Below are positions 1 to 53,539 of a stretch of 53,539 nt of DNA, piece by piece (positions within the stretch are counted from its first letter, which is position 1; every line of letters begins with the position of its first letter). Both the position numbers and the translations under genes were made by a program. The DNA is from Caryophanales bacterium (GTDB taxonomy: Bacteria > Bacillota > Bacilli > Paenibacillales > CANHCR01): positions 1 through 53,539 of the forward strand of contig CANHCR010000015.1 in assembly GCA_947459205.1 (NCBI GenBank), written 5' to 3'. Under the pieces are notes generated by a model. That model did no database searches, was not told the origin of the DNA, and worked only from the letters and a program-made list of their open reading frames with translations.

Positions 1-158
1 AAAGTTTCCTTCATCTAAAAAGTTCATCTAGAACTCATGATCTGCTAACGTTTTGTTGCTTTCTTTCCTCATTCGTTGATCAGTTTTCAAGGTGCGTTCC
101 GCCTCCCGCTTCCGAAGGCGACTAAAACAATATACCACATTCCGTTTCCCCTTGGCAA
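1..158 (-). promoter_or_regulatory. rRNA operon promoter and 16S leader (rrn itself lies outside the window)
   Basis: On the minus strand a TTGCCA box (153-158) and a TATATT box (129-134) are 18 bp apart. Downstream comes a leader with the phrase CCTTGAAAACTGATCAACGA, typical of Bacilli rRNA leaders and spacers. A small GC-rich hairpin sits at about 95-125. No rRNA mature sequence is in the window, so the 16S gene is inferred to lie just left of position 1. In B. subtilis gyrA is followed by rrnO, which supports the reading. The TTGAAAAC phrase could also come from an internal rrn spacer, but the promoter in front of it argues for a leader. Confidence 0.65.
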
Positions 159-194
159 GGGTTTTTTTGAAGTTTTTTTGTGTTCCAATAAATG

Positions 195-232
195 ACAAAA
201 AGAGCAACGACGTTTCGGTCGTTGCCCTAGTG
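195..232 (-). terminator. Rho-independent terminator after gyrA
   Basis: A perfect 8-bp stem (GCAACGAC at 204-211 with GTCGTTGC at 218-225) has a 6-nt loop. On the minus strand it is followed by a T-rich run. It lies 20-45 bp past the gyrA stop and separates gyrA from the rrn promoter. Confidence 0.85.
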
Positions 233-248
233 AAGATCTTATATTAAT

Positions 249-2771
249 TTATTCTTCTGGTTCGTGATTTGGTGCAGTAATTTCGTCTGTTACAGCATCA
301 TCATCTTCAAGTTCTTCTGCTTCATCTGCTGCTTCTACAATTGCCACTGTACCAACTTCATCATCTTCACGGGTGTTAATTAATTTAACGCCCATCGTAA
401 AGCGACCTTTACTAGTGATTTCCTGCATGCGGACGCGAATGATTGTGCCTGATGCTGTAATAATAAGCAGGTCTTCTTCTGGACGCACCACTTTCAACGC
501 TACGCATTCTCCACTTTTCTCGGTGATGTTTAATGTGCGTACACCACGACCACCACGATTTTGTAAGCGATATTCTGACATCGGGGTACGTTTGCCCATC
601 CCTTTTGTAGATACAATAAGGACATCGTCATCCTCACTGACAACGTCCGCGTCAATAACATAATCTTCGGAGGCTAAAGTAATTCCTTTTACGCCAGTAG
701 CTGTTCGTCCCAACGTGCGCGCATCCTGTTCGGCGAAACGAATACTCATTCCTTTACGAGTACCCATCACAATTTGTTGGCTACCATCAGTCATACGAAC
801 AGCGATTAAATCGTCATCTTCACGGAGATTGATAGCATTTAATCCGACTCGTCGAATATTTGAGTATTCATCAAGCGACGTACGCTTAATTACACCGTTC
901 CGCGTAACAAACACTAGATATTTATCATCGTTAAATTTTTCAACCGGAATAACTGCCTTAATTGTTTCGCCTTGGTCGATGTTAATCAAGTTGATGATAG
1001 GCGTGCCGCGCGATGTGCGGCTTAAGCCAGGTATCTCATAAGCCTTAAGACGATAAACCTTCCCTTTGTTTGTGAAGAACAAAAGAAAATGATGGGAGTT
1101 GGAGCCAATCAAGTGCTCCACAAAATCATCCTCTTTCGTGTCCATACCAATGACACCACGGCCACCGCGTTTCTGCAAGCGATAGGTGCTAACTGGTAAT
1201 CTTTTGACGTATCCACTTCGAGTGAGCGAGACAATCACTTCTTCGCGCGGAATGAGGTCTTCGTTTAAGATGTCATCTTCATCAGGTAAAATTTCAGTCT
1301 GACGCAGATTGCGGTTGCGGCCTTCTTCCTTTTGTTTGCCCTCGATGTAAGTCGCTTTAATCTCACGCAATTCTTCAGCAACAATGTTCAAAATTCGACC
1401 TTCATCACTGAGAATCAATTTGTATTCTGCAATTTTTACCATCAGTTCTTGATACTCTTGCTCGATTTTGTGGACTTCAAGTTTGGAAATCCGGCGAATT
1501 TGCATATCAAGTATTGCTTTGGCTTGTACTTCTGATAAACCAAAACGAGAAACTAGGTCTTGATCAGGGTTTTCCGACTCGCGAATGACTTTGATAACCT
1601 CATCCAAATTCTCAAACGCTATCCGATATCCTTCTAAGATGTGTGCGCGTGCTTCTGCTTTGCGAAGGTCAAACTCAGTACGACGACGTATGACCTGTTG
1701 TTGATGAAGCAAGTAATATTGCAAAATCTCTTTGATGTTGAGGATTCGCGGTTCGCCATCGACTAAGGCAAGCATATTAATTCCAAAATAGGACTGCATC
1801 GCCGTCTGCTTATAAAGGTTATTAAGTACTACGTTTGGATTGACATCGCGACGAAGTTCGATAACGATGCGCATTCCGTCACGATTTGACTCGTCTCGCA
1901 AATCAGTGATGCCTTCGATTTTCTTTTCACGAACGAGTTCTGCAATTTTGGCAATCAAGTTCGCTTTGTTCACTTGATAAGGGAGTTCGCTGACAATGAT
2001 TCTAGCTTTGCCATTGTGATCTTCGATTTCAACTTTCGCTCTCATTTTGATGGAGCCGCGGCCTGTCACATAGGCTTCGCGAATGCCCGATCGTCCGACA
2101 ATGTAACCTGCGGTCGGAAAATCCGGGCCCGGAATGACTTCCATCAATTCAAGCGGTGTAATATCAGGATTTTCAATCAGATTGAGTACTCCATCGATTA
2201 CTTCACCTAAATTGTGCGGCGGGATATTGGTCGCCATACCGACCGCAATACCCGCAGATCCATTAACGAGCAAATTAGGGAATCTGGCAGGTAGAACCGA
2301 AGGTTCTCTTTCTTCGCCATCGTAGTTGGGAAAAAAATCAATGGTTTCCTTTTGAATATCACGCAACAACTCTGTAGCAATCCGCGATAACTTCGCTTCT
2401 GTGTAACGCATCGCCGCTGGGGCATCTCCGTCAACCGACCCAAAGTTGCCGTGGCCATCTACCAACATGCAGCGATAAGAGAAATCTTGTGCCATACGCA
2501 CCATCGTGTCATACACAGCAGAGTCGCCGTGCGGGTGATATTTACCGATGACTTCACCCACGATACGTGCAGATTTTTTATACGGTTTATCAGGCGTCAT
2601 GCCAAGTTCGGACATTGCGAACAATATTCGACGATGAACCGGTTTAAGTCCGTCTCGCACGTCAGGCAAAGCGCGACTCACGATAACACTCATTGCATAA
2701 TCCATAAATGAATTACGCATTTCTTTCCCGATGTCAATGTCTTTAATCTGCGCCTGTAACTCTTCGCTCAT
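249..2771 (-). CDS. gyrA: DNA gyrase subunit A
   Basis: Subunit A of the type II topoisomerase that introduces negative supercoils with GyrB; it breaks and rejoins DNA. The 840-aa protein has the breakage-reunion core at about 30-500, with catalytic Tyr123 in AAMRYTE. Residues S84 and D88 in [11 protein letters not shown] match a quinolone-sensitive type. The C-terminal beta-pinwheel (about 510-810) has a GyrA-box-like QKRGGRG and a second RGGRG motif, and the tail is acidic. AGGAGG stands 7 bp before ATG. The gene has its own promoter and terminator, so it is monocistronic. Oddly, it is not next to gyrB, which sits about 18 kb away on the other side of oriC; it lies behind rpsR and before an rrn leader. 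It still points away from the origin. Confidence 0.98.
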
Positions 2772-2820
2772 TATTTACCTCCTGAAAATCAAACAAAATG
2801 AACACTTTTGTACTCATATA

Positions 2821-2850
2821 ATTATACCTTTTTAATTCTATACTGTCCAA
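2821..2850 (-). promoter_or_regulatory. sigma-A-type promoter of gyrA
   Basis: On the minus strand TTGGAC/TGGACA (2844-2850) is followed after 17-18 bp by a perfect TATAAT (2821-2826), about 50 bp upstream of the gyrA start. Together with the terminator behind rpsR this makes gyrA an independent unit. Confidence 0.8.
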
Positions 2851-2863
2851 ATAAATTACAAAT

Positions 2864-2900
2864 AAAAACTCCCCCAGCCGAATCGGTCATGGGAGAGTTA
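2864..2900 (-). terminator. Terminator of the rpsF-ssb-rpsR operon
   Basis: A 9-bp stem on the minus strand (AACTCTCCC with GGGGGAGTT, one G-T pair) is followed by TTTTTATTT. It lies 23 bp after the rpsR stop. Confidence 0.85.
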
Positions 2901-2922
2901 ATGGTCAACCTTGTATTAATTT

Positions 2923-3192
2923 TTACTCTGTAGTGTAAGGCAACAATGCAATTTGACGAGAACGTTTGATTGCTGTTGTCAACATGCGTTGATACTTTGC
3001 AGATGTACCTGTTACACGACGCGGCAAAATTTTACCACGTTCGCTAACAAATCGTTTCAAAAGTTCTGTATCTTTGTAATCGATATGCGTGATTTTGTTG
3101 GCTGTAAAAAAACATACTTTGCGGCGCTTGCCACCACGATTTTTACGACCGCCTTTGCGCTCTTCGCGCTCAGCACCAGGTTTGTTGAACAT
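2923..3192 (-). CDS. rpsR: 30S ribosomal protein S18
   Basis: Small-subunit protein that binds 16S rRNA in the platform as a pair with S6. The sequence from [24 protein letters not shown] onward (given here in part) through the basic [12 protein letters not shown] segment is diagnostic. The N-terminus is a basic, glycine- and arginine-rich extension. I chose the ATG at 3190-3192 (MFNKPG, 89 aa) because AAAGGA lies 9 bp upstream; the earlier in-frame TTG at 3208 and ATG at 3199 lack a usable site. Third gene of rpsF-ssb-rpsR, 21 bp after ssb, closed by a strong terminator. Confidence 0.96.
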
Positions 3193-3213
3193 TGTTTTCA
3201 TTCCTTTCAATCA

Positions 3214-3705
3214 TCAATTGTCAAATGGTAAATCATCATCTGAAAAATGGTCGCTAAGATTTACCGTGTTGCTGTTTTTCAACAGCGACGAACCCGAGTT
3301 TTGTTGTGGAGGAGTCGGATTTGAAGGTGGTCGAGACGAATAGTTTGATGGTTCCGGTGGTAGTGACGCATCGCCACCACGTTCTTTTGCTGATTCAAGG
3401 AACTTCACGTTCTCCGCTACAACCTCAGTTACATAAACTTTTTTACCTTCGTTATTTTCGTAATTCCGCGTTTGGATACGGCCTTCAACTGCAACGAGAC
3501 GTCCTTTTTTCATATAATTAGCAACGTTCTCCGCTTGTTTCGACCAAGTTACGATGTTTATAAAATCCGTTTCTTTTTGTCCCTGCTGGTTTTGATAACC
3601 GCGATCAACCGCCAATGTAAATGTTGCAACAGCTTGACCGGACTGTGTGTATCTCAACTCTGGATCTTTCGTTAACCTTCCAATCAATACAACACTGTTC
3701 AGCAT
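3214..3705 (-). CDS. ssb: Single-stranded DNA-binding protein
   Basis: Essential SSB that coats single-stranded DNA at forks and recruits partner proteins. The 163-aa protein has an OB fold at about 1-108 ([20 protein letters not shown] start). A Pro/Ser/Gln-rich linker and the acidic protein-docking tip DDDLPFDN at the C-terminus follow. AGG-rich ribosome site (GGGGAGG) 8 bp before ATG. It sits between rpsF and rpsR as in other Bacilli. Length and tip are those of the essential SsbA type rather than the shorter competence SsbB. Confidence 0.97.
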
Positions 3706-3747
3706 AATGGAACCTCCCCAAACTCGTTCAATTCGAACGTTAATACC

Positions 3748-4032
3748 TTAAGCAACATCTTGTACGATCAAGTAACGAATGACTTCATCAGAAATCTTCA
3801 TCAAACGTTCTAATTCGTTAACAACTTCTGCGGGTGCATTGAAATTAACGAGAACGTAAATTCCTTCACGGAATTTCTTGATTTCATACGCCAGACGACG
3901 CTTGCCCATCAAATCATGATTGACAATTTCTCCGCCGTTACTAATGATACCTTGAAACTTCGCAACCGTTGCATCAAGAATTTCTTGCTCAACGTCAGGT
4001 CTCAAAATATACATTACTTCGTATTTGCGCAT
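3748..4032 (-). CDS. rpsF: 30S ribosomal protein S6
   Basis: Primary partner of S18 in the 30S platform. The 94-aa ferredoxin-like protein begins MRKYEVMYILRPDVEQE and has the typical GKRRLAYEIKKFREGIYVL strand pair. AAGGAGGTG lies 7 bp before ATG. First gene of rpsF-ssb-rpsR, with its own promoter at 4107-4135 and a 65-70 nt leader. In Bacilli this leader can bind the S6:S18 complex and feed back on expression; alternative stems are present here but I could not match the known binding motif. Confidence 0.97.
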   Translation of the reverse strand: MRKYEVMYILRPDVEQEILDATVAKFQGIISNGGEIVNHDLMGKRRLAYEIKKFREGIYVLVNFNAPAEVVNELERLMKISDEVIRYLIVQDVA

Positions 4033-4106
4033 GTACGTTCACCTCCTTATGGACTCAGGCCCTCGTGAAAGAGAGCAAGGAGCGAGTCAAAAACTCGCGC
4101 TAATGT

Positions 4107-4135
4107 ATTGTAATGGAATTATCTCTAAAAAGCAA
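4107..4135 (-). promoter_or_regulatory. Promoter and structured leader of rpsF-ssb-rpsR
   Basis: TTGCTT (4130-4135) and TACAAT (4107-4112) on the minus strand are 17 bp apart. The leader that follows holds a hairpin GCGAGT/ACTCGC (4082-4098). Its GACTC strand could instead pair with GAGTC near 4060-4065, so two exclusive folds are possible. Confidence 0.7.
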
Positions 4136-4168
4136 GAAAAAATGACATCCGATTAAGGATGTCATTTT
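4136..4168 (-). terminator. Terminator upstream of rpsF, behind tRNA-Ser
   Basis: Inverted repeat AAAATGACATCC / GGATGTCATTTT with a 6-nt loop, followed on the minus strand by TTTTTTC. It ends transcripts that come through tRNA-Ser from the left-arm operon, so rpsF starts afresh. Confidence 0.85.
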
Positions 4169-4181
4169 GATGTAATAAAAA

Positions 4182-4278
4182 CCTATACGGAAAGGGTGGG
4201 ATACTCTCGCTTCGCTCGAGACTGCGAAGTTTCTCGATGAAGTATCGCTCCGACGAACCCTTGGGTTCTCATCCCACT
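4182..4278 (-). repeat. Partial tRNA-Ser 3' copy inside a long inverted repeat
   Basis: The sequence CTATACGGAAAGGGTGGGAT at the 3' end of the tRNA-Ser gene (4295-4314) is repeated at about 4181-4200. Here it is not followed by the rest of a tRNA. Instead AGTGGGAT and ATCCCACT arms (about 4191-4199 and 4270-4278) enclose some 70 bp with internal short stems. It could be a decayed second tRNA, a structured RNA, or a repeat element that ends at tRNA sequence. No coding sense is apparent. Confidence 0.5.
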
Positions 4279-4299
4279 TTTGATACTAGAAATTCTATA

Positions 4300-4387
4300 C
4301 GGAAAGGGTGGGATTCGAACCCACGCACGCCTTGCGACGCCTAGCTGATTTCGAGTCAGCCCCCTTGGGCCTCTTGGGTACCTTTCC
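4300..4387 (-). tRNA. tRNA-Ser (anticodon CGA)
   Basis: The minus strand folds as a class II tRNA. The acceptor stem is GGAAAGG/CCTTTCC, and the anticodon stem GCTGA/TCAGC has loop CTCGAAA, giving anticodon CGA (reads UCG). The long variable arm TAGGCGTCGCAAGGCGTGC is typical of serine tRNAs. The T arm is GTGGG-TTCGAAT-CCCAC and the discriminator base is G. CCA is not encoded. It lies 46 bp after the DUF951 gene with no terminator between, so it may be co-transcribed with the left-arm operon. Confidence 0.96.
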
Positions 4388-4433
4388 AAGTGAACAACAG
4401 CCTAAATATCATATCACATGATTACAAAGATAA

Positions 4434-4640
4434 TCAAGTGATTTCCGGCGGATTATCAAGGATAATTTTTTTCATTTTTTTTTCGAATTCGTGACGGGCC
4501 ATTAATATGCTATGACCACAACCTCGGCACTTGATTCGTATATCCATGCCGACACGAATAATTTCCATTTCATTTGTGCTACAAGCATGTGGTTTTTTCA
4601 TTTGCACAATGTCGCCGAGTTTAAATTCTTTACGAATCAT
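4434..4640 (-). CDS. DUF951 family small protein (YyzM-like)
   Basis: 68-aa protein of the DUF951 family, conserved next to mscS/ychF/rpsF in Bacilli and of unknown function. It shows the family pattern KLGDIVQMKKPHAC at about 7-20 followed by CRGCGHSILMAR, a small Cys-containing beta structure that could bind metal or nucleic acid. Its start overlaps the mscS stop by 4 bp, so the two are translationally coupled. Function beyond the family assignment is unknown. Confidence 0.9.
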   Translation of the reverse strand: MIRKEFKLGDIVQMKKPHACSTNEMEIIRVGMDIRIKCRGCGHSILMARHEFEKKMKKIILDNPPEIT

Positions 4641-5464
4641 TTTTTCACACTCGCAGATATATTGATTTGGTTCGTATCAAGCGCTTTTTTTATTGTCTCA
4701 TTCAATTGTCGTAACAGTTGGAACTGTGTGTTTGCTTTTGTCTCCATCGATATTCTGACAATCATTTCACCAGCAGCGATGGTTTGAATACCTAACACTT
4801 CGGGAATGTTTGGTAAATCCGGATGTTGTGCAGAAAAAGTCTGAACCGCTTCTTTTATGACGTTAAGCGCCGACTCCATATCACACTGATTATCAAGTGG
4901 GATGTCGACGGTCGAGATTGAATTATGAACAGAGAAGTTCGTGACTTGCATAATCGAGCCGTTCGGTATAATGTAGCGCTCGCCGCTTGCACTCCGAATT
5001 TTTGTGACGCGCAAGCCAATTTCTTCAACAGTTCCTTTAAATGTTCCAATTTGAATGACGTCACCTACGCCAAACTGGTCCTCGAAAATCACGAAAAAAC
5101 CGGTGATAATATCACGCACCAAGCTTTGGGCACCAAAACCTATGGCAAGCCCCACAACGCCTGCGCCAGCAAGTAAAGGGCCGATTTGAATGCCCAACTG
5201 ATTCAGTATCATCAACGCCATGATAAAATAGATGACATAGGAAACGATGTTGTTGACTAGTTTCACAACTGTTTTGGAGCGGCGTTCATCAATATGCAAA
5301 ATATTACGATCATAATTTCTATCAATCATTGGTGTAATTGTTTTTTGGATAATTCTCAATAAAATTTGCGATACGACAACAATCAAAACAATTTTAATCG
5401 TCACCGTTACATACTTTTGCCACATCGCCTCATTGGTAAACCATTCCATGATTGCATCCATCAT
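4637..5464 (-). CDS. Small-conductance mechanosensitive channel, MscS family
   Basis: Membrane channel that opens under tension and releases solutes on osmotic downshift. Three membrane segments lie at about 18-40, 65-90 and 95-120. The third is the pore helix rich in Gly/Ala (GAGVVGLAIGFGAQSLVRD). It is followed by the beta domain (VGDVIQIGTFKGTVEEIGLR, IPNGSI) and a C-terminal alpha/beta domain. I chose the ATG at 5462-5464 (275 aa) because AGGGTG lies 6 bp upstream; an in-frame GTG at 5471 is part of that ribosome site. Equivalent to B. subtilis YkuT-type short MscS proteins, and near the par operon in many Paenibacillales. Confidence 0.94.
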   Translation of the reverse strand: MMDAIMEWFTNEAMWQKYVTVTIKIVLIVVVSQILLRIIQKTITPMIDRNYDRNILHIDERRSKTVVKLVNNIVSYVIYFIMALMILNQLGIQIGPLLAGAGVVGLAIGFGAQSLVRDIITGFFVIFEDQFGVGDVIQIGTFKGTVEEIGLRVTKIRSASGERYIIPNGSIMQVTNFSVHNSISTVDIPLDNQCDMESALNVIKEAVQTFSAQHPDLPNIPEVLGIQTIAAGEMIVRISMETKANTQFQLLRQLNETIKKALDTNQINISASVKK

Positions 5465-5487
5465 AATTAACACCCTATCGATTTATT

Positions 5488-5745
5488 TTAACTTGGCAAT
5501 TTGTGTTCACGATATACATCCAACGGTTCTATGTAAAATAAACCGCGTATTTCTACTCTTTCTGAGATGATTGTTGATTCTACTAGCCCTAATTGTGAAC
5601 CATCAAATTCGATAGACAATGCACAACCAGCGGTTATTTGTTTTGGCGTTGGCCGAATGTCGATTTCAATATCAAAATATTCGAGTAACATTTCTGCCCT
5701 CAACGCTTGTTGAGTCGAATCAAACGCAATTAACATTTTACTCAT
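5488..5745 (-). CDS. DUF3343 domain protein (putative sulfur/selenium carrier-like)
   Basis: 85-aa protein opening MSKMLIAFDSTQQALRAE, the DUF3343 pattern (an early beta strand, then a helix that reads a substrate-type residue). A Cys is found at about 41 (TAGCALSIEF). DUF3343 proteins are annotated as putative Se/S carriers and often sit near cysteine desulfurases. Here one lies two genes downstream of a cysteine desulfurase in the same operon, which supports a role in sulfur or selenium transfer. That role is inference. It starts directly at the end of the DUF4446 gene. Confidence 0.8.
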   Translation of the reverse strand: MSKMLIAFDSTQQALRAEMLLEYFDIEIDIRPTPKQITAGCALSIEFDGSQLGLVESTIISERVEIRGLFYIEPLDVYREHKLPS

Positions 5746-6240
5746 TTAAATTCCTCGACTCGTTTCGATTGTTTTTTGAATCGCAAGCAACTCTTCTGGA
5801 GAAAGTTTATGCTTGGATTGCCCATTCTCAATCGGTTTCGCATACGTGTATGATTGCTCGCGGTTATAAAGACCTGTGATGACTACACCATTTAGATATT
5901 CATCGAGCAATACAACAGAGTAACTCAAACCTGTTAATTCGTCTGAAAATGCACTGTATCGATGAATGTATACGTTAGATTTCATGTGCTTTATTTTTTC
6001 TAGCATTTGTTCGATTGTAATGTTTTGTTCGCTAACACGAGTTCGTAACTGTTCTACTTCTTGATTTAGATGCAGAAGCGCGCTTTCAAAGTTTGGCGTT
6101 TCAATACCGGACACTAATTTCAAATACTTTTTACGCAGTCGTTTGTTTTGGACAGCAAACCAAAGCACCAGCAGATAACTTAAGCCAATTAATAGTAATA
6201 ATAAATATGGAAAATAACTCGATTTCACCAGTATATCCAT
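5746..6240 (-). CDS. DUF4446 family membrane protein
   Basis: 164-aa protein with one N-terminal membrane helix (about 10-30), a coiled-coil stretch (about 55-88, LNQEVEQLRTRVSEQNITIEQ) and a small beta-rich C-terminal domain (YSAFSDELTGLSYSVVLLDE). This is the DUF4446 pattern, found beside parB in Paenibacillales and related Bacilli. Function is unknown; the place in the operon suggests a membrane-linked role near chromosome segregation or cell-cycle genes, but nothing in the sequence proves it. Confidence 0.85.
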   Translation of the reverse strand: MDILVKSSYFPYLLLLLIGLSYLLVLWFAVQNKRLRKKYLKLVSGIETPNFESALLHLNQEVEQLRTRVSEQNITIEQMLEKIKHMKSNVYIHRYSAFSDELTGLSYSVVLLDEYLNGVVITGLYNREQSYTYAKPIENGQSKHKLSPEELLAIQKTIETSRGI

Positions 6241-6252
6241 GATGACTCCTCG

Positions 6253-7404
6253 TCAAGTATAATGTTTCGCAATATCTTTCAATGCGTCAGCTAAAGCATC
6301 GACTTCTTCATCTGTGGTAAAATAACCGATGCTTGCCCGTACCGCACCGCCTTCCATCGTCCCTGCAACTTGATGTGCTAGCGGCGTGCAATGGTATCCT
6401 GCCCGAACGGCGATGTTAAAGGTTTGGTCCAAAATAAACGCCAGTTCTGATGAGTCTATATTTTTCAGCAGAAATGATACAAGTCCGGTTCTTGGTATGC
6501 CGATTTCAGGTCCTAGTATTCGTAATCCTTCGATTGTTGATAGTTGTTCCATCAACCGAATCATCTGCTTATTTTTTTTAGCTTGAATGCGCTCCACCGT
6601 TTCGTTCAGAACAAATTTGACACCCTCGCCCAAACCTGCAATGCCTACAGTGTTTTGGGTACCTGCTTCATATCGATCGGGACGCACGTTTGGCTGATAT
6701 TTATCTTCTGACTTGCTTCCTGTTCCACCTGTTATTAATGGTTCGAGTTCAAGGTTTGGATGAATGTATAGACCGCCTGTACCTTGTGGTCCTAATAAGC
6801 CTTTGTGTCCAGGAAACGCAAGCATGTCAGCATTGATTTGGTTTACATCAATTGGTATCATACCAGCGGTTTGCGCAGCATCAATAAGTACAAAAGCACC
6901 TTTCAATTTGGCGATTTTCGCCATTTCTGCCACCGGCATGATAGAGCCTAACAAATTCGAGCTATGATTAATAATTACTAGTTTCGTATTGTTTCGAAAC
7001 GTTTGTTCGTATTGTTTAAGTTGTATCGTACCATCTTGTTGAGCAGGTAAATATGAGACCTCGATTTTTCGTTGCAGAATAAGGTGCTCTAATGGTCGAT
7101 GTACCGAGTTGTGTTCTATAGAAGTACAAATGACATGGTCTGATTCGCGTAAAATACCTGAAATTGCCATATTTAGTGCCATAGTCGTGTTTTGCGTAAA
7201 TGCAATATCGTTTGGATTCTTTATTGAAAACAGTTTCGCCAATTTTTTTCTCGTATCGAACATGACTCTGCTCGCTTGTACGGCCATTTTATGACCGCCT
7301 CGTCCAGGATTTGCTGTACATTCGACCATCATTGATTTCATGATTTCTGCTACTGACGGAGGTTTTGGCCATGATGATGCAGCGTTATCAAAATAACGTA
7401 TCAT
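6253..7404 (-). CDS. Cysteine desulfurase (class V aminotransferase family)
   Basis: PLP enzyme predicted to take sulfur from L-cysteine and hold it as a persulfide. 383 aa; the fold-type I pattern is complete: YFDNAASSWPKP start, cofactor-binding DAAQTAG (about 175), Schiff-base lysine in AFPGHKG (about 201), and catalytic cysteine in RAGYHCTPLAH (about 341). It resembles the TIGR01977-type desulfurases rather than IscS. I chose the ATG at 7402-7404 because GAGGGG lies 5-6 bp upstream. It sits between parB and DUF4446/DUF3343, and the DUF3343 neighbour may accept the sulfur. Confidence 0.92.
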   Translation of the reverse strand: MIRYFDNAASSWPKPPSVAEIMKSMMVECTANPGRGGHKMAVQASRVMFDTRKKLAKLFSIKNPNDIAFTQNTTMALNMAISGILRESDHVICTSIEHNSVHRPLEHLILQRKIEVSYLPAQQDGTIQLKQYEQTFRNNTKLVIINHSSNLLGSIMPVAEMAKIAKLKGAFVLIDAAQTAGMIPIDVNQINADMLAFPGHKGLLGPQGTGGLYIHPNLELEPLITGGTGSKSEDKYQPNVRPDRYEAGTQNTVGIAGLGEGVKFVLNETVERIQAKKNKQMIRLMEQLSTIEGLRILGPEIGIPRTGLVSFLLKNIDSSELAFILDQTFNIAVRAGYHCTPLAHQVAGTMEGGAVRASIGYFTTDEEVDALADALKDIAKHYT

Positions 7405-7417
7405 TTTTCCCCTCATT

Positions 7418-8263
7418 CTATTGCCCGAACAAGTCGAGCAAACGATTCAAATCATCTTTTGAGTAATACGTAATTTCAATGGTACCTGTTGATTTTTTAC
7501 TTTTTATTTCAACTTTTGTTTTTAGCAATTCAGTCAGTTTTTCTTCGACAGCAACAACATAAATATCCTTTTTTTCCTGCTTCTTTTTCGTTTTTTCCTT
7601 AGGTTTCGTTGTTTCTAGTTTTTGTACTTCTTCTTCTAGTTGTCGCACGCTCCATTGGTTATGGATCGTCTGGTCGGCAAGTCCCATTTTGACCTTTTCA
7701 TCTTTGATACTGACGATTGATTTGGCATGCCCCATTGTCAATGTTCCACGTGAAACATATTCTTTGATTTTTTCTGGCAGCTGTAACAGTCTTAAGAAAT
7801 TAGCGATGTAAGAACGACTTTTACCGACTTTAACGCTCAATTCTTCCTGTGTGATTGTCAATTCATTCATAATATTTTGATAAGCGACCGCAATTTCAAT
7901 CGGGTTTAAATCTTCACGTTGAACATTCTCGATCAAAGCGATTTCCATAACTTGCTCGTCAGAATATGTACGTACAACAGCAGGTATCGTTTCAAGTCCG
8001 CACAATTGAGATGCCCGGAATCTACGCTCTCCCGCAATAATTTCATAGTCTTTCAAGACAGTACGAACGATAATGGGTTGGATAATGCCATGTTCTCTTA
8101 TCGATGCTGCAAGTTCTTGCAATGCATTCTGGTCAAAGTTTTTGCGAGGTTGATACGGATTTGGGCGTAGTTTGTTCAACGGAATTTGAATCACTTTATC
8201 ATCTTCACTAATATCTAAACTAGGAATCAACGCATCTAATCCGCGGCCTAATCGTCTACTCAT
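7418..8263 (-). CDS. parB: Chromosome-partitioning protein ParB / Spo0J
   Basis: CTP-dependent clamp that loads at parS sites and organises the origin for segregation with ParA. 281 aa. The N-terminal tail MSRRLGRGLDALIPSL carries the LGRGL motif that stimulates the ParA ATPase. The CTPase motifs GERR (in IIAGERRFRASQL) and ENVQREDLNPIE are at about 80-125, followed by a helix-turn-helix and a C-terminal dimer domain after a lysine-rich linker (KPKEKTKKKQEKKD). Its start overlaps the parA stop. A parS site lies inside this gene, as in B. subtilis spo0J. Confidence 0.97.
   Translation of the reverse strand: MSRRLGRGLDALIPSLDISEDDKVIQIPLNKLRPNPYQPRKNFDQNALQELAASIREHGIIQPIIVRTVLKDYEIIAGERRFRASQLCGLETIPAVVRTYSDEQVMEIALIENVQREDLNPIEIAVAYQNIMNELTITQEELSVKVGKSRSYIANFLRLLQLPEKIKEYVSRGTLTMGHAKSIVSIKDEKVKMGLADQTIHNQWSVRQLEEEVQKLETTKPKEKTKKKQEKKDIYVVAVEEKLTELLKTKVEIKSKKSTGTIEITYYSKDDLNRLLDLFGQ
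7742..7757. promoter_or_regulatory. parS centromere site (inside parB)
   Basis: Perfect 16-bp palindrome TGTTCCACGTGAAACA, identical to the B. subtilis parS consensus. It lies within the parB coding sequence, as in B. subtilis. It should nucleate ParB spreading and SMC loading. Confidence 0.95.
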
Positions 8264-9017
8264 GTGTTACCACTTCCTTTGCAAGTTCCAAATATACTTC
8301 GGCGCCACGAGATTTAGGATCATACGTAACGATTGATTGACCGTGACTCGGTGCTTCGCTGAGACGCACGTTTCGTGGGATGATACTGTTATATACTTTT
8401 GTTTGAAAATATTTTTTTACTTCTTCAACGACTTGCGTCCCTAGATTCGTGCGCGCATCAAACATCGTCAACAATACACCCTCAATTTTCAGCAGAGAAT
8501 TGAGATGCTTTTGTACTAACCGAATCGTGTTCAACAGTTGAGTTAAACCTTCCAGTGCATAATACTCACATTGAATCGGAATTAAAACAGAATCTGCAGC
8601 AGTTAATGAATTTAATGTAAGAATGCCTAATGAAGGCGGACAATCAATGATGATGTAATCAAATTCCTTCTTTACATGCTGAAGAGCTTGTTTCAGTTTA
8701 TGTTCTCTCGATATTGCTGGCACAAGTTCAATTTCTGCTCCGGCTAATTGAATTGTAGCTGGAATGATTTTTAGATTTGGCAATTTGGTAGAAAGAATAG
8801 CATCTTTAGGGTGAACGTCATTAATTAATACATCATAAATATCATAATGCACATCCGCTTTATTGATACCAATACCACTCGTCGAATTTCCTTGCGGATC
8901 AATATCAACAAGTAACACTTTTTTGCCTATCGCCGCTAAACTGGCGCTTAAATTAACTGATGTTGTCGTTTTTCCTACGCCACCTTTTTGGTTAGCGATT
9001 GCTATCGTTTTATGCAC
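8256..9017 (-). CDS. parA: Chromosome-partitioning ATPase ParA / Soj
   Basis: Walker-type ATPase that works with ParB in origin segregation and regulates DnaA in Bacilli. The deviant Walker A KGGVGKTTT is at about 10-18, Walker A' LLVDIDPQGN at about 33, and Walker B IIIDCPPSLG at about 118. I chose the GTG at 9015-9017 (MHKTIAIANQKGG, 253 aa, the length of Soj) because GAGGTG lies 6 bp upstream; longer starts would add an unusual N-terminus. The gene runs into parB with an 8-bp overlap. Confidence 0.97.
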   Translation of the reverse strand: MHKTIAIANQKGGVGKTTTSVNLSASLAAIGKKVLLVDIDPQGNSTSGIGINKADVHYDIYDVLINDVHPKDAILSTKLPNLKIIPATIQLAGAEIELVPAISREHKLKQALQHVKKEFDYIIIDCPPSLGILTLNSLTAADSVLIPIQCEYYALEGLTQLLNTIRLVQKHLNSLLKIEGVLLTMFDARTNLGTQVVEEVKKYFQTKVYNSIIPRNVRLSEAPSHGQSIVTYDPKSRGAEVYLELAKEVVTHE

Positions 9018-9107
9018 TTCATCCACCTCGATTTTCGTCAAAAAAAGCGGCATCTGCCGCACTTGAAACATAAGAATATTTTAATATAAAATTTACGTTT
9101 TGACTAC

Positions 9108-9926
9108 TTATTTTACTTTCGGAATTTTAATGTTTATTTCGATGAAATCATCATGATCGTGTTCGTCAGATGTTGCTTTGATTCCGCTGTTATTGATCAT
9201 TGCAACGGCTTGTCTGACTGTATTTAAGGCGAGACGAATGTCTTTTGTGTAAGAAATTCTTCTCCCCTTTTTTATATTGTTTTCTTCGAGTAAAAATTTG
9301 ATTTTCGTATCGAGTTGTTTCACACTTAGATCTCGATCAATGACATCGTTAAGCAATTTAAGTTGTTGTGCACGTTCAGTAATTTTCAATAGCGAACGTC
9401 CATGCCGCTCACTAATTTTGCGCTCGAACAAGGCTTCTTTCACTTCATCAGAAAGTTGAAGCAAGCGTAGTTTATTCGCAATCGCAGACTGGCTTACACC
9501 AATTTGTTGTGCCAATTGCTCCTGAGTAATTGATTGAAGCAAAATCAATTGTTGATAAGCGGTGGCTTCTTCGATAACTGTGAGTTCTTCGCGTTGTAAA
9601 TTTTCGATTAGCGCGATTGTAGCCGTTTCGTCATCACTTAACGATTTAACAATAACGGGCACTGTTGCTAATCCCAACTTCAACGCAGCACGCCAACGTC
9701 GTTCACCAGCAACAATTTCATACTTATCGCCAATTTGTCTCACTACAATCGGCTGAATTAACCCGTGATTTTTGATGCTGACAGCCAGTTCCTCTATCTT
9801 TTGTTCATCAAAATGAGTGCGCGGTTGAAAAGGATTCGCTATCAATTGTTCCGTTTTCAAGTCTGTAAGTTGAAATACTGATGGTTTATCTTGTAACCCA
9901 AATAATTTTGAAAAATGTTCAATCAT
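9108..9926 (-). CDS. noc: Nucleoid occlusion protein Noc (ParB family)
   Basis: Paralogue of Spo0J that binds its own DNA sites and blocks FtsZ assembly over the nucleoid. 272 aa. It begins with the amphipathic helix MIEHFSKLFGL (membrane-targeting in Noc). The CTPase/HTH core follows (VAGERRWRAALKLGL, ALIENLQREELTVIEEA), and then the C-terminal domain. Noc rather than a second Spo0J because it has the MxxxFSRFFGL-like N-terminus, no LGRGL motif, and sits next to rsmG. I chose the ATG at 9924-9926, with AGGTGG 8 bp upstream. Confidence 0.94.
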   Translation of the reverse strand: MIEHFSKLFGLQDKPSVFQLTDLKTEQLIANPFQPRTHFDEQKIEELAVSIKNHGLIQPIVVRQIGDKYEIVAGERRWRAALKLGLATVPVIVKSLSDDETATIALIENLQREELTVIEEATAYQQLILLQSITQEQLAQQIGVSQSAIANKLRLLQLSDEVKEALFERKISERHGRSLLKITERAQQLKLLNDVIDRDLSVKQLDTKIKFLLEENNIKKGRRISYTKDIRLALNTVRQAVAMINNSGIKATSDEHDHDDFIEINIKIPKVK

Positions 9927-9950
9927 GATGCATGCCACCTATATATTTAT

Positions 9951-9966
9951 TGTTCCACGTGAAACA
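9951..9966. promoter_or_regulatory. parS centromere site (between noc and rsmG)
   Basis: A second perfect TGTTCCACGTGAAACA palindrome lies in the 43-bp gap between the rsmG stop and the noc start. Two exact sites within 2.2 kb mark this arm as the segregation locus. Confidence 0.95.
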
Positions 9967-9969
9967 TTT

Positions 9970-10692
9970 TTAAATTAACGGTTGTTTGATTGGGGTCCCA
10001 GCTTTTCTGGGATACATTTTTGGCGTTGAAGCTGTTTTTCGTATCAATATGTTAGCACGCAAAGCGTTTTCTTCAGGCAAACGAAATACTTGTGTATGCT
10101 CAATGACACCATTTAGACGATTAAGACTTAGTTGTGCCTCTGCTATCTCATTCTGATAGTCAGAACCCTTCATCGCCAAGAAAATACCGTCTCTCATGGT
10201 AAAGGGCAAGCAAAATTCATTTAAGACCGGAAGTCTAGCGACTGCTCTTGCTGTAACTAGTTCAAATGAATCTCTATATTGAGGGACTCTAGCAATATCT
10301 TCTGCTCTACCATGTATGCAAGTAACTTCTGTTAACGATAGTTTACTGACCAAATTTTCGAGGAAGTTAATACGTTTTTTTAACGAGTCAATAATCGTTA
10401 CCCTTAAATGTGGAAACATAATTTTTAATGGTATGCTAGGAAATCCTGCGCCTGAGCCGATATCAGCAATATTGTTAATCGTAGAAATATCGATGTTCGT
10501 TACTGGAGTTAGTGAATCATAAAAGTGTTTGATATAGACATCAGATTCATTGGTGATTGCCGTCAAATTCATATGTTGATTCCACTCAACCAATGTACGA
10601 AAGTATAGATCAAATTTTTGCAACTGAAGATCTTCGATTTCTACACCCAATTGCGTTACTTGCGTCCGAAATAAATGTATCGCTTCGTTCAT
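9970..10692 (-). CDS. rsmG: 16S rRNA (guanine527-N7)-methyltransferase
   Basis: SAM-dependent methyltransferase for G527 of 16S rRNA; loss gives low-level streptomycin resistance in other bacteria. 240 aa. The glycine-rich SAM motif IADIGSGAGFPSIPLKI is at about 74, with SLKKRINFL at about 103 and TARAVARLPVL at about 150, the standard GidB pattern. It follows mnmG by 2 bp and precedes noc, the conserved order. The C-terminal tail (PRKAGTPIKQPLI) is normal for the family. Confidence 0.96.
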   Translation of the reverse strand: MNEAIHLFRTQVTQLGVEIEDLQLQKFDLYFRTLVEWNQHMNLTAITNESDVYIKHFYDSLTPVTNIDISTINNIADIGSGAGFPSIPLKIMFPHLRVTIIDSLKKRINFLENLVSKLSLTEVTCIHGRAEDIARVPQYRDSFELVTARAVARLPVLNEFCLPFTMRDGIFLAMKGSDYQNEIAEAQLSLNRLNGVIEHTQVFRLPEENALRANILIRKTASTPKMYPRKAGTPIKQPLI

Positions 10693-10694
10693 AA

Positions 10695-12599
10695 TTAAGA
10701 GTTTGCAGCTGCATGCCGTGCAGCCGTCACTTGATTATAGTGTTCGATATAGACAAGCAGTATAGAGATATCAGAAGGAGTTACCCCAGGTATTCGTGAC
10801 GCCTGACCTATAGAAAGAGGCATGATCTGTGATAGTTTTTGTTTCGCTTCCGTGGCAATTCCATGTATTTCATTGTAATTAATATCTACTGGAATTTTCT
10901 TATTTTCCATTTTTTTCATTCGATCTACTAACTGAAGTTGTTTTTCGATATATCCACTATACTTCACTTGAATTTCCACTTGTTCCTTCACTTCATCAGA
11001 AAGCAAGACTGGCGAAGCGGCCATACGTTCAATATGTTGGTAACTGATTTCCGGTCTTCTCAACAGAGAAAGCAAATCAACCGCGTTATTTAGTAACACC
11101 GAGCCTGCTTCCTCCAATATATGTTGGACGTGTGGTTCAGGTCTTACTTTTGTAGTGCGCAAACGAACTTGTTCATTCTCAACGAGTTGTTTTTTCTCCT
11201 CAAAGGCTGCGTATCGATTGTTACTAATCAAACCGACTGTATGACCAATTGGTGTCAATCGCAAGTCAGCGTTATCGTGACGTAAAAGCAAACGATATTC
11301 TGCACGCGATGTTAACAAGCGGTAAGGCTCTGATGTACCTTTTGTCACCAAATCATCGATTAATACACCAATATATCCTTGATCGCGGTCCAAAACAAGC
11401 GGTTCTTTGCCCAACACTTTAAGTGCGGCGTTAATGCCAGCCATAACCCCTTGTCCAGCAGCTTCCTCGTATCCTGAAGTTCCATTGATTTGACCAGCTG
11501 TAAATAAACCAGGGAGTCTTTTGGTCTCTAATGTAGGTCGAAGTTGCGTAGGTACGATAGCATCATATTCGATCGCATATCCTGCACGCATCATTTCGAC
11601 TTGTTCCATTCCCGGTATAGAACGCAAAATATTCAGTTGAACCTCTTCAGGCATGCTGGTTGAAAGTCCTTGCACATAATATTCAAGGGTATTGCGACCT
11701 TCTGGTTCAAGAAATATTTGGTGTTTAGGCTTGTCTGCGAAACGAACAATTTTATCCTCGATTGACGGGCAATAGCGCGGTCCCGTACCCTCAATAGCCC
11801 CTGAAAACATTGGTGCTCTGTGGAGGTTGCCATTTATAATTTCATGAGTAACTTCAGAAGTATATGTCAACCAACAAGGAATTTGATTTGGCACTTCTTC
11901 GTTTGTCTCATATGAGAAAAATTTCGGATTGTCGTCGCCTGGTTGGATATCCATTTTATTAAAATCGATTGTGTCGCGATGCACACGCGGTGGTGTACCC
12001 GTTTTGAAACGCACTAAATCAAAACCGAGTTCCTTCAGATGTTCGGCCAATTTGATGGATGTTTGTTGATTATTCGGACCGCTCTCATAAATCAGTTCTC
12101 CCAGTATAATTTTACCACGCAAGTATGTACCGGTCGTTAGAACAACCGCTTTTGCTCGGTATTCAGCACCTGTTTTCACACGCACGCCAACACATTGATC
12201 ATTTTCAATAATGAGTTCCTCAACCATGCCTTGACGAAGTGACAAATTTGGTGTTTGTTCCAATGTTTTTTTCATTTCATGTTGGTACAGAAACTTATCC
12301 GCCTGAGCACGAAGCGCATGCACAGCAGGTCCTTTACCAGTGTTCAACATTCTCATTTGGATATATGTTTTATCGATATTTCGTCCCATTTCTCCACCAA
12401 GGGCATCAATTTCACGAACGACATGTCCCTTGGCAGGACCGCCAATCGACGGATTACAGGGCATAAACGCGACCATATCAAGATTGATGGTTAAGCATAG
12501 CGTCGTGCATCCCATACGTGCTGATGCGAGGGCTGCTTCAACGCCTGCGTGACCTGCACCTACAACGATAACATCAAATTGTCCGGCCATATACGTCAT
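10695..12599 (-). CDS. mnmG: tRNA uridine-5-carboxymethylaminomethyl modification enzyme MnmG (GidA)
   Basis: FAD protein that with MnmE makes cmnm5U at wobble U34 of several tRNAs, in the cytosol. 634 aa. The N-terminal dinucleotide fold is [16 protein letters not shown]; the family signature [12 protein letters not shown] is at about 274 and [16 protein letters not shown] at about 370. A helical C-terminal MnmE-binding domain ends in the [12 protein letters not shown] region. AGGAGG lies about 11 bp before the ATG at 12599; an in-frame ATG three codons further in is also possible. It lies 17 bp after mnmE in the same operon. Confidence 0.97.
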
Positions 12600-12616
12600 G
12601 ATTTACTGCTACCTCC

Positions 12617-13990
12617 TTACTTACCTAAACAAAACTGAGAGAATATCTGGTCTAATAGGGATTCACCCACTGATTCACCAATAATGAGACCAAGTAATTC
12701 CCAAGCATTACGGATATCTAGTTGAATGATATCAATCGGCATGCCTACTTCTGTTGCTTCGATTGCATCATTCAAAGCTTGTATTGATTGTTCGAGCAAA
12801 TGAATATGGCGAACGTTACTGACATATGTCAAATCATCAGCTTCGATCGAGCCTTCAAAAAACAAGTCGGCAATTGCCTGTTCAAGTTCGTGAAAACCTA
12901 TATTACCTTTTACTGATAATAACACAATTTGCTGTTGATTGCTAAGCACACTTTGAAGTTTTACTAGATCAATGTTTGTTTGTAAATCCGTTTTATTCAC
13001 GCAAATGATAACTGGTTTTTGATTCGCACTAGCCAATAACTCGAGTTCTTCTTGTATGAGTTCTTGGTTATTGTTCAAAACAAATAAAATTAAATCGGCT
13101 GCTTCAATGGCTTCACGTGATTTTTCGACACCAATTTGTTCAACCAAGTCTGTTGTCTCACGAATGCCCGCGGTGTCTAACAACTTTAATGGTATACCAT
13201 TGAGTACAATGTATTCTTCGATGATATCACGTGTTGTCCCAGGAATATCCGTGACAATCGCGCGATTTTCTTTGACTAGCGCATTTAACAATGATGATTT
13301 GCCGACGTTAGGTCTTCCAACAATAGCTGTTACGATTCCTTCACGCAACATTTTCCCTCGGCTTGCATCTCTTATTAAATGAGAAATATGTTCCGCCACT
13401 CCACCACATTGTTCACATATGTGACGGTTCGTTAAATCAGGCGTATCATGTTCCGGATAATCAATGTTAACTTCAAGATGTGCGATCAGTTGTAATAACT
13501 GATTTCGTATATTTCGAATTTGATCAGACAAAACACCCGTAGATTGGCGCATCGCAATTTTGAATGCTCGATCCGATTTTGCACGGATAAGATCAATCAC
13601 TGCTTCCGCTTGGCTCAAATCAATTCTGCCATTTAAGAATGCACGCTTTGTAAATTCTCCAGGTTCCGCCAATCGGACGCCACGTGCCAACAATAGTTTG
13701 AGTATATTCTGCGCCGCCACTGTTCCGCCATGACAATTAATTTCTACAATATTTTCACGGGTAAACGTACGTGGTGCTCTCATTACAGAGATTAACACTT
13801 CCTCCACCACCACACCGCCATCAACAATGTGCCCATAATGAATAGTGTGTGATTGAGCTAAAGAAAGTGGAGTAGTAGAACGGAATAAAGGTTCTACAAA
13901 AGAAATTGATTCGTTACCACTGACTCGGATTATAGCAATACTTCCTTCTCCGGATGCTGTAGCAATTGCTGCAATCGTATCCGTCAACAT
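12617..13990 (-). CDS. mnmE: tRNA modification GTPase MnmE (TrmE)
   Basis: Partner of MnmG in wobble-U34 modification. 457 aa. An N-terminal folate-binding domain (about 1-118) and a helical domain flank the G domain at about 217-375, with G1 GRPNVGKSSLLN, G3 DTAGIRET and G4 NKTD. The C-terminus ends FCLGK, the family C-x-GK motif that carries the active cysteine. I chose the ATG at 13988-13990 (MLTDTIAAIAT) because GAGGTG lies 6 bp upstream; the GTG three codons earlier is part of that site. It is followed by mnmG. Confidence 0.97.
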   Translation of the reverse strand: MLTDTIAAIATASGEGSIAIIRVSGNESISFVEPLFRSTTPLSLAQSHTIHYGHIVDGGVVVEEVLISVMRAPRTFTRENIVEINCHGGTVAAQNILKLLLARGVRLAEPGEFTKRAFLNGRIDLSQAEAVIDLIRAKSDRAFKIAMRQSTGVLSDQIRNIRNQLLQLIAHLEVNIDYPEHDTPDLTNRHICEQCGGVAEHISHLIRDASRGKMLREGIVTAIVGRPNVGKSSLLNALVKENRAIVTDIPGTTRDIIEEYIVLNGIPLKLLDTAGIRETTDLVEQIGVEKSREAIEAADLILFVLNNNQELIQEELELLASANQKPVIICVNKTDLQTNIDLVKLQSVLSNQQQIVLLSVKGNIGFHELEQAIADLFFEGSIEADDLTYVSNVRHIHLLEQSIQALNDAIEATEVGMPIDIIQLDIRNAWELLGLIIGESVGESLLDQIFSQFCLGK

Positions 13991-14018
13991 TGATGTCACC
14001 TCACATGGTGTTTGTCAT

Positions 14019-14057
14019 TAAAAAAGCAATGGCTCCGATAATGAAGTCATTGCTTTT
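14019..14057 (-). terminator. Terminator between jag and mnmE
   Basis: Inverted repeat AAAAGCAATG / CATTGCTTTT with a 16-nt loop and a T-run on the minus strand, directly after the jag stop. It should end or attenuate the rpmH-rnpA-yidC-jag unit before mnmE. Confidence 0.75.
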
Positions 14058-14063
14058 AATAAA

Positions 14064-14681
14064 TCACTTTAAACTAATAATCACATAACGCTTAGGGTCT
14101 TCACCCTCACTCGTGGTTTTCACTTTTGGATGATCCTGCAAATGCATGTGAATGATTTTTCTTTCTAATGAAGTCATCGGTTCAAGTGTGACCGATTTTT
14201 TTGTTTTGATAACCTGTAACGCGATTCGCGATGAAAGTTGTTGTAATGTCTTCTTTCTGCGACTTCGAAAGTTCTCTGCGTCTAGAGTAAATCGTTCGGG
14301 TTTATCAGTGTAACGATTTGCAACAATGTTCAATAAATATTGAAGAGCATCTAATGTCGCACCGCGTCTACCAATCAAAATACCGAGGTCATTACCAACG
14401 ATATTCAATGTGATACCATCTTCTCCATCCGCTCGTTCCACATCGTACTCTGATCCAAGAGCCTGAAACACATTTTGTAAAAATTCATTGGCTTCCATTA
14501 CGGGATCGTCGATGATTGAAATCTCAACCTTAGCATCTTTACTTCCAATGCCAAACAAAATACCCTTTTTTTCTTCCTCGATAATTTCCACTTTCACACG
14601 ATTCAAACTAGTTTTTAGTTGTTTCAAACCCTCTTGAATCGCTTCTTCTGTTGTTTTTCCGGTGAATAAACCTTTTCTCAT
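14064..14681 (-). CDS. jag: RNA-binding protein Jag (KhpB/EloR-like)
   Basis: Cytosolic RNA-binding protein encoded beside yidC and linked to cell elongation in Firmicutes. 205 aa. An N-terminal Jag-N domain (about 1-52) is followed by a KH domain with the GRRGATLDALQYLLN loop (about 125-140). An R3H domain with the RRKKTLQQLSSRIA and MTSLERKIIHMHLQ segments comes last (about 150-205). Strong purine-rich site AGGAGG before ATG. Same order as in B. subtilis (spoIIIJ-jag). Confidence 0.95.
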   Translation of the reverse strand: MRKGLFTGKTTEEAIQEGLKQLKTSLNRVKVEIIEEEKKGILFGIGSKDAKVEISIIDDPVMEANEFLQNVFQALGSEYDVERADGEDGITLNIVGNDLGILIGRRGATLDALQYLLNIVANRYTDKPERFTLDAENFRSRRKKTLQQLSSRIALQVIKTKKSVTLEPMTSLERKIIHMHLQDHPKVKTTSEGEDPKRYVIISLK

Positions 14682-14717
14682 CTTCCATTCCTCCTATCGA
14701 AGCAAATGGTTATCCAA

Positions 14718-15539
14718 TTATTTCTTTCTACGTTTCTTCTTTGCCTTATCACGAGTAGTAGTGACCGTTGCAGTAACTACATTTGCATCAAGCGCAGATT
14801 TCGGCTCGCGATATATGAAGTACGTTTGAATGATTGAAAAAATGTTGCTGTATAACCAATATAACGGGAGTGCAGCTGGTAATTGATATGAGATGAAGAA
14901 AATCATAACGGGAAACAGAAAATACATGATTTTCATTTGTGGCGGGGCTGCATCATTTTTTGTCATCATCATCGGAATGACAGTTGTAAGAGCCGCTAAA
15001 ATCGGCAAAATAAACGTTGAATCTGCAGCACCAAGTTCAAACCACAAGAACGTCTCACCAGGTATCCCTTTGTCAGGATTTCCAACAACTTCAACCGTAT
15101 TGATGGCATAAAAGAGAGCAAAGAGAATCGGCATTTGTACCAATAGAGGTAAACAACCTGCTGCCGGATTGACTCCCTGTTCTTGCATCAACTTCATCAT
15201 TTGAAGTTGTAACTCTTTGGGGTCATCTCTATACTTCTCCCGCAATTCTTTCATTTGCGGTTGTATTTTTTGCATCCCTTTCATGCTTTTATATTGCTTA
15301 ATGGCAAGTGGTAAAACCATCACTCGAACGATGATTGTAATACCGAGAATAGCTAGTGCATACTGATTCCAAAGTAACTCATGAAGCCAAGAAAGTAACA
15401 AAGCGAGAGGGTAAACAAAATAGGAAAAAAAGAAATTTCCATCTTTCAGTTCAGGTATTGTCAGCGGATCATAGACACAGCCAGACAACAGCAATACCGC
15501 TGAAATCAGGAGTAATACTAGTAGTATTCTACGCTTCAA
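14718..15539 (-). CDS. yidC: Membrane protein insertase YidC / SpoIIIJ type
   Basis: Inserts and folds membrane proteins, alone or with Sec. 273 aa. It has a lipoprotein signal with the lipobox LLLSGC (Cys21), so the mature protein is lipid-anchored outside. Five membrane segments follow, with the conserved hydrophilic-groove arginine in TIIVRVMVLPLAI (about 72) and a basic cytosolic tail (RDKAKKKRRKK) that binds ribosomes. It starts at a TTG (15537-15539) with AGGAGG 9 bp upstream; no ATG fits as well. It follows rnpA by 43 bp. Confidence 0.96.
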   Translation of the reverse strand: MKRRILLVLLLISAVLLLSGCVYDPLTIPELKDGNFFFSYFVYPLALLLSWLHELLWNQYALAILGITIIVRVMVLPLAIKQYKSMKGMQKIQPQMKELREKYRDDPKELQLQMMKLMQEQGVNPAAGCLPLLVQMPILFALFYAINTVEVVGNPDKGIPGETFLWFELGAADSTFILPILAALTTVIPMMMTKNDAAPPQMKIMYFLFPVMIFFISYQLPAALPLYWLYSNIFSIIQTYFIYREPKSALDANVVTATVTTTRDKAKKKRRKK

Positions 15540-15582
15540 GTTAAAGTTCCTCCTATAAGTTCGCTATCCTGAAAATACTATA

Positions 15583-15945
15583 TCACAATTTATCTTTTTT
15601 TTGAAATGACGATACAAAACCAGCTTTTCGATACAAGTGCATAATACTTTTTTGCAAGTCGTTATAGTTCATATCAACAGCAGGTTTTCTTATGATAATT
15701 ACAATATCCACCGGAACGTTCAGTAAGTCAGCATTTAAACGAACAATTTCTTTTACAATTCGCCGCATACGATTTCGAACAACAGCGTTGCCAATTTTCT
15801 TACTGGCAGAGATGCCTAATCGAAAATGTGTTGCGCGTTTTACCTCCAACCAATATAAAACAAATTGAAAGTTGGCAACTGATTTCCCGTGTCGGTACAC
15901 TTTGGCATAGTCCTGCTTGCTTTTTATGCGATATTCCTTTTGCAT
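15583..15945 (-). CDS. rnpA: Ribonuclease P protein component
   Basis: Protein subunit of RNase P, which trims the 5' leaders of pre-tRNAs with the M1-type RNA. 120 aa, basic. The family signature RNRMRRIVKEIVRL is at about 58-71, preceded by LGISASKKIGNAV, and the N-terminus is YRIKSKQDYAKVYRHGKS. It lies between rpmH and yidC as in nearly all bacteria. A terminator-like hairpin lies between rpmH and rnpA, so it may be expressed by read-through. Confidence 0.96.
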   Translation of the reverse strand: MQKEYRIKSKQDYAKVYRHGKSVANFQFVLYWLEVKRATHFRLGISASKKIGNAVVRNRMRRIVKEIVRLNADLLNVPVDIVIIIRKPAVDMNYNDLQKSIMHLYRKAGFVSSFQKKDKL

Positions 15946-15972
15946 GGATCATCTCTCCAAGTTATAAACGCT

Positions 15973-16000
15973 AAAAAAAGACCACTCGAAGTGGTCTTTT
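15973..16000 (-). terminator. Terminator or attenuator after rpmH
   Basis: A 10-bp perfect stem (AAAAGACCAC at 15976-15985 with GTGGTCTTTT at 15991-16000) is followed by a seven-T run on the minus strand. It overlaps the rpmH stop codon. It would allow more L34 than RnpA to be made from one promoter. Confidence 0.8.
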
Positions 16001-16133
16001 ATGCGCTCAAAACTTTTCTGCCTTTTTGTCGACGTGCGCGCAACACTTTTCTACCGTTCTTCGTACTCATTCTCGCACGAAAGCCATGAACTTTCTTGCG
16101 CTTGTTTACATTCGGTTTAAATGTCGGTCTCAC
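15999..16133 (-). CDS. rpmH: 50S ribosomal protein L34
   Basis: 44-aa, very basic large-subunit protein. Translated from 16133 down it reads [20 protein letters not shown] at the N-terminus and ends KGRKVLSA, the L34 pattern. It starts at GTG (16131-16133) with AGGAGGTG 5 bp upstream. First gene of the left arm, next to oriC, with its own promoter at 16185-16213. Confidence 0.97.
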
Positions 16134-16184
16134 AATGACACCTCCTGGAATTTCTCGAGTTCTTCATTTAACTCATACCCGACA

Positions 16185-16213
16185 ATTAAATCATATCTGT
16201 GGATGAAAGTCAA
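16185..16213 (-). promoter_or_regulatory. rpmH promoter
   Basis: On the minus strand TTGACT (16208-16213) and TTTAAT (16185-16190) have a 17-bp spacer containing a DnaA-box-like TCATCCACA. It lies about 50 bp ahead of the rpmH GTG, so rpmH transcription could respond to DnaA. Confidence 0.65.
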
Positions 16214-16467
16214 ATCATTCATTACGTCGAAAAACATGTCGAAAAATGTTATCCACAAGGTTATCCACAATTTCACAGGCTGTTTATAACTCTATCCACA
16301 ATTCACATTTTTCTGTGGATAACTAAAAAAATCATTGAAATATATGGCTTTGTTTGCTATAGTTATACCACATTCGTTGTGGATAACTCAAAATGATGTG
16401 AAAGTTATCCACAGGTTGTTTATAACTTTGTTAACAGTTTCCACAGGCTAATTGAAATTGTGGATAA
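16198..16467. other. oriC: oriC, first DnaA-box cluster (upstream of dnaA)
   Basis: The gap between rpmH and dnaA holds at least six perfect TTATCCACA boxes or their complement: 16249-16257, 16261-16269, 16314-16322, 16378-16386, 16405-16413 and 16459-16467. Near-matches lie at 16198-16206 (TGTGGATGA) and 16292-16300. Orientation switches from forward to reverse across the cluster. This corresponds to the incAB part of the bipartite B. subtilis origin and should also give DnaA autoregulation of its own gene. Confidence 0.95.
16335..16363 (+). promoter_or_regulatory. dnaA promoter
   Basis: TTGAAA (16335-16340) and TATAGT (16358-16363) have a 17-bp spacer, inside the DnaA-box cluster. DnaA boxes lie just upstream (16314) and downstream (16378), a layout suited to autorepression. 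Confidence 0.65.
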
Positions 16468-16497
16468 CTCGTTGAATTTTTGGGGAGCGTATGGTTT

Positions 16498-17832
16498 ATG
16501 GAAATAAATGGTGTGGAATTATGGCAACAAGTACTAGGATCGCTCGAAAAAAAAATTAGTAAACCTAGTTTTGAAACGTGGTTGAAATCGACCAAAATTC
16601 AATCTTTTACACAAAACAGTTTATCCATTTTAACGCCTAGCAAATTTGCAAAGGATTGGTTGCAAGATCGCTACTCTTCGCTCATACATAAAACGATTTT
16701 CGAATTGATCGAAAGAAATTTAGATTTGATATTCATTGACGAAGGTGAATTTTTAATCGCTGCTGAAGATGGTAAGGAAGTTGAAATGACCGAAGAAAAA
16801 CGGTACAACAACTTCAATAAAAAACACACTTTTGAAAGTTTCGTTGTTGGCCAGGCTAATCGCTTCGCACATGCTGCTGCCTTTGCAGTTGCTGAATCAC
16901 CGGCACGCTCGTACAACCCGCTTTTTATTTATGGTGGCGTCGGTTTAGGTAAAACACATCTGCTTCATGCGATCGGCAATTATGTCAACGAACACCATCC
17001 ACACCTTAAGGCAATGTATGTTTCTTCAGAAACATTTATGCTTGAATTTATCCATGCGATTCGCGACAAACGGAGTGAGAGTTTCCGTAACAAATATCGC
17101 AACATCGATATTCTTATGATCGATGATATTCAATTTATTGGTGGAAAAGAACAGACTCAAGAAGAATTTTTCCACACCTTTAATGCACTTCACGAACAAC
17201 GCAAGCAAATTGTGATCACAAGCGACAAGTTACCGCGCGAAATTCCTACCCTAGAAGATCGTCTACGTTCTCGTTTTGAATGGGGTTTGATCACAGATGT
17301 CCAGTTGCCAGATTTGGAAACACGGACAGCCATATTATTTAAGAAAGCAAAAGCAGAGAAAATGGATATCCCAAGTGCAGTGTTTGATTATATCGCCACC
17401 AATATTCGTACGAATATCCGTGAATTAGAAGGAGCATTTACAAGAGTAATTGCCTTTTCTTCATTAGAGAACGAAGACATCAGTTTGCATTTGGCAGAAC
17501 GAGCCTTAAAAGAATATATTTCTGAGCAAAATTCTGATAAAATATCAGTGGAGCGAATCTTATCAAAAGTCGGCGAATATTACGGAGTCGAGGTCAATGA
17601 TTTTCGTTCGAATAAAAGAACAAAAGCCATTGTTTTTCCGCGTCAAGTCGCCATGTATTTGTCACGAGAGTTAACCGATTTATCTTTACCCAAGATCGGA
17701 TCTGGATTTGGCGGTCGTGATCATTCAACTGTTTTGTATGCTCATGATAAAATATCGACACAAATGGAAGAAGACCTTGATCTTAAAAAAGAGATTTTGT
17801 CTTTGGCCGATCGAATTAAAAACTTCTCGTAA
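16498..17832 (+). CDS. dnaA: Chromosomal replication initiator DnaA
   Basis: AAA+ initiator that binds DnaA boxes and opens oriC. 444 aa. Domain I (about 1-85) binds partners and domain II is a short linker. Domain III has Walker A GGVGLGKTHLLHA (about 145) and Walker B ILMIDDIQFIGG (about 207). Domain IV ends with the box-binding signature GGRDHSTVLYA (about 403). I chose the ATG at 16498 (MEINGVELW) with GGGGAG 10 bp upstream; the TTG at 16480 would place the ribosome site inside the gene. DnaA boxes flank it on both sides. Confidence 0.98.
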   Translation: MEINGVELWQQVLGSLEKKISKPSFETWLKSTKIQSFTQNSLSILTPSKFAKDWLQDRYSSLIHKTIFELIERNLDLIFIDEGEFLIAAEDGKEVEMTEEKRYNNFNKKHTFESFVVGQANRFAHAAAFAVAESPARSYNPLFIYGGVGLGKTHLLHAIGNYVNEHHPHLKAMYVSSETFMLEFIHAIRDKRSESFRNKYRNIDILMIDDIQFIGGKEQTQEEFFHTFNALHEQRKQIVITSDKLPREIPTLEDRLRSRFEWGLITDVQLPDLETRTAILFKKAKAEKMDIPSAVFDYIATNIRTNIRELEGAFTRVIAFSSLENEDISLHLAERALKEYISEQNSDKISVERILSKVGEYYGVEVNDFRSNKRTKAIVFPRQVAMYLSRELTDLSLPKIGSGFGGRDHSTVLYAHDKISTQMEEDLDLKKEILSLADRIKNFS

Positions 17833-17836
17833 TTCG

Positions 17837-17943
17837 TTATCCACAAATCAAGGAAAGTTATCCACAGCTTATCCACAGACTTATTCACAGGAAAAACCCT
17901 TGATTTTATTGATTTCAACAGACTTATCCACAGTTTCCACAGG
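17837..17943. other. oriC: oriC, second DnaA-box cluster (dnaA-dnaN gap)
   Basis: Four perfect TTATCCACA boxes (17837-17845, 17858-17866, 17869-17877, 17924-17932) lie in one direction. TTATTCACA (17881-17889) and TTTCCACAG (about 17935-17943) are near-matches. This is the incC-like half next to the unwinding element. All point toward dnaN. Confidence 0.95.
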
Positions 17944-17985
17944 CCCTACTACTATAACTGTTAATAAAACATATTAATAATATAT
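17944..17985 (+). other. DnaA-trio-like element and AT-rich unwinding region
   Basis: After the last DnaA box a short GC patch (GGCCC) is followed by CTACTACTATAACTGTTAAT. The complement reads 3'-GATGATGAT..., the DnaA-trio pattern known from B. subtilis. An AT-only stretch (ATATTAATAATATATT, about 17971-17986) follows. Box, GC patch, trios and AT-rich DNA in this order match the published basal unwinding system; its use here is inference. Confidence 0.75.
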
Positions 17986-18019
17986 TCGCGAACAGCGAAA
18001 GTAGAACACGGAGGTTACT

Positions 18020-19177
18020 ATGAAAGTAACGGTTTCGAAATATTATTTAACCAAAGCAGTTCAAGCAGTCAGCAAAATTATCGATGCGAAACCAGCTTTA
18101 CCGATTTTGAATGGAATCAAAATTGATGTGGATGAAACTGGGATGACTTTAACTGGTTGTGACACGAATATGATGATACAAAGTCATATTCCATTAGAGA
18201 ACGGTGATAAAGAATTAATGTACATAACCAGAAGTGGAAAAGGTGTACTTCATGCTCAGGTGTTGAACGAATATATTCGTAAAATAACGAGTGATGAAAT
18301 TGAGATTGAAATTGATGATAAGTTTCAAGGAAAAGTGATTGCTGAAAAAACAGATTTAAAAATTAACGGCTATGATCCGCTTGAATTTCCAGATTTGCCG
18401 CAATTTCAGGCAGAAAACTCATTTGTCATGGGTGGCGATATTTTGGCCAATATGATACGGCAAACGATATTTGCTGTTTCAACGAATGAGCAATCTCCAA
18501 TTCTAACTGGTGTCTTTATTTCTTTACAAAATGGAAAATTAAAATTTGTGGCTACGGATCGTCACCGGTTGGCGATGATGGTTCAAGATTTAGTGAGTGA
18601 TGCACAATTTCAACAATTGGTAGTTTCCAGTGAGGCGCTAAAAGAATTGAGTCGCTTGCTGCCAGACGAGGAAATACCGGTTGAAATTATGTTTAAAGAT
18701 AATCAAATTTTATTCAAATTTGCTGAGATTTTGTTGTATGCAAAATTGCTTGATGGGACGTATCCGGATACAGATAAAATTGTGCAAAATGCGACGAATT
18801 ACACCACTGAATTGGAGATATCGACAAACAAGTTATTGGAGACGATGGAACGCGCATTCATTTTGTCGAAAAATGAAAAAGGTAATGTGGTGAAAATGTA
18901 CTCTATTGATGATGAGACGATTGAAATTTCTGCTTCATCAAATGAGATGGGGAAATTTAAGGAATCGCTTGCGACAAGTAAAACGCTGAACAATGCGATC
19001 CGAGTATCTTTTAATTCTAAGTTTATGCTTGATGTGTTAAAAGTAGTCGATAATGAGCAAACATTGATTGGATTTTCAGGTGATATGAATCCGATTATCA
19101 TTAAACCAGCTGAGACGCCAGACACATTTGAGACGATTCACCTGATTCTACCGTTCCGTACTGCAAGAGAGGCATAA
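18020..19177 (+). CDS. dnaN: DNA polymerase III beta subunit (sliding clamp)
   Basis: Ring-shaped processivity clamp for the replicative polymerase, also used by repair proteins. 385 aa, slightly longer than the usual 366-378. Three repeated clamp domains follow MKVTVSKYYLTKAVQAVSKI. The motif FVATDRHRLAM is at about 174 and the end LILPFRTAREA is close to the family LxLPxR terminus. GGAGG lies 6 bp before ATG. Its stop overlaps the start of yaaA. Confidence 0.97.
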   Translation: MKVTVSKYYLTKAVQAVSKIIDAKPALPILNGIKIDVDETGMTLTGCDTNMMIQSHIPLENGDKELMYITRSGKGVLHAQVLNEYIRKITSDEIEIEIDDKFQGKVIAEKTDLKINGYDPLEFPDLPQFQAENSFVMGGDILANMIRQTIFAVSTNEQSPILTGVFISLQNGKLKFVATDRHRLAMMVQDLVSDAQFQQLVVSSEALKELSRLLPDEEIPVEIMFKDNQILFKFAEILLYAKLLDGTYPDTDKIVQNATNYTTELEISTNKLLETMERAFILSKNEKGNVVKMYSIDDETIEISASSNEMGKFKESLATSKTLNNAIRVSFNSKFMLDVLKVVDNEQTLIGFSGDMNPIIIKPAETPDTFETIHLILPFRTAREA

Positions 19178-19389
19178 TGATGAAGCAAATTTCTTTACGT
19201 TCAGAGTATATTACGTTAGGTCAAATGCTGAAAGTTGGCGACTGCATTGATTCTGGCGGACAAGCAAAAGCGTTTCTAGCAGAAATCAGAATTAAAGTGA
19301 ATGGTGAGAAAGAAAATCGCCGTGGTCGTAAATTGTACGCGGGTGATGTTGTTGATGTGGACGGCTATGGAACGTTCATGATCGGCTGA
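19177..19389 (+). CDS. yaaA: S4-domain RNA-binding protein YaaA
   Basis: 70-aa S4-domain protein between dnaN and recF, as in most Bacilli; implicated in 50S assembly in B. subtilis (RlbA). S4 features are ITLGQMLKVGDCIDSGGQAK (about 11-30), VKVNGE-like IKVNGEKENRRGRKL and the final GDVVDVDGYG. The start overlaps the dnaN stop by 1 bp; a second ATG follows at 19180. Role in ribosome assembly is family knowledge only. Confidence 0.93.
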   Translation: MMKQISLRSEYITLGQMLKVGDCIDSGGQAKAFLAEIRIKVNGEKENRRGRKLYAGDVVDVDGYGTFMIG

Positions 19390-19411
19390 TTGATGTGCGG
19401 GAGGTTATCAC

Positions 19412-20530
19412 TTGTTTTTAAGAAAGTTGGAAGTTCGAGATTTTCGCAATTATGAACAAGTGACACTGGAAACAGATGCTCCTGTAAATATTTTTGTGGG
19501 AAATAATGCACAAGGGAAGACGAATTTGTTGGAAGCGATCTATATGCTTGCGTTGACTCGTTCACATCGTGCCGGAAAAGATGTGGAAATGATTCGATGG
19601 CAGCAACAGATGGCTTCCATTTTTGCGCAAGTAGACAAACAATATGGCTCGTGTGATTTCGGTTTGATGATTGCGAAACAAGGGAAAACGGCGAAATTGA
19701 ACGGTTTGGTACAGTCAAGGCTTAGCGAATATGTTGGTCAATTGAATGTGGTGTTGTTTGCACCTGAAGATTTGGAACTCGTCAAAGGATCGCCTGGCGT
19801 GCGTCGGCGTTTTCTTGATATTGAGATCGGCCAAATACAAAACAGTTATTTGTATCATCTCGCGCAATATAAACGTGCTTTGGCACAGAAAAATAAATAT
19901 TTACAAACCGTTTATAACACAGCTGTGAAGCATGATGAGATGTTAAGTTTGTGGAATGAACAAATCGCACAACATGCTGTAAAGTTAATCGTAAAGCGTG
20001 TTTCGTATTTGCGAAAGTTGAGTGATTGGGCAACGAAAATACATGCTGGAATAACGAACGGCGAAGAAAGTTTAGCGATTCGTTATCAGGCTTCGTTGGA
20101 ACTGGCAGAGGATTCCGATGAAACTGTTTTAATCTCCGATTATATGTTAAAATTAGAGAGTATGCAGGAAAAAGAATTACGACGAGGAAACGCGCTTGTC
20201 GGCCCGCATCGAGATGATTTATTGTTCTTTATTAATGAGAAAGAGGTGCAGACGTACGGTTCACAAGGACAGCAACGTACGACCGCTTTATCATTGAAAT
20301 TAGCGGAGATTGAGTTGATTAAGGAAGTAGTCGGTGAATATCCGCTATTGTTGCTTGATGATGTTTTGTCGGAACTCGATGAGATTAGGCAGACGCATTT
20401 GATCAATACGTTTCAGGATAAAGTGCAGACGTTCATAACGACGACGAGCACAGAAAGTATTGATATGAAAAAAGTGAAGAATGCTGCATCTTTTCATGTT
20501 AGACAAGGTAAAATATCAAGAGGGGGTTGA
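19412..20530 (+). CDS. recF: DNA replication/repair protein RecF
   Basis: SMC-like ABC ATPase that loads RecA at gaps with RecO and RecR. 372 aa. Walker A GNNAQGKTN is at about 30, the signature region FLDIEIGQI at about 131, and LLLDDVLSELD (Walker B) at about 312. It starts at TTG (19412) with GGGAGG 7 bp upstream. The order dnaN-yaaA-recF-remB-gyrB is the conserved Bacilli order. Confidence 0.96.
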   Translation: MFLRKLEVRDFRNYEQVTLETDAPVNIFVGNNAQGKTNLLEAIYMLALTRSHRAGKDVEMIRWQQQMASIFAQVDKQYGSCDFGLMIAKQGKTAKLNGLVQSRLSEYVGQLNVVLFAPEDLELVKGSPGVRRRFLDIEIGQIQNSYLYHLAQYKRALAQKNKYLQTVYNTAVKHDEMLSLWNEQIAQHAVKLIVKRVSYLRKLSDWATKIHAGITNGEESLAIRYQASLELAEDSDETVLISDYMLKLESMQEKELRRGNALVGPHRDDLLFFINEKEVQTYGSQGQQRTTALSLKLAEIELIKEVVGEYPLLLLDDVLSELDEIRQTHLINTFQDKVQTFITTTSTESIDMKKVKNAASFHVRQGKISRGG

Positions 20531-20535
20531 AGCAA

Positions 20536-20802
20536 GTGTTTATTCATATTGGCTCGGATCAAATTATCCGCGCTTCTGACCTGATTGGTATTTTTGATAT
20601 GTCACTGAAAGAGACGTCGAAGTTAATCCGGCACTATTTGCAACACGAAGAAAAGAAAAATCGAATCATTGTGATTGGTGATGAGGAGAGTAAGTCGTTT
20701 GTTGTGACGCGTACGAAGATCTATTTTTCACCAATTTCTACTAAGACGTTACAGAAACGAATGTCGGTTCCTTATAGCGACATAAAAATTGTAAGAAAGT
20801 GA
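20536..20802 (+). CDS. remB: Extracellular matrix regulator RemB (DUF370)
   Basis: Small protein between recF and gyrB. In B. subtilis the same gene (yaaB/remB) affects matrix gene expression. 88 aa from GTG 20536 (MFIHIGSDQIIRASDLIGIF); AGAGGGGG lies 9 bp upstream. A TTG nine bases earlier overlaps the recF stop but sits too close to the ribosome site. The C-terminal FVVTRTKIYFSPISTKTLQKR part is DUF370-typical. The regulatory role is family knowledge. Confidence 0.88.
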   Translation: MFIHIGSDQIIRASDLIGIFDMSLKETSKLIRHYLQHEEKKNRIIVIGDEESKSFVVTRTKIYFSPISTKTLQKRMSVPYSDIKIVRK

Positions 20803-22728
<1,926 letters not shown>

Positions 22729-22749
22729 TGATTGAGAGGGAATAATCTA

Positions 22750-23850
22750 ATGTCTTTGTCCGTAGGAATTGTTGGCTTGCCGAATGTCGGCAAGTCAACT
22801 TTGTTTAATGCAATTACGCAAGCCGGTGCGGAATCGGCGAATTATCCGTTTTGTACGATTGAACCCAATGTCGGGGTTGTAGAGGTGCCGGATGAGCGAC
22901 TCGACCAGTTGGCAGAGATGGTCAATCCGCAAAAAATCATGCCGACAGCTTTTAAATTTGTTGATATTGCTGGATTGGTTGAAGGTGCGAGCAAAGGCGA
23001 AGGCTTGGGTAACAAATTTTTGGCACACATTCGTGAAGTTGACGCGATTGTGCAAGTGGTGCGCTGTTTTATCGATGAGAACATTACGCATGTGAATGGG
23101 AAAGTAAATCCGATTCGTGATATTGAAGTCATCACGCTTGAATTGATTTTGGCTGACATCGAGACGATTGAAAAGCGTCTTGATAAGTCGCGGAAAAATT
23201 TAAAGGGCGGAGACAAGAAGGTAGCGCAAGAAGTGGAATGTTTAGAGCGCGTGAAAGAAGCGCTATATAATGATAAACCTGCGCGTACGGTTGATTTGAG
23301 CGAGGAAGAGTTAGCCATTGTAAAAACGTTGCATCTTTTGACGATGAAACCGGTGCTTTATGTGACCAATGTGAGTGAGCAAGAGGTTGCGGACGTAAGT
23401 GGCAATGAACTGGTGAATCAGGTGAAGCAATATGCAGCCGATGAGGGTGCTGGAGTCGTTGCTGTTAGTGCGAAAGTCGAGTCCGAGATTGCTGAACTGG
23501 ATGCAGAGGAAAAACAACTATTTCTTGAGGAACTTGGCTTGTCAGAGTCTGGTCTGAACCGTTTGATTAAGGCTGCTTATCAATTGTTGGGACTCGAAAC
23601 GTATTTTACGGCTGGACCGCAAGAAGTGCGGGCGTGGACAATTCGCCGCGGAACGAAAGCACCGCAGGCTGCGGGTGTTATTCATACTGATTTTGAACGT
23701 GGATTTATCCGTGCGGAAGTGGTCGGTTATGACGATTTGACGACATCGGGATCGATGCTCCAAGCAAAAGAGAAAGGCTTACTCCGCTTAGAAGGAAAAG
23801 AATATGTTGTACGTGATGGAGATGTCATGCATTTCCGTTTCAATGTTTGA
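22750..23850 (+). CDS. ychF: Redox-regulated ATPase YchF (Obg family)
   Basis: Universal ribosome-associated P-loop ATPase. 366 aa. G1 is GLPNVGKSTLFNAIT (about 9), G3 DIAGLVEGA (about 73), and NVSE (about 207) replaces the NKxD motif, the feature that gives ATP preference. A C-terminal TGS domain ends RDGDVMHFRFNV. I chose the ATG at 22750 with GAGAGGGA upstream. In B. subtilis ychF (yyaF) lies on the other arm next to rpsF; here it follows gyrB. Confidence 0.95.
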   Translation: MSLSVGIVGLPNVGKSTLFNAITQAGAESANYPFCTIEPNVGVVEVPDERLDQLAEMVNPQKIMPTAFKFVDIAGLVEGASKGEGLGNKFLAHIREVDAIVQVVRCFIDENITHVNGKVNPIRDIEVITLELILADIETIEKRLDKSRKNLKGGDKKVAQEVECLERVKEALYNDKPARTVDLSEEELAIVKTLHLLTMKPVLYVTNVSEQEVADVSGNELVNQVKQYAADEGAGVVAVSAKVESEIAELDAEEKQLFLEELGLSESGLNRLIKAAYQLLGLETYFTAGPQEVRAWTIRRGTKAPQAAGVIHTDFERGFIRAEVVGYDDLTTSGSMLQAKEKGLLRLEGKEYVVRDGDVMHFRFNV

Positions 23851-23870
23851 TTTATAGGGAGGACGGACCA

Positions 23871-24794
23871 TTGTTGCAACGTTGGGGAAATTGGATGTGG
23901 GTGAGCATCTATTCTTTGATGCTTATTCTACTGTTGACACCGTTTAGCCCCTTTGTGATTCATTTTGTAATGGTGCCGCTGGTCGTGTTGTTCAGTTTGT
24001 ATCCGCTCAAAAAAACAGCCGTTCCGTTTCTTGTTATCCTCGGTATTTATAGTTTGTTGAATTGGTCGATCGGCTTGTTGTTGTTTATGTTTACTTTGTT
24101 TTTACTAGCACCATCTTTGTTAATGGGCCGTATGAACCGGCAAAAGAAGCATGCCGCAGAAGTTATATTCAGCGGATTCGCTGTGCTGTTGGCTCAGTTT
24201 ATGCTCGTGCTTGTGATTGCTTATTTTAATTATGATTTCAATATCATTCACTGGTTGGAGAAGCAACTGCAGGCTGCGTTCGGCACGGTGACGACATTTT
24301 ATCAAATCTTGTTCCCAGAGATTGATTTTGCAACGCAGTTTCGCGAATTGATTGATTTGATTATCGTTTTGCTGACGACGATCATCATCTTTTTGTCTGT
24401 ATATTTATCGTGGATCTCCTATATGGTCGGACGCTGGCTATTAATGAAGCGCGGTGTTGAGTTACCGGCGTTTTTACCGATTCGCGATTGGCGCTTACCA
24501 CGCTCATTAATTTGGTATAATATTATTGTCATCGTCGCAGGTTTATTGATTGAGGATAAAACTTCATTTTTGTATGCGCTACATATGAATTTGTTTGTCA
24601 TCCTGCTCGTTTTGTTTTGGTTACAGGGAATCAGTTTCTTCTATTTTATTTGTTATCACAAGAAATGGAGCGGTGTGTTTCCCTTGATAGGGATTTGTGC
24701 CAGTATATTTACGCCAATATTGTATTTGTTTTCGATTGTAGGTCTGCTAGATATGCTGTTTCCGTTTCGCCAAAGAATGAACGACAAGGAGTGA
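23871..24794 (+). CDS. yybS: DUF2232 membrane protein YybS
   Basis: Polytopic membrane protein of the YybS/DUF2232 family, similar in shape to ECF-transporter S components. 307 aa, with about eight hydrophobic segments and a charged cytosolic loop (MGRMNRQKKHAAE, about 83-95). It starts at TTG 23871 with GGGAGG 8 bp upstream; a TTG three bases on is equally possible. rplI follows at once. The c-di-AMP phosphodiesterase gene gdpP (yybT), usual between yybS and rplI, is missing here. Function is unknown. Confidence 0.9.
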   Translation: MLQRWGNWMWVSIYSLMLILLLTPFSPFVIHFVMVPLVVLFSLYPLKKTAVPFLVILGIYSLLNWSIGLLLFMFTLFLLAPSLLMGRMNRQKKHAAEVIFSGFAVLLAQFMLVLVIAYFNYDFNIIHWLEKQLQAAFGTVTTFYQILFPEIDFATQFRELIDLIIVLLTTIIIFLSVYLSWISYMVGRWLLMKRGVELPAFLPIRDWRLPRSLIWYNIIVIVAGLLIEDKTSFLYALHMNLFVILLVLFWLQGISFFYFICYHKKWSGVFPLIGICASIFTPILYLFSIVGLLDMLFPFRQRMNDKE

Positions 24795-24800
24795 ATGTCG

Positions 24801-25244
24801 ATGAAAGTGATTTTTTTGCAAGATGTGAAGGGACAAGGGAAAAAAGGTGAAGTGAAAGAGGTTAGTGAAGGTTACGCAAGAAATTTTTTATTTCCGCGTG
24901 GTTTGGTGAAAGAAGCGACGGACGGGAATGTCAAAGGCGTGGCACAGCAGAAATTAAGTGAGCAACGCAAGAAAGATCAAGAGGTTGTTGAGGCGCAGTT
25001 GCTTGCAAAAACATTGGAAGACTTATCGCTGGTCATTAAGGCGAAGTCAGGTGAGGCCGGTCGTTTGTTTGGTGCGATTACGAATAAGCAAATTTCGGAA
25101 GCGCTCTCAAATGTAAAGATTGAAGTAGATAAGAAAAAAATAGTGCTTGATCAACCGATTCGAAACATTGGTACAACGATTGTAACGGTGAAACTTCATA
25201 CAAAAGTGTCTGCAAAATTGAAAGTGCAAATTGTTGAAGAATAA
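24801..25244 (+). CDS. rplI: 50S ribosomal protein L9
   Basis: Two-domain large-subunit protein joined by a long helix. 147 aa from ATG 24801 ([20 protein letters not shown], the L9 signature); AAGGAG lies 10 bp upstream. The earlier ATG two codons up is too near the ribosome site. It lies 6 bp after yybS and 14 bp before dnaB. Confidence 0.97.
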
Positions 25245-25258
25245 ATGAGGGAATCGAT

Positions 25259-26599
25259 ATGGATGAAGATTTGATTCAGGAACGGATTCCGCCGCATAAC
25301 TTAGAAGCTGAACAGTCTGTACTTGGCGCCGTTTTGATTGATTCAGATGCGATTGTAAAAGCGTCGGGAAAGATTTCGAGCGACGATTTTTATCGTGCGA
25401 ATCATCAAAAAATATTCGCTGCAATGATTCAATTGAATGCAAGCGGTGAGCCGGTCGATGTCATCACGGTTAGCCAATTATTGAAACAACGTGAACAACT
25501 TGAGGACATTGGCGGGATTGGTTATTTGACCGATTTGGCGAATTTTGTGCCAACGGCTGCGAATGTCGAGTATTATGCAAATATTGTAGAAAAAAGTTCG
25601 GTTATGCGTCGATTGATTCGGACAGCGACACAAATCGTCAGCAAAGGTTTTGCTGCTAACGAAGACGTTTCGGAAGTGTTGGATGAGGCGGAACGCAAGA
25701 TTTTAGAAGTCTCGCAGCGCCGTTCTTCAGGAGCATTCGTGCCGATTAAAGAAGCGTTGATTGAAGTATTTCATCGCATTGATTATTTGTCGAAGCAAAA
25801 AGGTTCGATAACTGGAATTCCTTCCGGGTTTCAAGATTTGGACCGGATGACGTCCGGTTTTCAAAAATCAGACCTCATTATTGTTGCGGCGCGTCCTTCG
25901 GTTGGTAAGACGGCGTTTGCATTGAATATTGCGCAAAATGTCGGTGTTCGAGCAGGTCAATCGGTTGCGATATTCAGTTTGGAAATGTCTGCATCGCAAC
26001 TAGTGCAACGTATCATATGTGCTGAAGGTAACATTGATGCATCGAAAATTCGCTCGGGTCGACTCGAGACCGAAGAAGAGTGGGACAAGTTAACGATGGC
26101 AATCGCAACCTTGTCAGAAGCGGATATATATATAGATGATTCAGCGACGATTACGGTTGCAGATATTCGCGCGAAATGTCGGCGTTTGAAGGTTGAAAGA
26201 GGTCTCGGCTTAATTGTTATCGATTATTTGCAGTTGATTCAAGGTCGTGGCAAAGCAGGCGAAAACCGTCAGCAAGAGGTGTCTGAAATTTCACGGACGT
26301 TGAAGGCGATTGCTCGGGAATTGGAAGTACCGGTAATTGCTCTATCGCAGTTGAGCCGAAGTGTCGAACAGCGTCAAGATAAAAGACCGATGATGTCAGA
26401 CTTGAGGGAGTCGGGATCAATCGAGCAGGATGCTGATATTGTCGCATTTTTGTATCGTGACGATTACTATGATCAGGAATCAGAAAAGAAAAATACAATC
26501 GAAATCATCATCGCTAAACAGCGTAATGGTCCGGTCGGCACAGTGGAACTAGGATTCCAAAAACAATACAACAAATTTGTTAGTTTAAGCCCGCTTTAA
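25259..26599 (+). CDS. dnaB: Replicative DNA helicase DnaB (dnaC of B. subtilis)
   Basis: Hexameric 5'-3' helicase of the replication fork. 446 aa. An N-terminal helical domain (about 10-110) and linker precede the RecA-like ATPase with Walker A ARPSVGKTAFALN (about 215), Walker B LIVIDYLQLIQ (about 320) and DLRESGSIEQDAD (about 380). No intein. The gene is often called dnaC in Bacillus. It ends the gyrB-to-dnaB run and is followed by a terminator. Confidence 0.97.
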   Translation: MDEDLIQERIPPHNLEAEQSVLGAVLIDSDAIVKASGKISSDDFYRANHQKIFAAMIQLNASGEPVDVITVSQLLKQREQLEDIGGIGYLTDLANFVPTAANVEYYANIVEKSSVMRRLIRTATQIVSKGFAANEDVSEVLDEAERKILEVSQRRSSGAFVPIKEALIEVFHRIDYLSKQKGSITGIPSGFQDLDRMTSGFQKSDLIIVAARPSVGKTAFALNIAQNVGVRAGQSVAIFSLEMSASQLVQRIICAEGNIDASKIRSGRLETEEEWDKLTMAIATLSEADIYIDDSATITVADIRAKCRRLKVERGLGLIVIDYLQLIQGRGKAGENRQQEVSEISRTLKAIARELEVPVIALSQLSRSVEQRQDKRPMMSDLRESGSIEQDADIVAFLYRDDYYDQESEKKNTIEIIIAKQRNGPVGTVELGFQKQYNKFVSLSPL

Positions 26600-26615
26600 G
26601 TGAATAAATAGCAAG

Positions 26616-26657
26616 ACGAACATTCATCGAGAAACACTCGTAAATGTTCGTTTTTTG
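26616..26657 (+). terminator. Terminator after dnaB
   Basis: Stem ACGAACATT / AATGTTCGT with an internal loop, followed by TTTTTT. It separates the replication block from purA. Confidence 0.8.
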
Positions 26658-26668
26658 TTCGTTTTTGT

Positions 26669-26697
26669 TTGACATTGATAGTGCTCATTGTTACACT
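26669..26697 (+). promoter_or_regulatory. purA promoter
   Basis: A perfect TTGACA (26669-26674) and TACACT (26692-26697) are 17 bp apart, about 50 bp before purA. No guanine riboswitch or clear PurBox is seen, so regulation cannot be stated. Confidence 0.8.
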
Positions 26698-26747
26698 TGT
26701 AAAGCGTGAAAAGATGTATGCAACCGATGATGTGACGGAGGTTAGTA

Positions 26748-28031
26748 ATGATGTCTACAGTAGTTGTAGTAGGAACCCAGTGGGGCGATGAAGGAAAAGG
26801 AAAAATTACTGATTTTTTAGCGGAGCAGGCAGAAGTAGTCGCTCGCTATCAAGGCGGTAATAATGCGGGACATACCATTTTAATCGAAAATAAGAAGTAT
26901 AAGCTGCACCTAATTCCCTCGGGTATTTTCTACGAAGATAAAGTTTGTGTCATCGGCAACGGTTTGGTCGTGGATCCGGCGGCACTAATCAAAGAAATCG
27001 AATATATTCATGAAAATGGATTCAGCACGAAGAATTTGCGAGTGAGTGATCGAGCGCACCTGATTATGCCATACCATTTGGTGTTAGATGGGTTGGAAGA
27101 AGAACGCCGCGTACACAAGATTGGCACGACACGCAAAGGAATCGGGCCATGTTATATGGATAAAGCAGGTCGGAACGGCTTGCGTTTTGCTGATTTGCTT
27201 GATGCGGAACTGTTTCGTTCAAAGTTGTCCGCGTTGTTAGCTGAGAAAAATGAATTGATTCAAACGGTGTATGGTGCTGAACCGCTACCTTTCGAACCGA
27301 TGTATGAGCAATATTTGCAATATGCAGAAGTGTTGCGCCCATATGTAACTGATACTTCCGTTGTCTTGAATGATGCGATTGATGGTGGTAAAAAGGTGTT
27401 GTTTGAGGGTGCGCAGGGCGTGATGTTGGATATTGACCAAGGTACGTATCCTTATGTGACTTCCTCGAACCCGACTGCCGGTGGCGTATGCATCGGATCG
27501 GGAGTAGGTCCGACGAAAATTAAGAAGGTGATCGGTGTTGCTAAGGCTTACACGACACGCGTAGGTGACGGTCCCTTCCCAACAGAGTTGCATGATGAAA
27601 TCGGTCAACGGATACGCGAGGTAGGCAATGAGTACGGCACGACAACGGGACGTGCGCGTCGTGTCGGTTGGTTTGATACGGTCGTTGTTCGTCACGCGCG
27701 TAGAGTGAGCGGAATTACTGGTTTGTCGCTCAATTCGCTCGATGTGTTGAGTGGGTTGCCGACGGTGAAAATTTGTACCAGTTATAAATTGCGCGGTGAG
27801 ATTATTGAGCATTATCCAGCAAACTTGAACCTGCTTGCGGAATGTGAAGCGGTGTATGAAGAATTGCCAGGTTGGGATGCGGATCTTGGCAACGTGCGTA
27901 GTTTGGATGAGTTGCCACCGACTGCTCGACATTATTTGCATCGCTTGTCGGAATTGACGGGCATACCGGTCGCGATTTTCTCGGTCGGTCGAAATCGTGA
28001 ACAGACAAATCTTTTGCAAACCATTTATTAA
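26748..28031 (+). CDS. purA: Adenylosuccinate synthetase
   Basis: Converts IMP, aspartate and GTP to adenylosuccinate, the first step from IMP to AMP. 427 aa. The N-terminal loop [12 protein letters not shown] (about 9-20), the second NNAGHTI (about 39), [10 protein letters not shown] (about 126) and [20 protein letters not shown] (about 226-245) are all present. GGAGG lies 6 bp before the first of two ATGs (26748 and 26751). Monocistronic by its own promoter. Its place between dnaB and walR is the usual Bacilli one. Confidence 0.98.
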
Positions 28032-28106
28032 TCATCAAATGTTCGTTTCATTGCCTCTTTTCTTGCCTATACTGTTTAACAGAAGGTGAGAAAAGAGGTG
28101 TTTTTG

Positions 28107-28508
28107 TTGAGGCAATTTTTGATGATCATCTGTGCGACTATGCTGGGCAGTATCTTCACTGTCAGCATTCTGATAGGAAGTGCTTATTATCTGTGGCATA
28201 GCGGCAAGTGGGTGGTGTTATTCGAAGAACGCGAGCAGCAGTTGACGGCAGAACCGCAATCGCTTGAAGTAGTATTGAGTGCAGAAGATTTACGTAAAAT
28301 GAGAGAAAACTTAACAAATAGTGAACGTGCTTCTTTGTTTGCTAAAGTCGTAAAAAAAGTGCCGCCAGAAGAGATTGAGCAGTTGTCTGGGTGGCTAGAA
28401 TCGGGGCTGACTGCGTCTGAAATTCGGCGCATTAAGCAGTTGAGCGAACGATATTTTACTACTGAAGAGATGGAACAAATGATGAATTGGATCGAGCAAA
28501 GCCCTTAA
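28107..28508 (+). CDS. Small membrane-anchored protein of unknown function
   Basis: I do not recognise the family. About 133 aa. One N-terminal membrane helix (about 5-30) is followed by a charged helical domain (RKMRENLTNSERASLF; PEEIEQLSGWLESGLT; ERYFTTEEMEQMMNWIEQ) that may be three helical repeats. I prefer TTG 28107 with AAGAGGTG 6 bp upstream; GTG 28086, GTG 28098 and TTG 28104 are alternatives. The stop lies inside a strong terminator. Its place between purA and the M23 gene suggests an envelope role, no more. Confidence 0.7.
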   Translation: MRQFLMIICATMLGSIFTVSILIGSAYYLWHSGKWVVLFEEREQQLTAEPQSLEVVLSAEDLRKMRENLTNSERASLFAKVVKKVPPEEIEQLSGWLESGLTASEIRRIKQLSERYFTTEEMEQMMNWIEQSP

Positions 28509-28521
28509 AAAGGGCTTTTTT
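28497..28521 (+). terminator. Terminator overlapping the stop of the small membrane gene
   Basis: AAGCCCTT / AAGGGCTT stem with a short A-rich loop and a TTTTTT run. The stop codon lies in the loop. Confidence 0.85.
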
Positions 28522-28523
28522 GG

Positions 28524-28552
28524 TTGCAAGATTGGGAAAATCATGCTAAATT
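28524..28552 (+). promoter_or_regulatory. Promoter of the M23 peptidase gene
   Basis: TTGCAA (28524-28529) and TAAATT (28547-28552) have a 17-bp spacer, just behind the previous terminator and about 30 bp before the start. I see no clear WalR direct repeat (TGTWAH-N5-TGTWAH). Confidence 0.55.
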
Positions 28553-28580
28553 AGACGAATAGAAAAAAAAGGAGGTTCCG

Positions 28581-30011
28581 ATGAGAGAAATCAGGCAACC
28601 GAAATTTCAAGTCGCACTTTCTATTTTGTTCGTAGCAATGATGACCGCAATCTTTCTAATCTCTATTCAGATGAATATAAAGCAAGTGTATATCGTTAAG
28701 TCAGGAACGGTAGAAGCAGGAAAAGTGTCAGATCCGAATGTAGTGAAACAATGGATAGAGAAACAAAACAAGCAGTTAGCAAAACAATACCCTCAGGCTA
28801 ACGTAAAGTTAATGACAGAAGAACTTACATATGTTCCTGTAAAACTATTCGGCAACGATACAAACGATCAACAAACGCTACAACTATTACAACAAATATT
28901 GCCGAGTAAAGCGTACGGTGCCGAATTAGTGATCGATGGGAAACGCGTTGGGATTGTTAAAGATAAACAAACAGCTCAGCGCATTTTGAAATACGTCAAA
29001 GATCGCCAGGTAGCACAAGTAAATAAGGAACGAGCAGAACAAAAAAATGGCGTGAAGGTGTTATCGGCCGAACCGACAGAGGTAGAGTCAGAGAACGTAT
29101 CGACGAGTGAGATTCAATCGATCGAATGGGTTGAGTCATATCGAACGAATGAAGTGGCGGTAGAACCAGACGAAATACTCGATCCGCAAAAAGTGCTGAA
29201 AATGATTGAGGTAGGCAAACTAGGCGATCAAATCTATACCGTCGAGGATGGCGACTGCGTTTCTTGCATCGCGCAAAAATTTAACATTCCGCCAAGTGTC
29301 ATTTACAAAAACAATCCTTGGATTGAAGAAGACCGAATCACTGTTGGTGATAAACTGAACTTGACGGTCAAAAAACCGTTATTGTCTCTTCGGACGATTG
29401 AAAAAATCGTAGAGCGCGAAGAGATTCATTATTCTACAAACTATGAAAATGATGCGAAGTTACGTGCCGGTGCGACCAAAGAAGTAGTGAAGGGTCAAGA
29501 AGGTTTGCGTGAAATTACGATGATTGTCACAAAAATCGGCGGCGAGATTGTGCAAGAAAAGACGATCAATGAGCAAGTGCTGAAAGAACCAGTGACGGCA
29601 CTCGTGCTGCGCGGCACGAAAATCATTCCTGGCGAAGGAACAGGCAAATTTATGGTACCTGTGCGCGGGGCGACGTTGTCGAGTCGGTATGGGATGCGTG
29701 GCGGTCGGATGCACAAGGGGATAGATTTTACATCGTCTAATCGCAATATATTAGCAGCTGATACGGGTCGTGTAGTGTACGTCGGTTGGCGTAACGGTTA
29801 TGGCAACACGATTATTGTTGATCATCGCAACGGTTTCCAAACCAAGTATGCTCACTTGAGTAGATTTAAAGTCCGAAGTGGAGAAAATGTTGAAAAAGGT
29901 GAAGTGATCGGCATCATGGGCAATACCGGGAATTCTGATGGTGTTCATCTTCATTTTGAAGTGTTCAAAGGCGGCCGCATTGTAAACCCGTCCAAATATT
30001 TGTTCCGTTAA
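28581..30011 (+). CDS. M23 peptidase with LysM and G5 domains
   Basis: Exported, membrane-anchored cell-wall hydrolase. 476 aa. One N-terminal membrane helix (about 11-33) precedes a 180-residue region. LysM (about 218-265, IYTVEDGDCVSCIAQKFNIP) binds peptidoglycan, and a G5 domain spans about 270-350. The LytM/M23 peptidase (about 360-470) keeps its zinc ligands: HKGID (about 380), YAHL and HLHFE (about 458). GGAGG lies 5 bp before ATG. Proteins of this layout sit directly before walR in Paenibacillales. Substrate, presumably peptide cross-bridges, is inferred from the family. Confidence 0.93.
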   Translation: MREIRQPKFQVALSILFVAMMTAIFLISIQMNIKQVYIVKSGTVEAGKVSDPNVVKQWIEKQNKQLAKQYPQANVKLMTEELTYVPVKLFGNDTNDQQTLQLLQQILPSKAYGAELVIDGKRVGIVKDKQTAQRILKYVKDRQVAQVNKERAEQKNGVKVLSAEPTEVESENVSTSEIQSIEWVESYRTNEVAVEPDEILDPQKVLKMIEVGKLGDQIYTVEDGDCVSCIAQKFNIPPSVIYKNNPWIEEDRITVGDKLNLTVKKPLLSLRTIEKIVEREEIHYSTNYENDAKLRAGATKEVVKGQEGLREITMIVTKIGGEIVQEKTINEQVLKEPVTALVLRGTKIIPGEGTGKFMVPVRGATLSSRYGMRGGRMHKGIDFTSSNRNILAADTGRVVYVGWRNGYGNTIIVDHRNGFQTKYAHLSRFKVRSGENVEKGEVIGIMGNTGNSDGVHLHFEVFKGGRIVNPSKYLFR

Positions 30012-30017
30012 GTGTCG

Positions 30018-30056
30018 AGGTTCAAAGAACAATTACGTTCTTTGAACCTTATTTTT
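30018..30056 (+). terminator. Terminator after the M23 gene
   Basis: A 13-bp perfect stem (AGGTTCAAAGAAC with GTTCTTTGAACCT) and a T-rich tail. Its right arm overlaps the -35 box of walR. Confidence 0.9.
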
Positions 30057-30069
30057 GTGGTAATATGAT
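30042..30069 (+). promoter_or_regulatory. Promoter of the wal operon
   Basis: TTGAAC (30042-30047) and TATGAT (30064-30069) are 16 bp apart. The -35 box is part of the terminator stem of the previous gene. Confidence 0.55.
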
Positions 30070-30092
30070 GAGGAAGGGAGTGACTCGCAAAC

Positions 30093-30821
30093 GTGAACGC
30101 GAAAATTTTGGTCGTTGAGGATGAACAGCCGATTTCGGATATATTAAAGTTTCAACTTGAGAAAGAAGGTTATACGGTGGTGTGTGCGTTTGATGGACTT
30201 GCGGCAGTGGCGCAGTTCGAGCGCGAACAACCCGATTTGATATTGCTTGACTTGATGTTACCTGGTAAGGACGGTATGGAAGTGTGCCGTGAAGTGCGCA
30301 CAAAGAGTAGAGTGCCGATTATTATGTTGACGGCGAAACATTCGGAAATTGATAAGGTGCTCGGCTTAGAGATGGGTGCGGACGATTATGTGACCAAGCC
30401 GTTCAGTGCTCGTGAATTGTTGGCGCGCGTGAAGGCAAATTTGCGTCGGAATGTTTCAACGCCGCAAACAGCGGTTGGACAAACAGTAGAAGGCAAATCG
30501 GGACAGGGTATGCAACTCGATCGCTTGTTTATTGATACGGATTTATGTGTGATATACAAAGATGAGAAGGCGCTTGATTTGACGCATCGTGAATATGAAT
30601 TGGTGCTTTATTTGGCCAAAAATATTGGCAAGGTGTTGACGCGAGAACATTTGTTGCAAAGCGTTTGGGGCTTCGAATATTTGGGTGATGTACGAACGGT
30701 CGATGTGACGATTCGCCGGCTTAGAGAAAAGCTCGAGGACGAACCGAGTCAACCAGACTATATCATTACTCGTCGCGGAATGGGATATACGATGCGCAAT
30801 CCAAAGGTCGGGGGGCACTGA
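30093..30821 (+). CDS. walR: Response regulator WalR (YycF)
   Basis: Essential OmpR-type regulator of cell-wall hydrolase genes, activated by WalK. 242 aa. The receiver domain (1-118) has the acidic pocket EDE near the N-terminus, phospho-acceptor Asp in [10 protein letters not shown] (about 53) and K in [10 protein letters not shown] (about 102). The OmpR winged helix (about 140-235) has the recognition-helix region [17 protein letters not shown]. It starts at GTG 30093. First gene of walR-walK-walH-walI-walJ. Confidence 0.96.
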
Positions 30822-30826
30822 GCCAA

Positions 30827-32656
30827 ATGAAGGCGTTGCGCCTGATTCGCTCGATACAAAGCAAACTGATTATTATATACGTGTTGCTCATTTTAATCGC
30901 CATGCAGTTGATTGGCGTTTATTTTGTGCGCACGTTAGAGTCGTATTTTGTAAATACGTTCAGCGATTCGCTTCGTAAGCAGTCGTATTTGTTAGCTGAA
31001 TTCGTTGAGCCGTATTTGTCGGTGAAAGAAATCGGAGCGACGACAACGGAGCAACCGACACAAGATATTAATGCGATGGTCGAGCGGTTGTTCACCTTGA
31101 GTGGCGCTGAAATTCAAGTCATAGATGGCAATGGCATCGTATTGAGTACGTCGATTGAGTCGCATCGGGATGTGGTTGGCAAGAAGAATACGCAGACGGA
31201 AGTCAGTCGCGCTCTGCAAGGGATTCGCTTGAACGAACGGATGATTGTCGATACAGACGGTTTGCGTAAAAAGTTGATTGCTACACCAGTCGGCAGTGCA
31301 GGCAACATTGTGGGTGCTATTTACATTGTCGCTTCGATGGAAGATTTGTATCGCAATATGAGTCGCATCAATCAAATTTTTATATCTGGTACGGTGATTG
31401 CTTTGGTGCTGACCGCGCTGTTGGGTGTCATTCTCTCGTCGACGATTACAGCACCCATCAAGCAAATTCGGCGAAGTACGACGGCGATTGCTGAGGGTCA
31501 ATTTAATCAGTTTGTGACGGTGCGAAGTGCCGATGAGATCGGCGAGTTGGCGGAGTCGTTTAATTTTATGACGTCGCGGCTGAAGGAAGCACTTGGTAAC
31601 ATTGAAGAAGAGAAAGAAAAATTGGCGCAAGTGTTGGCCAACATGAGTGATGGCGTGGTGGCGGCGGATGCGGATGGTCGCGTGATTGTCATGAATCGTC
31701 AGGCTCGCAAAATGTTCGGTTTGGCTGATTCAGAAATCACGCCACGCAATATGGCGCGTTTATTCGACATGCCGTGGCGTAAAATTAAAGAGATGACAGA
31801 GCAACCGGATGCGGCGCAGCAAATGTGGGAAGCGAGCGAGGGGATGGCAGTGCGCATTTCATTTACTGCGATTCGCCGTGCCGACCGCGAACCGATTGGC
31901 ATCATCGCCGTTCTCCAGGATGTGACGCAACAGGAGATGTTGGAGCACCAGCGCAAAGAGTTTGTAGCGAACGTGTCGCACGAACTTCGTACGCCGCTGA
32001 CGACGATTAAGAGTTATTTGGAGGCGTTGGTTGATGACGGCGCCCTGCAAGACCCGGAGTTGGCGGAGCGCTTTCTTGGTGTGACGCGGAACGAAACCGA
32101 GCGTATGATTCGGTTGGTGAATGACTTATTGTTAATTTCACAACTTGACAGACCGCAGTCACAATTGAATTTGCAAGCGCTGCAGGTCGGTGAACTTTTG
32201 GAAGAAGTGAGCGATCGCTTTGCTTTTCAATTGCAGCAAAAACAAATGATGTGTGATGTGAAACTAGCGATTGATTTGCCGCCGTTGCTCGTTGATCGCG
32301 ACAAACTTGATCAAGTGCTGGACAATTTGCTGTCGAATGCGATCAAATTTACACCGGAACAAGGTCGAATTGTCATCAAAGCGGAGCAACTTGACGCGCG
32401 CTGGATACGGATCTCTGTTCAAGATAATGGAATCGGCATCCCGAAGAAAGATATCGAGTTTATTTTTGATCGTTTTTATCGTGTGGATAAGGGCAGGTCG
32501 AGGCAAATGGGGGGCACTGGCTTAGGGCTTTCAATTGCTCGCACGATTATTCATGCTCACGGCGGAACGATTGCCATTGAGTCGCAACTTCATACGGGTA
32601 CAACGGTGTCATTTACATTACCGATTGATGAAAGAGGGAGTGCCGATCATGTTTGA
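30827..32656 (+). CDS. walK: Sensor histidine kinase WalK (YycG)
   Basis: Membrane kinase for WalR. 609 aa. Two membrane segments (about 12-35 and 183-205) flank an extracellular Cache-like sensor. HAMP (about 206-258), PAS (about 265-365) and HisKA with phospho-His in NVSHELRTPLTTIKSYLEAL (about 385) follow. HATPase boxes are DNLLSNAIKFTP (N), DNGIGIPKKD (G1) and GGTGLGLSIA (G2). ATG at 30827. The end overlaps walH by 8 bp. Confidence 0.97.
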   Translation: MKALRLIRSIQSKLIIIYVLLILIAMQLIGVYFVRTLESYFVNTFSDSLRKQSYLLAEFVEPYLSVKEIGATTTEQPTQDINAMVERLFTLSGAEIQVIDGNGIVLSTSIESHRDVVGKKNTQTEVSRALQGIRLNERMIVDTDGLRKKLIATPVGSAGNIVGAIYIVASMEDLYRNMSRINQIFISGTVIALVLTALLGVILSSTITAPIKQIRRSTTAIAEGQFNQFVTVRSADEIGELAESFNFMTSRLKEALGNIEEEKEKLAQVLANMSDGVVAADADGRVIVMNRQARKMFGLADSEITPRNMARLFDMPWRKIKEMTEQPDAAQQMWEASEGMAVRISFTAIRRADREPIGIIAVLQDVTQQEMLEHQRKEFVANVSHELRTPLTTIKSYLEALVDDGALQDPELAERFLGVTRNETERMIRLVNDLLLISQLDRPQSQLNLQALQVGELLEEVSDRFAFQLQQKQMMCDVKLAIDLPPLLVDRDKLDQVLDNLLSNAIKFTPEQGRIVIKAEQLDARWIRISVQDNGIGIPKKDIEFIFDRFYRVDKGRSRQMGGTGLGLSIARTIIHAHGGTIAIESQLHTGTTVSFTLPIDERGSADHV

Positions 32657-33929
32657 ACGATTAAAAACGATCACACTGACGGTCCTCGTGCTACTAAGCC
32701 TGATACAGACGTACGTGCTAGTGTATAGGACGCCGCAGTTTGAGCAGGCGGTGCAAAGTGATTACGTGCAGACGGAGCAGGCGGATACATTGCTTGAACT
32801 CCCGCAATTGTTGCAGCCGCGGATGATTATCGCACACTTAGGTGCAGAGGCGCATTCCGTGTTCTATCCGCAGACACCTGAATATGACAATATGGTGGCT
32901 ACATGGCGCCAATTTTCCTATGAAAATTTGCAAAAAACGGATATGACGCTAGCCCAATTTTACGAAGCGAGAGAGCAACGGTTGGCGATGTCGATTCAAT
33001 TTGAACAGGAACTTGAGTTGGAGACGATTCAAGCGTGGCTGAATCTGAAAACCGAAACTGAATTGGAGCTGCAGCCTTCGTTCGATGTGATGTTTGTCGC
33101 GCCGAATGTGCCGGACAACAAGATGGATGTTTGGTTGGTCTCACATGCAAACGGTTACGTCTACAAGTGTTTGGAAACGGATTTGACGGAGACAGAATTT
33201 ACGGAGTTGATGGTCAACGCCTCACTGCAAACGGTATATCGCACGTATGGCAAACGATACTTTGTGCCAGAGCAGGCGAACGGATGGCCCGTATATCAGG
33301 TGGCGTATGAAAAAGTGGCGACGGAATCATTGTGGCAGCGGCTGTTTATTGATCCGAACATCACGCGCAATTTGACAGAGCGCGACGGCACGAAAATATA
33401 TACGGATGGCAAGCGTGGATTGCAAATCAAAAATAATGGGCGCTATATGGTTTTTTCTGATCCGGTCGCACAACAAAATTTCCGCGGCAGTTCGCTCGAA
33501 AGTATGCGAAACGGCGTGCAGTTTATTAACAAGCATGGTGGATGGAGCGGTGATTTTAAACTGCGCGGTTTGAGTGTGAATGAAGCAGATGGGGAAAGCG
33601 TGTACGAGTTTCGCCAATACTTCGGATCGTTACCACTTGTACATCGTGTGGATTCTTGGTTCGGGTATACACGCTTAAAAATGAAAGGTGGTACTGTGGC
33701 GGGGTACCAGCGCCCGATGATCGAGTTATCGTCGCAAGCCAAAAAAGTGAAAGACGTTTCGTTGATTGCTGGTGAGCCGTTGCTGTTGCGACTAGAAGAA
33801 CTGCAGAAAATGGGTCCGTTGCGCGCGTTCGAACCTGTATATGATGTGCAATGGTTGGATGAGGGCGTACGCTTGACGCCAGTATGGGCGGTACAAAGTA
33901 ACGATGGCAAGTGGACGTATATACAATAG
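32649..33929 (+). CDS. walH: Two-component system regulatory protein WalH (YycH)
   Basis: Membrane-anchored outer-surface protein that with WalI modulates WalK. 426 aa from ATG 32649 (MFERLKTITLTVLVLLSLIQ, one membrane helix at about 7-25); GAGGGAG lies 8 bp upstream. The extracellular part is diverged but position and topology fit YycH. The longer in-frame stretch upstream lies inside walK and is not used. Overlaps walK by 8 bp; walI starts 11 bp after its stop. Confidence 0.88.
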   Translation: MFERLKTITLTVLVLLSLIQTYVLVYRTPQFEQAVQSDYVQTEQADTLLELPQLLQPRMIIAHLGAEAHSVFYPQTPEYDNMVATWRQFSYENLQKTDMTLAQFYEAREQRLAMSIQFEQELELETIQAWLNLKTETELELQPSFDVMFVAPNVPDNKMDVWLVSHANGYVYKCLETDLTETEFTELMVNASLQTVYRTYGKRYFVPEQANGWPVYQVAYEKVATESLWQRLFIDPNITRNLTERDGTKIYTDGKRGLQIKNNGRYMVFSDPVAQQNFRGSSLESMRNGVQFINKHGGWSGDFKLRGLSVNEADGESVYEFRQYFGSLPLVHRVDSWFGYTRLKMKGGTVAGYQRPMIELSSQAKKVKDVSLIAGEPLLLRLEELQKMGPLRAFEPVYDVQWLDEGVRLTPVWAVQSNDGKWTYIQ

Positions 33930-33940
33930 GGGGTCAGGCA

Positions 33941-34678
33941 ATGGAGTGGGGCAGAGCGAAAACGATTTTGATCATCGCCTTTGTCGTATTGAATATGTTG
34001 CTCGTATTCCAGTTGCGTGATAGCACTCAGGATATGACCGTACAAAATGTCGATATGGAGTCGTTCAGTGATGAGGTTCGAGCGCTCATGAAGAGTAAAA
34101 ATGTGGTCATCGAGTCTGATATGCCGGAGGTCAGCGGACCTCTGGAGCAAATTACCGTCACTTTTGATGGTGGCTCGTTGCCGGTCAAAAAACAAACGTT
34201 GAATCAACCGATTGCCTCGAATGTGGCGCTCAACAGTTCGGAGTTTTATGCGATGTTGCAGACACGTGTGAATGATGTAGAAATGAGTGATTATCAATAC
34301 GATGAACAGATGACAAATGACAGGGTAATCTTGTATCATCAATTGTACGAAGGGTTACCGATGTTTGAAGTGAATTTGCGTTTGTATCGTGAAAATGGCA
34401 AAGTGGTGGCGTATAGTCGCGATCGTGTGACGATTGAGACGATGGGCGAACAGACGATGATTTCTAGTTATACGGCGGTCAGTACGCTTGTCGAAAATTA
34501 TTTGCCCGATGGCGCCGTGGTGGAACATGTGCAACTCGGTTATCATGGACAAATCTACAATTCAGAGAAACAGTTTTTGACACCGTTTTGGCGGGTGTTG
34601 TTGGCGGACGGCTCGAAGTATTATGTGCATGCCATCAACGGCGCTGTCGAAGCGTTGCAGAAGGAGTCGAATTCATGA
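33941..34678 (+). CDS. walI: Two-component system regulatory protein WalI (YycI)
   Basis: Partner of WalH. 245 aa from ATG 33941 (MEWGRAKTILIIAFVVLNML, the typical YycI start with W-x-x-x-K-x-I-x-I and a membrane helix), followed by an extracellular beta-rich domain. GGGGGT lies 8 bp upstream. The final ATGA overlaps the walJ start, so the two are coupled. Confidence 0.9.
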   Translation: MEWGRAKTILIIAFVVLNMLLVFQLRDSTQDMTVQNVDMESFSDEVRALMKSKNVVIESDMPEVSGPLEQITVTFDGGSLPVKKQTLNQPIASNVALNSSEFYAMLQTRVNDVEMSDYQYDEQMTNDRVILYHQLYEGLPMFEVNLRLYRENGKVVAYSRDRVTIETMGEQTMISSYTAVSTLVENYLPDGAVVEHVQLGYHGQIYNSEKQFLTPFWRVLLADGSKYYVHAINGAVEALQKESNS

Positions 34679-35478
34679 GTATGCAGTTTAGCGTTCTAGC
34701 GAGCGGCTCGACTGGGAACAGTTTGGTTGTGAAAAGCAAGCATAAGCGCTTGTTGATTGATGTTGGTTTGTCGGCGAAAAAGATGTGCGAATCGCTGGAA
34801 CAGCTGGGGGCGCGCGCGGAGGAAATTGACGCGGTGTTAATCACCCACGAACATAGCGATCATATTAAAGGGCTGGGCGTGTTTGCGCGGAAATATGGGG
34901 TGCCAATCTATGCCAATGCGGCGACGTGGGGTAAACTACAACAGATGAGCACGATTGGTGACATCGATGAGCGTCAGCGTCGTGTGTTTGTAACAGGTGA
35001 CGTACTTGAGTTCGACGATGTGCAGGTGCAAACGTTTGGAATTTCGCACGATGCGGCGGAACCGGTTGGGTTCTGTTTTCATCATGAACAGCGAAAATTG
35101 AGCGTGGTGACGGATCTCGGTTATGTAAGTGAGCGCATCAAGCAAACGATTCGCGAATCGGACATACTAGTGATGGAGAGCAACCATGATGTGAACTTGT
35201 TGCGCAGTGGTCATTATCCGTGGAATATTAAACGGCGCATTTTGAGCGACATCGGGCATTTGTCGAATGTTGATGCGGCGGCGGCGATGTACGACGTACT
35301 GTCGAACCGGACAAGGCGCCTCTACTTGGCGCATCTGAGCCTACAGCACAACTTGCAGGATTTGGCGCGCATGACCGTGTCTCAAGTGTTGGAGGAAAAA
35401 GGAATTGAGATGGCGCGTGGCGAAGTGGAATTAATGCATACATATCATGACCGGCCGACAAAATGGGATGCCGTATAG
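34675..35478 (+). CDS. walJ: Metallo-beta-lactamase fold hydrolase WalJ (YycJ)
   Basis: Cytosolic MBL-fold exonuclease-type protein of the wal operon, linked to DNA replication or mismatch repair and cell-wall control in other Firmicutes. 267 aa from ATG 34675 (MSMQFSVLASGSTGNSLVV); AAGGAG lies 8 bp upstream. The metal motif THEHSDHIKGL is at about 58, with Asp/His further on (SVVTDLGYV, MESNHD, AHLSLQHN). Confidence 0.93.
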   Translation: MSMQFSVLASGSTGNSLVVKSKHKRLLIDVGLSAKKMCESLEQLGARAEEIDAVLITHEHSDHIKGLGVFARKYGVPIYANAATWGKLQQMSTIGDIDERQRRVFVTGDVLEFDDVQVQTFGISHDAAEPVGFCFHHEQRKLSVVTDLGYVSERIKQTIRESDILVMESNHDVNLLRSGHYPWNIKRRILSDIGHLSNVDAAAAMYDVLSNRTRRLYLAHLSLQHNLQDLARMTVSQVLEEKGIEMARGEVELMHTYHDRPTKWDAV

Positions 35479-35507
35479 GCGCGTGAAGCCGGAAGGAGTA
35501 GATGGCA

Positions 35508-36653
35508 GTGAGTTTGTTTGATGACAGTTTTTATAGTGGTCAGAAACCGAAGCGTCCGTTTCGAGGCGGTGCGGTGGCGGGGTTTTTGCTGTTGGCGGCG
35601 GGCATCGGCGTATTTTTGACTTTTCTTGTTTTTCCGTATTTGGTCAATCGCGGCTATGTGCAAGTTGATTTGTCGCAGCATCGAAGCGATAAAATTAGTG
35701 CCGTGGCGGAACAGATGCAACCGGCGATTGTCAGTATATTTGGCTATACTGAAGAAACGGATATGGAATTAGAGGACATGCAGGACTATTCCATCGGATC
35801 CGGTGTGGTGGTGCGAAAAACGGGTGATGTGGCGCAAATTGTCACGAATTATCATGTCATTCAGGGTGCAAAAAATATCGAAGTGATGCTGATTAGCGGT
35901 GAGCGCTTGAAAGCGAAATTGTTGGCGGAAGATCCGATGTCTGATTTGGCGTTGGTTGAGGTCAAGAGTAAGTTGCTGAAGCACGTCGCAAAGTATGGCG
36001 ATTCCGACCGTTTGCGAGTCGGTGAGACGGCAATCGCCATTGGCAACCCGTTGGGGCTTGGCAATACGCCGACGATTACGACGGGTGTCATCAGTTCGTT
36101 AAAGCGCACCGTGCCGGTCTCGTTGCAAAATGATGAAATGTATGATTGGGAACTGGATGTCATTCAGACGGATGCGGCGGTCAATGAAGGCAACAGTGGC
36201 GGGGCGTTGCTCAATATGCGCGGGGAATTGGTCGGTATTATTAGTATGAAAATGTTGGATGTCGGTGTGGAGGGGTTGGCGTTTGCGATTCCGATTAACT
36301 TCGCCAAACCACTCATCGAACAGATGATGGTCAATAAGAAGGTAGAGCGTCCGTATATCGGGATTGCGATGCAGGATTTGCAAGAGTTTGTCGCGACGGA
36401 AAGTTTGGACTTGCCGGATGGGATAAACCAAGGAGTCGTAGTGCTGGAGGTTGATGGACCGGCAAAGGAAATCGGTCTGCGTGCGAAGGATGTCATTGTC
36501 CGCTTGGACCAACAAGAGATTCACGACAGCATCGATTTGCGCAAATATTTGTATGCTGAAAAAGTGATTGGTGATCGCTTGGTGATTACATTTTATCGCG
36601 ATGGCAAAAAACAGTCTACGAGTTTGCGCTTGCAAAAACGCGTCGATGAATAG
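35508..36653 (+). CDS. htrA: HtrA-type serine protease (S1C, with PDZ)
   Basis: Membrane-anchored quality-control protease facing outside. 381 aa. One membrane helix (about 25-45) precedes the trypsin-like domain with His in TNYHVIQG (about 118), Asp in DPMSDLALVEV (about 149) and Ser in NEGNSGGALLN (about 231). One PDZ domain (about 285-372, RAKDVIVRLDQQEI) follows. I prefer GTG 35508 (MSLFDDSFYSG) with AGGAG 9 bp upstream; ATG 35502 is only 3 bp from it. Follows walJ as in B. subtilis (yycK). Confidence 0.95.
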   Translation: MSLFDDSFYSGQKPKRPFRGGAVAGFLLLAAGIGVFLTFLVFPYLVNRGYVQVDLSQHRSDKISAVAEQMQPAIVSIFGYTEETDMELEDMQDYSIGSGVVVRKTGDVAQIVTNYHVIQGAKNIEVMLISGERLKAKLLAEDPMSDLALVEVKSKLLKHVAKYGDSDRLRVGETAIAIGNPLGLGNTPTITTGVISSLKRTVPVSLQNDEMYDWELDVIQTDAAVNEGNSGGALLNMRGELVGIISMKMLDVGVEGLAFAIPINFAKPLIEQMMVNKKVERPYIGIAMQDLQEFVATESLDLPDGINQGVVVLEVDGPAKEIGLRAKDVIVRLDQQEIHDSIDLRKYLYAEKVIGDRLVITFYRDGKKQSTSLRLQKRVDE

Positions 36654-36662
36654 GGTGATGAT

Positions 36663-39600
36663 GTGACGATGTTGCAGATGCGAGTTTTGAGTTTATTGAT
36701 TTGCATGCAAATGCTACTGCCTTCGGGCGGTGGCATTTTTGTGCATCAAGAGCCAGTAGCGGTTGGTGCTGGCGGGATTTATTCGCATGCGATTGTGATG
36801 GATGGCAAGCAGGATTTTTATGATAGTCTCAATGCGCCGCGGACGAGCAACGAGACGTTTTCGACGTCATCGAGTGGCGTGTTTAGTTATTTGACGTGGG
36901 ATGCGAATCATCTGTATTTTGCCTATCAAGCGGACGACGTGCGTTCGAACGTAAGTCAGGCGGGGAATAAGTGGATTTGGCTGTATATTGGCGGGGCTGG
37001 TGGGACGACTACCGGTTTGGAGTATGCCGGCCAACAGCCTCAGTTGCCGTTTGCGGCGAAGTACCATGTTCGCTTCCGTGTGGATGGTTCATATACGAAT
37101 CGACAAATGTGGAACGGTGTGGCGTGGAAGGATATGGGGAATTATGCTGGGGGTAGCAATGTGGCGCGGGATGACAGTAATCGATATGTGGAGTTCAAAT
37201 TACCGCGTGCTCATTTTGGTCTCGAAACAGCGAGTCGTCTGCAAATAGTGGCTGCTTTGGTTTATGAAGATCAAGCGGGGGCGAATGACGCGATGTGGGG
37301 TGCTGTACCTTATGATGCGTTCGGTGAACAAGGCGATGGCTATGACCGTGACTTTCAGAAGCATTACGAGTTTGATTTGACAGCTAGCAATGCAGCGGCG
37401 TCGCAAGCATACGATTATTCGCTGGTGGTGGCGGAGCAGAGGTCCGATCAAGTGCGCATTGGTTTTCACGCGGCACCTGGCGCCTCGCAGGTGAGGTTGG
37501 AACAGTCGGAGGATGGTGGAGTTTCGTGGCGGGCGGCGAAAACGGAGCAAGTGGTCACGGAATCGACGAGGGTTGCGAAAGTTGCTGGTCTGCTTGCAGG
37601 CGATGCATATGGATTCAGGTTGAAGGTGAGTGGCGGAGAGATGGCGGGGCAATCTGTCCCGGTCTATTTGCGTCTGCCTCAAGCTGGATATCGCCATACG
37701 ATCTTGTTGGATGGCGTTAACGATTTTTATACGAATCGTCAAGTGGGGCAGAATGAGACATTTGCTACGTCGAGCGGGTATGTGTTTGCCAATGTGACGT
37801 GGGATGATGAATTCCTGTACTTTGGCTATCACGCCAAGGACATCGTCAGCACCTCGACGAACGCTGCGAGTAAATGGTTGTGGCTCTATATTGGCGGAGC
37901 GGGTGGCACGACTAGCGGTTTGGAGTATGCCGGCCAACAGCCACAGTTGCCGTTTGCAGCCAAGTATCACTTGCGCTTCCGTGTCGATGGATCGTATACG
38001 AATCGACAGATGTGGAATGGTTCGGCGTGGCAGGACATGGGCAATTATTCTTGGGGTACACATGTAGCTCGTAATGACGGACTTGAATTTGTCGAATTTC
38101 GTCTGCCACGCAAAGATTTTAGCTTAACTGACGCACGGTCTTTGCAAATGGTCAGTGCGTTGGTTACGGAGGATAAACTCGGAAACAACGATCGCATGTC
38201 GGCGGCGCTTCCGAGTGATGCGTTCGGTGCGGCGGGTAACGGCTATGACCGCGATTTTTTGAAAGCATATGAGTTTGATTTGCAATCGGATGTGGCGCCG
38301 GCGTCCCAAGTATTTGCATATGAGTTACAAGTGCAGGCAGTCGATTCGAAAAGCGCAAAATTGAAGTTTGCAGCGCAGTCAGGTGATAGCCAAGTGTGGG
38401 TGGAACAATCGCAGGATGGTGGCGCGACGTGGCAGAAATCTGTGCTGTCGAAACCGCTCGATGAAACATCGCGCGTGGCGGATGTGACGGGGTTGGCTGC
38501 CAATACGCGTTACATCTTTCGATTGAGGTCAAATTCCGGTGGTGTTGCGGGAGGTCCATTGGCGCCTCGTCACTCGGTTACTGAGGTTAGCCAGTGGATT
38601 ACTGATGTTGCAACGGACAAAGCACGTTACCTTCCGAATGATAAAGTGCAAGTGATGATTGAATTACAAAATCCGAGCATCACGGCTGTCACAGGTGAGT
38701 TACATGTGGTGGTGGCGCATATGGAGCGTCAAGTGGCGGCTCAATCGAGCGGTGCACTGACATTGCCGGCATCATCAAATGGTTCAACGGTTAAGCAAAC
38801 GGTGACGATTCCGATCACAGCGCCGACTGCCGATTTTAAAGGATACCGCCTGGATGTGTATTGGCAACCACTGAATAGCACGTTTGTCGATTATCGGAGT
38901 GGGGCATTCGATGTGTCGAGTGACTGGACGCGTTTTCCAAGGTATGGCTACATCACGGATTATCCGGCGATGACTGAGCAAGAGGTGGCTGCAGTCATTA
39001 AGCGTTTGAACCGCTATCACATCAATGCACTGCAATATTATGATTGGCAGTGGAAGCATCATATTCCGGTGAAAATGGAGAATGGCAAACCGGCGGCGGT
39101 GTGGAAGGATATTGCCAATCGTGACGTGTATTCGCAAACGATTCGCGCATACCTTGCAGAGGCCAAGCAACGCAACATGCTCAACATGAACTATAATCTG
39201 ATGTTTGGTTCATACGTCGGTGCACAGGCTGATGGCGTGTTGCCGGAGTGGGGTCTGTATAAAGATCGAAACCGCAGTGAGCAAGATGTGCATCCGTTGC
39301 CGAGCACGTGGGCGACTGACCGGATTCTTATTCAAAATCCGGCGAACGACGGTTGGGTGAATTACATTTTGCAGACGGAAAAAGTAGCGTTGGAGCAGTT
39401 TGGTTTTGATGGATGGCACATCGATCAATTGGGCAATCGCGGTACATTGTATGATTATTACGGCAATGAAGTTGCGTTTGATGATGCGTATGGCTCGATG
39501 TTAGGGAAAATTCAGGAACGATTGAAAACGCGCTTGGTGATGAATGCGGTTTCGGAGTATGGAGTGCAGCAGATTGCCGCCGCGCCAGTGGATGTGCTAT

Positions 39601-40952
39601 ATACGGAGGTATGGCCGTTTCCGCAGGATCGTTCGTATAGTCAACTGAAACGTTACGTCGAGACGGGGCTGCGTTTGGGGCAAGGAAAACGCGGACAAGT
39701 GTTGGCGGCTTATATGAATTATCAGGCGGCGGAGCAACCGGGTCAGTTTAACACGCCAGCAGTGTTGCTGACCGATGCGGTGATTATGGCCGCGGGTGGC
39801 ACGCACCTGGAGTTGGGCGACACCGGCATGCTCGGCAAGGAGTATTTTCCAAATAAAAACTTGAAGATGAGCGCTGAGCTGGAGGAGCGGCTGAAGCGAT
39901 ATTATGATTTTCAGACTGCGTATCAAAATTTGCTGATGGATGGTGTTCAGCCGATCGATGTTCCAGTCAAGGCGGTGGCGGGTGAAACGGTTACTGCTGA
40001 ACCGCAGGCGGGTGCGATTTGGTCATTCGCAAGACAAACTAATGGCGCTCAAGTGGTGCATTTCATCAATTTGAGTAATAATGCAACGACAGATTGGCGC
40101 GACGATGATGGAAATAATGTGACGATGCCGACGAAAAAAACGAATGTGAAGGTTCAGTTGCAAACGGAGGTGTGGCCAGAGAAGGTATATTTTATGACGG
40201 CAGATGGAGACTTGCGCATGCAGGAAGTGGTGCCGACGGTGAGCGTGAACCGTGACGGGAAGTATGTGTTGGAGTTAACGATTCCGGAATTGCTTTTGTG
40301 GTCTACGATTGTTTTGCAAGATGGGCAGAGCAGGGCTGGCTCTTCTGCTTGGGTGGCGACGAAGACGGATGTACAGGCACCACCGCCTGTGCCGATTGAT
40401 CGGGAGGCGCCTACAGCGCCAAGCGGCCTGAAAGTGACGAATGTCACGACCAGCAGTTTGCGGGTGACGTGGAGTGCTTCGAAAGATAATGTCGGCGTTA
40501 CGGGATATAACGTCTACCGAGACGGCGCGTATGTATTTTCAGTGGCGACTAACAGTGCAACAATGAGCGGATTGAAGCCAGGGACGACTTATCGAATTCA
40601 AGTGTTGGCGTACGATGTGCGGATGAACAAATCTTCAAGGAGTGCAGCATTGACCGTGCGAACGGCTACTCCGCTTGATACCGTGGCGCCTACGGTGCCG
40701 AATGGGCTCGTGATTTCGAATGTGACGAAAAGCGGATTCCGCGTGGCGTGGAGTGCCTCGAAGGACAATGTTGGCGTCACTGGATATAACGTCTATCGCA
40801 ATGGCGTGTACGTCGCTACTGTCTCGGGGCGGGCGATGACTTTCAGTGGATTGAAGGCGAACACACTTTATAAGATTCAGGTGCTGGCTTTCGACCAGCG
40901 AATGAATAAATCGGTCAGAAGCTCTGAGTTACAAGTCAGAACGTTGCGTTGA
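36663..40952 (+). CDS. Secreted multidomain GH66-type glucanase/dextranase-like protein
   Basis: 1429 aa. A signal sequence (about 1-36) precedes a duplicated unit of a CBM9/DOMON-like beta-sandwich (about 40-235; 345-535) plus a fibronectin-III-like domain (about 245-335; 548-640). A glycoside hydrolase family 66 region (about 645-1230) and two FN3 domains (about 1248-1338; 1345-1428) follow. The GH66 call rests on RFPRYGYITDYP, INALQYYDWQWKHH and GFDGWHIDQLGNRG, where D921 is the likely nucleophile; the acid/base is probably E982 in YTEVWPF. GH66 enzymes are dextranases or cycloisomaltooligosaccharide transferases. GTG start with AGGGTG 5 bp upstream. It sits between htrA and rlmH, normally neighbours. 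Confidence 0.85.
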   Translation: MTMLQMRVLSLLICMQMLLPSGGGIFVHQEPVAVGAGGIYSHAIVMDGKQDFYDSLNAPRTSNETFSTSSSGVFSYLTWDANHLYFAYQADDVRSNVSQAGNKWIWLYIGGAGGTTTGLEYAGQQPQLPFAAKYHVRFRVDGSYTNRQMWNGVAWKDMGNYAGGSNVARDDSNRYVEFKLPRAHFGLETASRLQIVAALVYEDQAGANDAMWGAVPYDAFGEQGDGYDRDFQKHYEFDLTASNAAASQAYDYSLVVAEQRSDQVRIGFHAAPGASQVRLEQSEDGGVSWRAAKTEQVVTESTRVAKVAGLLAGDAYGFRLKVSGGEMAGQSVPVYLRLPQAGYRHTILLDGVNDFYTNRQVGQNETFATSSGYVFANVTWDDEFLYFGYHAKDIVSTSTNAASKWLWLYIGGAGGTTSGLEYAGQQPQLPFAAKYHLRFRVDGSYTNRQMWNGSAWQDMGNYSWGTHVARNDGLEFVEFRLPRKDFSLTDARSLQMVSALVTEDKLGNNDRMSAALPSDAFGAAGNGYDRDFLKAYEFDLQSDVAPASQVFAYELQVQAVDSKSAKLKFAAQSGDSQVWVEQSQDGGATWQKSVLSKPLDETSRVADVTGLAANTRYIFRLRSNSGGVAGGPLAPRHSVTEVSQWITDVATDKARYLPNDKVQVMIELQNPSITAVTGELHVVVAHMERQVAAQSSGALTLPASSNGSTVKQTVTIPITAPTADFKGYRLDVYWQPLNSTFVDYRSGAFDVSSDWTRFPRYGYITDYPAMTEQEVAAVIKRLNRYHINALQYYDWQWKHHIPVKMENGKPAAVWKDIANRDVYSQTIRAYLAEAKQRNMLNMNYNLMFGSYVGAQADGVLPEWGLYKDRNRSEQDVHPLPSTWATDRILIQNPANDGWVNYILQTEKVALEQFGFDGWHIDQLGNRGTLYDYYGNEVAFDDAYGSMLGKIQERLKTRLVMNAVSEYGVQQIAAAPVDVLYTEVWPFPQDRSYSQLKRYVETGLRLGQGKRGQVLAAYMNYQAAEQPGQFNTPAVLLTDAVIMAAGGTHLELGDTGMLGKEYFPNKNLKMSAELEERLKRYYDFQTAYQNLLMDGVQPIDVPVKAVAGETVTAEPQAGAIWSFARQTNGAQVVHFINLSNNATTDWRDDDGNNVTMPTKKTNVKVQLQTEVWPEKVYFMTADGDLRMQEVVPTVSVNRDGKYVLELTIPELLLWSTIVLQDGQSRAGSSAWVATKTDVQAPPPVPIDREAPTAPSGLKVTNVTTSSLRVTWSASKDNVGVTGYNVYRDGAYVFSVATNSATMSGLKPGTTYRIQVLAYDVRMNKSSRSAALTVRTATPLDTVAPTVPNGLVISNVTKSGFRVAWSASKDNVGVTGYNVYRNGVYVATVSGRAMTFSGLKANTLYKIQVLAFDQRMNKSVRSSELQVRTLR
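36990..38035 (+). repeat. 903-bp tandem duplication inside the GH66-type gene
   Basis: The block around 37000-37130 recurs at about 37903-38033 with few changes. For example GGTTTGGAGTATGCCGGCCA starts at 37014 and again at 37917. The period is 903 bp (301 codons) and covers one binding-domain plus FN3 unit. Confidence 0.85.
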
Positions 40953-40994
40953 TCTAGACTTTGGTGAGTACAGCGGAATGGAGAGTGTTAGTCA

Positions 40995-41480
40995 ATGAAT
41001 CAAATGCTCGTCGTTTGTGTCGGTAAACTAAAAGAGAAATATTGGACGGATGCGTGCGCGGAGTATGTGAAACGATTGGGCGCGTATACGAAAGTGCAGA
41101 TTGTGGAAGTGGCGGAGGAAAAAGCGCCGGAAGACTTGAGTGATGCAGAGATGGAGAAAGTGAAAGAGCGAGAAGGGCAGCGGATTTTGGCGGCGCTTCG
41201 TGCTGATGATCACGTGGTGGCACTTGCCATACAGGGCGATGCCTGGTCGTCGGAAAAATTGGCGACTGAACTTGAGCAACTCGGTGTCTATGGTGGTGGC
41301 GGGCGTGTGGCGTTTGTGATTGGCGGGACATTGGGATTGGCTGATGCGGTGCTTAACCGGGCGAAAGTGCGCTTGTCGTTTTCGAAAATGACATTCCCGC
41401 ACCAAATGATGCGCGTCATCTTGTTGGAACAGGTGTATCGGGCGTTTCGGATCATGCGGGGGCATGCGTATCATAAGTAA
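40995..41480 (+). CDS. rlmH: 23S rRNA (pseudouridine1915-N3)-methyltransferase RlmH
   Basis: SPOUT-class methyltransferase acting on pseudouridine 1915 of helix 69 on 70S ribosomes. 161 aa. It has the GKLKEKYW start, the SPOUT knot [14 protein letters not shown] (about 106-119), [20 protein letters not shown] (about 129-148), and ends RGHAYHK. GGAGAG lies 9 bp before ATG. The last codons CAT GCG TAT CAT AAG TAA equal the known SCC attachment core in staphylococci, and copies of this sequence recur downstream. It is the last core gene here; variable DNA follows. Confidence 0.97.
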
Positions 41481-41490
41481 AGTATAAAAA
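41463..41490 (+). repeat. att-like repeat, copy 1 (rlmH 3' end)
   Basis: CATGCGTATCATAAGTAA is the end of rlmH (H-A-Y-H-K-stop), followed by AGTATAAAAAA. The same core is found four more times downstream. It lacks the upstream part that copies 2-5 share, as expected if it is the resident chromosomal half of an attachment site. Confidence 0.8.
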
Positions 41491-41536
41491 ATGTGCGCTT
41501 TTAAAGCATGTTATTGAATAAAGAGAGGTTTTTTAG

Positions 41537-41917
41537 TTGAAATATAAAATTTTATTGTTAATATTTATTTTATTGGCTGGGGTAGGGATAATGATGGAAT
41601 TATCATCCGAAGATCAAAGTTTTGTTGAATTTGAGGTTGAAGGTGTAATTACAAAAATTGAGTTACAACATGATGTTACAGTTGATGATATTAAAGTAAA
41701 TGGTGTAATTTTTGTCAATGGCAAACCAATTAATAATAATTTAACGATGCCAAATGGGATTGGGATTATTGAAGAAACTAATATTTATAAAATAAATGAT
41801 TCCGAAATTAGAGAATCAATCGAATTGAATGACTTAAAGATCGGAGATTATGTTCATTGTTGGATTGCCATGAAATATAATAATCTTACATCTGCTTCGC
41901 AAATTTATGTAAAGTAG
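41537..41917 (+). CDS. Small exported protein of unknown function
   Basis: 126 aa, no family recognised. An N-terminal hydrophobic segment (MKYKILLLIFILLAGVGI) reads as a signal peptide or anchor. The rest is a small beta-rich domain with several Asn/Asp (IKVNGVIFVNGKPINNN). It starts at TTG 41537 with GAGAGG 8 bp upstream. Codon use is far more AT-rich than in rlmH or the GH66-type gene, a sign of foreign origin. It is alone between att-like copies 1 and 2. Confidence 0.75.
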   Translation: MKYKILLLIFILLAGVGIMMELSSEDQSFVEFEVEGVITKIELQHDVTVDDIKVNGVIFVNGKPINNNLTMPNGIGIIEETNIYKINDSEIRESIELNDLKIGDYVHCWIAMKYNNLTSASQIYVK

Positions 41918-41920
41918 CGT

Positions 41921-41953
41921 AATGAGGGCATTTAATCTTGAAAGGGCCTCATA
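41921..41953 (+). terminator. Possible terminator after the small exported protein
   Basis: AATGAGGGC and GCCTCAT arms can pair across a 14-16 nt loop directly after the stop. The tail ACTTATTTAC is only partly T-rich, so the call is weak. Confidence 0.4.
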
Positions 41954-41970
41954 CTTATTTACTATGAAAA

Positions 41971-42020
41971 TATGCATTAAGACCGTTAAGCTCATGCGTA
42001 TCATAAATAAGGTATAAAAA
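41971..42020 (+). repeat. att-like repeat, copy 2
   Basis: ATGCATTAAG-ACC-GTTAAGCT is followed by CATGCGTATCATAAATAA and GGTATAAAAAA. The core again spells H-A-Y-H-K-stop but lies in no gene. The downstream GTATAAAAAA matches copy 1. Confidence 0.8.
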
Positions 42021-42083
42021 ACTCGGTGGTTCTTTTATAGTTCATGAGATTAGGCCCAATATGTTGCAAAATAAGGGTGTGGT

Positions 42084-42539
42084 ATTCTGAGTTATTTTAA
42101 CAAGTTAGATCAAGACTCAAAAAATATTTTGAAATGGTTGGTAACAGCTATTCTTAGTTTGTGTGCAGCAGTTTTGTGTATCATGATGCATTTTTATTTA
42201 TATTCCATCGTACTTGATTGGTTATCTAAATCGCCAGGTTTAAAAGAGCAAGTTTTCTCTTTTTTATGGAAAAAAGACATATGGATAACAGGTTGTTTGG
42301 GTTTTGTGGTTGGGCTCATTTTTGGAAAATTGTTGTTTTCACTTCCTAAGTTAGTGCGGATATACCTATTAATTTTAATCATTATGCTTAATCAGTTGAT
42401 AAGTGCTTATATTTCAAACGTGATATATTTGGATTTTAAAGCTGATTCTTCATTTGGAATAAGTATGGTTGTCGGAGCAGTGATCTATATGTTATATGTT
42501 CACTTTTTAAACCGAACCCCAAAAATGATTACAACATAA
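42084..42539 (+). CDS. Small integral membrane protein of unknown function
   Basis: About 136-151 aa with four hydrophobic segments (LVTAILSLCAAVLCIMM; IWITGCLGFVVGLIFG; LVRIYLLILIIMLNQ; ISMVVGAVIYMLYVHFL). No family recognised; AT-rich. The start is unclear. A TTG at 42129 has no ribosome site, but the frame is open back to 42075, where AAGGGTG stands 4-7 bp before ATT 42084 or CTG 42087, giving LSYFNKLDQDSKNILKWL before the first helix. The 3' end overlaps the convergent toxin gene by 11 bp. Confidence 0.65.
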   Translation: MLSYFNKLDQDSKNILKWLVTAILSLCAAVLCIMMHFYLYSIVLDWLSKSPGLKEQVFSFLWKKDIWITGCLGFVVGLIFGKLLFSLPKLVRIYLLILIIMLNQLISAYISNVIYLDFKADSSFGISMVVGAVIYMLYVHFLNRTPKMITT

Positions 42540-42834
42540 ACTGATACTTTCTCTTACCGTGAAGAATTCGTCTGATTTCAATTTCTTCTTTTAGAACGAC
42601 ATAGAAGACTAAGTAATTTTGAATGACTAACATCCGGTACTTTAAAGATTGTAACCGCCGGTCTTCTGGTACCAATCCTAAAAATGGGAAAGTGGATAAC
42701 GTCGAAATGGTTGTATCCAATTCATCGACAAAAGCATGTGCGATTTGCGCATCGTCTTGAGAAATATAGTCTATGATCTCCAGTAAATCTTGTTGAGCGG
42801 ACGGCAAATAATTAATTTGATAGGTTTGATCCAT
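42529..42834 (-). CDS. Type II toxin, RelE/ParE superfamily
   Basis: 101 aa. The RelE/ParE fold shows in YLPSAQQDLLEIIDYIS at the start, the loop LVPEDRRLQSLKYRMLVI and the C-terminal strand EIRRILHGKRKYQFML. ParE members poison gyrase and RelE members cut mRNA; the ELDTTISTLSTFPFLG helix and the R-R-x-x-H end lean to the ParE branch, but this is not certain. It overlaps the antitoxin by 23 bp and is on the opposite strand to its neighbours. Confidence 0.88.
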   Translation of the reverse strand: MDQTYQINYLPSAQQDLLEIIDYISQDDAQIAHAFVDELDTTISTLSTFPFLGLVPEDRRLQSLKYRMLVIQNYLVFYVVLKEEIEIRRILHGKRKYQFML

Positions 42835-43093
42835 TGATTTTTCCTCGGAGTTGTTTCATCATTTCGTCGTGCGAAAGTTTTGGTTCTTGCTTCCGGCTCT
42901 CTTCTTCAGCAACAGCAAGTTTTTCATATAACTCAATGATTGCTTGTTGCTTTTCATACAATGCATGACTCATGATGACTAAATCGCCAACGCCATTTTT
43001 CGTGATGAATACAGGTTCGCCTTCTTTGTGGCAAAGGTCGGAAATTAAGTTGAAGTTGTTTCGCAAATCAGAGATCGGGCGGATATTCGGCAT
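42812..43093 (-). CDS. Type II antitoxin, Phd/YefM family
   Basis: 93 aa from ATG 43093 (MPNIRPISDLRNNFNLISDL), with AGAGGTG 6 bp upstream. The Phd/YefM N-terminal DNA-binding domain (NIRPISDLRNNF; GEPVFITKNGVGDLVIMS) is followed by a helical toxin-binding tail (QEPKLSHDEMMKQLRGK). The first gene of the pair; it should repress its own promoter. Confidence 0.9.
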   Translation of the reverse strand: MPNIRPISDLRNNFNLISDLCHKEGEPVFITKNGVGDLVIMSHALYEKQQAIIELYEKLAVAEEESRKQEPKLSHDEMMKQLRGKINGSNLSN

Positions 43094-43179
43094 TTTGAAC
43101 ACCTCTGTTTCAATGTTTTAATTATCATTATTATACCACAAATCATGATATTTATTGCTCGGAGTCCTCATTAATTTTT

Positions 43180-43230
43180 TATGCATTCGGTGCGTTAAGC
43201 TCATTCTTACCATAAATAACGCATAAAAAA
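43180..43230 (+). repeat. att-like repeat, copy 3 (degenerate)
   Basis: ATGCATTCGGTGCGTTAAGCT precedes CATTCTTACCATAAATAA, then CGCATAAAAAAA. The core differs from copy 2 at four positions but still reads H-S-Y-H-K-stop. The downstream TGCGAATC motif (about 43233-43241) returns after copy 4. Confidence 0.7.
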
Positions 43231-43419
43231 ACTTGCGAATCGTACACAATTTACTCACCATCATGATTGACGGAGAAGATTCCATGCGCAAACGTAAAGG
43301 TTTACACTCATAATGGCAACTTATTAAACGAATGAGTGTCAGGAGAGTCACTAAAACAAGGGGTTCTCTTGACTAACATGGTGGTATTCTTAGGTTAACA
43401 CGGTGTCTCAACGAGTGGT
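43231..43419. other. Non-coding remnant DNA between att-like copy 3 and the IS fragment
   Basis: About 190 bp with no convincing gene. It is probably debris of the truncated insertion sequence and of other mobile DNA; I see no clear terminal inverted repeat. Confidence 0.4.
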
Positions 43420-43725
43420 TCAATGGCACTCTCGAGCTGAAATATTCACCAACCAACCGTCACGGCGCTGATAGGGTTCGAACACCTGGGTTTGAAAACT
43501 TCCCTGCCGGTCGCGCGGAACATTCAAGTCGTCAATGCGACCAAAACAAGTGTCAAGCTTGTGTTGGTAATAACCGTTGCGATTGTTTGCATCGCCGGGT
43601 TTTTCGACTTCCAAGTAATTCTTGAGTTCTTCCTTGATGATAAGCTCGATTTTTTCCTTCACAAAGGAGCGCATGAGATTTTTCAATTGTAAAGAAAGAT
43701 CGGTATCGTGTACAATAGGTTTCAT
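43420..43725 (-). pseudogene. IS256-family (mutator) transposase, N-terminal fragment
   Basis: 101 aa. Residues 1-93 match the start of IS256-type transposases: NRNGYYQHKLDTCFGRIDDL and NVPRDRQGSFQTQVFEPYQR are diagnostic. Full-length enzymes have about 390-400 aa and a DDE domain, none of which remains; after RRDGWL the frame runs into unrelated residues and a stop. ATG 43725 with AGAGAGGA upstream. The upstream end of the element may lie near 43784-43812, where TTTACACAA is present. Confidence 0.85.
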
Positions 43726-43891
43726 AGCAGGGGTCCTCTCTCTTATGGAATCTCGACAATTCCAAGGACACCTTGCTTTTTCTATTTACACAAACTCATT
43801 TACGTCATCTTCTCTGAAAAGTCCATATGATATTTCGTTTTTATATGTTATAATAAAATTAGTTGTTATTAAATAAAAGAGGTGGATATGT

Positions 43892-46564
43892 TTGTATAAA
43901 AAACCGGTTTCTCTATCCATGGCGTTTTGCCTGCTTTTCAGTTTGTTGCCGTTTTCGTGGCTGAATGTGGTTAATCAGACGGCGCAGGCAGAAATTGCTC
44001 CGACTCAAGCGATGCTTGACAACGGCTTGATTCGCTTAGGGGATCCCACTGATGACGATTCTGTGAATATTTACGGTCAGTTGCAGGAACCTCATCATTA
44101 CGTGTATTCTCCTGGCAAGACACATATTCAAGGCTTGACCGACGGAGATGATCTGGTGCAGTCGTTTGCAGTCGGTGGTGACGGTACGGAGGAGTGGAAT
44201 TTAAACGGTACAGTAGTCGGTTCTATCCAAGTACCACTCGATAATGTGGTTGTTGATCGCTCTGGATTTGTTTCTACCGGTGATGGGAAAGGATACGGTA
44301 CGATTATCTCAACCGGCACAAGAGATATTGAGGGCACGACGCTTGAATTTAAAAACGAATATTCATTGGGGCCATGTACCCCATATGCACGTGTCCTGAC
44401 AACAATAAAAAATGTCGGTGAAGCACCTGCGACGAACGTGCGTTATTGGTCAACTGTTGTCTATGATGACGAATTAGAGGGCGACAACAGTCCACAATTC
44501 AAGGGACAAGGGTTTCTTGTCGATGGAAAATATGTTCAGTCCACGATACCGGGAGAGCGAACCACAACAGTCAAGATTTCGACTCCTGACCCTGATTTGG
44601 CAGATAGAGAGTACTTCGCACTCGTTTATTCACCTGACAAGAAAGCATTTGCTTTCTTTGATGACGAAGAAACATCGGACGATAGAATCCGTCTCTTAAA
44701 CAACAACCCATTCTTGCAACCAACAACAGAGATTATAAATGACTCCGGATCGTACGGAATTTTTAAACGTATGAATGATCTTGCTGTCGGCGAGAGTGAC
44801 ACACTTGAATGGTATTCAGGTGGTACGCATACAGATACGATGAGTTTTGAGGATTTGGTTGCTCTGATGTCACAAGGTGATTCCTCATACAATAAAAAGT
44901 GTGTTTCTTTCAAAAGCAATGGTGGCACACCGATTTCTACAACGTTGGTGAATGACGGAAGCGCCATGGTAAAACCAACAGATCCGACAAGAAACGTTCA
45001 CAAATTTGAAGGTTGGTTTACTGACGAAGCCTTGACTACGGCATATAACTTTGCCAATCCGGTAACGAGTAGTTTTTCTTTGTACGCGAAGTGGACTCTT
45101 GAAGCAACTTTGGATCTTAGTAGTAGCAGAATTGCCGAAAGTGAGCCGTCCGGTTCAAAGGTTGGTACGTTATCGACGACACCAAGTCTAGGTGATGGTT
45201 CGACCTATCAACTCGTAGCTGGTGAAGGTGATACTGACAATGGTAGCTTCATGATTGAAAGCAATCCGACAGATGGCACATGGCTCAGTACGGCAACGGC
45301 ACTGGATTATGAAACGAAATCAAGCTACAGTGTTCGTGTGGCAGTTACGAATGGGAGCATTACGTTTGCCAAGGCGTTTACGATTACTTTAACGGATGTG
45401 AATGAGAACGCATCGCCAACTGACATCAGTTTGAACACGAGCACCGTAGCGGAAAATGTTGCGAGCGGCACGACGGTCGGCACGTTGAGCGCGACGGATG
45501 CAGACAGCGGCGATACGGCGACATTCAGTTTGGTTGCCGGTGACGGAGACACGGACAACGTAAGCTTCACGATTGACGGCACCACGTTGAAAGCGGCGGC
45601 GAGTTTCGACTATGAGACAAAATCGAACTACAGCATCCGCGTGCGGGTGACGGACAGTAAAGGTGAGAAGTATGAGGAATCGTTCACTATAAGCGTGACA
45701 AATGTGAACGAGGCACCGACGGATATCAGTGTAACTGCGAGCACCGTAGCGGAAAATGCTGCGAGTGGCACGACGGTCGGTACGTTGAGTGCGGTGGATG
45801 TAGACAGTAGTGATACGGCTACGTTCAGTTTGGTTGCCGGGGACGGTGACACGGACAATGCAAGTTTCACGATTGACGGCACTTCTTTAAAAACAGCGGC
45901 GAGTTTCGACTATGAGACAAAATCGAGTTACAGCATCCGCATACGCGTGACGGACATTGGCGATTTAAGTTATGAGAAACTGATTACTATTAGCATAACG
46001 GACGTAAATGAATTCAAGGACGTACCGAAAGATGCATGGTACGCAACGGCGGTCAACTACTTGGGTCAAATGAATATTGTACAAGGCGACGGCATTGGAA
46101 ACGCACGGCCGTTTGATAAACTGACTCGCGCGGAATTTATTAAAATGGTTGTGGCAACGTTTGAAATTGACAGCAGTTCGACGGAAGAGATGAACTTTAA
46201 AGATGTTGTCAATGACAAATGGTACTATGAATCCATGCAGGTGGCATGGCGTGCCGGCATCATCAAGGGCTTCGGCGACAGTACGGTCAAACCGAATCAA
46301 GCGATTACCCGTCAAGATATGATGGTGATTCTACATCGTGCGTTGCTCTATAAAAGCATCACATTCCCAACGGTTGACGGACCAAAGTTAAGCGATATTA
46401 AGGATGCGAGTATGGTTTCCGCGTTTGCCGTATCTGCATTGAATGACTTGATTCGCTATGAAATCGTGAAAGGGTCGAGTGGCAAACTGCGTCCGCTAGA
46501 CATTGCGCTTCGTGCCGAGGGTCAAGTGATTTTGTACCGTGCGCTGATGAGATTTGCTGGCTAA
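43892..46564 (+). CDS. Surface protein with cadherin-like repeats and SLH anchor domains
   Basis: 890 aa. A signal peptide (about 1-33) leads into a 300-residue beta-rich N-terminal region with no recognised family. A Listeria-Bacteroides-type repeat (about 333-400, GWFTDEALTTAYNFANPVTS) comes next. Three cadherin-like repeats (about 405-510, 510-610, 610-708, with the calcium-type DVNE and DADSGDTATF motifs) precede three SLH domains (about 710-890; FKDVPKDAWYATAVNYLGQM first) that bind secondary wall polymer. TTG start with AGAGGTGG 6 bp upstream. It ends in a strong terminator. Likely a calcium-dependent S-layer-associated protein; ligand unknown. Confidence 0.9.
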   Translation: MYKKPVSLSMAFCLLFSLLPFSWLNVVNQTAQAEIAPTQAMLDNGLIRLGDPTDDDSVNIYGQLQEPHHYVYSPGKTHIQGLTDGDDLVQSFAVGGDGTEEWNLNGTVVGSIQVPLDNVVVDRSGFVSTGDGKGYGTIISTGTRDIEGTTLEFKNEYSLGPCTPYARVLTTIKNVGEAPATNVRYWSTVVYDDELEGDNSPQFKGQGFLVDGKYVQSTIPGERTTTVKISTPDPDLADREYFALVYSPDKKAFAFFDDEETSDDRIRLLNNNPFLQPTTEIINDSGSYGIFKRMNDLAVGESDTLEWYSGGTHTDTMSFEDLVALMSQGDSSYNKKCVSFKSNGGTPISTTLVNDGSAMVKPTDPTRNVHKFEGWFTDEALTTAYNFANPVTSSFSLYAKWTLEATLDLSSSRIAESEPSGSKVGTLSTTPSLGDGSTYQLVAGEGDTDNGSFMIESNPTDGTWLSTATALDYETKSSYSVRVAVTNGSITFAKAFTITLTDVNENASPTDISLNTSTVAENVASGTTVGTLSATDADSGDTATFSLVAGDGDTDNVSFTIDGTTLKAAASFDYETKSNYSIRVRVTDSKGEKYEESFTISVTNVNEAPTDISVTASTVAENAASGTTVGTLSAVDVDSSDTATFSLVAGDGDTDNASFTIDGTSLKTAASFDYETKSSYSIRIRVTDIGDLSYEKLITISITDVNEFKDVPKDAWYATAVNYLGQMNIVQGDGIGNARPFDKLTRAEFIKMVVATFEIDSSSTEEMNFKDVVNDKWYYESMQVAWRAGIIKGFGDSTVKPNQAITRQDMMVILHRALLYKSITFPTVDGPKLSDIKDASMVSAFAVSALNDLIRYEIVKGSSGKLRPLDIALRAEGQVILYRALMRFAG
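45440..46015 (+). repeat. 300-bp tandem repeats coding cadherin-like domains
   Basis: GAGCACCGTAGCGGAAAATG begins at about 45439 and again at 45739, an exact 300-bp (100-codon) period with few differences over each unit. A third, diverged unit lies before it (about 45110-45410). High DNA identity points to recent duplication or homogenisation. Confidence 0.85.
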
Positions 46565-46586
46565 CAATTCCATAAACCAATAACAC

Positions 46587-46647
46587 ATGCTCCCCAGTAA
46601 CCGACCAGTTCAATCACGAACTCGTTCGACTTGGGGAGCATTTTTTT
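46587..46647 (+). terminator. Terminator after the SLH protein
   Basis: A 10-bp stem (ATGCTCCCCA with TGGGGAGCAT) across a 35-nt loop, followed by TTTTTTT. Confidence 0.85.
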
Positions 46648-46677
46648 AAGTTTATTCAGCGTATAAGGAGAACCTCC

Positions 46678-46890
46678 TTATTTTAGTGCATATAAGCGCT
46701 TAGTGTATGTCGAATAAAATTTCACTGCTTGAAGGTTTGTTTCTTTGATTTCGAACGCCCAATATTCAAGCGCATTGTTGCTTTGCATGACCAAGTCGTT
46801 AAAATTTGCGTGAACTTGTTTAAATGTTTTGCCTGAACTGAAAAAGTTATGTATTAAGGGCGATACGCTCATGCGTATCATAAATAACAC
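46678..46890 (-). pseudogene. Probable 3' remnant of a small gene
   Basis: 70 codons, opening inside att-like copy 4 (ATG taken from the repeat, no ribosome site). From about residue 18 on it looks like natural protein (FKQVHANFNDLVMQSNNALE; FEIKETNLQAVKFYSTYTKR) with helical, charged character. The family is not recognised. It may be the tail of a gene cut when the repeat-bounded DNA at its upstream side was exchanged. Confidence 0.4.
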
Positions 46891-46895
46891 AAAAA
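46848..46895 (+). repeat. att-like repeat, copy 4
   Basis: ATGTATTAAG-GGCGATACGCT leads into CATGCGTATCATAAATAA (core 46870-46887, H-A-Y-H-K-stop), then CACAAAAACGGTGCGAATC. GATACGC (46862-46868) and GCGTATC (46873-46879) form a perfect inverted repeat around TCAT. It is the clearest intergenic copy. Confidence 0.85.
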
Positions 46896-47097
46896 CGGTG
46901 CGAATCCCGATTGATTTATTGGATATGTATAATGGCAGGAAAAATACTTGCGTGGATTTTTAGGCTGACATTCCAGTGTCTATAATCGTCTATACACCCT
47001 TAAATTCTTTGCGAAATGCGAATACTATAGTGTTGTATAATATCTGATATAAAGATCATGAGAATATTTATGATTTCATAAAAACGAGGTAAAATAG
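46896..47097 (+). other. Leader region of the VTC-DUF4956-CotH cluster
   Basis: 200 bp without a gene. A TATAAT at 47036-47041 is the best -10 candidate for the cluster, but no good -35 lies 16-18 bp upstream, so another sigma factor or an activator is possible. Confidence 0.4.
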
Positions 47098-47841
47098 ATG
47101 TCGATTCTTGTATTTAATCGGTTTGAGTCAAAATACAAACTAGACGATAGCACATTTCAGGTGTTGCTGCAAAAACTGATGGAGCACATGGAATGGGATC
47201 CTTCGAATGTGAATGAAAAATTATATGCTGTGAGCAGTTTGTACTTCGATACGATGGCCAACGACTTGATTCGGCATTCCATTGCGAATCCTCGTTACAA
47301 GGAAAAATTGAGAATTCGTGCCTACGGCGTTCCAGGTCCGGCTGACAAAGTTTATCTGGAGTTAAAGAAAAAAGTGAGAGGCCTTGTCAACAAGCGCAGA
47401 ATCGGGTTGACTGCGGAACAGGCACAGGCTTTTGTCATGGACGGCGCTCGACCGAAGACTGAAAGTTACATAGAAAACCAAGTGGTCGATGAAATCGAGT
47501 ATTTCCTTAGTCGCTTTCCATTGGTCCCCAAAGTGTACATCGCTTATGAGCGTTTCGCCTTGTTTTCCCGCAATAGTGGCGACTTGCGGATAACGTTCGA
47601 CTGCAACCTTCGTGCAAGGCGTGATGATTTGCGTTTGGAAAGCGGTGACCATGGCAAGTCACTTATGGGAAGCGGGGAGTGGTTGATGGAAGTAAAGACG
47701 TCGAACACTATTCCGCTGTGGTTAGCGCGTATCTTGTCGGATTTACGTTTGTGGCGCGTGAGCTACTCAAAATATGGAAATGAGTATGTAACGATGATCA
47801 AACAACAACGAGCTCATGAAAGGGGTAACACAAATGTTTGA
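47098..47841 (+). CDS. VTC-domain protein (polyphosphate polymerase-like)
   Basis: 247 aa, a stand-alone VTC domain of the triphosphate-tunnel fold. In yeast Vtc4 this domain makes polyphosphate from ATP. The tunnel residues are in place: RFESKYKL at 8-15, YFDT (about 50), KEKLRIRAYG (about 71), YLELKKKVRG (about 89), AYER (about 148), RITFDCNLRARR (about 162) and WLMEVKTS (about 197). No SPX or membrane part. GAGGT lies 8 bp before ATG. It overlaps the DUF4956 gene by 8 bp. Bacterial VTC proteins are often found with DUF4956 and CotH genes; activity here is inferred. Confidence 0.9.
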   Translation: MSILVFNRFESKYKLDDSTFQVLLQKLMEHMEWDPSNVNEKLYAVSSLYFDTMANDLIRHSIANPRYKEKLRIRAYGVPGPADKVYLELKKKVRGLVNKRRIGLTAEQAQAFVMDGARPKTESYIENQVVDEIEYFLSRFPLVPKVYIAYERFALFSRNSGDLRITFDCNLRARRDDLRLESGDHGKSLMGSGEWLMEVKTSNTIPLWLARILSDLRLWRVSYSKYGNEYVTMIKQQRAHERGNTNV

Positions 47842-48523
47842 TTCGATTTTCACGGTCGATCCAACGACCGACATGTTTACGCTGACGTACGCATTAACAA
47901 CGATTTTTACTGCATTTCTTTCTGGGGTTATCATCAGTTTGACGTACATGGCGACAAGCAATCGAGCACATTCGATGAATTTTGCGCTGACGCTGATCAT
48001 CGTGCCTTCAGCAGTCGCAATCATCATTATGCTCATCGGCAACAATATAGCACGCGCATTCAGTCTCGCAGGAGCGTTTGCGATTATTCGCTTCCGCAGT
48101 GCTCCAGGCGACCCCAAAAATATTGCCTACGTGCTCTTCACGATGGCCGCGGGGCTTTCCTGTGGCGTCGGCATGCATCTGTTTTCGCTGTTTTTCACAA
48201 CGATTCTCTGCGGTCTGATGTTTTTATTGCATGTGATCCGCTTTGGCAAAAACAAGACGAAGCGAAAATTATTAAAAATTACGGTACCTGAGAATCTCAG
48301 TTATGAGGAAGCGTTCCAAGAAGTATTTAAGCAGTTTGGCATTACGTTTGAGTTGAAAATGATGCGGACGCGTGATTTGGGAAGCATGTTTGAACTGGAG
48401 TACGTCGTTCATCTGAAGCAAGATACCGATTTGAAGCAGTTTTTAGATGCGCTGCGTGTGCGCAATGGGAATTTGGATATTGCTTTACAGATGAATGCCT
48501 CGGATCTCGATTTTCGTTACTGA
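47834..48523 (+). CDS. DUF4956 membrane protein
   Basis: 229 aa. Four membrane segments lie in the first 140 residues (about 19-42, 52-73, 100-122, 125-140). Between them is the conserved patch GNNIARAFSLAGAFAIIRFR, the DUF4956 signature. A cytosolic alpha/beta domain (about 150-229) follows. I chose ATG 47834 because AAAGGGG lies 8 bp upstream. It sits between the VTC gene and the first cotH, the usual partners. It may carry polyphosphate or a related product through the membrane; this is a guess from context. Confidence 0.9.
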   Translation: MFDSIFTVDPTTDMFTLTYALTTIFTAFLSGVIISLTYMATSNRAHSMNFALTLIIVPSAVAIIIMLIGNNIARAFSLAGAFAIIRFRSAPGDPKNIAYVLFTMAAGLSCGVGMHLFSLFFTTILCGLMFLLHVIRFGKNKTKRKLLKITVPENLSYEEAFQEVFKQFGITFELKMMRTRDLGSMFELEYVVHLKQDTDLKQFLDALRVRNGNLDIALQMNASDLDFRY

Positions 48524-48561
48524 TTTTGTCCGTAAATCTTGCTAAACATGGAGGAACGAAG

Positions 48562-50217
48562 ATGAACTGGCGCTTTCGCAATATGATTATGTGCGGTCTC
48601 GTGATGATGATGCTCATCGTGGAAACCTGCTTAGTGTTTGCGCAGTCCGTTCCGCCGACATCCATTCGTCTCGATCAACCTGTGAAATGGTTGCGTGTTG
48701 GCGAACATGATTATTTGCGAATGATTATGAGTCCTGCGAATACGACCAACCGCAGCATCATTTGGACCTCTTCAAAACCTAAAGTAGCTACAGTTGAGGA
48801 TGGTTTGGTCCGCGCAAAATCTGTCGGCGAGACTTTAATTACTGGACAAAGCAAGGCGAAACCGAGTCTGAAAGCGAGTGTACGACTGACCGTCATCCGT
48901 GATGATCGCCATCCGGTGTACCAAGACAAGACACTGAATTACGTGTTTGATCAGACCACGCTTCCGCAAATTCGCATTGAGATTTCGACGGAAGAGTGGA
49001 ACAAATTATTGAAAAACTATGATGCGAATCCGAAAAATGAGATCGAAGTGAAAGCCGACTTTTCTTTTAATAAAAATGGGAAAGTGGATAAATTAACGGA
49101 TATCGGTTTCCGGATTTCGGGCAATTCCAGCCGGCGTCGCCCTGAAGGTAAAACCGGACAACTTCATCGCGCAACCAATCCCGATTGGAAGCATGCGCAT
49201 TTTTCCTTCCGCTTCGGTAAGTTTGTCAAAAATCAGAAGTTTCGCGGTCTGAGTGCACTCAATAGCAAGTGGGCGAAAGATGACCCGAGCTACGTCCGAG
49301 AAACATATAGTCACGATCTCTTTAAGCGCTTCAACGTGTGGACAGCGCCATTTTCCAGTTATGCACGGTTGACAATTAAAGTGAAAGAGGACTCGAAAGC
49401 TGCATATTTCGGAATTTATCAACTCATTGAATCGATTGATGCTGATTTTCTGAAAAAACGATTTTCTGCACAGGAGCAAGGATTTCTCTGGAAAAACACG
49501 CATAACTCTGGTCCAGCAGATTTGAGCAAGTCGGGATTAAGCAGCAAAATGGGGATCGAAAATCCAGAGCAAAAGTTGTTTAAATCCTATGATTTAAAAA
49601 CTGGAAAAAAGAAATATTCGTTTGCTGCACGAGAGTTTACGGAGTTTGTGCAACAGTTGAATTCAACAAAAGCAACACAGAACTGGTTGAGTTCGCGAAT
49701 CGATGTAAATCTGTTTCTGAAATCACTGGCAGTCAATGTTGGGCTTGGCAACGGGGACGAGTATTGGGTTGCGGCCAACAATTACTACCTCTATTTTGCG
49801 TCGAAGGGGAAGGTGTATTTTATCCCGTCCGACTTTGACAATACGCTCGGTACTTCGTCTTTTATAAAGGATACAGGACGGCAAGATCCTCTCTCCTGGG
49901 GTTCACGTAACGAACGTCCATTGGTGACGAAAATACTGGCAGTAAACAGTTATCGGGAAGCGTACAAAAATTATTTGCGCAGTCTGATTGATTCAAAACA
50001 GAACTTATTGGATGCACGGAAAAGTATCACTCGCATTCAAGCGTGGCATAAATTGATTGATCCCTATGTAAAAAATGACACCGGAGAGGATATGGTCATT
50101 CTCGATCGACCGGCTCCGTATAGTAATCAAAACGGATATCGTTTGCTTTCAGGAAGTGCGAAGGATAACTTTTTTCTCATCAAGAAACGTGCAATCGAGA
50201 ACGCAATCAAGCGTTAA
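48562..50217 (+). CDS. Secreted CotH-kinase family protein with Big2 domain
   Basis: 551 aa. The signal peptide ends near MIVETCLVFAQS (about 1-32). A bacterial Ig-like Big2 domain (about 33-112, IIWTSSKPKVATVEDGLVRA) and a CotH kinase domain (about 120-545) follow. CotH is an atypical protein kinase; conserved parts here are RISGNSSRRRPEGK, YFGIYQLIESID (about 275), and the metal/ATP motif PSDFDNTLG (about 425). GGAGG lies 7 bp before ATG 48562. Starts 38 bp after DUF4956. CotH of B. subtilis phosphorylates spore-coat proteins; the substrate here is unknown. Confidence 0.9.
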   Translation: MNWRFRNMIMCGLVMMMLIVETCLVFAQSVPPTSIRLDQPVKWLRVGEHDYLRMIMSPANTTNRSIIWTSSKPKVATVEDGLVRAKSVGETLITGQSKAKPSLKASVRLTVIRDDRHPVYQDKTLNYVFDQTTLPQIRIEISTEEWNKLLKNYDANPKNEIEVKADFSFNKNGKVDKLTDIGFRISGNSSRRRPEGKTGQLHRATNPDWKHAHFSFRFGKFVKNQKFRGLSALNSKWAKDDPSYVRETYSHDLFKRFNVWTAPFSSYARLTIKVKEDSKAAYFGIYQLIESIDADFLKKRFSAQEQGFLWKNTHNSGPADLSKSGLSSKMGIENPEQKLFKSYDLKTGKKKYSFAAREFTEFVQQLNSTKATQNWLSSRIDVNLFLKSLAVNVGLGNGDEYWVAANNYYLYFASKGKVYFIPSDFDNTLGTSSFIKDTGRQDPLSWGSRNERPLVTKILAVNSYREAYKNYLRSLIDSKQNLLDARKSITRIQAWHKLIDPYVKNDTGEDMVILDRPAPYSNQNGYRLLSGSAKDNFFLIKKRAIENAIKR

Positions 50218-50274
50218 ACCGCTACACAAAAAGTTGCGCTTTCACCGGCCAAGTCACATTCTTAAACGATTCAC

Positions 50275-52929
50275 ATGAGAACGCTTACTAAACATAGAAA
50301 CGGACGGATGCAGATGAATCGAAAACAAGAATACATTTTTGGGGGACGGCATGTTTCCGTTCTGCTTGCAGTTGTTTTGGCTGTGGCTACGTTGCTCAGC
50401 GGATTTGCCGGTGCTACGACGACAGGGACTGTTGCGGTAAAACCTGCTGTGTTTACATTGAAGCAGACGAGCAGTTCGACATCTACCATCACTTTTACCT
50501 GGACCGACAGCAGGACGATGAATGGAACTGCAGGATACACTGTATTTCGCAACGGCGTTAGAATCGTACAGCGGTTGACAGGCAAAACCTATACCGATAA
50601 GTCGCTGAAACCAGGCACGAAGTATAGCTATGCGGTCAAAGCAGTGGGTAGCAACGGCATTTCCTTGCGCTCAACCTCGGTGGTTGTCATGACAACGAGA
50701 AGTTTGCCAGATACGACCGCACCGACGGTTCCGCAGGGTTTGACTGCGCTTGAAGTCGGTGAACAAACGATTGCTTTGCGATGGAACGCAGCGACCGACA
50801 ATGTAAAAGTCAGCGGATATGACCTGTTCCGCGACGGCGTTCGACTTGTGACCGTTCCGGCAAATGTCTTGCAGTATGGTGATAAGGGACTTGAGTCAGG
50901 AAAGACATATAATTATGCGGTGCGAGCGATTGACAGTGCGAAAAATTTGTCTGCTTTGAGCAAACCATTGGCGGTGACGACCAAAAAAATCATTGTCATT
51001 CCAGACCCACCTGCCAATCCATACAAATCGGGGTTTAAGCAATTATATGTGCGCGGTACGTTCAACAATTTTGCCAAGGATACGTTTATGATGCCCGTTG
51101 CGGACAATAAGTGGCGGGCGGAACTGACGTTTGTTGGCAAGGCGAATGATCGCTTTAAATTTGACGTCGATGGTGATTGGCAAAACAGTTTCGGAGACAG
51201 CGAAGGTGACATGGTTGCCGAAGGTGGCGATGCGCCAGCTATTCCGATTACGGAGGGGCCGGGTGTGTACGTCGTAACTTTTAATGACAGTACACTCGAA
51301 TACAGTGTAGAATGGAAAACTGCCGTCGAAACAGGCGGGACTGAGAAGGATGCGAGCGTCTCATTTGACTACCCGACTTACCAACTGCAGGTGAATGAAA
51401 TCGATTATTTGCAAGCGAATGTTAGTGGCGTGGAGAAAACGTCGAAAGTCGTCTGGACATCGTCTGATGAATCGGTGTTGAGTGTAATGGGAGAAACAAT
51501 CCGTGCACTCAAGCCAGGCAAGGCGTTCGTAAAAGCGGGACTGACTAGCGACCCGACAGTGTTTGATGTGTGCGAAGTGACCGTGACAGTGGCTACGAAC
51601 CGTCATCCCGTGTTCGACAATCCTGATTTAAACTATGTCTTTGATCTCACGTCGTTGCCATCATTGACAGTCGAAGTGACAACGGCAGAGTGGAATACAT
51701 TGTTGAAAAATTTCGACACCAACCCGAAAAATGAAATGGAAGTAGCTGCAGATTTTTCATTTCATAAAAATGGCAAGATTGATAAGTTGGGGCAAATTGG
51801 CATTCGTTTGCGAGGCAACACTTCGCGCGTTCGGCCGGAGGGCGTGAAAGGACAACTGCATAACGCGCTCAAGCCGAACTGGAACCATGCTCATTTCGCC
51901 TTAAAGTTCAATAAATTCGTACCAGGTCAGCGATTTTACGGGATGACGGATATGAATACAAAATGGTTCAAGGATGACTCGCTATATGCGCGTGAGGTGT
52001 ACAGTTATGATTTGTTACGTCGCTTCAACGTATGGACGGCCCCTTTTTCCAGTTATGCGCGACTCTACATCAAAATCAAAGAGGATGCGAAACCTGCGTA
52101 CTTCGGTGTGTATCAAATGGTCGAAAGCATAAATCAGGATTTTCTTAATAAAAGATTTCCGAAAACAGCCGAGGGTAAGGCTGACGGTAATTTGTGGAAA
52201 GGGACATATCCGAACACAGGACCTGCTGACCTGACAACAAAAAATTTGTCGACTCGGATTGGCGTCGAGGACCCGGACAACGGCATTTTCAAATCGTACG
52301 ACTTGAAGACGAATAAGAAGACAATTGATACGGTTGCCCGTCCGCAACTTGAGCAGTTCATTCGAACCTTGTCGAGTAATGCGGCGAATAAGGCTTGGTT
52401 AGAACAAAACATCAATGCTGATTTGTTTTTGCGGACGTTGGCCGTCAATGTAGCGCTGGGCAGTTGGGACGACTATTGGGTGCTCGGCAATAATTATTAC
52501 ATGTATTTTGATTTGGACGGAAAAATGCAGTGGATTCCGTATGATTATGATAATACGTTGGGGACGTCGTTGATGATGAGCGATTCAGGCAAACAAAATG
52601 TGTTGCGTTGGGGCAAGTTTGATAATTCGCGCCCGCTCATATTCCGCATCCTTTCGGTGCCAGAGTATCGTGCCAAGTACATTACCCATCTAAACGAGTT
52701 GCTGGATCAGCAGAGAAACTTGTTTGACGAGCAAAAGAGCATTGCGCGCATCAAAGCGTGGCATCAGTTGATTGCAGCACATGTGCCGAATGATACCGGT
52801 GAGGACATGGTGATTGCCGACCGCCCCGCATCGTGGGGAAATGCTTCGTATTATCGATTGCTGTCGGGCGACGAATCGACGAATTTCTTTAAATCGAAAG
52901 CGAATGCGATTCGGCAGGCGCAACCTTAG
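50275..52929 (+). CDS. Secreted CotH-kinase family protein with FN3, starch-binding-like and Big2 domains
   Basis: 884 aa, paralogue of the gene before it with a longer front. The signal peptide ends near LLSGFAGA (about 45). Two FN3 domains lie at about 57-145 and 150-240. A beta-sandwich at about 250-345 (LYVRGTFNNFAKDTFMMPV) resembles SusE/X25-type glycan-binding modules. Big2 (about 360-440) precedes the CotH kinase (about 450-880; GVYQMVESIN, PYDYDNTLG). ATG 50275 lacks a clear ribosome site; ATG 50314 has GGACGG 6 bp upstream and may be the true start. Confidence 0.88.
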   Translation: MRTLTKHRNGRMQMNRKQEYIFGGRHVSVLLAVVLAVATLLSGFAGATTTGTVAVKPAVFTLKQTSSSTSTITFTWTDSRTMNGTAGYTVFRNGVRIVQRLTGKTYTDKSLKPGTKYSYAVKAVGSNGISLRSTSVVVMTTRSLPDTTAPTVPQGLTALEVGEQTIALRWNAATDNVKVSGYDLFRDGVRLVTVPANVLQYGDKGLESGKTYNYAVRAIDSAKNLSALSKPLAVTTKKIIVIPDPPANPYKSGFKQLYVRGTFNNFAKDTFMMPVADNKWRAELTFVGKANDRFKFDVDGDWQNSFGDSEGDMVAEGGDAPAIPITEGPGVYVVTFNDSTLEYSVEWKTAVETGGTEKDASVSFDYPTYQLQVNEIDYLQANVSGVEKTSKVVWTSSDESVLSVMGETIRALKPGKAFVKAGLTSDPTVFDVCEVTVTVATNRHPVFDNPDLNYVFDLTSLPSLTVEVTTAEWNTLLKNFDTNPKNEMEVAADFSFHKNGKIDKLGQIGIRLRGNTSRVRPEGVKGQLHNALKPNWNHAHFALKFNKFVPGQRFYGMTDMNTKWFKDDSLYAREVYSYDLLRRFNVWTAPFSSYARLYIKIKEDAKPAYFGVYQMVESINQDFLNKRFPKTAEGKADGNLWKGTYPNTGPADLTTKNLSTRIGVEDPDNGIFKSYDLKTNKKTIDTVARPQLEQFIRTLSSNAANKAWLEQNINADLFLRTLAVNVALGSWDDYWVLGNNYYMYFDLDGKMQWIPYDYDNTLGTSLMMSDSGKQNVLRWGKFDNSRPLIFRILSVPEYRAKYITHLNELLDQQRNLFDEQKSIARIKAWHQLIAAHVPNDTGEDMVIADRPASWGNASYYRLLSGDESTNFFKSKANAIRQAQP

Positions 52930-53057
52930 AGGTTCAACATAACTGGATTGGATGCCGTGAGTGGCTATGTAATAATAATTGGGATGCAGTTATGATGACA
53001 TATCAGGATCCTGAAAAAGAAGATGAAGTTACCGTACTATCATTTTTGAGATTGTGA
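52923..53057 (+). pseudogene. Possible 3' gene remnant ahead of the SUKH gene
   Basis: A frame open from inside the end of the second cotH gene to a TGA at 53057. It reads WLCNNNWDAVMMTYQDPEKE and VTVLSFLRL near its end, natural-looking but with no recognised family and no start signal of its own. It ends 7 bp before the SUKH gene. It could be the tail of a lost toxin gene, or chance. Confidence 0.25.
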
Positions 53058-53064
53058 GGCTAAC

Positions 53065-53472
53065 ATGAAACTTGAGACAGTGAGTTTGCTGAAAAATCAG
53101 GATGGACAGATGACCACCATTGAATATGATGAATACCCAATCAATGAGCAGCTATGTCATTTCTTCCAACGTTTCGGTGGATTGACTGTCACCCATCCGC
53201 ATTATCGATCGAGCGGTGCCGTCGATTACTTTATGATTGATCCGATTGTAGGGATAAGGGGGACATTTAAAGAAACAGTTGAAGAATATGAAAATAGGAT
53301 TGGTGAACATCTCACCCTCGTAGGACTTGCTTTTAGAGGACATATGGTGTTATTGATATCAAACACTGTAAGTATGTTTGCCGGGTTCGATGAAAGCAAT
53401 AAGGGAAGCGACTTTAAAAAATTAGTTAACGAATTTATTGCAAAACAATGCCTGGATGAGTGGGTATGGTGA
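53065..53472 (+). CDS. SUKH-type (SUKH-3-like) immunity protein
   Basis: 135 aa. The pattern FFQRFGGLTVTHP (about 32-44), DYFMIDPIVGIRG (about 53), YENRIGEHLTLVGLA (about 75-89) and a MVLLISNTVSMFAGFDES strand pair fits the SUKH superfamily, nearest SUKH-3. These proteins usually protect against polymorphic nuclease toxins. GAGG lies 5 bp before ATG. No intact toxin gene is beside it, so it may be an orphan immunity gene. Confidence 0.75.
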   Translation: MKLETVSLLKNQDGQMTTIEYDEYPINEQLCHFFQRFGGLTVTHPHYRSSGAVDYFMIDPIVGIRGTFKETVEEYENRIGEHLTLVGLAFRGHMVLLISNTVSMFAGFDESNKGSDFKKLVNEFIAKQCLDEWVW

Positions 53473-53503
53473 TTGATTTTTGCGGGTTTTTCCGTTAAAA
53501 AGT

Positions 53504-53539
53504 TATTCGTTAAGAATGACAAGCTCATGTGTATCATAA
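53504..53539 (+). repeat. att-like repeat, copy 5 (cut by window end)
   Basis: ATTCGTTAAGAATGACAAGCT runs into CATGTGTATCATAA, where the sequence stops. It has the same upstream part as copies 2-4 and a core reading H-V-Y-H-K. It closes the VTC/CotH/SUKH segment. Confidence 0.75.

Follow-up and report, generated by a model that had tools for sequence, protein, structure and literature searches.

A likely dextranase gene between htrA and rlmH, with a tandem module remotely similar to CBM9

Why does a large gene of glycoside hydrolase family 66 (GH66) stand between htrA and rlmH, directly after the wal genes, and does its product belong to the control of the cell wall or to the breakdown of α-glucans? 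The question is raised by one gene of the window, by which we mean the whole stretch of 53,539 nt that was analysed (contig CANHCR010000015.1 of a Caryophanales bacterium). The original prediction had described a large GH66-type gene between htrA and rlmH, and the open reading frame, its Pfam GH66 domain and both flanking genes were indeed found. On balance we favor a secreted dextranase serving α-glucan breakdown and not wall control, a reading that we hold to be likely although far from certain. The main interest of the locus lies in the N-terminal half of the protein, where a candidate carbohydrate-binding module missing from Pfam is present in two copies.

The gene and its place behind the wal genes

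The GH66 gene is a single intact ORF on the forward strand (36663-40952), of 1429 aa counted from the GTG at 36663, and is separated by 9 nt from htrA and by 42 nt from rlmH. The protein may begin at the ATG at 36669 instead, because the spacing of a possible ribosome-binding site, GGTGAT, suits this codon better than the GTG. The names of the wal genes are putative and partly those of the original prediction; the walJ product is a metallo-β-lactamase-fold protein. The features of the region are the following:

30093..35478, +, putative wal genes (walR, walK, yycH, yycI, walJ); relatives show identical gene order
35502..36653, +, htrA-like gene for a serine protease that has a PDZ domain
36654..36659, +, GGTGAT, a possible ribosome-binding site lying 9 nt ahead of ATG 36669 (from the sequence)
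36663..40952, +, GH66 gene of 1429 codons if read from the GTG; ATG 36669 is the likelier start
36669..36770, +, probable signal peptide region with the hydrophobic stretch LSLLICMQMLL (read off the translation)
36771..37394, +, module copy 1, putative remote CBM9-like domain
37395..37685, +, putative Ig/FN3-like domain after copy 1 (weak matches to repeat arrays of other genomes)
37686..38300, +, module copy 2
38301..38570, +, putative Ig/FN3-like domain after copy 2, repeating the domain after copy 1
38613..40313, +, GH66 region, residues 651-1217 (Pfam)
39423..39425, +, codon of Asp921, catalytic nucleophile (alignment)
39606..39608, +, codon of Glu982, acid/base (alignment)
40416..40655, +, FN3 domain, residues 1252-1331 (Pfam)
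40683..40946, +, second FN3 domain, approximate bounds
40995..41480, +, rlmH

The proximity of htrA and rlmH, which had been described as common, was confirmed in 40 rlmH stretches of the same order that, together with the genome G010, were hand-picked for family spread from the 194 genomes, the window's own among them, in which RlmH had been matched. In 34 of the 40, rlmH has an htrA relative upstream, at a gap of 718 nt or less in 25 of these 34; three of the remaining stretches have walJ without htrA and three have neither, and in two (L096 and L098) htrA is present and the wal genes are absent. GH66 was found near rlmH in none of the 41 sampled stretches; this is the synteny check that the original prediction had asked for, and for this sample GH66 as a regular gene at the htrA-rlmH site was rejected. 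In G010 the GH66 gene and rlmH are on different contigs. The unusual position of the gene is probably incidental, and in the host lineage the gene would have come into the htrA-rlmH spacer.

The closeness of this junction bears on transcription. Because the 9-nt gap holds neither a terminator nor a consensus promoter, read-through from wal-htrA into the GH66 gene is plausible, and we regard co-transcription with wal-htrA as a fairly probable arrangement on the layout of the genes. The earlier remark on the absence of an upstream terminator holds, since terminator-like matches over positions 34000-43000 are at chance level (nine found, 8.7 expected).

The original prediction had gone further and had suggested that co-transcription could link the breakdown of dextran or α-glucans to wall control; on this view the gene would belong functionally to the wal unit, and the coupling would run through WalRK. 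The same strand, the short distance to htrA and the missing terminator favor this proposal. However, none of 41 other genomes has GH66 at this place, and the genome context, described below, is one of α-glucan enzymes. Furthermore, assuming the WalR box consensus to be TGTWAH-N5-TGTWAH, from which the host's own box may differ, the window contains no exact box; seven sites with one mismatch are present, two of them within the GH66 gene on the other strand and none upstream of walR or of the GH66 gene. Finally, the htrA of B. subtilis, itself co-transcribed with wal, seems to take no part in regulation by WalKR (PMC4801191). Taken together, these data count against the wall-control link, which we consider very unlikely. 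With the dextranase reading that we prefer, the probable read-through would keep the gene steadily expressed and would not amount to a circuit of wall control.

The position could also come from an error of assembly that joined htrA to an unrelated contig: the genome is a draft of 73 contigs in which one gene carrying the module is broken at contig ends. Against this stand the intact frames, the 9-nt junction with its ribosome site in register and a composition that is uniform over htrA, the GH66 gene and rlmH, so that we give an erroneous join almost no credence. Because its GC3 (0.548) is close to those of htrA (0.565) and rlmH (0.58), the gene looks neither wrongly joined nor recently foreign, and a recent foreign origin is unsupported by composition. 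The stretch after rlmH, as a separate observation, looks foreign.

The catalytic domain and the type of enzyme

The enzyme itself belongs to a known kind. The Pfam GH66 profile is matched over its full length (positions 1-546 of 546) by residues 651-1217, with an E-value of 2e-170 and 568.5 bits (cut-off 23.7), and the catalytic Asp and Glu are conserved in all of the 48 GH66 loci compared. Asp921 and Glu982 are 61 residues apart, in comparison with 62 for D293 and E355 of FjGH66 (PMC10316084). The top relative in the PDB is the GH66 dextranase of Thermoanaerobacter pseudethanolicus (5axg, 5axh), whose nucleophile occupies the same position; residues 644-1219 align with 5axg at E 1.9e-152. The deposited 5axg chain, however, has 618 residues and is aligned at 42-609, leaving no room for two N-terminal units of 300 aa or for the pair of FN3 domains. 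The NCBIfam equivalog EndoDexBT3087 (NF052487) scores 512.5 bits, below its curated cut-off of 730. The nearest relative of the catalytic domain is the GH66 protein of the MAG Paenibacillaceae bacterium RE-23may17-333 (CANHGK010000015.1, L031), with 55% identity and a support of 100/100, and the catalytic row of G010 is identical to that of L031. The L031 protein differs in architecture, being 1018 aa long, with an N-terminal Cu_amine_oxidN1 match just under the cut-off and with neither the module nor an FN3 match. When the whole GH66 protein was compared with plasmids, 60 records were obtained, none of which reached a coverage of 80%, the best being a Bacteroides GH66 with 37% identity over 40%.

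Within GH66, dextranases have to be distinguished from the cycloisomaltooligosaccharide-forming type (CITases). In the CITases of Paenibacillus the seventh loop of the barrel holds an inserted CBM35-1 (PMC5408701), and a CBM35 insertion in the catalytic domain was used as the criterion for this type (PMC5408701; PMC10316084). The Paenibacillus enzymes (PDB 3wnk, 5x7g) have GH66 homology and the catalytic pair in common with the protein described here, but the CBM35-1 insertion is theirs only: the GH66 profile match is unbroken, and an insertion of the CBM35 type is absent. The architecture by itself does not decide against ring formation, because an uninterrupted alignment is also obtained with the PDB chains 9sje to 9sjh, which are named CITase (E 4e-102 to 6e-104). 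These chains are what favors a glucanotransferase making cyclic or transferred isomalto-oligosaccharides in place of a hydrolytic dextranase; however, the dextranase 5axg matches far better and the CBM35 insertion is lacking, and we judge the transferase improbable. Dextran is, with good probability, the substrate. The gene would encode an exported GH66 endo-dextranase. Its catalytic domain would be a retaining one, using Asp921 and Glu982 to cut α-1,6 links, and its two C-terminal FN3 domains would act as spacers.

The internal repeat and its remote similarity to CBM9

The protein is probably secreted, and its N-terminal part is occupied by an internal repeat, described in the original prediction as a 903-bp duplication within a glucanase-like gene. 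A spacing of 903 nt was confirmed, since copies of two families recur at that distance, but the glucanase part is not what is duplicated: the repeat is a pair of accessory modules with a DNA identity of 62% (549 of 888 aligned sites). Judged from the sequence, it is an old tandem domain repeat. A block of 236 nt reaches 81% identity between the copies, but gene conversion between them is not supported; the block is the conserved core of the protein and not a recent conversion tract, because identical residues have identical codons at similar rates inside (33/57) and outside (52/100).

The module, a domain of about 205 aa, has no match in Pfam, and its profile retrieves nothing from PDB sequences up to E 10. 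A structure model consists mostly of strands at poor confidence (pLDDT 50.6), and a Foldseek search with this low-confidence model gave no match at E ≤ 0.001. Profile comparison gave a remote similarity to CBM9 (Pfam CBM9_1) over about 120 columns, including the stretches ‘WD..LY’ and ‘E..IP’. In HHalign the module reached a probability of 87.2 and a score of 43.2 against 20 divergent CBM9_1 domains, the best of 100 column shuffles scoring 21.7; the probability was 24.4 against all 50 pooled CBM9 members and weak (3.2) against the 30 members of the xylanase type alone. The core of the module, conserved around GGTTxGxxYxGQQPxLPFxAKYH, differs from that of CBM9, and the Pfam CBM9_1 model misses all 11 module members at a threshold of E ≤ 1 and has no match anywhere in the host genome. 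On the profile comparison, the module may be described as a CBM9-like domain in a remote sense.

A genome rich in α-glucan enzymes and the carriers of the module

The host genome contains 27 α-amylase (GH13) stretches in 20 open frames, 38 CBM25 stretches in 13 frames, two GH31 and one GH66. Judged by these numbers of GH13 frames and CBM25 domains, the host seems to be an α-glucan forager, and the dextranase would be part of this large foraging apparatus, held on α-glucan by its two tandem N-terminal modules.

The module itself occurs in nine copies in six proteins of this 2.5-Mb genome. Three of the six also carry CBM25 and a fourth is the GH66 protein; the other two, a cadherin-bearing subtilase and a DUF6273 protein, are without an α-glucan domain, and GH13 and CBM25 queries found no match in the stretches around them (L070, L072). 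Strong copies are present in only three others among 392 genomes of the order (G040, G010 and G729), and in all three the module gene adjoins a gene with a GH13 match, which in G010 is partial (34 bits). G729 came up in the final search of the order alone, and its neighborhood was viewed after that; the marginal matches in G179 (E 4.2e-4) and G649 (E 9.7e-4) were excluded from this count. We claim no probability for the association, as the background was given by 41 housekeeping stretches and by an insensitive query that missed the GH13 gene of G010 and may have overlooked such genes in these controls as well. No module match was found in plasmids, and two scans of viral contigs confirmed no relative.

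Does the module then bind α-glucans? We put the chances as about even. A more ambitious proposal, which we advance tentatively, is that the repeat founds a new family of carbohydrate-binding modules that is akin to CBM9, specific for α-glucans and multiplied in a small-genome forager, where it would tether the dextranase, the CBM25 giants and also a protease to one substrate. Alternatively, the target of the tandem module could be the surface or matrix of the cell itself, where the module would display many proteins, and its association with α-glucans would arise only because most large secreted proteins of the host are α-glucan ones. The subtilase and the DUF6273 protein are in line with display, as is the presence of the module in 3 of the 13 CBM25 frames, CBM25 being simply common in the genome; on the other hand, the module adjoins GH13 genes in three other genomes, and one giant module protein (L073) already possesses SLH domains that would serve for anchoring. 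Surface display seems to us rather unlikely. If the module does bind α-glucans, it would add a new branch to the modules that bind starch or dextran and would illustrate how a bacterium of 2.5 Mb commits a great part of its large secreted proteins to these substrates. A large multi-domain α-glucan enzyme resembling the other giants of the host genome is MaAmyB of Microbacterium aurum, a GH13_42 enzyme with several FNIII and CBM25 domains, whose catalytic family is GH13 in contrast to GH66 here (PMC5093618).

Gene context and catalytic domain

The host genome (2.52 Mb in 73 contigs, the window being contig 15; completeness 99.45%) has, downstream of genes taken as walR, walK, yycH, yycI and walJ and whose relatives keep the same order in other genomes, the following features:

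36663–40952, + strand: intact ORF of 1429 codons, the GH66 gene, lying 9 nt after htrA and 42 nt before rlmH, all on the same strand
just behind the htrA stop codon, 9 nt before ATG 36669: putative ribosome-binding sequence GGTGAT

ATG 36669 is the likelier start as judged from the sequence. Residues 651–1217 match the full Pfam Glyco_hydro_66 profile (E 2e-170) and, together with the intact ORF and its flanks, bear out the original prediction of a GH66-type gene between htrA and rlmH. The closest solved structure to this domain is the dextranase 5axg (1.9e-152). The printed alignment shows the entry 5axh to differ from it in the residue opposite Asp921, a change that fits a nucleophile mutant; we take this residue to be the catalytic nucleophile. 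Both Asp921 and Glu982 are conserved in all 48 GH66 loci compared. With the NCBIfam equivalog for the endo-dextranase BT3087 the protein scores 512.5 bits, below the cut-off of 730. CITases, which make cyclic isomalto-oligosaccharides, have as their hallmark a CBM35 inserted in the catalytic domain, according to PMC5408701 and PMC10316084, whereas the catalytic domain of the window's protein lacks this insertion. In a tree of 43 rows, it is sister (support 100/100; identity 55%) to the GH66 domain of one MAG, G010, whose gene and locus L031 were taken as the same since their catalytic rows are identical. The protein of G010 has neither the repeated module described below nor the FN3 pair, and its gene is on a different contig from rlmH. 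The core of the finding is mostly ordinary, a predicted secreted dextranase in an unusual location.

The adjacency of htrA and rlmH is reported for several Gram-positives in PMC12826053, and a relative of htrA is found upstream of rlmH in 34 of 40 stretches from the order (counted without G010). A tblastn search with the GH66 domain gives no match among 41 rlmH stretches taken from as many genomes of the order, so the gene is not common at this place in the sample. The htrA-rlmH gaps of the relatives measure 51–6703 nt; 25 of 34 do not exceed 718 nt, and in genomes G008 and G018 the gap is about 40–50 nt. Since the spacers on the two sides of the window's gene sum to 51 nt, the gene could have inserted into a spacer of this small size, although this is only suggestive. 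Gaps longer than 1 kb occur in nine of the 34, and eight of these nine contain an ORF of at least 200 aa, so that the spot seems to take in other genes too and may be a common insertion place. These ORFs, of 200–718 aa, are found in loci L081, L096, L098, L099, L104, L105, L115 and L118.

Transcription and wall control

The gene had been proposed to be co-transcribed with the wal genes and thereby linked to wall control. Across the region around it, terminator-like sites are about as frequent as expected by chance, and the 9-nt htrA-GH66 gap is too short to hold one. The promoter scan gives nothing on the + strand from the yycI region (34434–34461) up to a site at 36891, which falls inside the GH66 gene. 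The junction shows no separate promoter or terminator pattern by these scans, so read-through from wal-htrA is plausible. The second part of the proposal fares worse. With a WalR consensus that may differ from the host's own, no exact box is present in the window, and the seven one-mismatch sites, two of them on the minus strand within the GH66 gene, all lie elsewhere than upstream of walR or of the GH66 gene. According to PMC4801191, htrA of B. subtilis is transcribed together with wal but does not seem to take part in WalKR regulation, and S. aureus shows no autoregulation of walRK. A wall-control role is unlikely, and location in the wal-htrA operon would thus mean steady GH66 expression rather than membership of a wall circuit. 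As a speculation, a large secreted enzyme might profit from co-production with the quality-control protease HtrA.

The repeated module

The 903-bp internal duplication, as first described, holds in its spacing: two units of about 300 aa are present, each a 205-aa module followed by an Ig/FN3-like domain. The copies are sisters in the tree (97/97) but share only 62% DNA identity. Six proteins of the host contain eight full copies of the module and one split across two contig ends overlapping by 21 nt. The carriers are:

GH66 protein
subtilase with FN3 and cadherin domains
DUF6273 protein
three FN3 giants with CBM25, one also with SLH domains

The subtilase (L070:7526–16306; 2926 aa, two module copies, nine FN3 and four cadherin matches) is a protease having the module in common with the dextranase. 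The 21-nt overlap, between the end of L074 (contig C55) and the start of L075 (contig C13), lies inside a module gene that is probably one giant FN3/CBM25 protein split by the assembly. Among 392 genomes of the order, the host included, strong matches outside the host occur in G010 (two), G040 (one) and G729 (one), and marginal ones in G179 and G649; in class and phylum samples (398 genomes each) the host alone matches.

The module has no match in the PDB and no notable one in Pfam (11 members; the best, DUF3862, E 0.02, in one member). HHalign points to CBM9 (see the table), with a higher probability against 20 divergent CBM9_1 domains than against pooled or xylanase-type members; the module is therefore called a remote CBM9-like domain, outside the Pfam family itself.

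Table. HHalign comparisons of the module
Comparison: score; probability
20 divergent CBM9_1: 42.2; 85.4
same, G729 added to the module set: 43.2; 87.2
same, window copies left out: 43.7; –
same, only the four copies of other genomes: 46.4; –
same, eight host copies alone: 33.5; 51.8
100 column shuffles, CBM9_1: maximum 21.7; –
reversed alignment: –; 1.1
FN3 alignment: –; 0.1
all 50 CBM9 members pooled: –; 24.4
30 xylanase-type CBM9 members: –; 3.2

The AlphaFold model (pLDDT 50.6) and its Foldseek search were too poor to inform. Our best guess is that the module binds alpha-glucan. In G040 its gene comes immediately after a GH13 gene with CBM25; in G729 it comes immediately after one with CBM53 and CBM25 matches and is itself followed by an SLH protein. 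In G010 it is divergent from a gene whose match to GH13 is partial (34 bits). The host (2.5 Mb) itself has a very large predicted alpha-glucan repertoire, with alpha-amylase matches in 20 frames of up to 2859 codons, 38 CBM25 stretches in 13 frames, two GH31 frames and one GH66. Queries taken from these genes of G040 and G010 matched none of the 41 rlmH stretches, a weak background because the G040 GH13 query also missed the G010 gene. Around the subtilase (L070) and DUF6273 (L072) carriers of the host they likewise find no match. The main rival is that the module serves display on the cell surface. In open-licence literature (titles and abstract starts), no paper was found that describes GH66 within a wal operon or a GH66 dextranase carrying a CBM9-like module; PMC4765114 contains both words 'dextranase' and 'CBM9', and passages of PMC11093988 make no mention of the module. 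This CBM9-like module without a name is the part of the finding worth pursuing.

Other features of the window

Further features lie downstream of rlmH:

41537–43725: low-GC stretch (ORF at 41537 with GC3 0.22; 1-kb windows 0.30–0.40 GC) that encodes a toxin-antitoxin pair (ParE-type and Phd/YefM-type) and holds a Mutator-family transposase fragment
43892–46564: protein of 890 aa that matches a Listeria-Bacteroides repeat as well as cadherin and SLH domains (three of each)
48526–52929: two neighbouring CotH-kinase proteins

The first looks acquired and the second is a further large surface protein close to the GH66 gene; one of the CotH-kinase proteins has FN3 domains and also matches, below threshold, the AMPK glycogen-binding domain.
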